Below, piece by piece: positions 1 through 64,000 of a DNA stretch of 64,000 nucleotides. The translations under genes were made by a program, and so were the position numbers. The notes below the pieces were generated by a model. The model saw only the letters and a program-made list of their open reading frames with translations. It was not told where the DNA came from and made no database searches. Source of the DNA: Linanthus parryae (Eukaryota; Streptophyta; Magnoliopsida; Ericales; Polemoniaceae); contig JALGPY010000007.1 in assembly GCA_023055425.1 (NCBI GenBank), forward strand, positions 13,092,001-13,156,000, in the 5' to 3' direction. Within the stretch, counting starts at the first letter, position 1. Each line of letters opens with the position of its first letter.

Positions 1-5
1 TAATA

Positions 6-251
6 CCTCCATCCCGTAAGGTTCTTCATACTTTGTCCTTTTACCCGTAACCATGTAACTTTGACCCGGTGATTTGAATAGCAAAACGATGCAATTTTTT
101 TGGTAACTTTTTCTTGTAAAGTTTACTCTACAAAACCATGCAAAGATCACCAAATTCTTTCATCGTTTTGCCAACAAAATCACCGGGTCAAAATGATGCA
201 ATGAATATTGGTAAAAAAGCAAAGTATGAAGAATCTGGGGGACGGAGGAAG
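6..251. mobile_element. Stowaway-like MITE
   Basis: The ends are inverted: CCTCCATCCCG at the left and, read on the other strand, CTTCCTCCGTCCCCCAG at the right, matching the known Stowaway terminus (CTCCCTCCGTCCC). A TA dinucleotide lies just outside each end (4-5 and 252-253), the usual target duplication. Inner segments also pair (tgacccggtga near 73 with tcaccgggtca near 180), so the single strand folds back along most of its length. It has no coding capacity and depends on a Tc1/mariner transposase elsewhere. Confidence 0.75.
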
Positions 252-539
252 TAAGAATCAGCTCCATTTGAGACATGAAAAATTGTAAGTTACAACTTCC
301 CATAATACAACTTTATAACTACACCATACATAACTTTTATGCAACAATTTAAGTTGAACTGTCTTCTAGAACATGACACAGTCCTTTAACGTGAGTTGAC
401 TTTAAAGATTAATTTATAGTCTAAGATTGGAATGTTTCAAGGTTAACTATGAAACTTCATCTTATAAGTTAGCAGTTAGCGATCTAAAACCTAAGCAATT
501 CAGTGACTGACCATGATGGCCTTGAGTTGAACACCCGTG

Positions 540-807
540 TAAGACTCAAAGAGAATAATTTTGGAGACTACAATTTTAAGAGATTTGATTAGATCTAAAT
601 GAGTTTGATGAGCTCAGACGCAATTGATTTGCGGTATCCTCTGTGAATGGAGACTGCAAATTGATCAAAATGATCTGAAGAAGCATGAGCCACCTCGAAG
701 AGAAAATTTGATGAAGAGACACCACTTAAGGGTGGATCGAAAATAGAAAAAATATTATCCAACGTGTTAGTAAAGAACAACTCCAAAGTCCAAAGCTCGT
801 TTTCCAT
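540..807 (-). pseudogene. MYB exon 1 remnant (tandem copy)
   Basis: The minus-strand reading from the ATG at 807 resembles exon 1 of the intact MYB gene at 5311: both begin Met-Glu-Asn, share a Phe-Asp-Pro...Ser-Gly-Val block, and the DNA before the ATG (gattcaatc...atatcct) also aligns. The reading has lost most of the length of the intact exon and has no exon 2 or 3 within the window. It is a decayed unit of a MYB tandem array. The alignment was made by eye, so the limits are approximate. Confidence 0.6.
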
Positions 808-809
808 TT

Positions 810-2499
810 GTGAATTGGAAGGATATTCTATGGAAGAGATTGAATCGGAAAAAAAAATCTCTGTGAAACCGCTTATATCAAAATCGGAACCCAGATTTCA
901 CTAATGGCCTTTTAAGTCATTGCAACCCAGATTGATACTTATTCCTAGCAAATGGCTCTGTATTAAAACATTAACACAGGGTTAACTTCGAGGTTTCAGA
1001 AAGAGCCATATTCAAAGCTTTTGAAAAAATTCAGGATAATGAATTATTTTTCTAACTCTTTCCCACCCATTATTCTCAGCATTTTCCTTGTAGTTGTATA
1101 CTTGAAAGCTGGTGTTGAATTTCTACTTCCAATTCTCCATTGTTGTTTCTCAATTGAACTAAAACATAAATGCTTATAAAAGACATCAATCAATTGCATA
1201 GAATGCTGTATATCCTTCTTATTTGACGATAAGGAAGTTTGAAATTTTAAAATTTAAGAGTATCACTATAGGGTGTTAGTACAGAGGACCAAGACCCAAA
1301 GGGCAAGTTTAGCGAAGCCTTTATAACTTTTAGTCAGTTTGCTTTTAGATAAGATAAAGATAACAGAAAGGTTAAGATAAAGAATCTGAGTATGTTTGGT
1401 TAAAACTCAAAATAGCTGTTGCAGTAAAATAGCGTATGAATTAACCTAAATAAATTAGGTGCTGCTGCTGTAAATAAGCTGAGTGTGAGTTGGTGTATAC
1501 AAATGGTCTTTAAATGGGGCACTAGGTTTTGGATAAATTCCTACCGGGGGAAATTGTCTTTCCCGTAGTGTTCGTATCATTATAAGCCTCTCAACAAAAG
1601 GTAATCTTCTTTGTTCTCAACTTCTTATTAGGGAATAAAAATCCTAATTCTAGGGATCCCTGTGAAATAGGTGGTACAAGGAAATACAATTCGCACATAA
1701 CCAAAGCAAAGTCAGGTGGAATCAAGTAAATGTTGAAACTGATGATGATACCTCTTATATCTCCTTCATTCTCCACTTGTCTAAAGTTTTTCTATCTGCA
1801 TAACATTGATGAAGCAGGAGAGGGCTGTGTTACTAGCAAGATCATGAATCTGTTCAAAACTCGTCACTCCAAGATTTCTGAAGGTTCCAGGTTTCTTAAC
1901 AGGTAAGTATTTCCCTCAAGGGAAAATTCGTTTATCATTCACTGTCTATTTATACATTTTTAGGAGTACTTAATTACGTACTCACCCATAACTCAACTTG
2001 ATACCAAATTACATTGACAAATTAAGCATGCAACAAGAGTAACATAACATATGCAAGAGGGAGAAGATCGATGCTGATTTCTCTTATCCTAAATATACAA
2101 CCGCCTTATCTTATCTGCAACCTGAACATGTTGTAAGTTTAAACCTGGATACCTGAGCTACATGGGGGCCTCCTTAATTACTAATCCTCCGGGTTAAACA
2201 ATGTTATTTTACATTGAATGGTGATGATCGGATGGGAAGGTTTATCATTTACCTAGCTTGGAGGCAATCTTACCTAGGTTGAATTTGAGGTTGCGCTGTG
2301 TGAAGGTTTCGGTCATATGCATGCCCTGCATTTTGTCCATCAGCAGATGGAGAAACAATACATGGAATGTCCTAGGTAGCAGAATTTTCTACTTGATTCT
2401 TACTCATGCTGTTCGCATGGACTCGTTGTGAAGCGAATATGTGGAAGATGTAGTCGTCCTCCTTAGATCCAAGTCCAGTTCCTCGGCAATCCAAAATAT
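810..2499. other. Intergenic stretch without recognised gene
   Basis: AT-rich DNA between two MYB remnants. I see no ORF worth calling and no terminal repeats. A short open stretch ending in a GTAAGT donor near 1903 (plus strand) could be a lone exon relic, but I cannot assign it. Confidence 0.4.
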
Positions 2500-2770
2500 G
2501 AAAATTTTGTCATCCATCAACATCTACAGGAAACCGACATTTTCAACTCCATTCAATGACAAGTCATTAATTAGGTTTTTTTTTTTTTTTTTATGTTTTC
2601 GGAGTTTGAGCTTTTCAAGAGGAGCATTGGAAGAAGTTGTTTGTTGTGTCCCAGTGGTGGTTTCAGTTCTTCCATGGAAATGCCTGACTATAGCTGTGAC
2701 CATTTGCTTCCAAATCCTTTTGTGGATTTCTATCGTCTTCGGCTCTTCTACACTTGCTTCTTTTTACGTA
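2500..2770 (-). pseudogene. MYB exon 3 (R3 repeat) remnant
   Basis: Read on the minus strand from about 2770, the translation keeps the skeleton of the MYB R3 repeat seen in the intact gene at 3664: a Glu-rich start, Ile-Glu-Ile-His, then Gly-Arg-Thr-Glu. The R3 tryptophan in Asn-Lys-Trp has been lost (Lys-Gln-Met here) and the recognition helix is unrecognisable. A poly-T run interrupts it at 2578-2592. Its own exons 1 and 2 are missing, since the intact gene's 3' flank follows directly. It marks a further decayed unit of the array. Confidence 0.65.
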
Positions 2771-3271
2771 TTTGATGAAAGGTGTTTTAGAATTTTCAAT
2801 CTCTCAATTATGTCTACACTCTTCTAAAAGATAAGACAATCAATTCCTTTTCTAAAACGTTTGCTTGAACACTCTGCTTATCTGTCTAAAACGAGACTAG
2901 CACTGCCAACCAGACTCAAATGTGTGTGAATAATCTATTGATAATGAAACATTAACAGTACAAATGAAACAAAATAGTAGCATTCATCGAAAATAACCCA
3001 ATTAAAAACCAATTATTTGGCTCGTGATTTAGCCATGGTTTTATGGAGTGTGTACTTGAAAAGACCCAGCGTTAACTCATAAAACTACATAGTTTATAGG
3101 TTCCCATACCATAATCAATGATCAAATCTTTAAATTACATTACCAGATAGATGAAAACAAAAACTTCGAAACTAAATAAGGTTGTTTGAGTTTGGAGTCA
3201 CAAATTTTACATACGCTCTCTTCTCTTATTCATCTGCCAAGCATAAAACAATCCTCTGTAGATCAACTCCT

Positions 3272-5311
3272 TCATTTCCATTTCCTGGGTGGCCCGCACA
3301 CGAAATTGCCCATTAGCATTGACGGGTAACCATCATTTTCAACGCCATTCGAGGGCAGGTCATTATTTGTGACAATCTGGATGTTCGGGAATCTGAGCTT
3401 AGGAGGAGTACTGGAAGAAGAAGAAGAAGAAGAAGAAGAAGAAGAAGAAAAAGCATTGGGGGTGACACTGTTGATATACATCTGCAAGGCTGAGCTACCC
3501 TTGTTGGGTCTGTCGGATTTCCTCCTTTTAGTTGTGTTCCAATGATTTTTAAAGTTATTCTCTGTTCTTCCAGGCATTTCCCTGGCTATGGCTGCCCATT
3601 TGTTGCCTAATCTGCTGTGTATTTCAATCAGCTTCAGCTCTTCTTCCTCGGTCCATTCAGTTTTCTACAATATAATTGGATAGTTGTAAGTAAATAAACA
3701 ATATAAAAACAGTGGAAAAATATCATATTTTTGGTTCAAATTCTGGTAATTTAAATTTTCAGGTAATGACAACATGAAGAGCCTGTAAACGTCTTTTAGG
3801 AAAATTTTATTTATAAAATGACTCGCTTTGTAGAATAATTGAAAGATAATCTATGTATTAATACATTAATTACTCCGCTATTGTATACTTACTCCATATT
3901 TCATATCGACACATGGAAATTTGGCACTCAGGGAGAGAAAAAATGTTGGGTCCTCAAGCATGAAAAGAGAAACAAAAATATAGTATGGTTAACAGATATG
4001 CTTTCATCTAGACTAATATTTTAATTTAAAATGAAGCTCTTTTGCAATATTCGGTGTCCCATTTTTATTAGGTAGAATGGGGGGAATGTAATCTTTAATA
4101 TGTTGACCCCCAAAGTTTAAGCTAGTACTAAAAAATACACAACGAAACAAAGAATTAATTACTCATCTAAAAAGTGGGTATCAAATAAGAAAGTACCAGT
4201 AATTGGTCATACAAGGTAAAAGATGACAAATGCTACTTGTATACAATCATTAAATACAGATATTCGGTGTAGAATTGTCTTCCACTGTAATTTTATCATA
4301 TTAATTACTTCCTTAGTTTTTTTTTGGTAATTCATTTTGAAAAAAATATCACCTTCATGTTAATCGGATTGTGAATGGCTGTTTGTTTATCTTCTATATG
4401 CAATGAAATTAGAATTACGGCCCATTTACAATGCACATGAATAAATAATAAGTAAAGATTGACAATAGGAACGAGATAACATAATGTTAATTGAAGATAT
4501 TAATGGTGGGTTCATTATCTGTTTTCGGTGCAAGGAGACTGCCAATTTGTGTATTTTGAAGCGCACACATTTGAAGAAATGAAAGAAAACATAAGATACC
4601 TTACCTTTATATCTGGTCTCAGATGGTTATACCATCTCTCCCTGCATTGTTTTCCAATTCTTCCACGAAATATCTTAGCGATGCGAGTCCAACTCCTTTC
4701 TCCATATTGGTTCACCAAATTTTTCAAAAAACTACAAATTGAAGAAAAATGGCATATTATGGAAAACATTAACTTTAAAAAGACAACTTAACAACGGACC
4801 AAAAATAAATTTTTATGTGCCACAATTAGCTAGTTTACAAGTCTTCTTCAGCATTCCACATTTCTTTAGTGAATGTGGACTTCATCGATCTCTCTACAGG
4901 CTTGAACGCACTCCTCCTGACATTGCCTTTATTTTGATCCACATCTCTCTTGATTGACCTCGGAACATCGTCCGATGAAGTAGCCTTCATCGATACAAAA
5001 TGTAGGTAATTCGATGGATGAACAACATGGTCTTGATTTGGACTCTCACTAATTTTGTGAGAATAATATTGGAAACCAGAATTTTGAGTGTTCCCATTAG
5101 AACGAGTTGGGTTTGATGAATTTAGATGCATCTGATTTGCACTTCCATTTAACAATGGAGCTTGAATGTGATCAGAATGATTAAAAAGAATCGGAGAACC
5201 TCGTAAGGACAAGTTTGATAAAGGGACACCACTCCTTTCTGGATCAAATTCTGGAAATTTTTGATCCAAAGCTTTTGATGAACGAGATCCATTAGAATAT
5301 CCATTTTCCAT
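3272..5311 (-). CDS. R2R3-MYB transcription factor, MYB98/MYB119-like, three exons
   Basis: A nuclear DNA-binding regulator. The model is exon 1 at 5311-4839, exon 2 at 4731-4605, exon 3 at 3664-3272; introns of 107 and 940 bp have GT-AG ends and phases agree, giving 330 residues. Exon 1 is a Ser/Asn-rich N-terminus ending in the first R2 tryptophan (Met-Trp-Asn-Ala-Glu-Glu-Asp). Exon 2 completes R2 with [11 protein letters not shown] and Leu-Arg-Pro-Asp-Ile-Lys. Exon 3 carries R3 with Trp-Thr-Glu-Glu-Glu, Asn-Lys-Trp and Pro-Gly-Arg-Thr-Glu-Asn, then a 13-residue Ser run coded by a GAA/TTC microsatellite. The GKQCRERW helix is typical of the MYB98/64/119/115/118 group, known for roles in female gametophyte and embryo; that role here is inference. 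The start is the only in-frame ATG after an upstream stop. Half of the gene is duplicated in inverted orientation beside it. Confidence 0.85.
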
Positions 5312-5459
5312 TTTTTCAATCGGGAGGATATCCAAAGGAAAAGATTGAATCGAAAGGAATTATTTTTTGAACTCACTTGTATCCAGTACGGAAAAGAGTC
5401 AAAGTGCAGAAGCAGAGAATAGGGATTTGTTGTGATCTTTGAGCAATGGGTCTCAAGGA

Positions 5460-5467
5460 TTTTATAA
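5460..5467 (-). promoter_or_regulatory. TATA box of the MYB gene
   Basis: The minus strand reads TTATAAAA about 150 bp before the MYB start codon, in GC-richer surroundings followed by a plausible short leader. The same box is kept in the inverted copy at 6982-6989, so both head-to-head promoters retain it. Core promoter assignment is inference from position and sequence. Confidence 0.55.
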
Positions 5468-6981
5468 CGGAGTGAGGGCAGCAGTAGTGGGTAGGATTCA
5501 TCAAAACCATTGATTAGACTGTTTAATCTGACGGTATACAGTTTGACTTGTCGGTGGCTATTCATCCTTCTTTTTCTTTCTAATTAGAACGGAGAAATTA
5601 TTTGATGCTTCGCACCTCTATCACATGGTATACAAGTGAACTAGGAATGACCACATATTTTAGTTCTGACATGCATATTGCATGACCTATAAGTGTTGAA
5701 AATGCGTACATGTCGAAACCATATGTTTTGAATGCTAATTTGTCACCTACTTTTTGGAAAGTAACTGCAAGTAATGATTACCGTAACACTCGTGTATTCC
5801 GTGACACTAAATACAAGGAGGGTATAATTGTATGCTATCACCACACCAGTATTTATGATATGTCATTTTAGTCACCGCATTCCACTTACATATGATCATT
5901 TACTATTTTTTTTTATATGTCATAGAAGTATATGAAAGTAAGATCTAATCTGTACTAATAAGGATTACTTAAAAGATCGATAGTATATGCAATATATAAT
6001 TGTAAAGTAAATAAGACAATACGACAGCTATATAAAAGTAAGAGATGCATGACGCACAAGATTTTTATTGTGGGTAAAAGTGTTCACAGTTTGAGAAGGA
6101 TAGTTACGATAAAAAAATCACTTGTTAGCCCCAACTAGTGCTAGACAACTTTATTGTCAGCAACTTTATTGTCAGCATTTGTATGATAAAAGAAATATAA
6201 CGAGCTATCGAACAGATCAGCCACGCGTATTGGCAAGTGGGATAGCTAGCATATTGGTTGATTTGTGTGATAGCTCGTTATATTTCTTGTATCATACACT
6301 TTTTGACAATAAAGTTGTGTAGCACTTGTTGGAGCTAGTAAGTAGGTTCTTTTTATCCTAACTGTCCTCAATCTGAGAACACAGTGAAGGTTTTCTCACA
6401 ATAAAAATCTTGTGTGTCATGCATCCCTTACTTTCATATGGGTTTCGTATTGCCTTGTTTACTTTACAGTTATATATTGCATATACTATCGATCTTTAAG
6501 TATCCTAGGTTACTGTAGATTAGATCTTACTTTCATATACCTCTATGAGTTTGACATATAAAAAAATAGTGAATGATCATTGTACGTGGAATGCTGTGAC
6601 TAAAATGACAGCATAAATACTGATGCGGTGGTAGCGCACAATTATACACTCCTTGTATTAAGTGTCACGGAATACGAGTGTTATGGTAATAATTACTTGT
6701 AGTTACCTTCCAAAAAGTAGATGGCAAATTAGCATTGAGACATAATATACGCATTTTCAACACTTGTAGGTCATGCAATATGCATGTCGGAAGTAAAATA
6801 TGTGGTCATTCTAAGTTCACTTGTATACCATGTGATAGAGGTGCGAAGCATAAGATAATTTCTCCGTTCTAATTAGAAAGAAAAAGGAAGATGAATAGCC
6901 ACCGATAAGTCAATCTGTATACCGTCAGTTTCTTATCAATGGTTTTGATGAATCCTACCCACTACTACTACCCTCACTCCG

Positions 6982-6989
6982 TTATAAAA
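6982..6989 (+). promoter_or_regulatory. TATA box of the inverted MYB copy
   Basis: The plus strand reads TTATAAAA, the mirror of the box at 5460-5467. It lies about 150 bp before the ATG at 7139, so the broken copy may still be transcribed. Confidence 0.45.
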
Positions 6990-7138
6990 TCCTTGAGACC
7001 CATTGCTCAAAGATCACAAGAAATCCCTATTCTCTGCTTGTGCACTTCGACTCTTTTCCGTACTCGATACAGGTGAGTTCAGAAAAAAAATTCATTTCGA
7101 TTCAATATTTTCCATTGGATATCCTCCCGATTCAAAAA

Positions 7139-7850
7139 ATGGAAAATGGATATTCGAATGGATCTCGTTCATCAAAAGCTTTGGATCAAAAATTTCCGGA
7201 ATTTGATCCAGAAAGGAGTGGTGTCCCTGCATCAAACTTGTTCTTACGAGGTTCTCAGATTCTTTTTAATCATTCTGATCACATTCTCCATTGTTAAATG
7301 GAAGTGCAAATCAGATGCATCTAACTTCATCAAACCCAGCTTGTTCTAATGGGAACTCTCAAAATTCTGGTTTCCAATATTATTCTCACAGAATTAGTAA
7401 GAGTCCAAATCGAGACCATGTTGTTCATCCATCGAATTACCTACATTTTGTATCGATGAAGGCTACTTCATCGGACGATGTTCCGAGGTCAATCAAGAGA
7501 GATGTGGATCAAATAAAGGCAATGTCAGGAGGAGTGCGTTCAAGCCTGTAGAGAGATCGATGAAGTCCACATTCATTAAAGAAATGTGGAATGCTGAAGA
7601 AGACTGGTAAACTAGCTAATTGTGGCACATAAAATTTATTTATGGTCCGTTATTAAGTTGTCTTATTAAAGTTAATATTTTCCATAATATGCCATTTTTT
7701 TTCAATTTGTAATTTGCTGAAAAATTTGGTGGACCAATATGGAGAAAGGAGTTGGACTCGCATCGCTAAGATGTTTCGTGGCAGAATCGGAAAACAATGC
7801 GCTTCAAAATACACAAATTGGCAGTCTCCTTGCACCGAAAACAGATGATG
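7139..7850 (+). pseudogene. Inverted, broken copy of the MYB gene (exons 1-2)
   Basis: The copy starts at the ATG 7139 and follows the intact gene for about 50 residues, then a small deletion near 7280 shifts the frame to a stop at about 7297. The rest of exon 1 remains readable in another frame (about 7291-7551). Exon 2 begins near 7715 but stops short: about 90 bp covering the R2 recognition helix and the splice donor are deleted, joining AATGC to GCTTC with a TGC microhomology at the break (near 7800). Exon 3 was never included, since the arm ends inside intron 2. It cannot make a working MYB protein, but its RNA would be complementary or identical to the intact gene. Confidence 0.85.
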
Positions 7851-8343
7851 AACCCACCATTATTATCTTCAATTAGCATTATGTTATCTCGTTCCTATTG
7901 TCAATCTTTACTTATTATTTATTCATGTGCACTGTAAATGGGCCGTTATTCTAATTTCATTGCATATAGAAGATAAACAAACAGCCATTCACAATCCGAT
8001 TAATATGAAGGTGATATTTTTTTCAAAATGAATTACCAAAAAAAAAAGAATGGAAGTAATACATATGATAAAATTACAGTGGAAGACAATTCTACACCAA
8101 ATATCTGTATTTAATGATTGTATACAAGTAGCATTTGTCTTCTTTTACCTTGTATGACCAATCACTGGTACTTTCTTATTTGATACCCACTTTTTAGATG
8201 AGAAATTGATTCTTTGTTTCGTTGTGTATTTTTTAGTACTAGATTAAACTTTGGGGGTCAACATACTAAAGATTACATTCCCCCCATTCTATGTAATAAA
8301 AATGGGACACCGAATATTGCAAAAGAGCTTCATTTTAAATTAA

Positions 8344-8450
8344 CTGAGCCACTGGTTGCCCTACGACTACCTTGTTACGACTTCAACCTAGTCGAAGACC
8401 CCAATGTGGTATGCGTCAATAAGACCACCAAAAGCCTTTGTACATATCAT
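8344..8450 (-). pseudogene. Nuclear copy of the mitochondrial 18S rRNA 3' end
   Basis: On the minus strand this reads as the conserved SSU rRNA 3' end: GTCTTCGACTAGGTTGAAG followed by TCGTAACAAGGTAG, preceded by GGTGGTCTTATTGACGCATA. That upstream block and the downstream CGTAGGGCAACCAGTGGCT fit plant mitochondrial rrn18 better than the plastid 16S, judged from memory. Several substitutions show it is an old nuclear insert and not a working rRNA. It starts exactly where the MYB inverted duplication ends. Confidence 0.75.
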
Positions 8451-8479
8451 TTTGGGGCATCGTGCATTTTCTTAGTCTA

Positions 8480-9550
8480 GTAAGCGGTAGTGCTCCCCGC
8501 CAAGGGTTGGGAACCGTGTTACTCTCGAAATTTTGATCAGCATAAGCTATGACCCATTGTGAATAGACCAAAGTTACCCAGAACGCGGATCGTTCCAATT
8601 CGTGGTACGGGATCGCGGAACGCCATACCTTATGGAATTCGGTACGCCAGGGGTAGGCTTCTTTGGATACCTTTATAGCTGTTTTACCATTTATCGGAAG
8701 TTATGAAGTGTAAAATTGCTCAATATGTGCAATATTTAAAAGTCAATACTCTAAAAACGGATGCAATTAATAAAATTCTCGCTTTTACATATGAAAAAAT
8801 AGGGATGCCAAATTAAGCGATCTGGATCGCTAAAGTTTCACGTTTCGGAACGCGTGATCCGATTCGCAATTCGCGGGGGTACGAGTGAATTGTGGTAACA
8901 CAGGAATAGACCATATGAAAAATCAAGAAATTATGCTTTACATAGGAAAACGCACTGATTTCCTAAGGAAAAACTCCAAAATATTGATTTAATTACTTTA
9001 ACTTTGCTGAACGCCATAAAGGGGTCGTGCTCCCCGCGAAGGGCAGGGAACCATGTTCCTCTCGCGATTGTGCTTGGGATAGGGGTGGACCCATTGTGAA
9101 CAGACCATTCCAAAAATCAAGAATGTGTGCGCTTACATAGGAAAACACACTAATTTCTTGAAAAAAAACATTGATTTAACCCGTAAAACATTGTCGAAAC
9201 GTCATAAAGCGGTAGAGCTCCCAGCCAACGGAAAAGAGCCGCGTTCCCCTCGTGATTCTGCTCAGGATATGCTAGGACCCATCGTGAACGGACCATATAG
9301 AAAATCAAAAATGTTTGCTCTTACAGAGGAAAACGCACTAATTTCTTAATGAAAAATTCAAAAACATTATTAAACCCGCTAAACATTGTCGAAACGACAT
9401 AAAGCGGCAGTGCTCCCCGCCAAGGGAAGGGAGTCGTGTTCCTCTCGCGATTCTGCTCATGATAGGCTTGGACCCATCTTGAATAGAACATATCAATAAT
9501 CAAGAAATTATGCTCTTACCTAGGAAAACTTGGTAATTTCTGTAAGAACA
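8480..9550. repeat. Degenerate tandem repeats of about 195 bp (four units)
   Basis: Units start near 8484, 9015, 9204 and 9400 (the first is split by a mobile element). Each has a GC-rich half (aaagcggcagtgctccccgc, then cgattctgctcaggataggc and gacccattgtgaacggacc) and an AT-rich half (ctcttacataggaaaacgc, actaatttcttg). Spacing of the last three is 190-200 bp. Units differ by perhaps 15-25 percent by eye. It resembles a short satellite array; origin unknown. It is directly attached to the mitochondrial rRNA fragment, so an organelle origin is possible. Confidence 0.75.
8570..8903. mobile_element. Small DNA transposon inserted in a tandem repeat unit
   Basis: A 334-bp segment interrupts the first tandem unit. 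The sequence gaatagacc occurs on both sides (8561-8569 and 8904-8912), and joining them restores the unit sequence (gaatagaccatatgaaaaatcaag). Near each end a GTTACC motif occurs in inverted orientation. A 9-bp target duplication would suggest a MULE; an 8-bp reading (aatagacc) would suggest hAT. No coding sequence. Confidence 0.7.
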
Positions 9551-10267
9551 TATCAATAATCAAACTCATCACCTGAAGAATCCAAAAGTCTTTCTTTTGA
9601 AAATGCCAGATTTGCTTCTGGTTTGCATAGAGTGTCCAGGAACTGGGTGGTCTTGCTCCTGTGTTATCTCTGGTGCCTAGTCATAACTGTGAGAGTTTTG
9701 AGGCATCTGTTCTTCTATCTGTTCTTCATTAGCATTCTCAATCACAGTTGGTTTCCCTAGAGAAGGAGAAAGAGAAGAGACACCAGCACTAGTGTCCTCT
9801 GTTTGTGCATTTTCATCACTTCCTGTGAAGGGGAACATAATGTTGGTAGTGGATGGTGCTGTAGTGGAATCTTAACAGGATCAGAGATGTCAGAAGTAGA
9901 AGAGACAGTAGAGTAAGGAAAAATAGGTTCATCAAACACAACATCTCTAGATATATAGATTTTTTTTGTAACTTTGTCAAAGCATGTGCAACCCTTCTAA
10001 TTCATGGCATAACCTAAGAAGACACATTGTTTAGTTTTTGGATCAAGTTTAAAGTGTGTGTATGGTTTAAGACAAGGATAGCAAGCACAACCAAAATTTT
10101 AAGTTGAGAAAAGTTAGGTTTCTTACCAAGTAACAGTTCCCAAGGTGATTTAAAATGTGTAGTTTTGGAAGGCATACTATTAATGAGATAAACAACAGTT
10201 CAGAAAGCACGATACCAAAAGTATTTATGTAAAGAAGCATGAGTAAGAAAAGTAATAGCAGTCTCAA

Positions 10268-10993
10268 CTATATGTCTATGTTTTCTTTCAGAAATGCCTT
10301 TCTGTTGAGGTGTGTGTGGCATGATTTTTGATGTGTTATTCCATTTTGAGACAAAACTTCTTGGAAAATATAGGAAATGTATTCACCTCCTCCATCTGTT
10401 CTTAAGATCTTAGTTGAGTGACCTAGCAATTTATCAAATTGCACTTTAAATGTAGGAAAGACAACAGACACATCAGACTTATGACATAGAGGAAAGAGCC
10501 ATGTAAATCTTGTAAAGTCATCAATGAACAATACATAACATCTATAACCATGATAACTTTTAATGCTAGAGGGTCCCCAAACATCACTATGAACTAACTG
10601 TAAAGGAGAAGTAGATTTAGTAGCAGACAATTGATATGGCAGCCTAGACATTTTACCAGCTAAACAAAGTTGACATAAAGTAGGAGAGTGTGTTTCAAGA
10701 ACTGAAACAGGTAGCATTTTAGACAGAATTTCATCTGTTAGGTGACCCAATCTGGAGTGACAAACAGAAGAGCTAATTTTCTTCCCAAGATGAGCAGCTG
10801 GACCAGACTGAACATGATGAGACCCGATAGCATAAATAGGATAAAGACCATTTTGACTAGGACCTTGATAAAGAACTTTTCCCGTATCCTTGTCCTGGAT
10901 GGAAAAAGGAATTGGAGTCAAAGACAAATTTAAAATTGTTGTTTTGCACATTTGATAAACAGATAAAGAGATTTGTTGACAATTGTGGTACAT
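10268..10993 (-). pseudogene. copia integrase region, copy A
   Basis: The 241-residue frame contains the GAG-pre-integrase His-Ser-Arg-Leu-Gly-His and Cys-x2-Cys zinc-binding pieces, then the integrase core with His-Ser-Asp-Val-Trp-Gly-Pro and Thr-Asp-Gly-Gly-Gly-Glu-Tyr around the catalytic acids. The frame fails just before the third catalytic Glu; the remaining C-terminal part lies in another frame down to about 9578. Confidence 0.85.
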
Positions 10994-11032
10994 GTAGTGT
11001 GTTGTGAAGTTTAAAAGAATGAGAAGGGGTGT

Positions 11033-11639
11033 TCAAGTAGGCAGTACTAGTGTTGGAGATAGTAAGGTATTATCATTCCCCACAGCTACTTGTTCAGATC
11101 CCAGATATGGCTCAGACAGAGATATATTCTTCAAATCAGATGTCATGTGACTTGTAGCACCCGAATCAGACAACCAATATTCAGCAAGGTAAGGGTTTTG
11201 AGAGTGGGTAGCTATCATAGCAGAGAGGTGCTCAGGTGCAGTCTTACCCTGGTAAGCCTGATCCATGCGATGCCAACAATCAAGGGCTGTGTGGTAATCA
11301 TAGCCACAATTTTGGCAATTGACAGATTGAGAAGTATTGTGATAGTTATGGGTAGAGGTTTTGATGATTAGGGTGAGAGTTGCCTCTTCCCCTTCCATCG
11401 AATCGTCCATAACCTCCTCTGGAGATACCAGAACGACCTCTAGGGTTTGAGTTAGACCGACCATTGGAGCGACCATAACCACCTCTGGAGGGGTAATTGT
11501 TCTGAAAACGACCACCACCCCGAAAACCACCGCGAGAGGAAGAGTAAGAGGTGTGAGAGGAAAAAGCAGACTGACCCAGAACATCAGAATTAACATGTTG
11601 AGACTCCAACATATGTTCTTCAGCTTTTAATAAAAACAT
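11033..11639 (-). pseudogene. copia gag C-terminus and protease, copy A
   Basis: Two overlapping frames carry the continuation of gag. The first (11639-11346) is Arg/Gly/Ser-rich, as in nucleic-acid binding gag tails. The second (to 11033) has a CCHC zinc knuckle (Cys-x2-Cys-x4-His-x4-Cys, near 11310) and the aspartic protease motif Asp-Ser-Gly-Ala-Thr-Ser-His near 11150. A frameshift lies between them. Protease would cleave the polyprotein; here it is not expressible in one frame. Confidence 0.85.
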
Positions 11640-11745
11640 GTAATTCTTCTAAATAGGGAGGTTCAGATCTAGTGCAAAGAGAAGATCTAAAAGAGTTATA
11701 TTCAACAATAAGACCATTTAGGTGTAGAGAAGCATATATTCATCA

Positions 11746-12264
11746 TCAATTAAAAAAATTGCAACAGTCAAATATTTCACGAATATTTTTCAGCTTTTGC
11801 ATGTATAGATCAATACTATCATTTTTCTTCTTGATAGTTTGCAGATCCGTTTTCAACTGGAGGATATTTGAGCGGGTGAGAGAGGCATACCTTCGTTCTA
11901 GTAAGAGCCAAGCGGATTGAGAAGAAGACTGACCTATGACATGAGTAAGGGCCTCCTGGGTCAGGGTAGCGTTGATGAGCGTGAGGAGAGCTTGGTCGGT
12001 GTGCATCCAGATATAATAACCCGGATTTGGCATATCGGTGGGAAGACCGTCGGCGTTGGTGAGAAACTGTGACGGAGGTGGTGTGGATCCGCCGATGTAC
12101 CCAAATAGGTTATGAGTGCAAAAAATAGAGGACAGTTGATGCTTCCATAGCACATAGTTGGAGTTATCCAACTTAAAGGGCATGAAATTGTTGACATTCG
12201 AAAGGAGAAACAGAGGATTGATAGTATTAGCGGAAGCCATGGATAGATCGATAGCAGTGAGCAT
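11746..12264 (-). pseudogene. copia gag (N-terminal part), copy A
   Basis: An open frame of 172 residues beginning a few bases after the primer-binding site. It has the copia gag layout: Lys-Leu-Asp-Asn-Ser-Asn-Tyr-(x3)-Trp, a Tyr-(x)-Trp pair, and a Trp-Leu-Leu-Leu-Glu-Arg-Arg-Tyr helix as in the UBN2/gag family, followed by Leu-Lys-Thr-Asp-Leu. It would form the nucleocapsid of the retrotransposon particle. The frame breaks at about 11746, before the Arg/Gly-rich and zinc-knuckle part that continues in other frames at 11639-11033. Confidence 0.85.
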
Positions 12265-12268
12265 GAAT

Positions 12269-12280
12269 GCTCTGATACCA
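12269..12280 (-). promoter_or_regulatory. Primer-binding site, initiator tRNA-Met
   Basis: On the minus strand the 12 bases read TGGTATCAGAGC, the complement of plant initiator tRNA-Met 3' end that primes minus-strand cDNA of copia and many gypsy elements. It directly follows an LTR end (..TTTTCA). In copy B this 36-bp neighbourhood is deleted. Confidence 0.9.
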
Positions 12281-12580
12281 TGAAAACTTGATTAGGGTTT
12301 CATGAAAAACAGAAAGTAAAGAGGCGAGGTCTCTTCAGAGAGAAGTGCAAATACAGAAAAGAAATGGCAACTCCTAAATCTCATTCAATGAATTTGGGGA
12401 ATAAATACATTGAGTGATGATTGGTCAGATATGTGACCGTTCATAACCATCTTCAGAAGATACCCCAAAGTTTATGTTATGTTACATTTAGGTCCTGGAC
12501 TTATAATGTACTGGGCCTGAGAGATCTAAGATGGGCTTCATTAGAGACTGATCTTGGATTGGGCCTTCTCATTGCAGTTT
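12281..12580 (-). mobile_element. 5' LTR of copia copy A (partial)
   Basis: The LTR ends at the primer site with ..AAGTTTTCA on the minus strand. The other end is unclear in copy A because about 90 bp near 12575 is missing compared with copy B, where the LTR may begin TGAAGAGGACATTAGGG near 45784. The right limit here is an estimate. Confidence 0.6.
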
Positions 12581-12837
12581 GTTGTTCATTCGTCGATGAA
12601 CAACGAATTAGAGCATGCCATGTGCTCTCTTTGCTGACTCACCAAACAAAACGACGTTAACTACTAATGGGCTTTTAGCTTTTCCATTAGTTGTGAATGG
12701 GCTTTTAGCTTTGTCATTAACTACGGATGGGTTTAGAATTGTTTGGGTGACTCGTGATAGTCAGGTAACGAGGGTTCCGTGGAGGCAGCCGCTTTTTTAT
12801 TCTCCCCGTGAAGAGCGGAGCAGGGAAATAGCATGAC

Positions 12838-14451
12838 TAGGGATGGCAATGCGGTTCGATCCGATCCGAAATCCGAGTGATTCGATCCGAATGGATCAAG
12901 TCTGAATCCGATCAATTTTAAAATGGATCAGATATGAATATTAAAAATCAAAATTCGATCCGTATCCATATTCAATCCGAATATATTAGGATATCTGATG
13001 AATATCCGACCCGAAAGGATCGGAACACACATAGTTTTACTCAAATAACCTTAGAGTTATAAAAAAATAAGTTTTTACCTACATATATATAAACACAATA
13101 CACAAATCACTACACATTATGTTTTCAGGCTTGAAGAAAATATTCCACTATGGTTATTGACAATTTTAGTGTTGTTTTTATTGAATTTGTAGACCATTTT
13201 AGACATTACTGGTGTCTTTAACCTTTGAATGATTTTCTTATATTTCTTGGCATATTTACGTTTGTCATATTGCGAAAATATTTTTAATATGTTTGTACTA
13301 TGTAGTAGGGGTGAGCAGAAACCCATTCAACCCGACAAACCCGACCGGTCCGAGCCGGATTGATCGAAAAAAGAGTTAAAATTCGGTTTAATTATTGGGT
13401 ACGGGTTGGGTTTAACCAGACCCGCCAAAAAACGGGCGGGTCACGGGTACCAAATCCTTAGGTCCGATATTATCCGATCCGACCCGCCATACTCATGTAC
13501 CAGTGTTACATCCAACCCCAAGTGAAGTACTATTATTATATGATAGCTAGTGAATGTGTAGTACAATTGTACAAGTACTACCATGTAGCAGTACACCTAT
13601 TTACTACTTCATGTACTAGACCCAGTGACTTTTAACAGAGTTTCTCATAGTTTCGAGAATGAGAGAGAGAAAGAAGGGAGTGTTTTGAGAATGAGAGAAA
13701 GTTTCTCTGCTGTGAAGGTAATTTCCCATACCATTCTCTAGATCCGATCTCAGCAAAAGAGAGAGAGAAAGAAGAAGAAGAAGCTGCCCAATTCATCGCT
13801 TAATTGGTATGGAAGGATAGGTCAAGTTCAGATCTTCAACAACCAATTGGTCATAACCTGTGGAGGAGAGCTTCATCGTTGTCTCTGATCTACATAAACC
13901 TTTTCTTCCTCCATTTTTTCCGGTGATTTCGCTGCCGGAATTACTGTGAAGCTTCCGTTGATTTCGTTGTTGAAGGATGGGACCCGATGAGACCCGTCCG
14001 ACCCAACCCGGTCCGAACGAACCCGAAGATGTTGGTTTTGTAGGGGTAACGATTGGGGCCGGTTCTGAAATTTCTCTACCCGGCTTGATCGGGTCGGTTG
14101 GCCATTTGGTAAAATGCCATGCCGAACCGACCCGTGCTCTGCCCTACTATGTAGGCAGATTTTTTTTTTTGGTGCGGTGACTCTTTTTACATATTTTCTA
14201 AATTTTTTGTGTAATTTAATGAGTAGTAAAAAATACCCAGGATCCGAATCTGATTCCGAATAAGATCCATTGCTCGAGATTTGGATTGTCGGATCGAATA
14301 CGGATATTGCAAATTAAATCCGGTCCAGATCCGATCCGAATCCGTTTTGGATCCGGTTGAAGTTTGATCGAATATGGATCCACTTATTTTGATCGGGTTC
14401 GGATATGGATATAGGTGGATCCGATCTGAATCCGATCCATTGTCATCCCTC
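12838..14451. mobile_element. hAT-type non-autonomous element, copy A (host of a second hAT)
   Basis: Ends are TAGGGATGGCAATG and, on the other strand, GAGGGATGACAATGG. Flanks agcatgac (12830-12837) and agcacgac (14452-14459) are an 8-bp target duplication with one change; in copy B both flanks are agcatgac. The interior is rich in gatccgaatccgatcc-type repeats, common in plant hAT-like MITEs, and has no gene. It is 1614 bp here and 751 bp in copy B; the difference is almost exactly the nested element at 13306-14146. Confidence 0.85.
13306..14146. mobile_element. Nested hAT-type element with perfect 8-bp target duplication
   Basis: The element begins TAGGGGTGAGCA and ends, read on the other strand, TAGGGCAGAGCA. 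Both flanks are ctatgtag (13298-13305 and 14147-14154). Copy B at about 46536-46545 has a single ctatgtag with the same neighbours, so it is the empty site. The 841-bp interior has name-phrase repeats (acccgacccg) at both ends and, between 13630 and 13980, a leader-like GA-rich sequence that may be a captured gene piece. Confidence 0.92.
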
Positions 14452-14568
14452 AGCACGACAGCTTATTAGTAAAAGCTAGAATGAGAGAAGAAAGGGTAAT
14501 GTGGGGTGTACTTGTGTTCATTCGATGTCCTCGTAGGAAGTAATTCCCTTTTCCTTGGGCTCTTTTGG

Positions 14569-17500
14569 TGAAGTATCCTGTTTTGGTATTTTGGGTATTG
14601 TTGTAATTTATTATACTTGGGGAGTCATTGGGAAATTATGAGTTTTGTTTTGGGAATATAATTGGTTAAATTATTTGTGGGGAGATCAAATTTTATTTTA
14701 AAGAGTTGATGGTGGTATATAATAATTACAAGGGTCAATTACTTATTACACACCTCCAATTAGGTGTAATGATCCACTTGCCACCCCAGTTTCAAATACA
14801 TCTTACTTCCACTTCAAGTTTATAATTGCTAACAATTAACAACTGGGTTACTTTCCATCCAAATATATTAACGGACAAAAGGATATATATGTCCATTACT
14901 ATTTCGCCTAACACCTAGTCTATTTGTATTTAATATAAATTGATAAAAAATGAAGAGAAAAAATAGAAAATAAGAAGAAATAGATCTAGCAGACGAAGAA
15001 GAAGAACCAGAGGAGAGAAAAAGTAGAACGGAGAAGAAAGAAGAAGAAGGAGAACTGCATCCGCCACCGTCCACCACTGCGTCCCCCGCCGACCGAACGC
15101 CGTCCGCCTAATCATCAGAACCCCGATCTGGGTGCAGAGGGAGAGAAAAAGAGACGGTGTTAGAGAGGACGACGTCCGTCGCCGCTGCCGGTTGAGGACG
15201 ACGTTCGTGGCGGACGCCGCCGCCGCCACTTTTGCTGTTGATTCTTCATCTTCTTCCTTCTTTTTCTTGTTCACTGATTTGCCTATTTCCTCCTTGATCT
15301 CTCCTCTCTGATTTGCCCCTTTCCCCCTCGATCTCTCCCTATGTCTTCTCCTATCGCCGGTATCTCTCAATCTCTATATCTTACTGCCCCCTCTTAAGAT
15401 AAATGTCTTCTTTTTCTTGTTCACTGATTTGCCTATTGCGGTTGGGTTTCGATTGGTTTCTTGAAGAACAGTGGCCCTTGTTGCAGCGCGGTGGTGCTGG
15501 ATTGGCAGATTCTAAACTTGTGTCCGATTTACACAGATAACCATTAAATATTGTTCCTTTGGGACAAATTATAAACGAAATCCAGTTTGAAGCAAGAGAT
15601 TGATTAAGTCGATAACTTGAGGTCCCTGATGCTCAAAGCAGAGAACGAAAATTGAATAACATTTTTTGGGTTTTTCATGAATTGAAATTAGAGGTGGCTT
15701 TGATTTTTATATTTCGTTGATGGTGTCGAAGATGTTAGTCGTTACAGAATGATTGTTAGATTACAGCGGGTTTTGGGTTTGATGATGGTAGTGGTGGTAC
15801 TACAGTGGTTGTAATGGCGGTGACGGTGGTGGTTTCCAAGTGTTCATAACTTTTTTCATTGACCAAATTACCCTTAAAAAACCGTTAACTAACGGAAAAA
15901 TTTGGATGGAATTTATCCCAGTTGTTAATTGTTAGCAATTACAAACTTGATGTGGTAATAAGATGGTTTTGAAAACGGAGGTGGGAAATGGATCATTACC
16001 CCAAACTAGAAGTGGATAATAAGTAATTGACCCTAATTAAAAATACAGTTGGGTTATTTGTAAGTTTGGCGAACTTGAAGGATAATAGGATAAATAGTAT
16101 TTTTCACATATTTAATTAATTACTATTCCTATTATTCATATTTTATTTTAATTACTTCTTTTATTTAATTAGTGAGGGCATACTCATCACATTGCTACGC
16201 ACCTCATGGAATAATTCATTATGGAAATTATCTCCTAATTCTTTTGGAACTCTCATTTCTTTTCCTCCAAGCATCCATAAATACATATCTTATTCTTTAT
16301 TTTCTCCTTGCACAACCAAATTAACCCGGAATCTATCTCACACCTAAACTATCTCTCTCCCGTGCCCTCTTGGACCCGAGGCTGCCCAAGCCGCCGCTGC
16401 CTTCATCGGCCTCCTCTTTGCTCTCTTTCCTCTTTATTTTGGTGAGTTATTTATCTCCTATTATCTTGATATCTTAATATCAATATGAAATCTCTCTAGC
16501 CTCTACAATGATCACAATCAATGGATTCTTACCCAAGCTATTGTCTTACGACGTTTGATTTTCAGTTACACTGTTGCGATCATAGTTACAATCTTATTCC
16601 CGATATGTGAATCAAAATTCTAGTTCAATTCTTCATCTTATACTTTAATTTTCATATTCATATTGTTAGTCTCGTCATTCATGAAGTCGTAGGATCAATA
16701 CTCAATGGTTGGTATCAATTATGTTCATAGGTTATGGGTAAAATCCTAGTTAAAGAGGGGACGTGTAATTAATTGTTTTGGGTGAATTAGCATGCTTAGT
16801 ATGTGGGTAATAACTTTATTTGAAATGGATAATCATTGTGCTTTGAAGTTAGATTGAAGTCGGAATCATTAACTACATATTTTGGATGTTAGATTATGAG
16901 GTAATCATGAATTTTAGTATTCGCAGCGGGTAAAACCACAGTATTTGGCAGAATTGATGACTAGTAAGTTTAAGAGAGCATAACTTGTGTTTCGGGAAGA
17001 GAAATTTGATTCTGTTTGATGCTTGATTTATTTTCAGACTTTTTCTGGATATAATGAGACTAATTTTTAGTTGTGAAAAGTTTGTGAAGTTTGTGTAATA
17101 TATTAGTGAAGTTATGATAGGTTTTGTACATATTAGATTGCGAAATTTGGAAGCAAAATTTTGGGTCATGTTTTGGATTGTGAATTAAGGGGTGATCTAG
17201 AGACTTAAGACTAAACCTTGAAGGGTCAACATCCTGTTAAGTAGGAATGTTCTATTTATTTGCAGTATTATATTTTGATTAGAGAATTATTTAAATTGTA
17301 GGTGACAATTTCATTGACGAATGATACACCCAGTATTACTAGGAAGTTATTTTCTTTTGCTTGAGATTCAAGGTGAGTTGCCAAGCCTCGAGCCTTATCT
17401 TCTTTTGTGTACACACGATGTTTCATTATATACGTCTCAAAATGTAATTCAGGTTTTACATGCTTTACTTGAAAAGTTGATTTTACTTGAAGTGTTCTTT

Positions 17501-18100
17501 TTAAGCAACTACAAGGAAAATATATTAATGCGTAATGACGTAAAGTTGAAAGAGTCGTACGGAGATCAATAATAACATATGTATCGTTTGGCTTCGGTCA
17601 CTCGAATGATTTTTGTATTGTTTGGCTTCGGTCACTTGAATGGTTTTGTATCGTTTGAACTATGATCACTCGAATGGCAGTTGTCGTGCGGGCTTTGGTC
17701 ACTGATAACTCCTTCATAAGAGTTATGTTGCGTACATTGTACACTGATATTAGTGTATGTTTCGGTGCAAAGTGATGAGATTCAAGTTAAAAATAGAAGA
17801 AATTTAATTTTAGGGTGTTTTTGAGCTTTAAAGTACAATCCGAACGTTTCTTGCATTGTTTTATGTGCAATTCTATGTACTTTATCACATTGATCTTCGT
17901 GGGTGTGCTCGTGTTGTGTTTTACAGGAATAAGACGTGTTGGGAGCATCTGGATAGAAGAAATGAACTTTAGAATAGTTTGGGAGCTCAAAAGGATGGTC
18001 GTAAGATTATTCAGGATGTTTCAAGTTAAAATCGGGATTTTAAGGATATTTAGGGGTCAAATCAAGATTTTCAGAATTCTTCAATCACCTCCATTCACCA
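14569..18100 (+). mobile_element. Gypsy LTR-like sequence, copy A
   Basis: It starts tgaagtatcctgttttgg, matching the LTR start at 30694 (tgaaataccccgttttg), and follows that LTR in order: Met-like cgtaggatcaat block (16690), gtatgtgggtaataac (16800), gtaggtgacaatttc (17300), gccaagcctcgagcc (17380), aataatgacgtaaag (17530). No gag or pol is visible. It is interrupted by a MULE at 14732-16033. The 3' limit is uncertain; a possible LTR end (gtgttaca) at about 24018 would require several more insertions. Confidence 0.6.
14732..16033. mobile_element. Mutator-like element, possible Pack-MULE
   Basis: Terminal inverted repeats start GGGTCAATTACTTATTA on both strands. Flanks taattacaa (14723-14731) and taattaaaa (16034-16042) are a 9-bp target duplication with one change, typical of MULEs. 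Copy B has one taattataa with matching outer flanks at about 47098, the empty site. The 1302-bp interior contains a GC-rich stretch (about 15050-15350) quite unlike its AT-rich surroundings, of the kind captured from gene 5' ends; I cannot name a source gene. Confidence 0.85.
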
Positions 18101-18415
18101 GCATACCTTTCTCTTCTCCACTGTCACCAAAAGTATCGCCATGAGAAACTTCTCCGTCCCACCCTTCTCAACCACTGAACCTGATTTAAACTGCCTTTCG
18201 CAACCAGTTACCACACCCTACACCTACAACGTAACCTCCACCAATGCTGCTCCTTCAACTCCTAAACCATAATCATCATTGCCAACGAAATTCTCCATCA
18301 GACTCCATCAACAACCGGCAACTAACTATCACCTTCTCTATAACCACCAGACCACCTACTGAATTCACTCACAAAACATTATAACCCTTACAACCAATAC
18401 CCAATTCCATCAATT

Positions 18416-18823
18416 CAGGGCCGGTCCGAGACACTTGGGGGCCTAAGGCGAGCAATAAATTTGGGGCCCCAAAGTTAACAAAAATACACCTAAAAGAATT
18501 TGTTAAAAAAATGTAAACTTCTAATAATTGTGTATAATATATTAGATTCAGGTTAGTTTTAACTCATGTTCTTCAACCTTACAATTTTTTTATAAGTAAA
18601 ACTAAAATTTTCACATTTTTCATCAACGAGGTACGAACATGGGTCAAACTTGTGGCAAACTTATTAATTACCACCAAACTAACATACAAATAATTGAAGT
18701 TTTACATTAAAGTATGTATTTAACTAAGCTATAGCAATATTTCAAAAGAAATTACAGGTGGAGCACGGGGGCCCTGCCGGCCCGGGGGCCTAAGGCGGCC
18801 GCCTCTGCTGCCTAGCTATACTG
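18416..18823. mobile_element. hAT-type element beginning CAGGGCCGG
   Basis: A 408-bp insert flanked by catcaatt (18408-18415) and caccaatt (18824-18831), an 8-bp duplication with one change. It starts CAGGGCCGGTCC and ends ..ATACTG; near both ends lie GGGGGCCTAAGGC blocks in inverted orientation. Copy B lacks it but keeps traces of both flanks (49466-49480). No coding sequence. Confidence 0.8.
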
Positions 18824-19799
18824 CACCAATTGAAATCACAGCCACCAGCCACCTAATTCCCAGAAACAAACCCAGAATTCATCAATATCACCACAGACCA
18901 ATTTCAACCATTAATCACCAAACTCCAATACATAATTCACCAAAAACCAACCTGCAGATTATCCTGTACCACTTCACCCCTCCAAATCACTTTTCTCCAC
19001 CAACCTTTAACCAAAACAGCCATAACCACCACCTCACCATTACACATCTACACAACCAGACCAAACCCAACCTTGACCGAAGCAGAGCAGCAGCGCGGCA
19101 GGTTCAAAGATGTTCGTTGGAAGGCAACATGTCCGTGCGAACATCAGTACTTAGCGAAATATCAGACTTTTTCGTGTGCGAACAGAATCAACAATCTGCT
19201 CCTTTGTGCGATGGTTTTTCGTGCGAACAAGCTTCTTCTGGCGGCTAAGAATTTGGGGTAAGACGCAATTAAGGAGGATTTAATGAAAAGAACAAAGCCA
19301 AGCCACTGGTTTTATTCTAAGCCCTAGGGTTGAGGTGATAGCTCCCACAATCTTAGAGGGGTCAAAGTTGCAAAAAGTGATTTTACTCCAAAGTCACCTA
19401 TGGGTAATAGAAGATTTAGGGGGATGTGACTGAAAGAACACGAAAAAGACCAGAGACGGTGCTGGAGGCTATTCTTGGAGCTTGGAGAGCATTGTTGGAG
19501 CGTCGGAATTCATCGTTTTGATCTTTTTCACTCTTTTCTCTTAGTTTTTGGTACATGATCATTGAAAACTTACATCTCAAAGAATTCCGGCAGTGACCGG
19601 TTCTCCACCGGATTCACCGACGTTAGTTACAACACTTCTGATTGATCCACTAATCTGCGAGGCCTTCAGTGTCAAACAATCCAATTGCGTATATAAACCA
19701 AGGAATCCCAAAAGTTAAATGGGTTTATTAAAAGTTCAATTCTATAAATATACACTACATGCAGGTTTTAGTGACCCATTATATTCTTCACCGCCTTAA

Positions 19800-20200
19800 G
19801 AATGCGGAAAAACTCATAAGGTATGGCAGAATATTTACCCTCCAAACGAGTTCTAGTATGTCGGTTGGTTCCAGTAAGACTATTGCACGGGCTACCACCA
19901 ATAACAAGATCAAAGCCTCCCAAACAGCGTATCAGCTGCTCCAGCAGGTCATTAGTAATTACTGGACATTAGTGTATTCATTGATCAGCTTTCTTCTTTG
20001 GCCAGTCTGTTGTCACAGGATTGTATCACATTCATGCTGACTTCATTTATTTTCTACTGAAACGACGCTCTTTATTGAAATTTCAAGGCGATGAAGAGCT
20101 ACTTCCGCCGCACTGATCCCAAAAAAGAGAGACAAAACGTTTATACCTCAAGGGAATGAGTCCTTGAGCACCGAGAGGTGTTATACCACCATGTCAACCT
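19800..20200 (-). pseudogene. DRM DNA methyltransferase fragment, left arm
   Basis: Minus-strand reading gives pieces of a DRM2-type catalytic domain: a His-Leu-Ser-Val-Leu-Lys-Asp stretch, a degenerate motif I (Gly-Ile-Asn-Val-Leu-Ser-Leu-Phe, then Ala-Glu-Val-Ala-Leu-His-Arg-Leu), Ser-Val-Val-Ser-Val-Glu, and motif IV Gly-Gly-Ser-Pro-Cys-Asn-Ser (Cys codon complement of 19885-19887). The catalytic Pro-Cys is kept, but several stops and frameshifts make it non-coding. DRM enzymes carry out de novo DNA methylation guided by small RNAs. The order motif I then IV fits the rearranged DRM layout. Assignment rests on recognising the motifs. Confidence 0.8.
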
Positions 20201-20484
20201 GAAAAAAATTGTCAAGTAACAAGTGTGAGTGTCATTCACAAAAGATTTCTAAAAAAAAGTGACTAGCATTGTCCAAAAGTGTAATTGTGCGTGATGTGCA
20301 TTTATGTATATATAGAAAATGACCCATGGGCATAGTCAATGTGATTTTCTATATATAAATTTTCTATATATACATATATGCAAAGCACAATGGCACTTTT
20401 GGACAACACCGATCACTTTTTTTTTTCTTTTTTGAATGACACTCACAGTCATGAATCGAAAATAATTTCTTTCAAGTTGACACG

Positions 20485-20890
20485 GTGGCCTATCACCTCT
20501 CAGTCCTGAAGGACATATTTTTTGGAGGCATGAACATTTTGTCTCTCTTCTCTAAGATCGGTACCGTGGAAGTAGCTCTTCATCGCCTTGGCATCCCATA
20601 TAAGAACGTCGTTTCAGTAATTAAATGAAGTCAGCAGCGATGTGATACGGTCCTGGTGGCAACAGACTGACCAAAGAGAGTAGTTGATCGATGAATACAC
20701 TGATGTCCAAGAAATTACTGATGACTTGCTGGAGAAGCTGATACGTGATTTGAGAGGGTTTGATCTTGTTATTGGTGGTAGCCCGTACAATAATCTTGCA
20801 GGAACCAATAGGCATACTAGAACTGGTTTGGAGGGTAAAGATTTTTCCCTATTTTATTAATTTTGCCGCATTCTTAAGGCAGTGATGAAT
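20485..20890 (+). pseudogene. DRM DNA methyltransferase fragment, right arm
   Basis: The frame from 20485 to a TGA at 20626 has Ala-Tyr-His-Leu-Ser-Val-Leu-Lys-Asp, Met-Asn-Ile-Leu-Ser-Leu-Phe-Ser and Val-Ala-Leu-His-Arg-Leu-Gly-Ile, matching DRM2 motif X/I. After frame changes, 20702-20857 gives Gly-Phe-Asp-Leu-Val-Ile-Gly-Gly-Ser-Pro-Tyr-Asn-Asn-Leu-Ala-Gly, motif IV with the catalytic Cys changed to Tyr (TAC at 20786-20788), and then Gly-Leu-Glu-Gly; beyond a TAA comes Phe-Cys-Arg-Ile-Leu. The family motif is Ser-Pro-Cys-Asn-Asn-Leu. It is a dead gene piece. Non-coding flanks included in both arms suggest a copy of genomic DNA and not of mRNA. Confidence 0.85.
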
Positions 20891-21255
20891 ATAATGGTTC
20901 GTGGCATATAGTGTATAGTTATAGATTTGAACTTTTTAATAAACCCCTTTAACTTTTGGGATCATTCAGTGAACTGCTTCAACCTTTGTTTATATCTGAA
21001 ATTAGATTGTTTGACATAGTGTAATAGAGTTTTTTCGGTTACATGGTTGATTCTTGAATTGCTTTGAAGTTCTATTTTTTGGTGGTGGTAAAAATGTTGT
21101 TGAAACAAGCAAAATAAGCAGTGGTGTCGGCATTGCAGATCTACATGTACGGTGGTGGTTGACTATATATCACCTGAATTTGATCCCAAAACGCCCATCG
21201 TCTCATGCGATGGTGTTCTTCTCGAGTTAGCCGTTGACATATCGTGGCCTAAAAC

Positions 21256-21753
21256 TAGAGCTTCACTTCGGGTCGGTTAACCGACCGGTTCCGGTTAAAA
21301 CCTATACGAAGTAACTGAATTACAGTATTCGAGGAACCGAACCGAATGGGTGAAACCAAAATCGATAGCAGGACCGAGTATGGTCGCTCTCGGTACGGTT
21401 AGGGGGTATTGGTAACCGAGCCCGAACCAGAGCCGAGTTTTGAAGAACCGGCACCAGAATCGGAACCTGAACCGGAATCGACGGTTTAACCAACTAAATC
21501 GACCGTTTATGACGTGTCCCATTAGTCACCATTAATGTTTTCACCTCATTGAACCGGTTTCGAACCAACCAGAACCGGAACCAAACCGATGAACCAATTC
21601 CGGTCTTACCATTCTGGTTCGGTTAAGCATATTACAAAATATCCGGTTCCGGTTAACCGAAGCGAACTAGCCTATTTCTCGATTAACCGAACCCAGAACC
21701 GGTCGGATATGAAATAACAGGTCCGGTTCTTGTTAACCGAACATGAAGCTCTA
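21256..21753. mobile_element. hAT-like MITE with TAGAGCTTCA ends
   Basis: Ends are TAGAGCTTCACTTCGGGTC and, on the other strand, TAGAGCTTCATGTTCGG, followed by GGTTAAC on each side. Flanks cctaaaac (21248-21255) and cacaaaac (21754-21761) match at six of eight. The 498-bp interior is made of ccggttccggttaacc-type repeats. Confidence 0.75.
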
Positions 21754-21936
21754 CACAAAACACATCTCAAGAATAAGGTAAGTTTAAGCTCATTACATCT
21801 CAAGTTTAGGTAGATTTTAAGGTGATCTAAACATGTACTCACAACTGCAAATTAATGTAGAGTTCAATAGTTTATCTCTGGCTTTTCAAAAAAGCTACCA
21901 AGCTCTAAAAGACAATAATCAAAGAGGGAGATACAA

Positions 21937-22055
21937 AAGTCAATTTGTGGATGCTCTTCTATGCTTTGTTTCTGCTATGTTGGCTTCAGTTGTGTAGTTT
22001 CAATGTTTGAACTAGTTGTAACTGTTTTGTTCTTCTATGGTATTTCTCATGTTTT

Positions 22056-22087
<32 letters not shown>
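21937..22087 (+). mobile_element. Retroposed 3' UTR with poly(A) tail
   Basis: A 151-bp segment ends in 34 A residues (22057-22090, the last three shared with the duplication) and is flanked by the perfect 16-bp direct repeat aaagagggagatacaa (21921-21936 and 22088-22103). This is the signature of LINE-driven reverse transcription of an mRNA, strongly 5'-truncated. The T-rich body (ctatggtatttctcatg) looks like a 3' UTR; the source gene is unknown. The unbroken tail and perfect repeat indicate a young insertion. Confidence 0.88.
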
Positions 22088-22094
<7 letters not shown>

Positions 22095-22754
22095 GAGATA
22101 CAAGTCTCCAAACAGGGCTCTAAAATGAGCACCTCTGCAGGTTTAAAACTGAAACCTCAAGAACATTGTTTTCCAACCACTTTGAAAACCAGTTCAGGGA
22201 GGTTTAAAGACCAAATCAAACAAAAAAAATCAACATGGTATTGAAGCTGGTCATTCATGGAGAAAATAGCGACAAACAGCTTGTGAAATTGATATGTTTT
22301 GGAGCCGCTACAAGTGGATTTTCAGGGCGGGTTTTCACCGGAAAACTCAACATGTTCATGAATATAACCTCGATTTTTCCCAATACAGTTGTGTTTTGAT
22401 ACTTCCAATAGTCTCACGAGACTAAGGGAATTAGAATGGATTAATTTGCATCAAGAAAACAGCAAGGAAGTTACCTTAGCACCGACAGTAGTAGCAGAAA
22501 CCGGCGAGAGACAACATATATTCCGGTGGGGTATGAAGAAACTACATATTTAAAGTCCAAGCTCGGCACCGATGGGTTTGGAAATTCATCAGATCACAAA
22601 AACAATTATCGATTGCACTGAAAACAAACAGAGAGGCAGAATTCAATGCAAAATCAAAGTACGGTTCTTACACAACCTGTTTTCCAAGTTCAATACACCA
22701 GGCCTTTCCAAATTGGCAAAGGGCTATTGGTTCCTAGGCTCATAGTATCACCAG

Positions 22755-23488
22755 TAGGGGTGTTCAAAAACCCGAACGACCCGCCCAAATCGACCGGTCC
22801 AAGTCGAACCTACCTGATGTATAAAGAGGATTGGGTTAAGCGATTGATTTCGGGTTCATAAAATTTCAACTCGCCCATTATCGATTGGTTATGGGTATTA
22901 AAATAATTTGACCGTTTAGCCCCAAACCGCCCCGCCAACATAATATCTTCTTGTTTTTTATATACTTGTAACTATATAGTTATAATCCAACATATATATC
23001 ATAATAATCAATTACACAATAATTTAATATAACTTAATAATATGTGATCGCAGTAGTGATGTCTTCGTGCATAAAAAACATTTATAAGCCTTTAATCATA
23101 TTGACATATAATATGCAAATCGGCCTCAAACATGTAGCTATTTCATTTTCTGAAGTCGTCTCGTCGGATACCCCCAAGATGTACCATGAACATTAACATT
23201 AGACCGCTTGAATGAAAATTATTATTCTAGTAAACATTATTTTGAATATTATCTAAGCGAGTAAGACTTTTTAATCAATGTTCATTCATCGCACGCTGAA
23301 TGTTCTATATTTTATTGATTAATACCCGCCAAAACCGAGCCGAATCGAGCCGAACCGAAATAGTCGGTTAGGTTTGGGTTTAGAGATTACTTGGGTATGT
23401 TTGGGTAGAAATTTTTTGAACCCGAAGTGGTTGGGTTGGGGGAAAAATTTAGGTTTTACCCGCCCAAACCGTCCCGCGAACACCCCTA
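22755..23488. mobile_element. hAT-type element with perfect 8-bp target duplication
   Basis: Ends are TAGGGGTGTTCAAAAACCCG and, on the other strand, TAGGGGTGTTCGCGGG, the standard plant hAT terminus. Flanks are atcaccag on both sides (22747-22754, 23489-23496). The 734-bp interior has no gene. Confidence 0.92.
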
Positions 23489-24235
23489 ATCACCAGTAGT
23501 AGCCGTTTTTTGAAAGGAGGTGTGGTGGTGGTTGTGCAGTGGTAGAGTTGGTGGTGTAGATGTAGAAGATGATGGTGAACGATGAGGATGGTACGGAGGT
23601 GAAAAGAGGAGCTGCCACCTCACCAATGAGAGGCAAGCATCTTGAAGTGTGAGACATAAACAAGGGGCGAAAATAGAAATTTTCTCAAAGTTGAGGGTAA
23701 ATTTTGTGTCTTAAGAGAATTAACAAATTTGAGATATTACACTTCTGCCCCAACATTTAAAATTACTCCATAACTATCCAACAACTTCCAGTATTCTCTG
23801 GCTGACCAGATTCACCCAGGAATTCAATTTCGAAGAACTTACATATATTACCCTCAATTTCTCAATAATGCCACATTTGCCCCAACTTGAATTCTCATTT
23901 ACAGACATTTATGTTGAACAGATGCCAGGAATAACTACTGAAAAAGAATTTTTCACATTCCAACTCAAATGTTTAATTAATTACAGTTTGACCCCTTATA
24001 AAGTTTCAGGGTGTTACAGTCATGGTATATATTCCTTTAATTTCACCATTAGTATTGTCTGGTACAATACTTCGAGAATGCACTTTTAGGACATGTTACA
24101 AATTTGCTGCTAGTATTACTTATCCTAACTCTTGTATTAATTTTACTACTACTAGTAATCCAAAAAAATACCAAATTTTAGAGAAAAAAACTTTGACATC
24201 TCACATTTTCTGGTATACTAAGAATATTTGATTGG

Positions 24236-24940
24236 AAAATCATGAATGATAAATTCTTATAATAGAAATTTGTGCAAGAGAGGTCTTCATATAGCTGCCA
24301 CATGATCATAAGAAGATTATTTCCGCATATTCTTTGGTTGTTCTGATACGAGAGGGGTATGGAGATCCCCCACTCATTGAATTCATTGTTGTTCCTTCAA
24401 ATATTCCTCTCTTCGAGCAGATTCGATATTACATCCACAATCTCTCTGCACTTAACTTGCAATCTTCACTCATCTCTTTTGGTAGTTGTGGAATTCTCTC
24501 AAAAAATTGAAATTTGAGGAAAGAAAGTTAGATATTAATGTTATATTAATACAAGCTCTTGTCTATATAACGCTGAATTTTAGAAATATCATACCTTTTT
24601 TGCAGATCGACGCTTGCACGAAATACATTTGTTGATCCGGGTCGAGGTTGCGAAGAACATATGTTTTGGAGATGAATATCAACGGTTCTATCTTAATGAA
24701 AACAAAGAAACGCTCAGGAGGGGGATGATTGAAAATCACGCCGGCAATATCATTCATGGATCCTCTTACCTCATCCAATACACCGAAGATCCCTTCATTA
24801 CCGAAGCGTATTCTTTGCTTAAAGCCCTGATTTTGGATCAAATATTTAATTTCCGACGGTAGTGGATAGAGATGGATTGTACGTAGCATGCTCTTCAAGA
24901 GCGCCGGGAAGCGGCGCCTTCTGAGAGTGTGGCAGAAAAA
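24236..24940 (+). pseudogene. RNase H-like domain pseudogene, copy A
   Basis: An exon-like segment (24240-24490) of unknown family precedes an intron-like gap ending in ttttttgcag; the second exon starts at 24606. It reads Lys-Met-Asn-Ile-Asn-Gly (Asn where copy B has the Asp of the KxNxDGS motif) in one frame, then in another Asn-His-Ala-Gly-Asn-Ile-Ile and Thr-Glu-Ala-Tyr-Ser-Leu-Leu-Lys-Ala-Leu, then Trp-Ile-Glu-Met-Asp-Cys: the Asp-Glu-Asp pattern of plant RVT_3/RNase H-like domains. Stops (TAG before Trp-Ile-Glu and after Asp-Cys-Thr) and a frameshift inactivate it. Copy B has both of these stops. Confidence 0.65.
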
Positions 24941-25916
24941 TATTACCTTTATATTGCCTAGAGATTCTTATACCCGGTGTTCCCAAATTGTTCGTACCCA
25001 TAACCTAGCAGGCTTGGGCCACAAATGTTATATTGGTCTTTTAAATGCCCTCAAGACTTGTACTTTATTTGGGTTTTTGATAAGCCCAATATTACTTAAA
25101 TAAATACAAGTCTTAATTTCAAAACTAAAGAAAACAAAACTTCTAACGAACCGAAACAAACCGTTTGATGATGAAATGAGATTTACTTACACTCTGCAAA
25201 TAGACTAGAGAGACAATTAAGTCATGATTAATTACTTAATGCGTACCCCTGTTTTGAAAAACTATCTCTTTGCAATCTTAAATGTATCCCATTTGCAAAA
25301 AAGAAAAATCAATGTCAAATTGGTAAAATATTTCATCCAAACACATCACCACAAGAATGGTGTATTTGTCAATGCAAAAATAATAAATTAAATTTATAAT
25401 GACTAAAAGCAAGATGAAGATAGAATAGACGAGAAACAAAAGCTAAGAAGATGAAGAATATGATGACACATTTAAAACATAAAAGTTGAAAAAAGAATAT
25501 TGAGATAAAGATGATGAAGAAGGAAGATTAGAGTATGAGGACACATGAGCGAATTGAACATGACTCTCTATCTCCCTCTTTCCCATTTCTTTTAGTTCTT
25601 CTCTATGCTTCTCCAACAAACAACATTGCTTTTTCTCTCCGTCCCTCCTCCATTCACCTATACGGGTCCAATGGTCAATTAAATCGGACGCCTTGTCATT
25701 ATCAACTCATCTCAAATGCAATTTCCAGCATAGAAGCAACGGCAAAATTCCCCAGTGACCAATTCTCCACCGGATTTTACCAAATATTGACTCCTTGACG
25801 TTAGTTACAAAACTTAGTGGAACATCATTGTTCCATTAATCTGCGAGGCCTTCAACTAAGCTTCTGATTGGTCCACCTCAGCCCATTGCGCTCATGGTGC
25901 CAATGTGCTGACCACC
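24941..25916. other. Non-coding tail of duplicated block, copy A
   Basis: AT-rich DNA shared with 52190-53606 of copy B apart from a Harbinger MITE present only there. I see no gene. A block near 25735-25880 (ctccaccgga, aatctgcgaggccttca) also resembles 19595-19668. Confidence 0.6.
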
Positions 25917-26408
25917 TGAAATTAAATCTGAAGGGCATGAAGGATCTATCACATACAGATCTACAACATGAATTATAGCGGAAGATTCGTGTGTTTACCT
26001 TGTCTTCCTTAGCTCCTTAGCGCAGCGGATGATCGTAGGTTGCTTGCTTTCAAGTGCCTCCTTCTTGATCTTGCTCCCACCAATCTAGTGTGAATCTCGA
26101 TGACGAACACTATGATCTACCCCACGTTCCACCTTCTTGGATGTAGTTGGAGAGAGACTAGGGTTCTCTACAACTAGAGAGTGAATCTAGACAGAGTAAC
26201 TTTTCTCTATGGAATAGCATTATGGCACCCCATAATGTGTTGGAGGATGCCTACTTATATAGGCAAAATTTCTCCTAGGTTTGCACATAAATTCCTAGGG
26301 TTTGACCTTAGCTACTAACCCCTCTAGGTTTGTGCATTAGTGCAACTAACCCCATAAGGTTACGATAATTGCATTGGGCACCCCACATGGGCGCACCAAT
26401 TTCTAACA
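25917..26408 (-). mobile_element. 3' LTR of a minus-strand LTR element
   Basis: On the minus strand it begins TGTTAGAAATTGGTGC and ends ..TTTAATTTCA, a TG..CA LTR of 492 bp. It is preceded on that strand by the polypurine tract gcgagtgggaga (26409-26420). Copy B (53600-53612) shows the site without it: gaccacc continues directly to tcagctt. So the element entered copy A after the duplication. Its partner 5' LTR was not found in the window. Confidence 0.8.
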
Positions 26409-29400
26409 TCTCCCACTCGCACAGTGGGGTTGCACAATTCATCCAGTCTCGATCAATCTCCAACAATCTATCATCTACAAAAGAGTATCGTTGTGGCCGT
26501 GGCGTGTGACCGGTGAGAGTACCTGCATTTCTGGATATTCGTACACCAAACTCGTATAGCCAGCATGGGAAGGCACCCTCTCAGGAGATCCACATAACAA
26601 ACTCGTATAGCCAGCGCAGGAAGGCACCCTTAAAAGATAACAGTAATAATGCACTCCGTATATCTCGTATTCCTCAGATTCCTCCGATTGTCATCTCGTG
26701 GATCATGAACACCTGCCTTGTCCCGAAGGCCATGCTCCAATGAGTCCACATCTCCTTTATATTTTCATATCCTACATTATCCCATAAGATCTTGTAGGTG
26801 GGCCCAATGAAGATAATAAATAGCGATGTAATGAGGATCTTTCCTTACACACATGTGTCAATCAAATTCGGCTTAGCTGCTTTCCCAGGAGTGTCCGGAA
26901 GGCCGAATCATCCATAGCCGTAAGGTTTCACGCCAAAGTAGCACCACCAACCCGTCTCTTCATGACACAGACGTAAGTACAAAGGGTATACAGTGTCAAT
27001 TACCTTTATATGATCGACGTGGCTCACACGATGAGGAATCCCATGGACTAATTCTACTCATCACCTCATGTTCACTCATAAGCGCGCGCTATTCAAGGGG
27101 AATATGTGCCATAGTGTTTAGACTCTGATCAGAGCGCATGTCTTATCCTGTAAGGACCAATATGCAGATGACAATCCGGTAGCCCTTATGGACACCAGCC
27201 TGAGTACTGCGATGTCACACTATTGTGAACAGTATCAGTTCTCGCATGTGGCTTTCTCTACGCAAACTGTACATGATTCGGGGTAATAACCATGTTCGAT
27301 TGGCCATAACCAGTCTCACCTTGGAAATTATTTCCAATGCGACAATTGAGTCCGTCTGACAGGCTACTTAGCTCTACTGATAGACATCTAGCTCTTACCA
27401 TGGGTCATATACCTCATATGATAGGCATCTCATATCATATTGTAGACTTCCAGCACTTATCAGTATTCTGTCTCATCTTCTGCCACGCCCAGACATATCC
27501 AGGATATTGCGAAGGCGGTCGCTCGTGTGAGTGAGCCGACCTAGTGTCTGCGTGACATGCTCTATGCTAGTACAGGAAATATAACATATCATACATGTAT
27601 CAAACAACATGCTGATTAAAACAAATCCAATTAAAATCCAGTCAATCAATGTCTCGTGTCCTCATCAATCATATTACCAGTTATCGACTACCGAGTCCCA
27701 ATTCTCTAAAGCAATCCACAAAGATGACTCTTAAGTGGTTTAGGAATGGGATGAGCCAACACTTTGGCTCATTGTCGATCCACTTCCAGGATTACTCTCG
27801 AGGTAGTTATTTCACATTTTGTGAAATGGTACCCTTGACTATGTGTTTTGACTTTACCGTATTGTTATAGCCGTATGCTAGCACTGCTAATAGTTTCTGG
27901 TTCGTCGACAGCTCATAAGCTTATCAGAAACCTTTTTAGTTAAACACATTTCTGCCCAATGGCAGAACAGGCAATCGTGCTTCGCTTCCATGGTCGATGG
28001 AGCGGTCTAATACGATCATGCAACACTTATATTGCATTTGTTCCATGCGAGTCTATCATCGAACATGGACAATAGCCTAAGTTGGATCCATGTGCATCTA
28101 GGTCCCCACCCTAGTCAGCATGTATGGCTAACTAGTCGAAGCATCATCTTCGATAGTCATAGCACGTGATCCATCATATAGAGTATCCAGGTTACGGCAA
28201 TCTAGTGTCCTAAATTGGAATATAATGAAATCCAATTCTTCTGATTGCATACATTCGCTAGGTCTGGGTATACGCCATAGTGTATAGAAGACTCATACTG
28301 TGTCGGGCACTCTGGTAATCTGGTCATTCCTATATGGTGTCTCTCAGGGCACGCGTCTAGGCTCGTAAAGTCTTGCGCTGAGCTATAGGAGTACAGTTAC
28401 TCCTTAGGGGACTCGAACAATCCCTAAGCTCCACTAGCCAATAGTGTGTCATCGATATTAAGTGACATGATCATCAACTCTCTACTAGTGAGAGTGATAC
28501 ACATCGGTTTTTATTTGTTATCGTAAACTTATAGTAAACGATCCCTAATGAAATACTGTTGTCCAGAGGACTAGCTAAGATCCCATATGGACTTAATTAG
28601 CTTGCACACGTTCTGTCGTTTGACCTTATGACACTGCTGGGATTTCTCCATTTAGAAATTTAGTCATCGCGTTAATCGAGAATGGAGCCGTTATTCCATC
28701 ATCACAACTATTGGTGCTACCAAGCGAATAAACGTAATACTTACCACCCAAAACCTTAGGGAGGATACCTCGTTGAACCAAGGCAAATTCGTCGGATCGA
28801 GTCAAACTCGTCGATGTCTACTCTCAGAATGAGTGTAGTCTTATTTGCTTCTGCGCAAGTCGTATGCCTTACCACGCTTCCGTGTGGGTCTCTGATTGAC
28901 CTTAGAAATCCATTGATCTTCAGTAGTCTTCCATCCAGTTGGATAATCAACCTAGTCTTAAACTTGTTTGGCCCTTTATAGACTCTAATTCATCCTGTAA
29001 ATCTTAATATTCATTCTTCATAATTAGGGAACGATAAGGCTTAGGATTCTATCCTATCGTTTATGCAAGGTGATCCTAAAGTCCATCCCTTCGATCTCAA
29101 ATAGTCGATGGGTATGCTCCTATGAGCAATTCCTTTGCATAGGAGGATCACTATTTGCTTTCATCCCTTATGGATGGAGCATCCTGCTTGGAAAGTTACT
29201 CCCACTATCCGAAGGATCTTTGAGGCACTAATTCCTCATAATCGACTAAGGGACGGGTATTTTCAAGCGGTATCCTCCATGGTCGTGGAGATCATCATCT
29301 CTACGAACATATCCCTTAATTATGGACATCTCCTATGAGAAATCGTATATCCATTTACATTATACTACTTACCGGCTGTTGCGTTACGAATACGCAACCC

Positions 29401-29500
29401 CTAGAGTGCTCCGAATAGCATAAGAAGATACGTTACTCCATGAAGATACGTGACACGATTTACTAACGTGTTTAGACGCAAATATACGGTCAAGTAGTAA
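26409..29500 (-). mobile_element. Non-coding interior of LTR element (LARD-like)
   Basis: About 3 kb upstream (minus strand) of the LTR at 25917-26408. No frame longer than about 75 codons exists on either strand and I recognise no gag, protease, integrase or reverse transcriptase motif. This is the pattern of large retrotransposon derivatives that depend on another element's proteins. The left limit is unclear. Confidence 0.5.
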
Positions 29501-30693
29501 GTGGAGTATTTTACGACTCCGATTATCGAACCCAAGGGAATTATACGATTATTAGCTGAGTAAATATTAATTATACCATACCTAAGTAACCGGTAAGAAG
29601 TGTTTGATTTGAAGGTTTGTCACCCGCAAACAAGTGACTTGAAGTAAATGACAAACTACGCTACTCTTTTTATATGATTTTCAAGGTAAAGGAAGAAAGA
29701 TTTGATTGATATGATTATGGAGAGAACTAGGCAATTGATGATCCTTAGGGAACTTAGCAGTTTCCGGATTACGCATAAAACACTCTAGTGATGTTTAGTA
29801 ATATCGGGCTACACTTATCATGTTCTTCTCTCGATCTCACATGAATTTGCGTAATCGCTTGAATTCGGGTCCTCTCGGTCCACCTTCATCTACCGTTACG
29901 TTCTAGTTGGTTCATTAGGTTCGCTCACCGGGTCCTGTCGGTCCACCGTTTTCACTAAGTCCAACCGATACAAACCGAAACAACCCACACACGGTTATTC
30001 AAGCTCTCTTCTCCTCTCGGTCTCAGAGAACTACAAGAATACTTCATATGTTCTTCAACACGTCTCTAATAGCTCACTATAGTGAAACTATATCAACAAC
30101 TAGCATACTACGGGTGATCAAGCCAAGCATACTAAAGATTAAAGCACAAGAACAAGAAAGCTAACAAGAACATCAACTAGAATTAAGTTTTCAAAACATG
30201 AATCAAGTCATCAATCCGGAAAAAGCTAATCAAACCCTAGTTCTTCATCAATTGCCTATCTTAGAGTGTTTAGCTAGACATATAATTGTTTAGCAATACA
30301 TAAGTCTCCATAATCAATCAATAAGGGGGAAGGAGAAATCAAACGAGCAATCTTCAAGAGTTGATGATCTCCGCCTTCAATCTTCGTCTCTCCTTGTTTC
30401 TTCCTCCAAAAGATGCGTCTCCCTTTGTTTTTGCTCCAAAAGATGCATAAAAATCCCCTTTTGCATGGCCTCCTAGGTTGGAATAAGTCTTCAATGCTCC
30501 AACTTTCAAAAATTCGCGAAACAGCCCCAAAAATTGCGATCAGACCCTTTGTCCGCACGAACACTCCTATCACCTAAAATAGATGTCGACACCCCCACAC
30601 TCAATGCAAAGCAAATCACTACGGCACTCCACCTGTGATCGTGGTGTAAGGACACGACTCACCACCACACCTAAGTGTGCTGCCGTCTCTAAC
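29501..30693. other. Unassigned repeat-like stretch
   Basis: No gene. It contains short phrases such as cgggtcctctcggtccacc (29876) repeated as cgggtcctgtcggtccacc (29930), suggesting decayed LTR sequence, but no ends can be fixed. Confidence 0.4.
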
Positions 30694-32887
30694 TGAAATA
30701 CCCCGTTTTGTGACTATGGGTGTTTTGTGATATTATTATATGTGTTGGGCGCCAAATTTAAATGTTGGTAATTAGTTATAAATGTTGCTAGCATTTGAGA
30801 GTCTTTGTGACTTTTATCTTAAGTTTTAGTGCCTTTTAATTAATTGGGGGGAGGTGTTTGTATTTTTACCTAAACTACTGGTGTGAAAGTGTCTTTTCTG
30901 TCAGATTGATATCATATTTTGACCCAAAAATCTCAACTAACGTGAGTTTCAAATTCTTTCAAAATTCATCATCATCATCATCATCATCTCAATCCCCCTC
31001 TATCTCTCACTATTTATCTTTCTTCTTCTTCTTCTTCTTCTTCTTCTTCTTCTTCTTCTTCTTCTTTTTTCTTCTTTGATTTTCATCAAAGTGTTGGGTC
31101 GTTCTGACCCGGTTGATTCCGACATATTTATCGTCATCATCTCCGCTAGCAAGCTTCAATCTCCGCCTCTCAATCATTTCGATTTATCTCCTCCTATTGT
31201 AAGTCTTGATCAATTAGTAATTTCGGTTCTTAATCGAAAATTTTCAGATTTATATCGTTAGTTTCATCATTCATGAAATCGTAGGATTAGTAATCAAGTT
31301 TTAGGGTTTATCATGTTCATGGGTGATGGGAAAAACCCTAGTTTGGAGGAGAAGTTTGATTAAGCAATTTGGGTGATTGGATGATCATAGTATGTGGGTA
31401 ACAATCTTATTTGATGTTGGGAATAATGTTATATTAGGTTTAGTATGAATGTAAGATGAACTAGATGCTTGGGAGAAAAGTTTCATGGAAATTGATAATT
31501 CCCGTATGGGTATTTTGAGTGAAATTGGAAACTTGAAACTAGTGTTACTTTTGATTCAGGAATCGAAATTAAGATCCGTTTGAGGCTAAACTTATTATTT
31601 CGAATGTTTTGAATCCAATGGAACTGTTTTTGAGCCATGATCTGTTTGGGAAACTCGAGTAATAAATTGGTGGAGTTATGATAGGTTATGTATGCTTTAG
31701 GTTAGAGGATTATGAAGTAAGGTTTTGGGTTTTGTTTGAAGTATGAATTAAATGGGATGTTAGGTCGGTGTTAGAAACCTAAACCATTGACTATCATATG
31801 CATGTAGCTAGTATAGCAAGTGTATTGCTAGAATATTGTGTTTAATTAGAATATTGTTACGTGTAGGTGACGAGTTCGTCGACGACGAGTACGTAGAGTA
31901 CTTTGATTGATTGCTATAGTTGGATTTGCTTTGAGGTAAGTAAACATGCCAAGCCTAGTGTTCTTAACTCCTTCGTGTCAAATGATTTCTTCCTACATGT
32001 TTCAAAATAAATTTACATGTTATGTGCTTATGTTTCATTTAAACATCTGATTTTACTCGTAAATGCTTTTCTTGAAAATAACACAATAAGTTAACAATTC
32101 ATAATAACGTAAAGTGGAAGAGTTGTGCGGGGTTATCTCATGGTTACTATTGGGTTTGGTTGGGTTATATCCGGCCAATTAATTTTATTTAATCCGGTTG
32201 CAAGGCCCCGGATCGCTCCTTGTACTCACCCTTCTGGCCGCAAGAAGTCTGTAAGGGGGTGTCGACACTTAAGGTCCTGGATGCTTGCGAAGTGATTGGT
32301 TCTTCGCTGTATCAACTAATTGTAAATGTGGTTTTTTTGGATTTTATGATTATTAATGGGAAAAGGATGAGAGTGAGATCTTGAAATCTCCTAACTTGGA
32401 TAAAGAACTCGAATTTCGTGAACTATAACGATCTTGAAATCTCCCTTTTTTCTTATAAGAGTCAAACGTTACTTCCGCTGTGTTTTAATTAAACCACTAC
32501 GCTACAACTGTTTTGCAAACTTGTCTCTTCATCATTTTACATGCTTCGGTGTTTGCTTGCCAGTATTTATTGTTGATTTTGTACTGTGGTGTTTCTTTTT
32601 CTTTTCCTGCACCACAGGTCTAGATGGTGAGAATTTGGCTTAGCGGGGGACGCGATTCATCACCGAGTTAGTTAGTCATTTCTGTTCAATAAGTTAGAGC
32701 TCATTGGTTAGTTAATAATACACTAGTTTGTTGGGCGCCCATGTTTGAGGCAGCATTTGAATTGTAATAAAGTTTTAGATATTTAACTTTTAATTTAGTT
32801 TGCTTGGGATCCACTTTTAGATGTCCTTGTATCCGGGCTTTGTTTCGGGTACAGAGTGACACCCCCGGTCATTTTGGGGGTGTCACA
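30694..32887 (+). mobile_element. Ty3-gypsy 5' LTR
   Basis: It begins TGAAATACCCCGTTTTG, a start common in chromovirus LTRs, and ends ..GGGGGTGTCACA two bases before the primer site at 32890. The 2.2-kb length is usual for such LTRs. Near the end, tgacacccccggtc and its complement gggggtgtca form a short stem, possibly used in 3' end formation. Two diverged relatives lie at 14569 and 46944. Confidence 0.8.
31019..31077 (+). repeat. (TTC)n microsatellite
   Basis: An almost pure run of TTC units inside the gypsy LTR, preceded by a short (ATC)n run at 30967. The Phe-rich frame across it is not a gene. Confidence 0.95.
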
Positions 32888-32889
32888 GG

Positions 32890-32901
32890 TGGTATCAGAG
32901 C
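32890..32901 (+). promoter_or_regulatory. Primer-binding site, initiator tRNA-Met
   Basis: TGGTATCAGAGC stands two bases after the LTR end and fixes the 5' LTR and plus-strand orientation of the gypsy element. Confidence 0.93.
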
Positions 32902-35418
32902 GGACAATCCAAAAAGGGAACTAAAACCTGTATGGAAACTTAAATGGACGTAGGAAGAAGAAATTAAAATCGGTGAAGCCGTTGGGATTTGGGTAGTATT
33001 GAATAGCTTCTAATATGTGTGTAGGATTTTCGAAAATAGCCTTAGGAAGCAAGTACACCACCAACCCTCTCCTATTTAAGAGATTTAGCCAGCCCGATTG
33101 GCTAGGTATTTGAGTTTGCGGCTTTTCATTGGAGTTTGTGTTAGGTGTCTACGGTTTGGGTGATAAAAATTTTGGAGATTGTGTTCGAAGGGTATGTTGG
33201 AGTCATATTTGATAATCCTTGTTATTGTTGAGTTCTCTATAATATTAGTGCATTTTGGGAGTCATGTCATAGAAATATTTTGAGGTATTGGGAGTATAAT
33301 ACTTATTTCATAATGGAGATCGTTTCTGTTTTTCTTGTAATACATACTTTGTGGAGTTAGAGACAAGTGAATGTGACGAGGAGTAGGCGTATTAGGCTTC
33401 TTTGTTTTTCTTAGAATTCTTTATGTATCTTGAGTTTTGTTTGAAATAAGGCTATGATGCCAAACAATACTTTGAGGAATTCTTGAGTACTTTTTTTGCA
33501 TAGCCACTTTTGGGCTAGAGTTGAATTCTTACTGATTTGGTTTAAGGATGAGGGATAATGCTCATGTTTTAAAGAGCCGTTTTAAGAGTTTAATAAATTA
33601 TGTTTTATTGATTTGGAGTATGATTTGATAAATTAAGATTGTCTTGTGTTTGTTATCATTGATTAAGTGCATAGAAAGCGAACATGGAGTTAGAACGCGA
33701 GAACTTTGATTTTTTGTGGTACTTGAATCTGCGCAGCAGTCGAAATTTTGCGTAGCAGACATGTTTATATGTTGAGTTATTTTTCTCTGAAGTTTTTCCA
33801 TAAAGTATACATAACCAGGTATCTTCCATAAAATATTTAGCCCAATATGAGTTCAGGAGACTTAGATATAAATTTTCAAAGTTCATTATGCAGTAGCAGG
33901 ATTGCAAAGTGACTAGCTGTAGCATTTTTGATGTTTACCTATCTTCCAGACCTTTTTTTGTTCTCAAATTTTTAAGGCAGTTAGTAGACACATATGGATA
34001 ATTCTGGGTGAAAGCCTAGCCCGTTTTGAGGAGCTTAAAGTTAACTTAAGACCTTTCAAAGTCAAAGTTTCTGTTCTGGTGGTCTGTGACAGTTGCTGTA
34101 ATATTCTCTTCACAGCTGGAGTTCTACAATTTATTTTGAGTAGATTCTTCTTGATTAAGAAAGTAGACTCAAAGATGTTGTTTCACACCAAAATTCATAT
34201 TTTTTTTGTCCGATTAATTATTTTTCCTATTTTTGAAGAAGCATGAAAAAAATGATACGTGATTAGCCTATGTGTAAAGGCATGCGTAACTGATCAGATC
34301 ATGATCAATATGTGACATTACATGCCTAATTGCGCGTTGCATTCCATGTATTCATGTTTACTTGTATTTCATGATAGTTTATGAATAATACAATAGGCTA
34401 TAGTGTAGGACAATAGACCACCTCCATACAACACTAGAATGAATTTCCTTGTTAAACAGTGAAGGTAGGAATTTCATGTCGAACGGACCAAGGAGGGACC
34501 AATATAATTTCTCGTACGAGGTAATAAAATTGGAGAAAAGGTTATACGAGCGGGCGAATAGGATAAATGACCTCATCGCGAGGAATTGTGAAGTACCGCG
34601 TGCTATGTCGGTTACGAGTTTTGCAACAAAGTTAGAGTAAGGAAGAACAAGGTGTACTGATATTATGTTCAAGAAGAAGGTGAGAAGAGAAATGTGTTTG
34701 AGAGATATTGACATAGAAGAATCTTTTGACAAATTTGTGTTAGATAAATTTGTATTAGCACCGAAATGAGTTGTGAAGGCTTCGGTGACATCACTAGAGA
34801 TAAAGTAGTTAAAAGAGAACTGAAAATCGAATTTTCGGAGGTGGGATCAGCTATGTGAGATTTAGGTGCTTCTTAGCTAGTTTTATATAGTTTAGACTAT
34901 TGAGAAATATGGGTGTTTATGTGAAACCCTATTGTTTTGGAGTTGACTGCTTTGAAGATTTCGGAATATTATTTTGCTATGGAGGTAGTTTGAGAGTTTT
35001 AATATGGTGGGAAATACTAAAGTATTGACATAATACACGAAGTTCTATAAATCATTGGTATACCTGGGGAGATTATTTTGTTTTATTGACGGCGGTTTGT
35101 TACAAACATCTCATTTAGAGTCTTGTTTTCAGGGATATAGTTTTGAGCATTTTACCATTCATGTTGATTTCGATTTGGGTTTCAGGGTTTCATTATTAAA
35201 GAACATGTTTTGGGATATTAATACGTTACTTAAGAGTTTAATCTCCAACATTGTGTTGTCTCTTATAAATGTCGCAGAGTTTTGGGAATTCTTGGGAAAA
35301 TTATTAGTTGGTAACTGTTAAGTGTGTAATTGATTGGAAGTCAGCTCTAGAATACCCTAGTGGCAGAATAATCTTTATATTTGTTGTATAATAAGAGTAT
35401 TCCTTGACTCTTGTAGAT
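32902..35418 (+). mobile_element. Gypsy interior without pol
   Basis: About 2.5 kb after the primer site with no gag, protease, reverse transcriptase or integrase motif. A 63-codon frame at 34449-34640 is not recognised. The element looks like a non-autonomous derivative; its 3' LTR is not seen, and copia sequence begins near 36130. Confidence 0.55.
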
Positions 35419-35817
35419 ATGGCCTTCAACCTAGTGAATCCAACAGCGGAATATTTTCAGCTGAGCCACCCAACAAGAACGCCTTTCTTGGAGGGGATGT
35501 CAATTTGGGAATTTATCGGAGAAGTCTTGGATAGGTGTGAGCATTGGGCTTACACTTTTGTTGGAGGATGGGTATTCACCAACATACTAGTTCAGAGTCA
35601 TTGCATTTTGGAGTCTCTACCTAATGAGCAACCTTGGATTTCGATTAAGAGACAACATATTGATTTGGTCGATAAGGAAGGAGGGTACCTTCCTAATCAA
35701 AAATATTTTCATCAAGGTCAGTGGATGATAACGCCGCATTTCATGAAGTGTACTTTGTTGTTAGTTCACAAGCCTTGCGAGGAGCCTGTGGAGGACCCAG
35801 GAGAAGTAATAGACTAG
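35419..35817 (+). CDS. Hypothetical ORF in the gypsy interior
   Basis: A 132-codon frame from ATG 35419, the longest in this element. It is rich in Trp and Phe and shows no zinc knuckle, protease or transmembrane feature that I recognise; the C-terminus is acidic (Glu-Glu-Pro-Val-Glu-Asp). It could be a gag relic, a captured exon or chance. Position near the 3' side of a pol-less LTR element, in sense orientation, is the only context. I do not assign a function. Confidence 0.35.
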   Translation: MAFNLVNPTAEYFQLSHPTRTPFLEGMSIWEFIGEVLDRCEHWAYTFVGGWVFTNILVQSHCILESLPNEQPWISIKRQHIDLVDKEGGYLPNQKYFHQGQWMITPHFMKCTLLLVHKPCEEPVEDPGEVID

Positions 35818-35822
35818 AGCTA

Positions 35823-35959
35823 GCATGGACGATAGCGGCCTCCTGCCCACCCTCGCCTAGGAAGTGTTTTGGAGAATCGTGTCTTTTGATTTTCTTTGAA
35901 CATTCTTGATTGATTGCTATAGATGGAATGCGATGGCAGGAGGCCGCTATCGTCCATGC
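35823..35959. repeat. Perfect 25-bp inverted repeat with 87-nt loop
   Basis: The left arm 35823-35847 (gcatggacgatagcggcctc, then ctgcc) and the right arm 35935-35959 are exact reverse complements. Pairing stops abruptly at both sides. The stem is GC-rich in an AT-rich region. It resembles a small-RNA precursor hairpin or the ends of a tiny foldback element. Confidence 0.9.
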
Positions 35960-36216
35960 ATATGAGATGCAATTGGAATTGTTCCTACCTAAAGTAGTCA
36001 AATTATGGGTGACTTGCCAAAGCAAGCTCATAAGGAGGTGTAAGATGGATCTTGGCCCACTAGAAAATATAAGGATATTTTCCGCATTAATATCTTGAGG
36101 GTTATTAATCCGTAGAAAAATAGTGGGAGCTATATTTGATAAACCAGCAGTTATTGAATATAGTCAAAAATTCACAAATACTAAAACTTGCGTATTTTCC
36201 TTTTGTAGAATTCCAA

Positions 36217-37083
36217 ATGGCAAACAACTCATCGAGTTCACAACATTCCCTACGATCTGTCCTTGAGAAGGACAAGCTCTCTGGAACCAACTTTCTTGAT
36301 TGGTACAGAAACTTGAGAATTGTTCTCAAACGAGAGAAGAAACTGTACGCAATAGAGGAGCATGTTCCAGAAGGTCCAGAGAACCAAACACCAGCTGCCC
36401 TAAAGGCGTATCAAAAACGTGTTGATGACGCTAATGATGCGGCCTGCCTTATGCTTTGCACCATGACTTCTGAGCTTCAGAAGCAACACGAAAGCATGAA
36501 TGCGGTCGATATGATCGAACATCTAAAGCAGCTCTTCCAGGAGCAGGCAAGGGTAGAGAGGTATGAGGTCTCTAAGGCACTGTTCAAGTGTCATTTGGCA
36601 GAAGGGAACCCGGTGGGACCCCATGTACTCCGTATGATCGGGTACTTGGAGAATCTCGCCCGACTAGGGTTCCCGGTCGGCCAAGAGTTGGCAACCGATC
36701 TCGTGTTGCAATCGTTTCCTGAGAGTTATGGACAGTTCATTATGAACTATAACATGAACGAGATCGTTAAACCACTGCAAGATTTACTCAATATGTTGAG
36801 GACGGCTGAACGGAGCATCAACAAGGGTAAGGGCAAGGCCATAATGATGGTACAGAAAGGAAAGGGCAAAAGGTTTGCCTCTTCCTCCAAGGGAAAAGGC
36901 AAGTCAGTTGCCAAGTCCAAGGAACCTGCCCTTAAGCCTGTTGGTGGCATTGCCAAAGGTGTGACTAAAGGTGAGTGTCACTACTGCAGTCAGCCTGGAC
37001 ACTGGAGGAGGAACTGCCCAAAATATCTGGAGGACAAGAGGCTTGGAATAGTGATTCCACCACCTCCAGGTATTTTGTTGTAG
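36217..37083 (+). pseudogene. copia gag
   Basis: A 288-codon frame starting at the ATG 36217. It has the gag core (Leu-Ser-Gly-Thr-Asn-Phe-x2-Trp-Tyr near residue 25), a basic Lys/Gly-rich linker and a CCHC knuckle Cys-His-Tyr-Cys-x4-His-x4-Cys near residue 262. This would package the element RNA. The frame ends without continuing into protease, which lies in another frame from about 37030. The frame itself is intact and could still be expressed if transcribed, but its LTR promoter is missing. Confidence 0.85.
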
Positions 37084-37412
37084 ATGTCAATTTAACTTTC
37101 TCTACATCATGGGTATTAGATACTGGATGTGGATCTCATATTTGTCGAAATATGCAGGATCTAAAGAGAAGTAGGAGATTGGCTAAAGGAGAGGTAGATC
37201 TGCGCGTTGGGAATGGAGCAAAGGTTGCTGCGTTGGCCATAGGCGTGTGCGAGCTATCTCTGCCTTCAGGATTAGTTTTAGAATTAAATAATTACTATTT
37301 TCTGTCTGCTATGAGCAGAAACATTATTTCTATTTCTTGTTTGGACAAGGATGGTTTTATTATTTCAATAAAGAACAATTGTTGTTCCTTTTATTTAAAT
37401 AAATTGGAGTAA
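37030..37412 (+). pseudogene. copia protease fragment
   Basis: The frame carries Trp-Val-Leu-Asp-Thr-Gly-Cys-Gly-Ser-His, the aspartic protease active site, soon after the gag end. It stops at 37412, before the integrase. The linker to the next frame is degraded. Confidence 0.8.
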
Positions 37413-37614
37413 AATTAGGAAGATGACGAAGTAGTTTAGTTGAGAGGTGTGGAAATGGAAGTGGGGGTTGTGGATTTGTATTTACAGTTACCACAATGTT
37501 CAAGAAATTACTTTAGTAACCTTCTAACAACTTGCAAAATTTGAATAAAAAGAGGATAAAAACGGAAAACTGGAAAAATATGACAGGCTTCAAATTCTGA
37601 TTTCACCACAATGG

Positions 37615-38730
37615 TTGTTGGCTTTATATATTAGTATAGATAATATTCACTATTTTAGTGCGCAATTATTTAATGGACTTTATTTCCTTGATCTAAGCAA
37701 TCCTGTCTACAACATTAATACCAAGCGTATTAAAATAAATGATTTAAATTCTGCTTATTTATGGCACTGTCGTTTAGGCCATATAAATGAGAAACGTGTA
37801 TCTAGACTCCATAAGGATGGATTACTATACTCATTTGATTTTGAATTATATGAGACATGTGAGGCTTGTTTATTGGGAAAAATGACAAAGTCCCCTTTCA
37901 ATAAGAAAGGTGAGAGGACTAGTGAGCAATTGACGCTCATACATACCGATGTATGTGGGCCATTTGCCACGCCTGCCAGGGGTGGTTATGTCTACTTCAT
38001 TACATTTACTGATGATTACAGTAGATATGGATTTGTGTATCTCATGAGGGCAAAGTCCGAATCCTTTGAAGTGTTCAAAGAATTCAAGAATGAAGTAGAG
38101 AAGCAACTTGGCAAAAGTATAAAGGCTCTACAATCGGATCGTGGAGGAGAATACTTGAGCCAAGAGTTTGACGACTATCTTAGAGAGTGTGGGATCGTGT
38201 CCCAACTCACTCCACCCGGAACGCCACAATGGAATGGCGTGTCCGAGAGGAGGAATCGAACCTTATTGGATATGGTTCGATCTATGATGTGTCAAACCGA
38301 TCTTCCATTATCAGTTTGGGGCTACGCTCTATTAAGTGCAGCTTTCACCATTAACCGTGTTCCATCTAAATCAGTCATGAAAACACCATATGAGATGTGG
38401 AGTGGGAGGCGTCCCACACTGTCGTTCATGAGGATTTGGGGCTGCGATTTCTATGTAAAACGTTTACAATCAGACAAGCTAGGGCCTAAATCGGATAAGT
38501 TTAAATTTTTGGGGTACCCTAAGGAAACTAAGGGATACTACTTCTACAATCCAACCGAGAACAAAGCGTTTGTTGCTCGGACCGGCGTGTTTCTAGAAAG
38601 AGAGTTTGTCTCTAAAGAAGCAAGTGGGAGGAATTTAGAACTTGAGAGGTTCAAGAACCACAAATCACTGAACCGATTATGGAACATGAACAGGAACCAC
38701 AAGCAGTTGTGGAGCAACCTGTTCAGGTAA
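37615..38730 (+). pseudogene. copia integrase
   Basis: The 371-codon frame includes the GAG-pre-integrase block (Trp-His-Cys-Arg-Leu-Gly-His and Cys-Glu-Ala-Cys) and the integrase core: His-Thr-Asp-Val-Cys-Gly-Pro, Ser-Asp-Arg-Gly-Gly-Glu-Tyr and Pro-Gln-Trp-Asn-Gly-Val-Ser-Glu, so all three catalytic acids are present. It would insert cDNA into the genome. The frame leaves the polyprotein at a frameshift near 38700. Confidence 0.9.
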
Positions 38731-40406
38731 CACAAGAGCTTCGTAGATCTAGTAGAGTGCGCCAGGAACCGGAGAGGTATGGACTTCTCGTAACCGATTC
38801 CGGTGACACAATGCTCATAGATGATGAGCCTACTACCTATGAGGAGGCCATGAGTGGCCCAGACTCTCAGAAGTGGCTGGAATCCATGAGATCCGAGATG
38901 GAATCCATGTATACCAACAAAGTATGGACTTTGGTGGAACCACCCGATGGGGCGCGGCCCATAGGGTGCAAGTGGGTCTTCAAGAAGAAGATCTACATGG
39001 ATGGTAATGTGATTACCTATAAGGGCCGATTGGTGGCTAAAGGATTCAGACAGATTCATGGTATAGACTATGATGAAACCTTTTCACCAGTCGCTATGAC
39101 CAAATCCATCTGAATCCTACTTGCGATTGCAGCATACCATGACTATGAGATTTGGCAGATAGATGTCAAAACAGCATTCCTTTATGGGAATCTCCTCGAG
39201 GACGTGTATATGATACAGCCGGAGGGCTTTGAGGATCCAAAGCAAGCCAACAAAGTCTGTAAACTGCAACGATCCATTTATGGATTGAAGCAAGCTTCTA
39301 GGAGTTGGAATCGACGTTTTGATGAAGTAGTCAAAGAGTTTGGCTTCATCAGAAACGAAGATGAGTCTTGTGTCTGCAAGAAGGTTAGTGGGAGCTCTGT
39401 AGCTTTTCTGGTCTTGTATGTGGATGACATACTACTCATTGGAAACGACATTCCCATGCTGCAATCTGTTAAAGATTGGCTAGGAAAGTGTTTCTCAATG
39501 AAGGACTTAGGGGAAGCAGCCTATATACTCGGTATAAAGATCTATAGAGATAGATCTAAGAGGTTGCTAGGCCTAAGTCAAAGTACATATATTGACAAGG
39601 TGTTGAAACGGTTCAACATGCAAGATTCCAAGAAGGGATTCTTGCCCATGTCACATGGAATCACTCTTTCGAAGAGTGGTTGTCCTTCCAATGAGATTGA
39701 GAAGGAACGCATGAGTAGAATTCCCTATGCCTCGGCCATAGGATCTATCATGTACGCCATGTTATGTACTAGACCAGATGTGTCATATTCCTTGAGTATG
39801 ACAAGCAGATACCAATCCAATTCGGGTGAGAGTCACTGGATTGCAGTCAAGAACATCCTAAAGTACTTGAGAAGAACTAAGGATGCTTTCTTGATATTTG
39901 GCGGTGAGGAGGAGTTGCGTGTAAGGGGTTACACAGATGCAAGCTTCCAAACCGACAGAGATGACTTTAGATCACAATCGGGATATGTGTTTTGCCTGAA
40001 TGGAGCAGCGGTGAGCTGGAAGAGTTCCAAGCAAGAGACGGTAGCTGATTCTACAACAGAGGCTGAGTACATTGCTGCAAATGGTGCAGCAAAGGAAGCT
40101 GTTTAGATCAGAAAGTTTGTTTCTGAACTTGGTGTGGTCCCTAGCATTGCGGATCCAGTCGAGTTGTTCTGTGACAACACTGGGGCGATCGCGCAATCAA
40201 AGGAACCAAGATCGCATCAGAAATCCAAGCACGTGCTCAGGAAGTTTCATCTGATTCGAGATATTATCGATAGAGGAGACGTTCGGATATGCAAGATTCC
40301 TACATATGATAATCTGTCAGACCCGCTTACAAAGCCTCTCACGCAGTGGAAGCATGAAGGGCACACTAGGAGTATGGGCATACGAGATGCGCCAGATTGG
40401 CTCTAG
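38700..40406 (+). pseudogene. copia reverse transcriptase and RNase H
   Basis: One frame runs from before 38700 to 40406 but holds TGA at 39111-39113 and TAG at 40104-40106. The reverse transcriptase has Lys-Trp-Val-Phe-Lys, Asp-Val-Lys-Thr-Ala-Phe-Leu and the catalytic Tyr-Val-Asp-Asp box (near 39420); RNase H has Thr-Asp-Ala-Ser and Thr-Glu-Ala-Glu-Tyr-Ile-Ala. The TGA fits a C-to-T change of an Arg codon and the TAG a G-to-A change of a Trp codon, the type of damage left by cytosine deamination. Otherwise the domain is well kept, so the element is fairly young. Confidence 0.9.
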
Positions 40407-40420
40407 TGCAAGTGGGAGAC

Positions 40421-41849
40421 TGTTGGAATAGATGCCCTAGAGGCAATCTAGTTTAGTATGAATTATTTGTGGCTAGAAATTCATTTATTATTTATTGGAT
40501 ATTTAATATAATGAAGTCCTTATATTTACAATTGTGTTGTTTATCTTAAATATCCCTAGTCAAGTATAATGATTAATGGGACAATCATATATAGACTCGT
40601 ATGGGGTTGGATTGATATGGAGATATCACGATCCAACACATAGGTGTGCATTAGGGAATGTTGCACCGGATTGACCCATCTCCGAGAAGGCTACATACAC
40701 GTTATGTTGAGTCACAAGCGCTTCTCGCGGTGCAATGGTATTGTCATCCTTAGACTTGAAGTCACTAGATATTCTAGTTGTGGAATATTGTGATCTTGGT
40801 AGCGTTAAACGCTACACCGTAACTGGGTAGTTATAAAGGCGTGTACTGGATACAATAAGAAGCAAGCTTAGAGATCGTAGTGGACGTAGATAGAATTTGT
40901 CCCTCCCACATAACGGGAGCAAATATCCTAGGCCACTCGAGGGATAGTGCTTATAGAATGTCTGGCCAGACTCAAATAAATCAATATGGGATATTGATGT
41001 TATTTGCACGAATAAGGCTATTCCCATGGATCGAGAAACTATGGATTGGATATACGAGTGTGACTCGTATGTCTCGTGTCCAATCCGGATATAGAGACAA
41101 AGGGATGAGACAATTACTTGTACAAAGGTTGTCGAGATGACTATTCTATTAGTTGGCTAGAATGGATGTTTTGCTAGAGACCGCTCCATATTAGCAAATA
41201 GTTGCTACCAACTAGATAGAACCTATGGGGTCACACGCTATATAGAGTTGAACTAGATTTGGGAATTAATTAATTGGATTAATTAATTAGAAGGATCACT
41301 TTGCAAAACCTTGCAAACTTAGTAGGGACTAATTTGCAAGAAAGGGACTAAATTGAATTCTAGTAGGACTAGAATAAGTCCTTTAGGTAGTTGGCAAGCA
41401 GTTGTTGGACTATATAAAGGACCTTCCTTCGTTCCTTCCCACATAACTTATGCTCATAATTGAACATAACAAAGAGTGGGAGAGAACAAAAGGAGAGAGA
41501 GCAAGCAACAAAGGGACCCGACCGCCCCTTTGCCGCCGCCCGTCCCCGTCGGCCACAAGGAGGCCGAGACCCTCCTTTTGGGTCTCGTTTTGCGTGATTC
41601 TTCTTCCTCTTCCTCTTCCGGGCTAGCACCAAGGACTTGGGAGATTCTAGGATCAACTCTAGGCGTGGATCAACCATAGAGAACGTGACATAATATGCGT
41701 TTGAAGTCATCAAAGGAGAACCCTAAGGTGTGTTATGATTTCTTACCCTTACCATCGTTATGTATCTTGACTTGTGATCCTTGGAGGGTTTTGCATGGTT
41801 TTATGAATGTTTGTGTTTCCGTTGCGCATCCATGATTCAAAACCCTACA
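40421..41849 (+). mobile_element. copia 3' LTR
   Basis: It starts TGTTGGAATAGATGCC directly after the polypurine tract aagtgggagac (40410-40420) and probably ends ..AACCCTACA at 41849, so TGT and ACA ends agree. A TATA box (tatataaagg, 41411) followed by a GC-rich leader lies inside. The end position is inferred from the terminal match only, since no second LTR is available. Confidence 0.75.
41411..41418 (+). promoter_or_regulatory. TATA box of the copia LTR
   Basis: tatataaa lies in the 3' third of the LTR, the usual site of the LTR promoter. In a 3' LTR it would drive transcripts outward, into the DNA following 41849. Confidence 0.6.
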
Positions 41850-42369
41850 AACGGATCAATAGGGGTAACTAGTGGACCTAGGAGATGGAGACGGGACGTG
41901 AGGCCCCCATAAAACATCACTCGCACAGCTGTTCCGTTGCCACTACGAGGAGGGTTGACGACTACCTAAGTGACGGTGGTGTAGCGCTAGTAGGATAAAT
42001 AGTCTAAGAGGAAGTTACTCGCATTTCTAATGTGCATTAGCCCTCTAAGTCTTCCTACTCCAGATTCTCGCGTCTACCTCACCTCAGATTTTCATACTCC
42101 TAAGGATTTCTATTATTAAGCCCTCTTCACAATCACTCTCTTTGATTGCCCTTTCTCAAAAGTTTTTAATTTCTTTATGATTTTCTTTTCCTTTTTTTCA
42201 TTATTCCTAACTCTATATGCTTTTGGCCAACTCGACTAATCACAACGATTGGGTAGGGGACTCAATAAAGTAAAATGCATAAACTAAACACAACCCTATT
42301 CTTCCCGTGTCCTTTCTATCCTCTACTCTTGGTGTATATTGAATTCTCTCTGCAGGATTCTCTCATACA
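41850..42369. other. Unassigned stretch between copia elements
   Basis: About 520 bp with no ORF and no clear terminal repeats; short pyrimidine-rich phrases suggest LTR or leader material. Confidence 0.4.
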
Positions 42370-43216
42370 CACCTAGCTTTATATCTCGCAACTGAACCAT
42401 CAGCTTTATATACCCACTTGTTGCCAACAATGTTAGCATTTGGTGGAGGTGGAACCAATGTCCAAGTGTTTTGCTGTGTGAGGCTAAAAAACTCATCAGT
42501 CATGGCTTGTTGACACTTTGAGTACTTTTTAGCCTCACTGATACTAGTAGGATCTGGGTTTTTTAAAGAGAGATTCTCTTAAATTTTTTTTTGAAGTAAG
42601 AAAAGTAGAAAAATTCGGTGTATTAAGTGTAAGTGCAGAAGTAGAAGAGTGGAGACTATAACCAGTGTTTGTAACAGTGCCCATTCAGTAAGTAGTAACA
42701 TCAGAGGTAGAATTGGGTGTGGTAGGATCAGAAAACCCAGAGGAGGCATTGAATCCAAAAGTCTTTCTTTTGAAAATGCCAGATTTGCTTCTGGTTTGCA
42801 TTGAGTGTCCATGAACTGGGTGTTCTTGATCCTGTGTTCTCTCTGGTGCCAAGCCATAACTGTGAGAGTTTTGAGGCATCTGTTCTTCTATCTCTTCATT
42901 AGCATTCTCAGTCACAGTTGGTTTCACTAGAGAAGGAGAAGGAGAAGAGACACCAGCACTGGTGTGCTGTGTTTGTGCATTTTCATCACTTCCTGTGAAG
43001 GGGAATAGAATGGTGGTAGTGGATGGTGCTGTAGTGGAATCTTAACAGGATCAGAGATTTCAGAAGTAGAAGAGACAGTAGATTAAGGAAAAACATATTC
43101 ATCAAACACAACATCTCTAGATATATAGATTATTGTTTGTAACTTTGTCAAAGCATATGTAACCCTTATAATTCATGGCATAACCTAAGACATTGTTTAG
43201 TTTTTGGATCAAGTTT

Positions 43217-43248
<32 letters not shown>

Positions 43249-45468
43249 GTTTAAGACAGGGATTGCAAGCACAACCAAAAATTGAAGTTTAGAATAGCCA
43301 GGTTTCTTGCCAAATAACAGTTCCCAAGGTGATTTAAAGTTTGTAGTTCTGGAAGGCATTCTATTAATGAGATAAACAGCAGTGCAGAAAGCATGATACC
43401 AAAAGTATTTAGGTAAAGAAGCATGAGTAAGCAAAGTAATAGCAGTCTCAACTATATGTCTATGTTTTATTTTAGAAATGCCATTCTGTTGAGGTGTGTG
43501 TGGGCATGATTTTTGATGTGTTATTCCATTTTGAGACAAAATTTGTTGGAAAATATAGGAAATGTATTCACCTCCTCCATCTGTTCTTAAAATCTTAATT
43601 GAGTGACCTAGCAATTTCTCAACTTGCAGTTTAAATGTAGGAAAGACAGCAGACACATCAGACTTGTGACATAAAGAAAAGAGTCGTGTAAATCATGTAA
43701 AGTCAACAATGAACAATACATAATATCTATAACCATGATAAATTTTAATGCTAGAGGGTCCCCAAACATCACTATGAACTAACTGTAAAGGAGAAGTAGA
43801 TTTAGTAGCAGACAATTGATATGGCAGCCTAGACATTTTACCAGCTAAACAAAATTGACTTAAAGTAGGAGAGTGTTTTTCAAGAACTGAAACAGATAGC
43901 ATCTTAGCCAAGATTTCATTTGTTGGGTGACCCAATCTGGAGTGCCAAAGAGAAGAGCTAATTTTCTTCCCAAGATGAGCAGCTGGACCAGACTGAACAT
44001 GATGAGACCCAGTAGCATAAATAGGATAAATACCATTTTGACTAGGACCTTGATAAAGAAGTTTCCCCGTATCCTTGTCCTGGATGGAAAAGGAATTGGA
44101 GTCAAGGACAAATTTACAATTGTTGTTTTTGCACATTTGATAAACAGATAAGAGATTTGTTGACAATTGTGGTACACGTAGTGTGTTGTGAAGTTTAAAA
44201 GAATGAGAAATGGTGTTCAAGTAGGCAGTACTAGTGTTGGAGACGGGTAAGGTGTTACCATTCCCCACAACTACTTGTTCATATCCCATATATGGCTCAG
44301 ACAGAGATAAATTCTTCAAATCAGAGGTCATGTGACTTGTAGCACCCGAATCAGACAACCAATATTCGGCATGGTAAGGGTTTTGAGAGTGGGTAGCTCC
44401 ATATTAAAGAGGTGCTCAGGTGGATTCTTACCCTGGTAAGCATGATCCATGCGATGCCAACAGTCAAGGGTTGTGTGGTAATCATAGCCACAATTTTGGA
44501 AATTGACAGGTTGAGAAGTATTGTGATAGTTCTAGGTAGAGGGTTGACGATTAGGGTAAGAGTTGCCTCTTCCCCTTCCATCGAATCTTCCAGAACCTCC
44601 TCTGGATATACCAGAACGACCTCTAGGGTTTGATTTAGACCGATCATTGAAGCGGCCATAACCACCTTTGGAGGGGTAATTGTTCTGAAAACGACCACCA
44701 CCCCGAAAACCACCGCGAGAACCACCGCGAGAGGAAGATTAAGAGGTGTGAGAGGCAAAATCAGACTGACCCAGAACATCATAATTAACATTTTGAGACT
44801 CCAACATATGTTCTTCAGCTTTTAATAAAAACATGTAATTCCTCTAAAGAGAGAGGTTCTGATCTAGTGCGAAGAGAAGATCTAAAAGAGTTTTATTCAA
44901 TAGTAAGATCATTTAGGTGTAGAGAAGTATATCTTCATCATCAATTAAAACCATTGCAATAGCCAATTTTTCAGGAATATTGTTCAGCTTTTACATGTAG
45001 AGATCAATACTATCACTTTTCTTCTTGATAGTCTGCAGATCCGTTATCAACTGGAGGATATTGGAGCGGGTGAGAGAGGCATACCTTCATTCTAGCAAGA
45101 CCCAAGCGGATAGAGAAAAAGACTGACATATGGCATGAGTAAGGGCCTCCTGGGTCAGGGTAGCGTTGATGAGCGTGAGGAGAGCTTGGTCGATGTTCAT
45201 CCAGATCTGATAACCCGGATTTGGCATATCGGTGGGAAGACCGTCGGCGTTGGTGAGAAACTGTGACGGAGGTGGTGTGGATCAGTCGATATACCCAAAT
45301 AGGTTCTGAGTGCGAAAAATAGAGGATAGTTGATGCTTCCATATCACGCAGTTGGAGTTATCCATTTTAAAGGGCATCAAATTGTTGATATTCGAAAGGA
45401 GAAACAGAGGATTGGTAGTATTAGTTGAAGCCATAAATAGATCGATAGCAGTGAGCTTTTCATGAAGA
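42370..45468 (-). mobile_element. Ty1-copia remnant, copy B
   Basis: The counterpart of 9578-12280, in the same orientation. It extends farther at its 3' end, keeping the first part of reverse transcriptase (Asn-Lys-Trp-Val-Tyr-Lys near 42420). Gag starts at the ATG 45434 and meets a stop at about residue 49. Protease (Asp-Ser-Gly-Ala-Thr) is near 44350, GAG-pre-integrase and integrase core in 44358-43117, with a frameshift near 43690. The third catalytic Glu of integrase is changed to Lys. A deletion removed the primer site. Confidence 0.9.
43215..43249 (+). repeat. (TG)n microsatellite
   Basis: A TG run within the integrase C-terminal part of copia copy B, coding a His-Thr run on the minus strand. 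Copy A has only gtgtgtg at the same place (10057), so it expanded after duplication. Confidence 0.95.
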
Positions 45469-45785
45469 ACAGAAAGTAAAGAGGCGGAGCTCTCTCAAGA
45501 GAGAAAAGCAAATACAGAAAAGAAATGGAAAAGCCTAAATCTCATTCAATGAATTTGGGGATAAATACATAGAGTGATGAACGGTCAGATATGTGAACGT
45601 TAAGAACCATCTTCAGAAAATATCACAAAGTTTATGTGAGGTTACATTTATGTCCTCTGGACTTATAATGGACTGGGCCTGAGAGATCTAAGATGGGCTT
45701 CATTAGAGACTGATCTTGGATTGGTCCTTCTCTCTGCAATCTTTGGGCTTCATATCTTTAATAACAACCCTAATGTCCTCTTCAA
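45469..45785 (-). mobile_element. Probable 5' LTR of copia copy B
   Basis: Equivalent to the LTR after 12281. On the minus strand it may begin TGAAGAGGACATTAGGG near 45784. The boundary is tentative. Confidence 0.5.
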
Positions 45786-46075
45786 GGAAAAAAAAAAGAA
45801 AAGGAAATAACGGATAAAGTGTGTCATTCGTCGATGAAAAACGAATTAGAGCATGCCATGTGCTCTCATTGCTCACTCACCAAACAAAACAACGTTAACT
45901 ACTAATGGGCTTTTAGCTTTTCCATTAGTTGGGAATGGACTTTTAGCTTTTTCATTGACTACGAAGGGGCGTAGGATTGTTTGGGTGACTCGTGATAGTC
46001 AGGTAACGAGGGTTCCGTGGAGGCAGCCGCTTTTTTATTCTCCCCACGAAGAGTGGAGCAGGGAAATAGCATGAC

Positions 46076-46826
46076 TAAGGATGGCAATGCAGTTCGATCC
46101 GATCCGAAATCCGAGTGATTCGATCCAAATGGATCAAGTCCGAATCCGATCCATTTTAAAATGGATCTCATATGAATATTAAAAATCAAAATCCGATCGG
46201 TATCCATATTCGATTCGAATATATTAGGATATTTGATGGATATCTGACCCGAAAGGATCGGAACACACATAGTTTTACTCAAATACCATTAGAGTTATAA
46301 AAAATAAGTTCTTACCTACATATATAAACACAATACACAAATCACTACACATTATGTTTTCAGGCCTGAAGAAAATATTCCACTATGGTTATTGACAATT
46401 TTAGTGTTGTTTTGATTGAATTTGTAGAGCATTTCAGACATTGTTGGTGCCTTTAACCTTTGAATGGTTTTCTTATGTTTCTTGGCAAATTTACGTTTGT
46501 CATATTGCTAAAATAATTTTAATATATTTGTACTATGTAGGCATATTTTTTTTGGTGTGGTGACTCTTTTTACATATTTTCTGAATTTATGTGTAAGAAG
46601 TAAAAAAATGATCAGGATCCGAATCTGGATCCGAATCAGATCCATTTCTGGAGATTTGGATTGTCGGATCGAATACGGATATTGCAAATTAAATCCGGTC
46701 TGGATTCGATCCTTATCCGTTTTGGATCCGGTTGAATTTGGATTGAATATGGATCCACTTATTTTGATCGGGTTCGGATATTGATATAGGTTGATCCGAT
46801 CCGAATCCGATCCATTTCCATCTTTA
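46076..46826. mobile_element. hAT-type element, copy B
   Basis: Same element as 12838-14451 without the nested insertion. Perfect flanking duplication agcatgac (46068-46075, 46827-46834). 751 bp, non-coding. Confidence 0.88.
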
Positions 46827-46943
46827 AGCATGACAACTTATTAGTAAAAGCTAGAATGAGAGAAGAAAGGGTAATGTGGGGTGTACCTTTGTTCAGTCGA
46901 TGTCCTCGTAGGAAGTAATTCCCTTTTCCTTGGGCTCTTTTGG

Positions 46944-49200
46944 TGAAGTATTGCGTTTTGGTATTTTGGGTATTATGGTAATTTATTATACTTTGAGGAG
47001 TCATTGAGAAATTATGAGGTTTGTTTTGGGAATATAATTGGTTAAATTATTTGTGGGGAGATCGAATTTTATTTTAAATACTTGTTGGTGGTATATAATA
47101 ATTATAAAGACAATTGGGTTATTTGTAAGTTTGGCGAACTTGAAGGATAATAGGATAAATAGTATTTTTCACATATTTTTTTAATTACTATTCCTATTAT
47201 TCATATTTATTTCAATTACTCTTTTATTTAATTAGTGAGGGCATACTCATCACATTGCTACGCACCTCATGGAATAATTCATTATGGAAATTATCTCATA
47301 ATTCTTTCAGGACTCTTATTTCTTCTCTTCCAAGCAACCATAAATACATATCTTATTCTTTATTTTCTCCTTACACGACCAAATTAACCCCGGAATCTGT
47401 CTCGCACCCGAACTATCTCTCTCCCATGCTCTCTTGGACCCGACGCAGCCCAAGCCGCCGCCGAACCGCCGCCTTCATCGGCCTCCTCTTTGCTCTCTTT
47501 CCTCTTTATTTTGGTGAGTTCTTTATCTTCTATTATCTTGATATCTTAATCTCAATCTCAAATCTCTCTAGTCTCTACAAGGATCACAATCAAGGGATTC
47601 TTACCCAAGCTATTGTCTTGTGACGTTTGATTTTCAGTTACACCGTTGCGATCACAGTTACAATCTTATTCCCGGTATGTGAATCAAAATCCTAGTTCAA
47701 TTCTTCATCTCATACTTTAATTTTCATATTCATATTGTTAGTCTCGTCATACATGATGTCGTAGGATCAATAATCAATAGTTGGTATCAATTATGTTCAT
47801 AGGTTATGGGTAAAACCCTAGTTAAAGAGGGGACGTGTAATTAATTGTGTTTGGGTGAATTAGCATGCTTAGTATGTGGGTAATAACTTTATTTAAAAAG
47901 GATAATCATTGTGCTTTGAAGTTAGATTGAAGACGGAACCATTAACTAGATATTTTGGATGTTAGATTATGAGGCAATCATGAAATTTAGTATTCGCGGC
48001 GGGTAAACCATTGGCAGAATTGATGACTAGTAAGTTTAAGAGAGCATAACTTGTGTTTTGGGAAGAGAAATTCGATTCCGTTTGATGCTTGACTTCTTTT
48101 CAAACTTTTTCTGGATCTAATGAGACTATTTTTTAGTTGAGAAAAGTTTGTGAAGTTTGTGTAATATATTAGTGAAGTTATGATAGGTTTTGTACATATT
48201 AGATTGTGGAATTTTGAAGCAAAATTTTGGGTCGTGTTTTGGAGTGTGAATTAAGGGGTGATCTAGAGACTTAAAACCAAAAATTGTAGGGTCATCATCT
48301 CGTTAAGTAGGTATTTTCTATTTATTTGCAGTATTATATCTTGATTAGAGAATTATTTAAATTGTAGGTGACAATTTCATTGACGAATGACACGCCCAGT
48401 ATTACTAGGAAATGATTTTCTTTTGCTTGAGATTCAAGGTGAGTTGCCAAGCCTTGAGCCTTATCTCCTTTTGTGTCCACACGATGTTTTATTATATACG
48501 TCTCAAAATGTGTTTCAGGTTTTACATGATTTACTTGAAAAGATGATTTTACTTGAAGTGTTCTTTTAAGCAACTACAAGGAAAATATATTAATGAGTAA
48601 TGACGTAAAGTTGAAAGATTTGTACGGAGATCAATAACATAACATATGTATCGTTTAGCTTCGGTCACTCAAACAGTTTTTGTATTGTTTGGCTTCGGTC
48701 ACTTGAATGGTTTTGTATAGTTTGAACTATGATCACTCGAATGGCAGTTGTCGTGCGGGCTTTGGTCATTGATAACTCCTTCATAAGAGTTATGTTGCGT
48801 ACATTGTACACTAATATTTGTGTACGTTTCGTTGCAAAGTGATGAAATTCGAGCTAAAAAGAGAAGAAAATTAGTTTTAGGGTGTTATTGAGCTTTAAAG
48901 TACAATCCGGACGTTTCTTGCATTGTTTTATGTGCAATTCTATGTACTTTATCACATTGATCTTCGTGGGTGTGCTCGTGTTGTGTTTTACAGGAATAAG
49001 ACGCGTGGGGAGCATCTAGATAGAAGAAATGAACTTTGGAATAGTTTGGGAGCTCAAAAGGAAGCTCGTAAGGTTATTCAGGATGTTTCAAGTTAAAACC
49101 GGAATTTTAAGGATATATAGGGGTCAAATCAAGATTTTCAGAATTCTTCAATCACCTCCGTTCACCAGCATACCTTTCTCTTCTCCACTGTCACCAAAAG
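46944..49200 (+). mobile_element. Gypsy LTR-like sequence, copy B
   Basis: Counterpart of 14569-18100 without the MULE. It starts tgaagtattgcgttttgg. A 122-codon frame at 47255-47623 is broken in copy A and lies within the LTR, so it is not called a gene. No gag or pol follows. Confidence 0.6.
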
Positions 49201-49465
49201 CATCACCATGAGAAACTTCTCCTTCACACCCTTCTCAACCACTGAACCTGATTTAAACTACCTCTCCCAACAAGTTACCACACCCTACACCTACAACTTA
49301 ACCTCGACCAATGCTGCTCCTTCAACTCCTAAACCATAATCACCATTGCCAACAAAAATCTCCATCAGACTACATGCAACTAACTATCACCTTCCCTATA
49401 ACCACCAGACCACCTAATGAATTCACTCACAAAACATTATAACCCTTAAAACCAATACCCAATTC

Positions 49466-49480
49466 CATCAATAACCAATT
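49466..49480. other. hAT excision footprint
   Basis: The sequence is catcaata|accaatt. Copy A has catcaatt, the 408-bp element, then caccaatt. In copy B the last base of the left duplication is changed to its complement and the first base of the right one is lost. The T/C difference at the third position between the two flanks is shared with copy A, which shows both flanks were once present here. Confidence 0.8.
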
Positions 49481-49664
49481 GAAATCACAGCCACCAGCCA
49501 CCTAATTCCCTGAAACAAACCCATAATTCATCAATATCACCACATATCAATTTCAACCATTAATCACCAAACTCCAATACATAAATCACCAAAAACGAAC
49601 CTGCAAATTATCCTACACCACTTCACCCCTCCAAATCACTTATCTCCACCAACCTTTAACCAAA

Positions 49665-49796
49665 TATCAGTTAAATAGCGGGAAATATCAGTTGCTTTCT
49701 AGAAAGCAGAAAAATAAAACTTTACCAAACACAAAAATAATGTTTTTAGTCTTGAAAAGCAGCGTTCTAGAAAGTAAAAGCATTACCAGATGGACT
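49665..49796. mobile_element. MITE fragment replacing 5 kb of copy A
   Basis: Where copy A has 19026-24217, copy B has 132 bp with gctttctagaaagcag, tttaccaaacac and ends ..ggactcta, a style seen in hAT MITEs. Whether copy B lost DNA or copy A gained it is not settled by this stretch. Confidence 0.4.
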
Positions 49797-50418
49797 CTAA
49801 GAATATTTGATTGGAAAATCATGAGTGATAATATTCTACTAATAGAAATTTGCGCAAGAGAGGCCTTTATATACCTGCCACATGATCAGAAGAAGATGAT
49901 TTCCACATATTTTTTGGTTGTTCTGATACGAGAGGGGCATGGAGATTCCCCACTTGTCGAATTCATTGTTGTTCCTTCAAATATTCCTCTCTTCGAGCAG
50001 ATCCCAAATTTCATCCGCAATCTCTCTGCACCTAACTTGCAGATCTTCACTCATCTCTTTTGGTAGTTGTGGAATTCTCTCAAAAAATTGAAATTTGAGG
50101 AAAGAAAGTTAGATATTAATGTTATATTAATACAAGCTTTTGCCTATATGCTAAATTTTAGAAGGGTAAAAGACAAAAACCACCCCTTGAGTATGGGGTA
50201 TATACAAAAAAACCCCTCGTGTTCGGGGATATACAAAGACCACCCCTGTCGAGACAAAAACCACCCCTGTCGGTGGATGGACGTTAGACAAAAAACACCC
50301 TTCTGTTACAATCAGTAACTATGGGGGTGCAATATGACCTTTTAAAGACCATTTTGCCCTTATTTGTGTTTTGGTGTTTTATTTTTTTCTTGTTTTTGGT
50401 GTTCTAGGTGTTCTTAGC

Positions 50419-50525
50419 CACCACCCCCACCCCCACCACCACCACCACCACCACCACCACAACCACAACAACAACAACAACACCACCACCACCACCAACA
50501 ACAACAACTACACCACCACTTTCCC
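50419..50525 (+). repeat. CAC/CAA low-complexity repeat
   Basis: A run of CAC and CAA triplets inside the Pack-MULE. Gly/Val-rich and His/Thr-rich frames across it are artefacts. Confidence 0.95.
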
Positions 50526-50763
50526 CACAACCTGCACTCATTACACAGTACCGCCACACCCACCGCAATCTCCAACCGCCACTACCACAACTATCCGCCA
50601 TCACCCAGAACCAACACCCAGAACCATAACCCAGATTCCAACACCCAGAACCAACACCCACAATCACCCAAAAAATTGAACAGTACCTAGATCAGTAAAC
50701 ACAAAACCCATATGCTAAACACAAAAATGAACAATACCCAGAAAGCATTAAGCCTATAACCAC

Positions 50764-50884
50764 CTGGGTTTCTCACAGTTCCTTTAACGGAATAGCCCTT
50801 CTCGAGAAGCTCTTTGACCATCCACGAGGCGATGAACCCGCCGGCGCCGGTGACGCAGATGGTTTGGTCGGAGTAAGAAGGCAT
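50764..50884 (-). pseudogene. Captured first exon of cinnamoyl-CoA reductase
   Basis: From the ATG at 50884 the frame reads [13 protein letters not shown], the NAD(P)-binding Gly-x2-Gly-x2-Ala motif of CCR, then Gly-Thr-Val-Arg-Asn-Pro, and meets a GT splice donor at 50763 in the position of CCR intron 1. About 40 of some 330-340 residues are present, so no enzyme is made. CCR makes hydroxycinnamaldehydes for lignin. The exon-intron edge shows genomic DNA was captured. Confidence 0.88.
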
Positions 50885-52831
50885 GGTGTTTGTGAAACGA
50901 CGTAGTTCTGTGGTTTGAGAATGCGGAGAAGAAGAGTTGTTGAGAGTGATCGTAAAGTGTTCGACGAAAGAGCTCTGTGAGTTCTGGAATGAATCAATTG
51001 GTTGAAACCCAGATTCCAACACCCAGAACCAACACCCTGAACCAACACCCAGATTCCAACAGCCAGAACCAACACCAACAATCACCGCCACAGCCGCCAT
51101 CATCCGCCCTTTATCAAATCCAGATGGTCAGTCCAACACCCAGAACCACCCGAGACCACAAAGGCCGTTGATTCAACCACCAATAACCACCATTCAATCC
51201 ATCCTTCAATTCGTTCTCTTCCACACTCTCCCACTCCATCACCGAGCTACACCCAGAAGAAGCTGACGCGAAGGCGACGACGAGCTTCTCGCCAGCGGCC
51301 TCAACATCAGAATCCTCTTCTTCTTCTCGTACTCGAACCCACAACTCTGCCGAGCCCAATTCCCCAATTCATGGTCGGATTTCTCTCTCCGCGCCGTCGA
51401 TGGGTCGTCGCCGGAGGCTCTGCAATCGATCGTGATTTCTCTCTCCACGCCGTCGATGGGTTCTGGTCAAGCTTCTGTGGTCGTAACCGCCGGTAGATGC
51501 GGTGATTTCTTGGTCGGAATTGATGGCTGAAACGAGAGAGGGTGAAGCAAGAGATGGTGAAGAACAGAAGAGGAAGAGAGGAGTAGCAGCGAGAGAGAGA
51601 AAAGGGGGCTGTTATTAGGGTTAGAAATGAGGGGTGGGGAGAAGAAAAGATTTTATAGCTGTGTAATTTTTCGTGAAGTTGAGGGTATATAAGTCTTTTC
51701 ACACTTCCGTCAGTTGCCGTTAGTCACCGTTAAGTGACAAGGGTGGTTTTTGTATATCCCCGAACACGAGGGGTTTTTTTGTATATACCTCATACTCGAG
51801 GGGTGGTTTTTGTCTTTTACCCATTTTAGAAATATCACACCTTTTTTTGCAGATCAGCGCATGCACGAAACACATTTGTAGATCCGGCTCAAGGTTGGGA
51901 AGAACATATGTTTTGAAGATGAATATCGACGGTTCTATCTCAATGAATATTGGCGATGATTCAAAATCACGCCGGCGATTTCATCCATGGATCCTCTTAC
52001 CCCATCCAATACACCAAAGATCACTTCATTATCGAAGCGTATTCTTTACTTAAAACCTTGATTTTGGATCAAATATTCAGTTTCCGACGATAGTGGATAG
52101 AGATGGATTGTATGTAGCACGCTCTTCAGGAGCGCCGAGAAGCGGCGCCTTCTGAGAGAAAAAGTCTCTTACGAGAATATGTCAGAAATGTTACTTTTAT
52201 ATGGCCTAGAGATTCTTATACCCTGTGTTCTCAAATTGCCCGTGCCCATAACCTAGCAGGCTTGGGCCACAAAATGTAGATATTGGTCTTTTAAATACCC
52301 TCAAGACTTGTACTCTATCTGGGTTTCTGATAAGCCCATTATTACTTAAATAAATACAAGTCTTAATTTCAAAACTAAAGAAACCAAAACTCCAAAACCG
52401 CTTGATGAAGACATGAGATTTACTTACCCTATGCAAATAGGCTAGAAAGACAATTTAAGTCTGGCTTAATTACTTAATGCGTACCCCTGTGTTGGAAAAT
52501 TGTCGCTTTGCAATCTTAAATGTATCCCATTTGCAAAAAAGAAAAATCAATGTCAAATTAGTAAAATATTTCATCCAAACACGTCACTACAAGAATGATG
52601 TATTTGTCAATGCAAAAATAATAAATTAAAATTATAATAATTAAAAATAAAATGAAAATAAATTAAACGGGAAACAAAAGCTAAGAAGGTGAAGAAGTGA
52701 TGACACATTAAAAACATAAAAGTTGAAAAAAGAATATTGAGATAAAGATGATGAGAAGGAAGATTAAGGGTATGAGGACACATGAAGGAATTGAACATCA
52801 CTCTCTATCTTCCTCTTTCCCATTTCTCTTA

Positions 52832-53285
52832 GGGTGAGTCTGGGAATGCTTCTGCTGCCAGCACAGCTGCTTTTCGACAGCAGAAGCAGTTTTAGTGTAC
52901 TTGGTAAAAATAAAATTTTTACTTTTTCGGACAGTTCTTGCTGTCCCACAACAGTTTTCAGGAAGCAAGGGGGGAGATGCTTTTCCCGAAAGTGTTTTTG
53001 ATTAATTTATCTATAACCGATTTTAACCTTATATTTTTTTTTAAATATCGATAATTATTTTTACGGAAAAGACATGTGTCATATATTTTTGTCATTTTAC
53101 CATCTCACAGCAACTTCACAGTTGATTTTACCAAACACAAAACTGCTGTATCAATATTATTTCACAGCAGTTTTTAAGTAATATTTACCAAACAACAATT
53201 TTTTTTTGAGAATTCACAACAGCTTTTCCACAATGTTTTCACACAACAGTTTTCTAACACCGCCAAAGCATTCCCAAACTAGCCC
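52832..53285. mobile_element. Harbinger/Tourist-like MITE
   Basis: A 454-bp insert in copy B only. Ends are GGGTGAGTCTGGGAATGCTT and, on the other strand, GGGCTAGTTTGGGAATGCTT. The target duplication is TTA (52829-52831, 53286-53288), as in the PIF/Harbinger superfamily; copy A shows a single TTA in ttcttttagttc (25590). Confidence 0.85.
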
Positions 53286-53869
53286 TTAGTTCTCCTCTAT
53301 GCTTCTCCAACACCGCAACTCCACCCCGTTTCCCCTCCATTCACCCATACGGGTCCCAGTGGTCAATTAAACCAGACGCCTTGTCATTATCATCTCATCT
53401 TAAATGCAATTTCCGGCAAAGAAGCAGCAGCAGAATTCGGCAAGTGACCAATACTCCACCGAATTTTAACATATATTGGCTCACTGACGTTACTTTATAA
53501 AACTTAGTGGAACGTCGTTGTTCCACTAATCTGTGAGGCCTTCAACTAAGCTTCTGATTAGTCCACCTCAGCCCATTGCGCTCATGGTGCTAACGTGGTG
53601 ACCACCTCAGCTTAAATCATTATCATCTTTTTCATGTTATATTTTCATCCCGCTTGTTTAGAGAATTTACATTAATATCTATTATAAACATGTGGACAAT
53701 GTAATTTGGATGTTGTGTTTTTTTTATTAATTCAAAAATTTTCATTTGCTTCTCTGTATTCTTTATATCCCTCTTCTTCGATTTCTTTCAGAAAATCTCG
53801 ACCGATCGCCGACGAGAATCATCTCCATTCGGCAGATCTAGTATAGGGAGGTTCTGTCAAGTTAGTATC

Positions 53870-54650
53870 ACAACCTTGTTGAGATTGAAGTCGGGCATCA
53901 AAATGGGCCAAAATATGAGCCGAAACCTCAACTCCATGGACACCAAAGGCAAGGTCGAGAAGCCTGAGGAGCGCAACAAACGACCTTAACACCGCTGTGG
54001 ATGGACTTAGAGTTCAGTTCGTAAACCTGGAAGAAGATATGGATGCAAAATTCACATATTCAAACTATACTTTTTAAAATGACTGAACTCTAGGGTTTGA
54101 GAAATTGGAGAGAAAAATTGATGATCAAATGCGGAAGATGATAAACAATTTCAACCTCCTAACTAACCAGAAGAACAAAGAGAAGATGACTAAATATCAT
54201 GAGGTCACTCACGAAGATAATTCTCAACAGTCTCTAAGAAAAATACCAGAATCTCATCAGCTTCCAGAGAATATACTAATGCTGATGAACCACGAGTTAC
54301 TGAGAATTACTCTAGTGGAACATTTTCAATGCCCAAATTAGAGTTCCCTTAGTTCAATGGAGTCGATCCTGTTAGGTGGCTGCAAAAGGTGGACATATAT
54401 TTTCATATATATAAGATAAATGAATGTCAAAATCCGATATTGGTATCTCTCCACTTAGAAGGGGAAGCTGATAGCTGGTTCAGATCTGAACTCAGTAAAT
54501 TAGATAAAATGGTTTGGCAACAGTTTATTAAAAGACTGTGTAAAAAATTTGCGGAGCCAGGCCATGAAAATATGTTACATTTAAGTCAATATAATTTCTT
54601 TTTTGAGAATACCTTAATATAATATTGAAAGGGTTCATATCGCCCTATAA
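53870..54650 (+). pseudogene. Gypsy gag remnant
   Basis: The translation shows Pro-Lys-Leu-Glu-Phe-Pro, a TAG, then Phe-Asn-Gly-Val-Asp-Pro-Val-Arg-Trp-Leu and, in 54389-54622, Leu-His-Leu-Glu-Gly-Glu-Ala-Asp-Ser-Trp-Phe and Trp-Gln-Gln-Phe-Ile. This is the retrotransposon gag domain of Ty3-gypsy elements. A degenerate primer-site-like gttagtatcacaacc lies at 53859. Upstream frames are broken and no pol follows. Confidence 0.8.
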
Positions 54651-54835
54651 AATTTTGTCTAAAAAAACTATTTATATATATATTTTTATTAAAAAAGCAT
54701 ATGGGCCAACAGAACACCCTTACAAGCGGGCCGGGCCGGGCCTTGGGTATCCAATGTTTAAGCACTTGGTATCAACCTCAATCAAAACCTTCTTCATTGA
54801 TTAGTCTCGGAGGCCCAATCTCAACTCGCCGTCGT

Positions 54836-54970
54836 TCTTATCTCTGTTCTTCTTCTCATTTCCCAAACCCTTGAAGACGCCGGAGAAGACAACGAAGAAC
54901 CTTCCAATGGATTGATGAATTCTCCAATCGCCGCGAGTCTTCGCTATTCCTCCTACATCGCCAACTGTAA
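54836..54970 (+). pseudogene. Leader and first exon, copy 1 of 3
   Basis: A short frame from the ATG at 54926 (Met-Asn-Ser-Pro-Ile-Ala-Ala-Ser-Leu-Arg-Tyr-Ser) ends at a GTAAGT donor at about 54967. The leader (cttatctctgttcttcttct, tttcccaaaccc, ccggagaagacaacgaag) recurs twice at 60 kb. The gene body that should follow is not recognisable. A later GT donor-like exon may exist near 55700. Confidence 0.4.
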
Positions 54971-56405
54971 GTCCTCTCAGAGTTTTTCGTCTTTCGCGCT
55001 CTAGCTAGGGCTTTTTCGTTATCTGTTGTTCTTCATAGACTGATCTTGATTTGAAAATTTGAAATTGAAATAGAGGAATCACCATTTGAGGCTTTGATGA
55101 GAACGAGAGATAACAGTAAAATTTATACCATACTTTGAGGTTTTGAGTTTTTTCCAACCTTCAATCTCAATATTGCCACCTGAGTTAAGTAATCCAACCA
55201 ATACAAGCAAGGCCTTCACTTGGTTTTGACTTGGTGTTTTGACCTCTGTACGGCATTTTTACCTTCACTATACAGAAAGCCATTCGCCTTATAAAGATGC
55301 TTAAATTAGTAAAACCTGATAAATCGGTTAATAACTACTAGTTTGTAGGTGTTAGTTCAGAAACCAGTTGAATCGATGGGGCATAGTATAAGCCAAGTAA
55401 AATCATCGCCGTATTAGAAAATTTTGGCTCTCTGTACTGAACAGAGATGCGAATTTATGGACTCGCAGCTAGATGTTATAGAATTGTCTGACTGAAATAG
55501 GAAGTACTCCGTATGAGATTCATTGGTTAAACTGGGAAACAGCTTGTTGAGTTAAGTTGAGGAAAGTAATCTGCCCGACCTCCCCGGAAGCTTATGTGTG
55601 GGAAGACCATGTTGGCAGAAATTAACGACCCTCGGGACCTTTCTCTGCATAATGTATCTGGTCCCACATGATCTTTGTTCCTTCCTTCAAGGCTTCAAGG
55701 CGTCAATGACGACTCTCTCTTCTGCAGTTTTTTCTTCGGAGGTATAACCATTCTTCATTTAATTCCTAAATGCATTACTCTGATAAACCTATTTCATATA
55801 TTATTTCCTCTCAATCATATCTTGTTAAGATGGATAGACCTTCATGGTATAATTAGCTGTAGATTGAGCAAGATTAAGCATTTGGACGAAGATGATGAGG
55901 TTCAGGTCAAAATGAAGAGAAAGTGAGACTCCATTTTTTCAAGCGCAAAGTAACGGTTTTGTATTTTGATTACAATTGATCCGTTAAATTGGGGGTTGTG
56001 CTCCAGATATATATATATAGAGAGAGAGAAAGAGAGAGTCTTCATCATCTTTATCCATTTCTATGATATGAATTTTGCTTATCTAGAGCTTGAAATTTTG
56101 CTCTAGATTAAGACAAGAAAGAGAGGGGTCTGGTCTTTTTGGAGTTTGGTTGGTACACTTCTGGCTCAAGATTGATAGTTTGATTGGTATAATTGAGGCT
56201 CAAGATCTGGCTGCTGTTTTATGGCTCTTTTAGGAGATCTTATAAGGATTTTAGGTTTGATCTCACCTTAAAATTCTCAGATTCTGAATTTAATACTTCT
56301 TGAGTGATTAAAATATTAGTAGATTCATGTGTGAGTTCCATCATTATGAAGATTGGAAGTAAGAGATTGGAATGACAGATATGCCGAGCCGGAGAAGATG
56401 AAATG
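54971..56405. other. Stretch without recognised gene
   Basis: AT-rich, with a short TA/GA microsatellite at 56009-56036. Bases 55000-55100 align with 60370-60480 behind the other leader copies, so some gene remnant is likely, but no protein is readable. Confidence 0.4.
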
Positions 56406-56995
56406 CGTAGTTATCAAAATCTTACGTCACGATTCGTATCCTACGATTCGATTCGATTCTCCCATGAAACGATGCAAATCCCTTAGTGAATCTTAAATGG
56501 TCAAAAATTTCACTGAATCCCGATTCAAGATTCCGAATCTTACGTTTCAGTTGCGATTCAATCCGATTCATACGATTCGCCATCAATTCGGCTGAAGGCT
56601 TATTTGAGTTAGAGCTCAAGTGTAGGAAATAAAACTTCCATTTTTTATGAATGTTTTGCAACATGTGTTAGTTTTAAAATAACTTGTACATTTCTTTTAG
56701 TCAAAGGCTAGTAGTTTTCTATTATTTTATATCTCTCTGGCATCTCAATAGTTCCTTGCTCCACCTGTCTTTCTAAATCTTCATTATAAAAATTGTGTAA
56801 AGTTTCTTATCACTAGCTAGGGATGCGAGTTTCCGAAACGTTAAGCTTTTCTTTTTGTAAAATTATGAATATATTAGCTCACACATGTTATAGTTTAGTA
56901 AAATATGTTATTATATGGACCTAACATAAGTGCAAGTGAATCTTTAAGATTCACGAATCGATTCGATTCACGATTCAGTGAAGGTGACAACTATG
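56406..56995. mobile_element. hAT-like MITE rich in ATTCGATTCG
   Basis: Ends CGTAGTTATC and, on the other strand, CATAGTTGTC. Flanks atgaaatg (56398-56405) and atgaaata (56996-57003) match at seven of eight. 590 bp, non-coding, with repeated cgattcgattcg phrases near both ends. Confidence 0.7.
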
Positions 56996-57823
56996 ATGAA
57001 ATAAATGAAGAAGAGTAAAAGAGAAGTCACAAGGGAGACACTGAGAAGAAGAGAGAGAAATTGAAGATGCCATTTAGTAATGTGATTTGGACCAAATGTC
57101 TTTGCCACATAAGCGTTCGTGGAGGTCAGGGAGATGGTTTACCCGTGAGGGTAGCATTTTTTTATATATAAATGGATACTAGGAATTACAAGACTCAGAC
57201 AGCTATGGTTGGAATCAACTTTATTTCTGGCTATACAATTAATGCATTATCGGAAAGCACAATTTTATTTCTGGCCTAAAACACAAGTTACTACATTTGT
57301 AGAGAGACACGATTTGGGGAGATTTATGATCAGGAATACTACAATAGATAGATAAGTTACATAGCAGGCTATATGCAGAAGTCTTGAACATTGGAAATCC
57401 TAGTACTGTGTGTCGGAGGGCACTTAGGCTTATGATTCATATCCGTGTAGACGGACTTCCTTATGAGTAACGTGACATCTTCATCACAATTGCCAGTCTA
57501 CTAATTACTGGAGATCAATATTGTGTAAAGATCAAAACGTGATAACTCAGTGGTGCATTCAGAGGCTATTACAATAGAGGGTAATAGTTTGATATTATAC
57601 ATCAAGAGTTGGCACGTCTTCTCTATGTCAGATTGCACTCGTTAAAATTTCCTTAACAAAAATCCATCCATTGTCAAACGTTTGAGCCATACTTTATATT
57701 CACATTTGGTCGAATTTAGTCTCAGAAGTGTCAAATATCATACTACTCCAAGAATGGACCTATGAACTCCTGACTTGAGATTTACTTAAATAATATCGTC
57801 GTAAAGATTCCATTTTTATAAGT

Positions 57824-58077
57824 AGTGCCGGCCTAAAGAGGATACAGGGCGGGGCAGCTGCTATAGGCGTCTAGGCCGGCAGGGCTTTGTAAATTAAACT
57901 TACGAACTAAGATTAATCATGTATTTTAATGCAATTTATTAGCATTGTGTTAAAGTTAGCTTGGTGGTGGTTATTTCATCTTTATATTTTTTTACACAGC
58001 CAAAGAATGAACTTTCTTTAATCAGGGTCTCAGAAATATACTTGCTTTAGGCCCGAGACATCTAATGCCGACCCTGA
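57824..58077. mobile_element. Small hAT-type element, relative of 18416-18823
   Basis: Perfect 8-bp duplication ttataagt (57816-57823, 58078-58085). It shares the cggcctaa and ggcccgaga blocks and a CAGGGTCGGC end with the element at 18416. 254 bp. Confidence 0.8.
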
Positions 58078-58386
58078 TTATAAGTAAAGAATCCAATGAC
58101 AGATGAAAGTTTGGCTAAAAAAGAAAAGAGAAAAATGGAAATGCATTCCTTGTTTTCCTTCATTAATTATACTACAACAAAGCAATTACACAAATGAACA
58201 TGAAATAGCAAACATGTCCTTGTGGTTTAGCCAAGGTCTTTTACAAAGTAGGTGTAGGTAGATCCTTAGATACTTGAAACTACAAAGTTCATGTGAGGAT
58301 TTCACATCATAAACCAACTGGATAAAGCTTTAAATAATGATTAGATAATCGAGTACATGAAAACAAAAGCAGCAAAATCAAATACA

Positions 58387-58448
58387 GTTGTAGTATTTTG
58401 CAGTTTGGACATGCAGTATGACACGTCCAAACTGCAAAATACTACAAC
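58387..58448. repeat. Perfect 24-bp stem, 14-nt loop
   Basis: The left arm 58387-58410 (gttgtagtattttgcagttt, then ggac) is the exact complement of 58425-58448. The left side and loop match MYB 3'-flank units (gcagtttcgccatgcattatgacac at 59320), so the right arm is the added copy, as from snap-back repair. Confidence 0.92.
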
Positions 58449-58534
58449 TCCGTAAATCCAACTACTAAGCATGCAACCTAGTTCTCTAATCAACAAAAAA
58501 GACTATCGACTTTCGAAATTTCCTCCATAGATAA

Positions 58535-58870
58535 ACTCCGTAAATCCATTCCAGGGAAGAATGACCCGAAACTGGCGTCATCCATTAGCAATGACGAGAA
58601 ACCAACATTTTCAACGCCTTTCCAAAAAACAGTAAGTCTTAAATTAATGTGACATTATGGATATTGTAGTAGCTTTCAAGAGCAGCACGGGAAGAAGAAA
58701 TTAATTATGATAGTTTTGGATACTGATGGAATATTGACTTCTTCTACTGTTGCTAATGAAAGCTCAGACTACAACAATATTCACTTTGTCGTAACTTGTT
58801 GTGGCCGAGTCCCGCTGAAATTGTTGGTTCCCGTCGTTGCTAATGGATGACAACAATTTCAGGTTAGAGT
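58535..58870 (-). pseudogene. MYB exon 3 C-terminal remnant, unit 1 (with inverted piece)
   Basis: The minus strand reads Gly-Val-Glu-Asn-Val-Gly-Phe-Ser-Ser-Leu-Leu-Met near 58600, matching [12 protein letters not shown] at the end of the intact MYB (3272-3664). On the plus strand, 58822-58862 repeats the same stretch, so the unit is partly inverted on itself. No R3 repeat remains. Confidence 0.65.
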
Positions 58871-59455
58871 GCCTTGGAAGTTGAATTATGGAGTTGTTTT
58901 ATGGAGGAATTTTTTAATACTGATGGTCTTCTCGTCAGTTAGGGTATTAGGTTCGTCGATAGTAGTAGAATAAGAGAGTAGGGAGAAAATGTGACCTCTT
59001 TGTTACTCTAGTGTGTCATAATTTGTCTAATTTGATAACTATCATAATAACTTTATTTGGTTTTATAGTTTTTATTCCCATCTAATCTTGATTATGACAC
59101 TGTCGTATCATAATGTTTGTCGAATATGCAAACTATCTTTTTTCCTTTTGAAGTTTTTGTTTACATCGAATCATAATTAAAGCTTTGATCATTTGCTTCA
59201 TGAGGTTTTTTCACATAAGCCATATGATTTAAGTTGCAGATCACAATTATATGATAGAATAAATAAAGAGAACAAAAACTTCAAAATCAAATATAGGCAA
59301 GTTAGCTTGCAGTTTCGCCATGCATTATGACACTAGTAGAGTCTGAAAGAGTTCCATGTTCTCTCTCCTCTCTTATTCAGCCAACATGACAACCTAATAC
59401 CCTCATTAACAAAATGATCGTCGAATTTAGAAGTTTTCTCAGTATATCACAACTT

Positions 59456-59720
59456 CATAAATCCGTTTCCAGGGGCACCCCAATCCCGAAATTGTTGTCA
59501 TCCATGGCGGGAAACCAATATCTACAGCGCCGTCCAGCAACAAGCCATTATTGATTGTGGCACTTTGGATATTGCTGGAGGCAAAATATTCAACTGATGC
59601 TCTTGAAAGCTCAGTGTCTTTTGACTCGGAAAAAATTTCAAATTGTCACAATAAATAATTACTTTAGCAGTTGAATTGTGCTGAAAATGTTGGTTTCCAA
59701 TAATGCTTATGAATGAAAAC
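59456..59720 (-). pseudogene. MYB exon 3 C-terminal remnant, unit 2 (with inverted piece)
   Basis: It shares with unit 1 the minus-strand reading Asp-Asp-(x2)-Phe-Gly and the flanking blocks, and again a plus-strand copy (gaaaatgttggtttccaata, 59693). Third-unit flank sequence follows at 59860-59990. Decayed, non-coding. Confidence 0.6.
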
Positions 59721-60044
59721 ATTGTCGGGTTGGCAAGAAGATGTAACCTCTTTGTTACTCTAGTGTTACATGTCATATAGTATGTTGAATCTGCAAACTA
59801 TCAGAACTTATTTGGTTTAATGTTTATTTCCATCTAAACCTTATTTGAAGTTTTAATAATTTGGTTCATGATGTTTTCACCCTATCCAAATGAGTGAATC
59901 TTTAAATCACGATTATGTTAAAAAAAATGAAAACTTCAAAATCAAATGAAGTTAAGTTAGTTTGCAGTTGTATATGCATTATGACCCATTTCACGAAGAG
60001 TTACATGTTCTCTGTCTTCTATTGTTCTATGTAAACTATGTGGG

Positions 60045-60350
60045 GCTTCTGTTTCCCGTTCTTATCTCTGTTGTTCTTCTTATTTCCCAAACCACTGAAG
60101 CCCGAGAAGACAACAAAGCTTCGAAGGGATGATTCTCCAATCGCCGATGGTAAGTTCTTATCCCTTTCATTCATCCATCCTTCTCTTATGCTATTTGACT
60201 TTGTGAGCTTTTGGTTCCCATTCTTATTTTTGTTCTTTTTATTTCCCAAACCATTGAAGCCGGAGAAGACAATGAAGCTTCCAATTGATAATTCTCCAAT
60301 CACCGTGAGGATGCTCTATTCCTCCAACATCGCCAACTGTAAGTCCACTC
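60045..60350 (+). pseudogene. Leader and first exon, copies 2 and 3
   Basis: The leader seen at 54836 occurs at 60055-60150 and again at 60205-60345, the last with the exon end Ser-Ser-Asn-Ile-Ala-Asn and a GTAAGTCC donor at 60341. Copy 3 has a stop before the exon. An open frame 60038-60382 crosses both but reads through the donor and is not thought real. Confidence 0.45.
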
Positions 60351-60628
60351 AGAGTTTTTTGTCTTTTGTTCTCTGTAAGTAGCTATGGCCTTCTACTCAT
60401 CTGTTGTTCTTCCATAGACTGATCCTGATTTGAAAAGTTGATATAGAGAAATCATTATTTCAGGTTTTGATGAGAAAGAGGGCATAATTGTGAAACAGAT
60501 GTAGTGAAATATATAGCCATGCATTGCCAAAGTACCAAACTTTTACCTATGAAGCTCCTCTTGGTCCGGGTTATTTGAGTCCAGCTCAAACTAACATATC
60601 TAAGTACCAATATCATGAAGTAGACTTT

Positions 60629-61273
60629 TTCACTGAAATAGGCTTGTTTTGGCCGACAAATACCAAAATGATCACCGTCCGCGTTGTAATACCAAAATGA
60701 GCTTGTTTAGAAACCGATACACGCATTGTCGGTTTTTAACAGTGAAACCGAGACTCTGAATCTCGGTTTTCACCTTCCTACAGCCTCTTCAAAAGCGATA
60801 ATCGTACTCTCGGTTTCTAGTGCCAAGTTGTTTCATCCTTGTGAATTTAAAACCCTAGGGCTTTTCTATTTCTGCTGATACTGACGATGGATGGAGGGAG
60901 GGTGAGAAAAACACATACCAGAGAGAGATATACAAGCGTCTAGAGAGAGAGACATACCTGAGTGTACTAGTGAGGTTGCCGTTTGTCGCCTTCGAGGGCT
61001 GAGTAGACACCGAGGGAGGGAGCGACGAGGGAAATAATAGAGGGTCAAGATAACTAACGAACCGAGATTAGAAAAAACCGATAATCTGACTATTGGCTTT
61101 AATGGGCCTGCCTGCAAGAAGCAAACAACCAAGACTCCATGTATTGGTTTCAAAGCCAAAAAACGATACTTCTATTATTGATTTTAAAAGGAGCTCATTT
61201 TGGTATTATGCCCCATATGAGGATCATTCCTGTTTTTTTACGGGCCGAACAAGCCCATTCTAGTGAAAATTTC
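60629..61273. mobile_element. Possible TIR element
   Basis: Left TTTCACTGAAATAGGCTTGTT and, on the other strand at the right, TTTCACTAGAATGGGCTTGTT are inverted, and accaaaatgagct recurs inside. No clear target duplication was found, so the class and exact ends are open. Confidence 0.5.
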
Positions 61274-62324
61274 TTAAGTATTACACATAGCTTTCCTCTA
61301 TATCTATTAATGTATTTAATGAAGATATTTTTCAATATTCGCTTTTCGTATTGTATTATATCTATGGATATCTCATCTTTTAGGTAATTAATTCATTTTC
61401 TAAATCATTCCATTTTTATGTAACTGGCATGTTAATGCTCTGCCTATTTATCTTCTATATTGAAATGAAATTAGCATCACTGCCCATCCGCAAATGTGTG
61501 TGAATAAACCTGTAATAAAAAGATTAACGGACCAAACAGAACAAAAAATGCAAATTAAAAAAAATTAGTTGCTGTTTTGTTTTTTGTTTTTTGGGCAACC
61601 AAGATAAGTATTTGTCCGATGCTTTGAAATTATAGACTAGATGAGATGCAGAACTTTAATAACTACCCTTACATGGTTATGTCACCCCCCCCCCTCTCAT
61701 CGTTTCACGGTCCTACCATTAAGCATATTAGCAACCCAAGTCCATTTGTTTTAATGTTAATTCACCAGTATCATCAACAACCTTCGTGTCAAGATTGAAA
61801 CTGCTGGTGCGGAATGTCAGCAAAAAAGAAACAACAGTGAGGTTATGTGTCAAAATTAAAACTGCTTGTGCGGGATGTCAGGAAACTGAAAGTGCAAGGG
61901 GGTTTTCTGTCGAAAACTCTATAAATATATTTTAAAACAACATTCTATAAGAACAACTTAGTAATGAGACCTTAAATCATCAAAAAAAAAAAATTACTTA
62001 GACCAGGAATAAAATACCGAATAGATAAAAAGATCTTCGAGATTTTCCTTCAAATTTGTCCTCATAAAAGATCTTTAAGATTTAAAAAAAAAAATATTCA
62101 AATAATTCTCAAAGAAGATCATGTCTTGATCTTTAATTTAATGGACAATGCATGCTTCAATGTTGAAATATCTTGCACAAGTGTCATTTGAGGTTTCATT
62201 AAAATGTTTGTAAATGTCTACCCCTTTCTATATAAGCACGTTTCCTTTTTCTTTCATTTTTTCTTCGATTTTTGAGCCTAAATTCACCCTCTGAAATTTG
62301 GAATTAAGTTAGGTCCCAATTTTC
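61274..62324. other. AT-rich stretch without recognised feature
   Basis: Contains poly-A runs and a C run (61684-61694). A short repeat (aaactgctggtgcggaatgtcag near 61798 and aaactgcttgtgcgggatgtcag near 61859) is present. Confidence 0.5.
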
Positions 62325-63078
62325 TATACAAGGTCCCGATTTAGTCTTCTTGATAGAGACTAAAGTGAATGGAGGTACAATGGAGAGAGTAAGGAAACAG
62401 GTGGGGTATGCAAAAGGGCATTATGTGGATCCGGTGGGGACCAAAGGGGGACTCGGGTTATTGTGGAGAGACTCCCTTAAGGTCACGGTGAGGTTCGCCA
62501 CGATTCACCACATTGATGCCTTAGTGGAGGAAGCAAAGCAAATGGGAGAAGGTGGAACTTCACTAGTTTCTATGGAAGCCCAACGAACGAAGATAGAAAG
62601 TTTTCGTGGGAACTACTCCGTAGAATAAAGCCGGGGCTAGAGTGCAGCTGGCTCGTCGTTGGAGATTTCAATGCAATAGTTTCGGGGGGAAGAAAAAGAA
62701 GGAGGGAGGGCTGTGGCTGAATTCAAGGAGGCTCTTAGTGAACTTGAACTACATGATTTGGGATATAGTGGGGGAGCTTTCAAATGGAACAACAATCGAT
62801 CGGAGGAGAATATTCGAGAGAGACTCGATAGAGCCGTGGCAACCTCGAGGTGGATGGACGACCATCGAGGGGCTCGGGTGACCAATCTGGTCTGGCCCAT
62901 CTCAGATCACCAACCCGTGCTCCTACAATGGGGTCAGAGACTGCAGCCAAGGTCCGGGCGAAGATTCCAGTTTGAGCGGATGTGGCTGCGGCATGAGGGG
63001 TTTGAAAGCTTCGTTCGCGGTTGCTGGGATCGCACGGGAGGCGAAAACCTACACCAACGACTGATGGTGCTAGTTTAA
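62325..63078 (+). pseudogene. LINE (L1-type) endonuclease, 5'-truncated
   Basis: Three frames in turn carry apurinic endonuclease pieces: Phe-Leu-Ile-Glu-Thr-Lys (62342), Gly-Gly-Leu-Gly-Leu-Leu-Trp; then Val-Val-Gly-Asp-Phe-Asn-Ala (about 62662); then Ser-Asp-His-Gln-Pro-Val-Leu-Leu (about 62900). ORF1 and the start of the endonuclease are absent, as expected for 5' truncation. Frameshifts near 62560 and 62700 prevent expression. Confidence 0.88.
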
Positions 63079-63453
63079 GAATGCAAAGTTTGGGAGAAGA
63101 AAATTTTTGGATCGGTAAAAAAGCAGACGAGAAGTTGTATATGGGAACTGGAACAGTTGGAGAAACAAAAGGTGGAAAAGGCAGGTGGAAAAGGAATACA
63201 ATAGATTGCTTCAAGCGGAGGAAATTATGTGGAAACAAAGGGCCCGAGTTGAATGGCTAAAACACGGAGACCGGAATACGCGGTTTTTCCATCAAAGAGC
63301 TACAATCAGTAGATAAAAAAACATTGTAGAGGGGATAGAAGACAAAGATGGGAATTGGATAACGGAGGAAGTAGATATCGCAAAAGCTCTAGAAAAAAAT
63401 TTCATTAACATTTTTACCTCTGACAGACCAGCACATGCGGATATGCGGATATG

Positions 63454-64000
63454 ATGGTTGCACTGAGTGATGTGGAGGGATGTGTTAGTCAGGAAGAACG
63501 GAGATGGATGGAGTCAGCCTACACGGTAGAAGAAGTCAAATCTGCGATTTTTATGATTGCCCCTGATAAAGCCCCGGGATGCGACGGGTTCAACGCAGAC
63601 TTCTTCCAGCGGTTCTGGGATGTGGTAGGCGACGGGGTCACAAAGACATGTCTGGGAGTCCTAAATCAGGGGTGGAGTTTAGAAGAACACAACAAAGCCC
63701 TAATTGCATTGATCCCAAAAATTAAACAGCCGCGAAAACCAGGTGATTTCCGCCCTATTAGTCTTTGTACTATTACTTATAAAATTATTGCAAAGGCCAT
63801 TGCAAATCGGCTGAAGAGGATTCTACCTAACATAATTAGCGAAAATCAAAGCGCCTTTTTCCCGGGACGCTTGATTTCCGATAATATCTTGACTGCATTC
63901 GAAGGGATTCACTCCCTAAAGACTCAGAAGAAGGGGAAAACGGGTTTTTTAGCCCTAAAGGTGGATATGAGTAAGGCGTATGACAGAGTGGAGTGGCAAT
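63454..64000 (+). pseudogene. LINE reverse transcriptase (runs off the window)
   Basis: One open frame from about 63454 to the end of the window. It holds Ala-Pro-Gly-Cys-Asp-Gly-Phe, Phe-Arg-Pro-Ile-Ser-Leu-Cys, Asn-Gln-Ser-Ala-Phe and Val-Asp-Met-Ser-Lys-Ala-Tyr-Asp-Arg-Val: L1 reverse transcriptase domains up to block A with its catalytic Asp. Upstream of it, Trp-Leu-Lys-His-Gly-Asp-Arg-Asn-Thr (63255) is the typical linker. The catalytic Asp-Asp pair would lie beyond 64000. The frame is open here, although the endonuclease is broken. Confidence 0.9.

Follow-up and report, generated by a model that had tools for sequence, protein, structure and literature searches.

In maize, the inverted duplication Mu killer gives rise to trans-acting siRNAs; it is transposon-derived and silences a transposon. 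Cases in which a natural inverted repeat silences the genes it derives from have become known one at a time, as with PAI, CHS and poplar ARR17. In published accounts of GmIRCHS and the I locus of soybean, GmIRCHS is a closely spaced inverted repeat of a truncated gene copy beside an intact relative, with 1,087 bp arms lying 78 bp apart; the CHS family is the target of its siRNAs, and dsRNA was detected (PMC13051633, PMC3804491). For Arabidopsis, a published account reports CMT3-type non-CG methylation of the PAI1-PAI4 repeat and of unlinked paralogs and, for both PAI1-PAI4 and the degenerate IR1074 (86%), non-CG methylation that is CMT3-dependent, partly Dicer-dependent and hardly reliant on DRM2 for its maintenance (PMC3203196). 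In the poplar accounts, FERR-R and the ARR17 sex-locus duplicates are gene copies located elsewhere that make siRNAs blocking the parent (PMC7674411, PMC9636151). The account for Drosophila presents the hpRNAs Nmy and Tmy as new hairpin loci that silence the expanding Dox family in recurrent cycles (PMC10292708).

We analysed a stretch of 64,000 nucleotides of the Linanthus parryae genome, referred to here as the window (C90:13,092,001-13,156,000), and searched a genome of 1,513,943,953 bases on 121 contigs (1.51 Gb). An earlier note on this DNA had described a hairpin at 19669..21020, with arms of about 650 bp and a spacer of about 38 bp, as two inverted pieces of a DRM gene that were about 80 percent alike by eye, and each of these points was borne out. 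The inverted repeat measures 1352 bp, with arms of about 650 bp and a centre of 38 bp (Table 1). Global alignment of the arms, including 60 bp of outer flank, gave 576 identical columns out of 688 (84% ungapped); gapped BLAST identity was 80% (left arm 37-652), and self-comparison of the window returned the arms at 77.6% identity over 1293 columns with E=0, so that their pairing is not due to chance. Ungapped identity was 78% in the intron, 81% in the exon and 88% in the 3' part. The right arm, read in two frames, matched NtDRM (4onj, E=4.6e-55) and AtDRM2 (7l4c, E=2.8e-46); the Pfam C5 methylase profile scored 22.5 bits on the right arm, barely above its cut-off of 22, and was not found in the left arm. 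Judged by homology, the DRM identity of the window arms is firm.

Comparison with the parent genes showed that each arm runs from about 110-130 bp of intron through the last exon into 3' flank. The parental last exon begins with VDTVAYHLSVLK and runs for 145 residues to its stop, and the preceding aatttctttcag is intron, the splice sites having been placed by eye. The presence of intron and 3' flank inside the arms indicates that the duplicated piece was genomic DNA and not a retrocopy. In the resulting polarity, the DRM intron is central and the DRM 3' ends lie outermost. By eye, similarity to the parent intron (CCATGG-TTCATT) extends further on the left side of the centre than on the right, and a 15 bp tandem duplication occupies 20344-20372. 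The right arm carries two stops, a 2-nt deletion and a PC motif that has lost its cysteine (SPYNN), and the left arm three frame-shifting indels, a 3-nt insertion and stops, with SPCNS retained; no lesion is common to both arms, though each has an indel near codon 52. The arms thus do not amount to a working DRM, both frames being broken and the upstream exon being absent within the window. Both arms of the hairpins at C90:13.026 and 13.063 Mb reach the equivalent of about 21240-21255, which implies that the original inverted repeat was longer and that the outer part of the window left arm has been lost. The partial copy in the left flank is probably the trace of a junction between two tandem units. 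No Rfam match reached the gathering score anywhere in the window, and the second open frame of the unit (24563-24967, minus strand) had no Pfam or PDB match.

Table 1. Features of the DRM-derived inverted repeat and its surroundings (positions within the window)
Feature	Position	Strand	Description
Left flank	19583..19668	+	69% partial copy of 25746-25854
Left arm	19669..20320	-	antisense DRM 3' flank/UTR, last exon (about 19760-20198) and part of the upstream intron; frame broken, PC cysteine kept
Centre	20321..20358	.	38 bp of palindrome, contains CCCATGGG
Right arm	20359..21020	+	sense DRM intron end, last exon (20476-about 20911, starting VDTVAYHLSVLK) and 3' UTR; frame broken, PC cysteine lost
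Continuation beyond the inverted arms	21021..21255	+	homology to parent DRM 3' flank up to 21056
Decayed tandem unit of about 6 kb (hairpin and spacer)	19669..25446	+	piecewise homology to the unit repeated at C79:81.2-81.6 Mb

The window holds several other repeats. A direct duplication relates 9578-25928 to 42751-53618, the two being 84-95% alike in pieces; the second copy is without 19016-24217, which includes the hairpin, and has about 130 bp there instead. Inside this second copy lies a 1.66 kb element (50164-51822) with 87 bp terminal inverted repeats, flanked on both sides by ATTTTAGAA, likely a target-site duplication. Pieces of copia-type retrotransposons (gag, integrase, RT) are found at 36124-40103, 10271-11626 and 43120-44403. 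A second large palindrome at 4021-8343 has arms of about 2.1 kb that are 88-96% alike and originates from a MYB-like gene (Pfam Myb, E=9e-11). At least 14 rows represent it; those listed are all from C90, where 13 fall at 12.95-13.30 Mb and several form inverted pairs. Its parent may be represented by a 66% match at C90:60.935 Mb, and no relatives were found when a 158-aa piece of the palindrome was searched.

To place the DRM hairpin within the genome, we used its left arm as a query; 40 of 47 candidates were scored, and the counts are lower bounds. At least 70 matches were obtained, which rules out a lone relic, and among those listed all fell at C79:81.198-81.591 Mb and C90:13.026-13.566 Mb. 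When plus and minus rows separated by a gap of at most 60 bp were called as hairpins, the matches listed contained at least 28 last-exon hairpins, 25 on C79 and 3 on C90. One arm was under 250 bp in 3 of the 28, and 14 of the 70 listed rows were unpaired, five of them being genes. Sequence of the C79 array was read over 200 kb; hairpins past 81.395 Mb were placed from match coordinates, and a few were called from short loci. The 46 longest self-matches listed for these 200 kb are 91-99% alike, whereas the arms inside a C79 hairpin are 78-81% alike (ungapped) at 14 of 16 sites tested, the other two being single arms; the hairpin therefore predates its amplification. In the arm tree, the C79 left arms formed one group (100/100) and the right arms another (100/99). 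The window sequence from 19669 to 25446 matches the C79 unit in pieces, a homology that identifies the window hairpin as one decayed unit of a tandem array whose relatives lie on C79. The earlier note had placed it in a cluster of transposable elements; the stretch is indeed repeat-rich, but the hairpin itself belongs to a tandem-array unit.

The centres of these hairpins have been shortened, most C79 hairpins being without about 40 bp per side and those at C90:13.026 and 13.063 Mb without about 260 bp per side. Comparison of the window left arm with a C79 left arm gave a dN/dS of 1.3-1.4. The left and right arms may descend from two different functional paralogs: dN/dS between them is 0.4-0.6, set against non-coding parts that are about as alike as the coding ones and an arm tree that is near star-like, with the gene P1 (C90:13.566) falling among the arms. 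The C79 array unit also contains a short stretch (L019 6486-6525; GGAAGGTGCGGCTGGATCACCTCCTTTT), missing from the window copy, that presumably resembles the 3'-terminal part of an organellar 16S rRNA.

Further hairpins derive from another exon. The exon preceding the last one (exon A) was searched with a protein query based on AtDRM2, and five sets of plus and minus matches were found at C68:8.433-8.479 Mb. The one C68 unit that was read is a 3.2 kb palindrome without spacer, its arms 91% alike ungapped and 86% gapped, and its centre lies at the 3' end of exon A, the polarity opposite to that of the window hairpin. DNA search with one C68 arm gave 29 rows in all, unpaired pieces included, among them five plus arms 98-100% and five minus arms 90-92% identical to the query arm, abutting one another. 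The match list also contains older exon A pairs, two from C23 and one from C37, whose arms are about 35-40 bp apart and whose centre lies on the 5' side of exon A. A tree of exon A sequences joins the left and right C68 arms as sisters (97/96), places them beside the C90 genes (100/99) and sets the C23 arms apart as a group (96/92).

Three layouts are thus present: one built from the last exon and two from exon A, in which the centre lies at the 3' end in one case and at the 5' side in the other. The differences in exon, centre position and polarity indicate at least three inverted duplications of differing age, with C23 and C37 counted as one event by assumption, and rule out a single inverted duplication as the source of all hairpins. 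The last-exon set and the C68 set grew by tandem multiplication of their units, and dispersed copies were not seen. The total is at least 36 DRM hairpins (28+5+3), in the divergent branch that excludes the canonical DRMs. The window locus is old and decayed, as the earlier note had suspected, and is one of dozens, which could not be seen from the window. On sequence comparison, the window hairpin is a decayed member of an inverted-repeat pseudogene family from one divergent DRM branch, and the structure, parentage, amplification and recurrence of the DRM hairpins stand on the same footing. By arm identity, the C23/C37 hairpins would be the oldest, those on C79 and C90 intermediate and those on C68 the youngest.

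The genome search for an intact parent, which the earlier note had proposed, led to five tandem DRM genes on the minus strand of C90, at 13.356, 13.410, 13.435, 13.457 (P2) and 13.566 Mb (P1); their distance from the window hairpin is about 240-450 kb. As far as these genes were read, the last exon was open with its PC motif in all five and exon A in four, the 13.356 copy being frameshifted there; four of the five are accordingly open across the catalytic exons read. All five also contain exons that match residues 141-204 of a Bertholletia DRM, and the one UBA-like piece of the cluster genes that was tested fell below the Pfam cut-off. The dN/dS between P1 and P2 was 0.08 for exon A and 0.09 for the last exon, a substitution pattern that marks the cluster DRM genes as being under purifying selection. 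The joined P2 exons reached a top identity of 67% to other proteins (best 120 of 973 hits). The P2 intron before the last exon is about 4.7 kb (L030 about 640-5370), and a P1 intron (L002 2100-3569) holds, by eye, gag-like sequence with a zinc knuckle. More canonical DRM copies were found at C35:118.86, C35:69.66, C28:10.02, C28:10.10, C28:10.24 and C90:13.67; in a comparison of five of these six, leaving out C28:10.10, the last exon of C28:10.02 contained a stop. The exon A protein search also gave weaker single rows on C1, C46, C57 and C101. In the trees, the cluster and its hairpins split from their nearest relative, C90:13.67, at 100/100.

To examine whether such pairs are peculiar to this branch, we considered the strand arrangement of other families. 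The closest opposite-strand rows were 3.3 kb apart for Piwi (43 rows) and 92 kb apart for RdRP (20 rows), and for Peptidase_S10, with 100 of 285 candidates scored and 146 rows inspected by eye, none lay within 2 kb. Of the 42 exon A rows, those on C68 and C23 were the only ones with a neighbour on the opposite strand at 1 kb or less, so that for exon A the canonical DRMs had no hairpins. The PF00145 family search (30 rows) gave no opposite-strand pair even at known DRM hairpins, which indicates that family searches can miss decayed arms and makes these controls weak.

Next, we compared the hairpins with their possible targets. The computed folding energy is -763 kcal/mol for the window hairpin, whose perfect helices reach 28 bp, and -1246 kcal/mol for the C68 hairpin, both values being without a shuffled control. 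Exact 21-mers of the window hairpin were found at 39 of 680 positions in P1 and 31 of 680 in P2; for P1 there were also 27 exact 24-mers, and 530 of 680 21-mers matched at up to 4 mismatches. This homology to P1 is sufficient for 21-24 nt guides, so that an identity too low for 21-nt matches, which the earlier note had named as grounds for abandoning its idea, was not encountered. Pooling the window hairpin with nine C79 hairpins raised the exact 21-mers to 53/680 for P1 and 47/680 for P2. Against the observed 39, aligned-column shuffles gave a mean of 11 (5-95% range 0-31, p=0.015) with gaps counted as mismatches; the P1 matches are somewhat clustered, which this handling of gaps may explain.

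By contrast with the cluster, each of four canonical copies (C35, C28) had 0/1230 exact 21-mers in common with the window hairpin and C90:13.67 had 3/2030. These counts rule out canonical DRM2 as the target of the window hairpin and go against the earlier suggestion that the host's own RdDM methyltransferase would be the matchable one; the matches point instead to the divergent five-gene cluster on the same chromosome as the possible target. The pooled hairpins had 8 exact 21-mers in common with C35:118.86, and the C68 hairpin had 24/1380 with P2 exon A and 4/2030 with C90:13.67.

The pairing of the arms does not appear to be maintained. Across 12 C79 hairpins, left-right identity was 0.801 within a hairpin and 0.800 between hairpins, which rules out that selection or gene conversion keeps the arms alike on C79. 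No invariant block across the arms exceeded chance (longest 14 nt, p=0.41); with such a block and an Rfam match both absent, a MIRNA gene or conserved miRNA-like block was rejected.

As a proxy for past methylation, single-row C-to-T changes were counted in ten aligned C79 units. At CHG sites they affected 27 of 91 arm columns and 17 of 153 columns in 3 kb of flank (Fisher p=0.0005), a nominal value from ten units of one array with three contexts compared. The CHG excess was present in both arms and at all three CHG triplets. CG changes (12/56 in arms, 21/105 in flank) and CHH changes (32/320 and 84/851) were equal. An excess of this kind would be expected after long CMT3-type methylation of the arms. 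The equal CHH counts weigh against silencing, since RdDM on the arms might have left a C-to-T excess there, although PAI maintenance makes little use of DRM2 (PMC3203196).

By analogy with PAI1-PAI4 and GmIRCHS, the hairpins may be recurrent natural inverted-repeat silencing loci directed against a DRM sub-family, a reading to which we give just short of an even chance. Silencing of the DRM cluster by the hairpins is something we infer, and a neutral origin is about as likely: the hairpins would then be palindromic pseudogenes, produced when replication or repair went wrong in an unstable cluster of tandem DRM genes, multiplied by unequal recombination, and silenced as repeats while inert in trans. 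Decay of the arms without co-evolution, the dN/dS above one between the window and C79 left arms and the lack of a conserved block all agree with neutrality; the symmetric loss of about 40 or 260 bp per side of the centre fits palindrome instability, and the MYB-like hairpins in the same C90 region indicate that hairpin formation is not exclusive to DRM. Neutrality accounts less readily for three layouts within one DRM branch, when the searches, within their reach, revealed no comparable pairs in the three control families, for a CHG excess confined to the arms, and for exact 21-mers to P1 above the column shuffles.

Capture of a DRM exon by a fold-back or Pack-type transposable element is disfavoured and very unlikely. 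The window is rich in copia pieces and fold-back elements do resemble long inverted repeats, but the hairpins lack the dispersed copies with target-site duplications of such an element: the arm matches listed are confined to two clusters, copies have the 6 kb tandem unit in common, intron and 3' flank were carried along, and by eye there is no target-site duplication at 19669/21020 or at the ends of the C68 hairpin. Long palindromes with tiny spacers are also a known assembly artefact, arising from fold-back chimeric reads. Arms produced in this way would be identical, whereas those observed are about 20% different, neighbouring units are 91-99% alike and the trees are structured, and we give this explanation next to no credence.

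If the hairpins are silencing loci, their read-through transcripts would fold, Dicer would cut the best-paired stretches of the folded RNA, and the small RNAs would be directed both at the paralogous DRM cluster and at the hairpins from which they came. The hairpins would have become CHG-methylated heterochromatin, and older arrays would decay while at least one younger array (C68) formed later. The window copy is an old and probably weak or dead member of the family, and its target, if any, would be the divergent DRM cluster and not canonical DRM2. A bolder and rather unlikely extension is a plant counterpart of hpRNA arms races, in which an amplified, fast-diverging DRM branch would be checked by hairpins from its own exons, reborn at least three times as earlier ones drifted out of match. 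The recurrent target would then be the silencing machinery's own writer, possibly for dosage or feedback control, and the window hairpin would be a fossil of the middle generation.

One branch of the family of writers of RNA-directed methylation has thus yielded hairpins in at least three layouts, with two sets amplified (five on C68, 25 on C79). If small RNAs are made, RNA silencing would be turned on its own methyltransferase family, and three hairpin ages in one genome would display birth, amplification and death; even if inert, the hairpins are unusual in recording how a single gene lineage formed palindromes repeatedly. From the set one can also predict the DRM copies that are possible targets and those that are not. 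No description of DRM-derived hairpins was found among titles and abstract beginnings in the open-access literature, whose coverage is incomplete.

Mu killer resembles the DRM hairpins in being an inverted duplication and differs from them in its transposon origin and target. Nmy and Tmy belong to animal RNAi, act against meiotic drivers and were established by experiment, whereas the DRM hairpins are from a plant and are known from sequence alone (PMC10292708). The FERR-R and ARR17 loci of poplar are alike in being duplicates at another locus, with a different class of target (PMC7674411, PMC9636151). PAI1-PAI4 and IR1074 are likewise inverted repeats of endogenous genes, IR1074 being degenerate (86%) as the DRM arms are; unlike PAI, methylation of the DRM hairpins is deduced from C-to-T changes, and the DRM arms are pseudogene exons lying in arrays (PMC3203196). 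Both GmIRCHS and the DRM hairpins are closely spaced inverted repeats of a piece of an endogenous gene with an intact relative present; GmIRCHS is single and tail-to-tail, whereas the DRM hairpins number dozens in three layouts and have a DNA methyltransferase branch as their putative target (PMC13051633, PMC3804491). Among the systems compared, the natural inverted-repeat silencing locus exemplified by GmIRCHS is the closest known kind (PMC13051633), and the target family, the repeated births and the arrays seem to be the new elements of the DRM hairpins.
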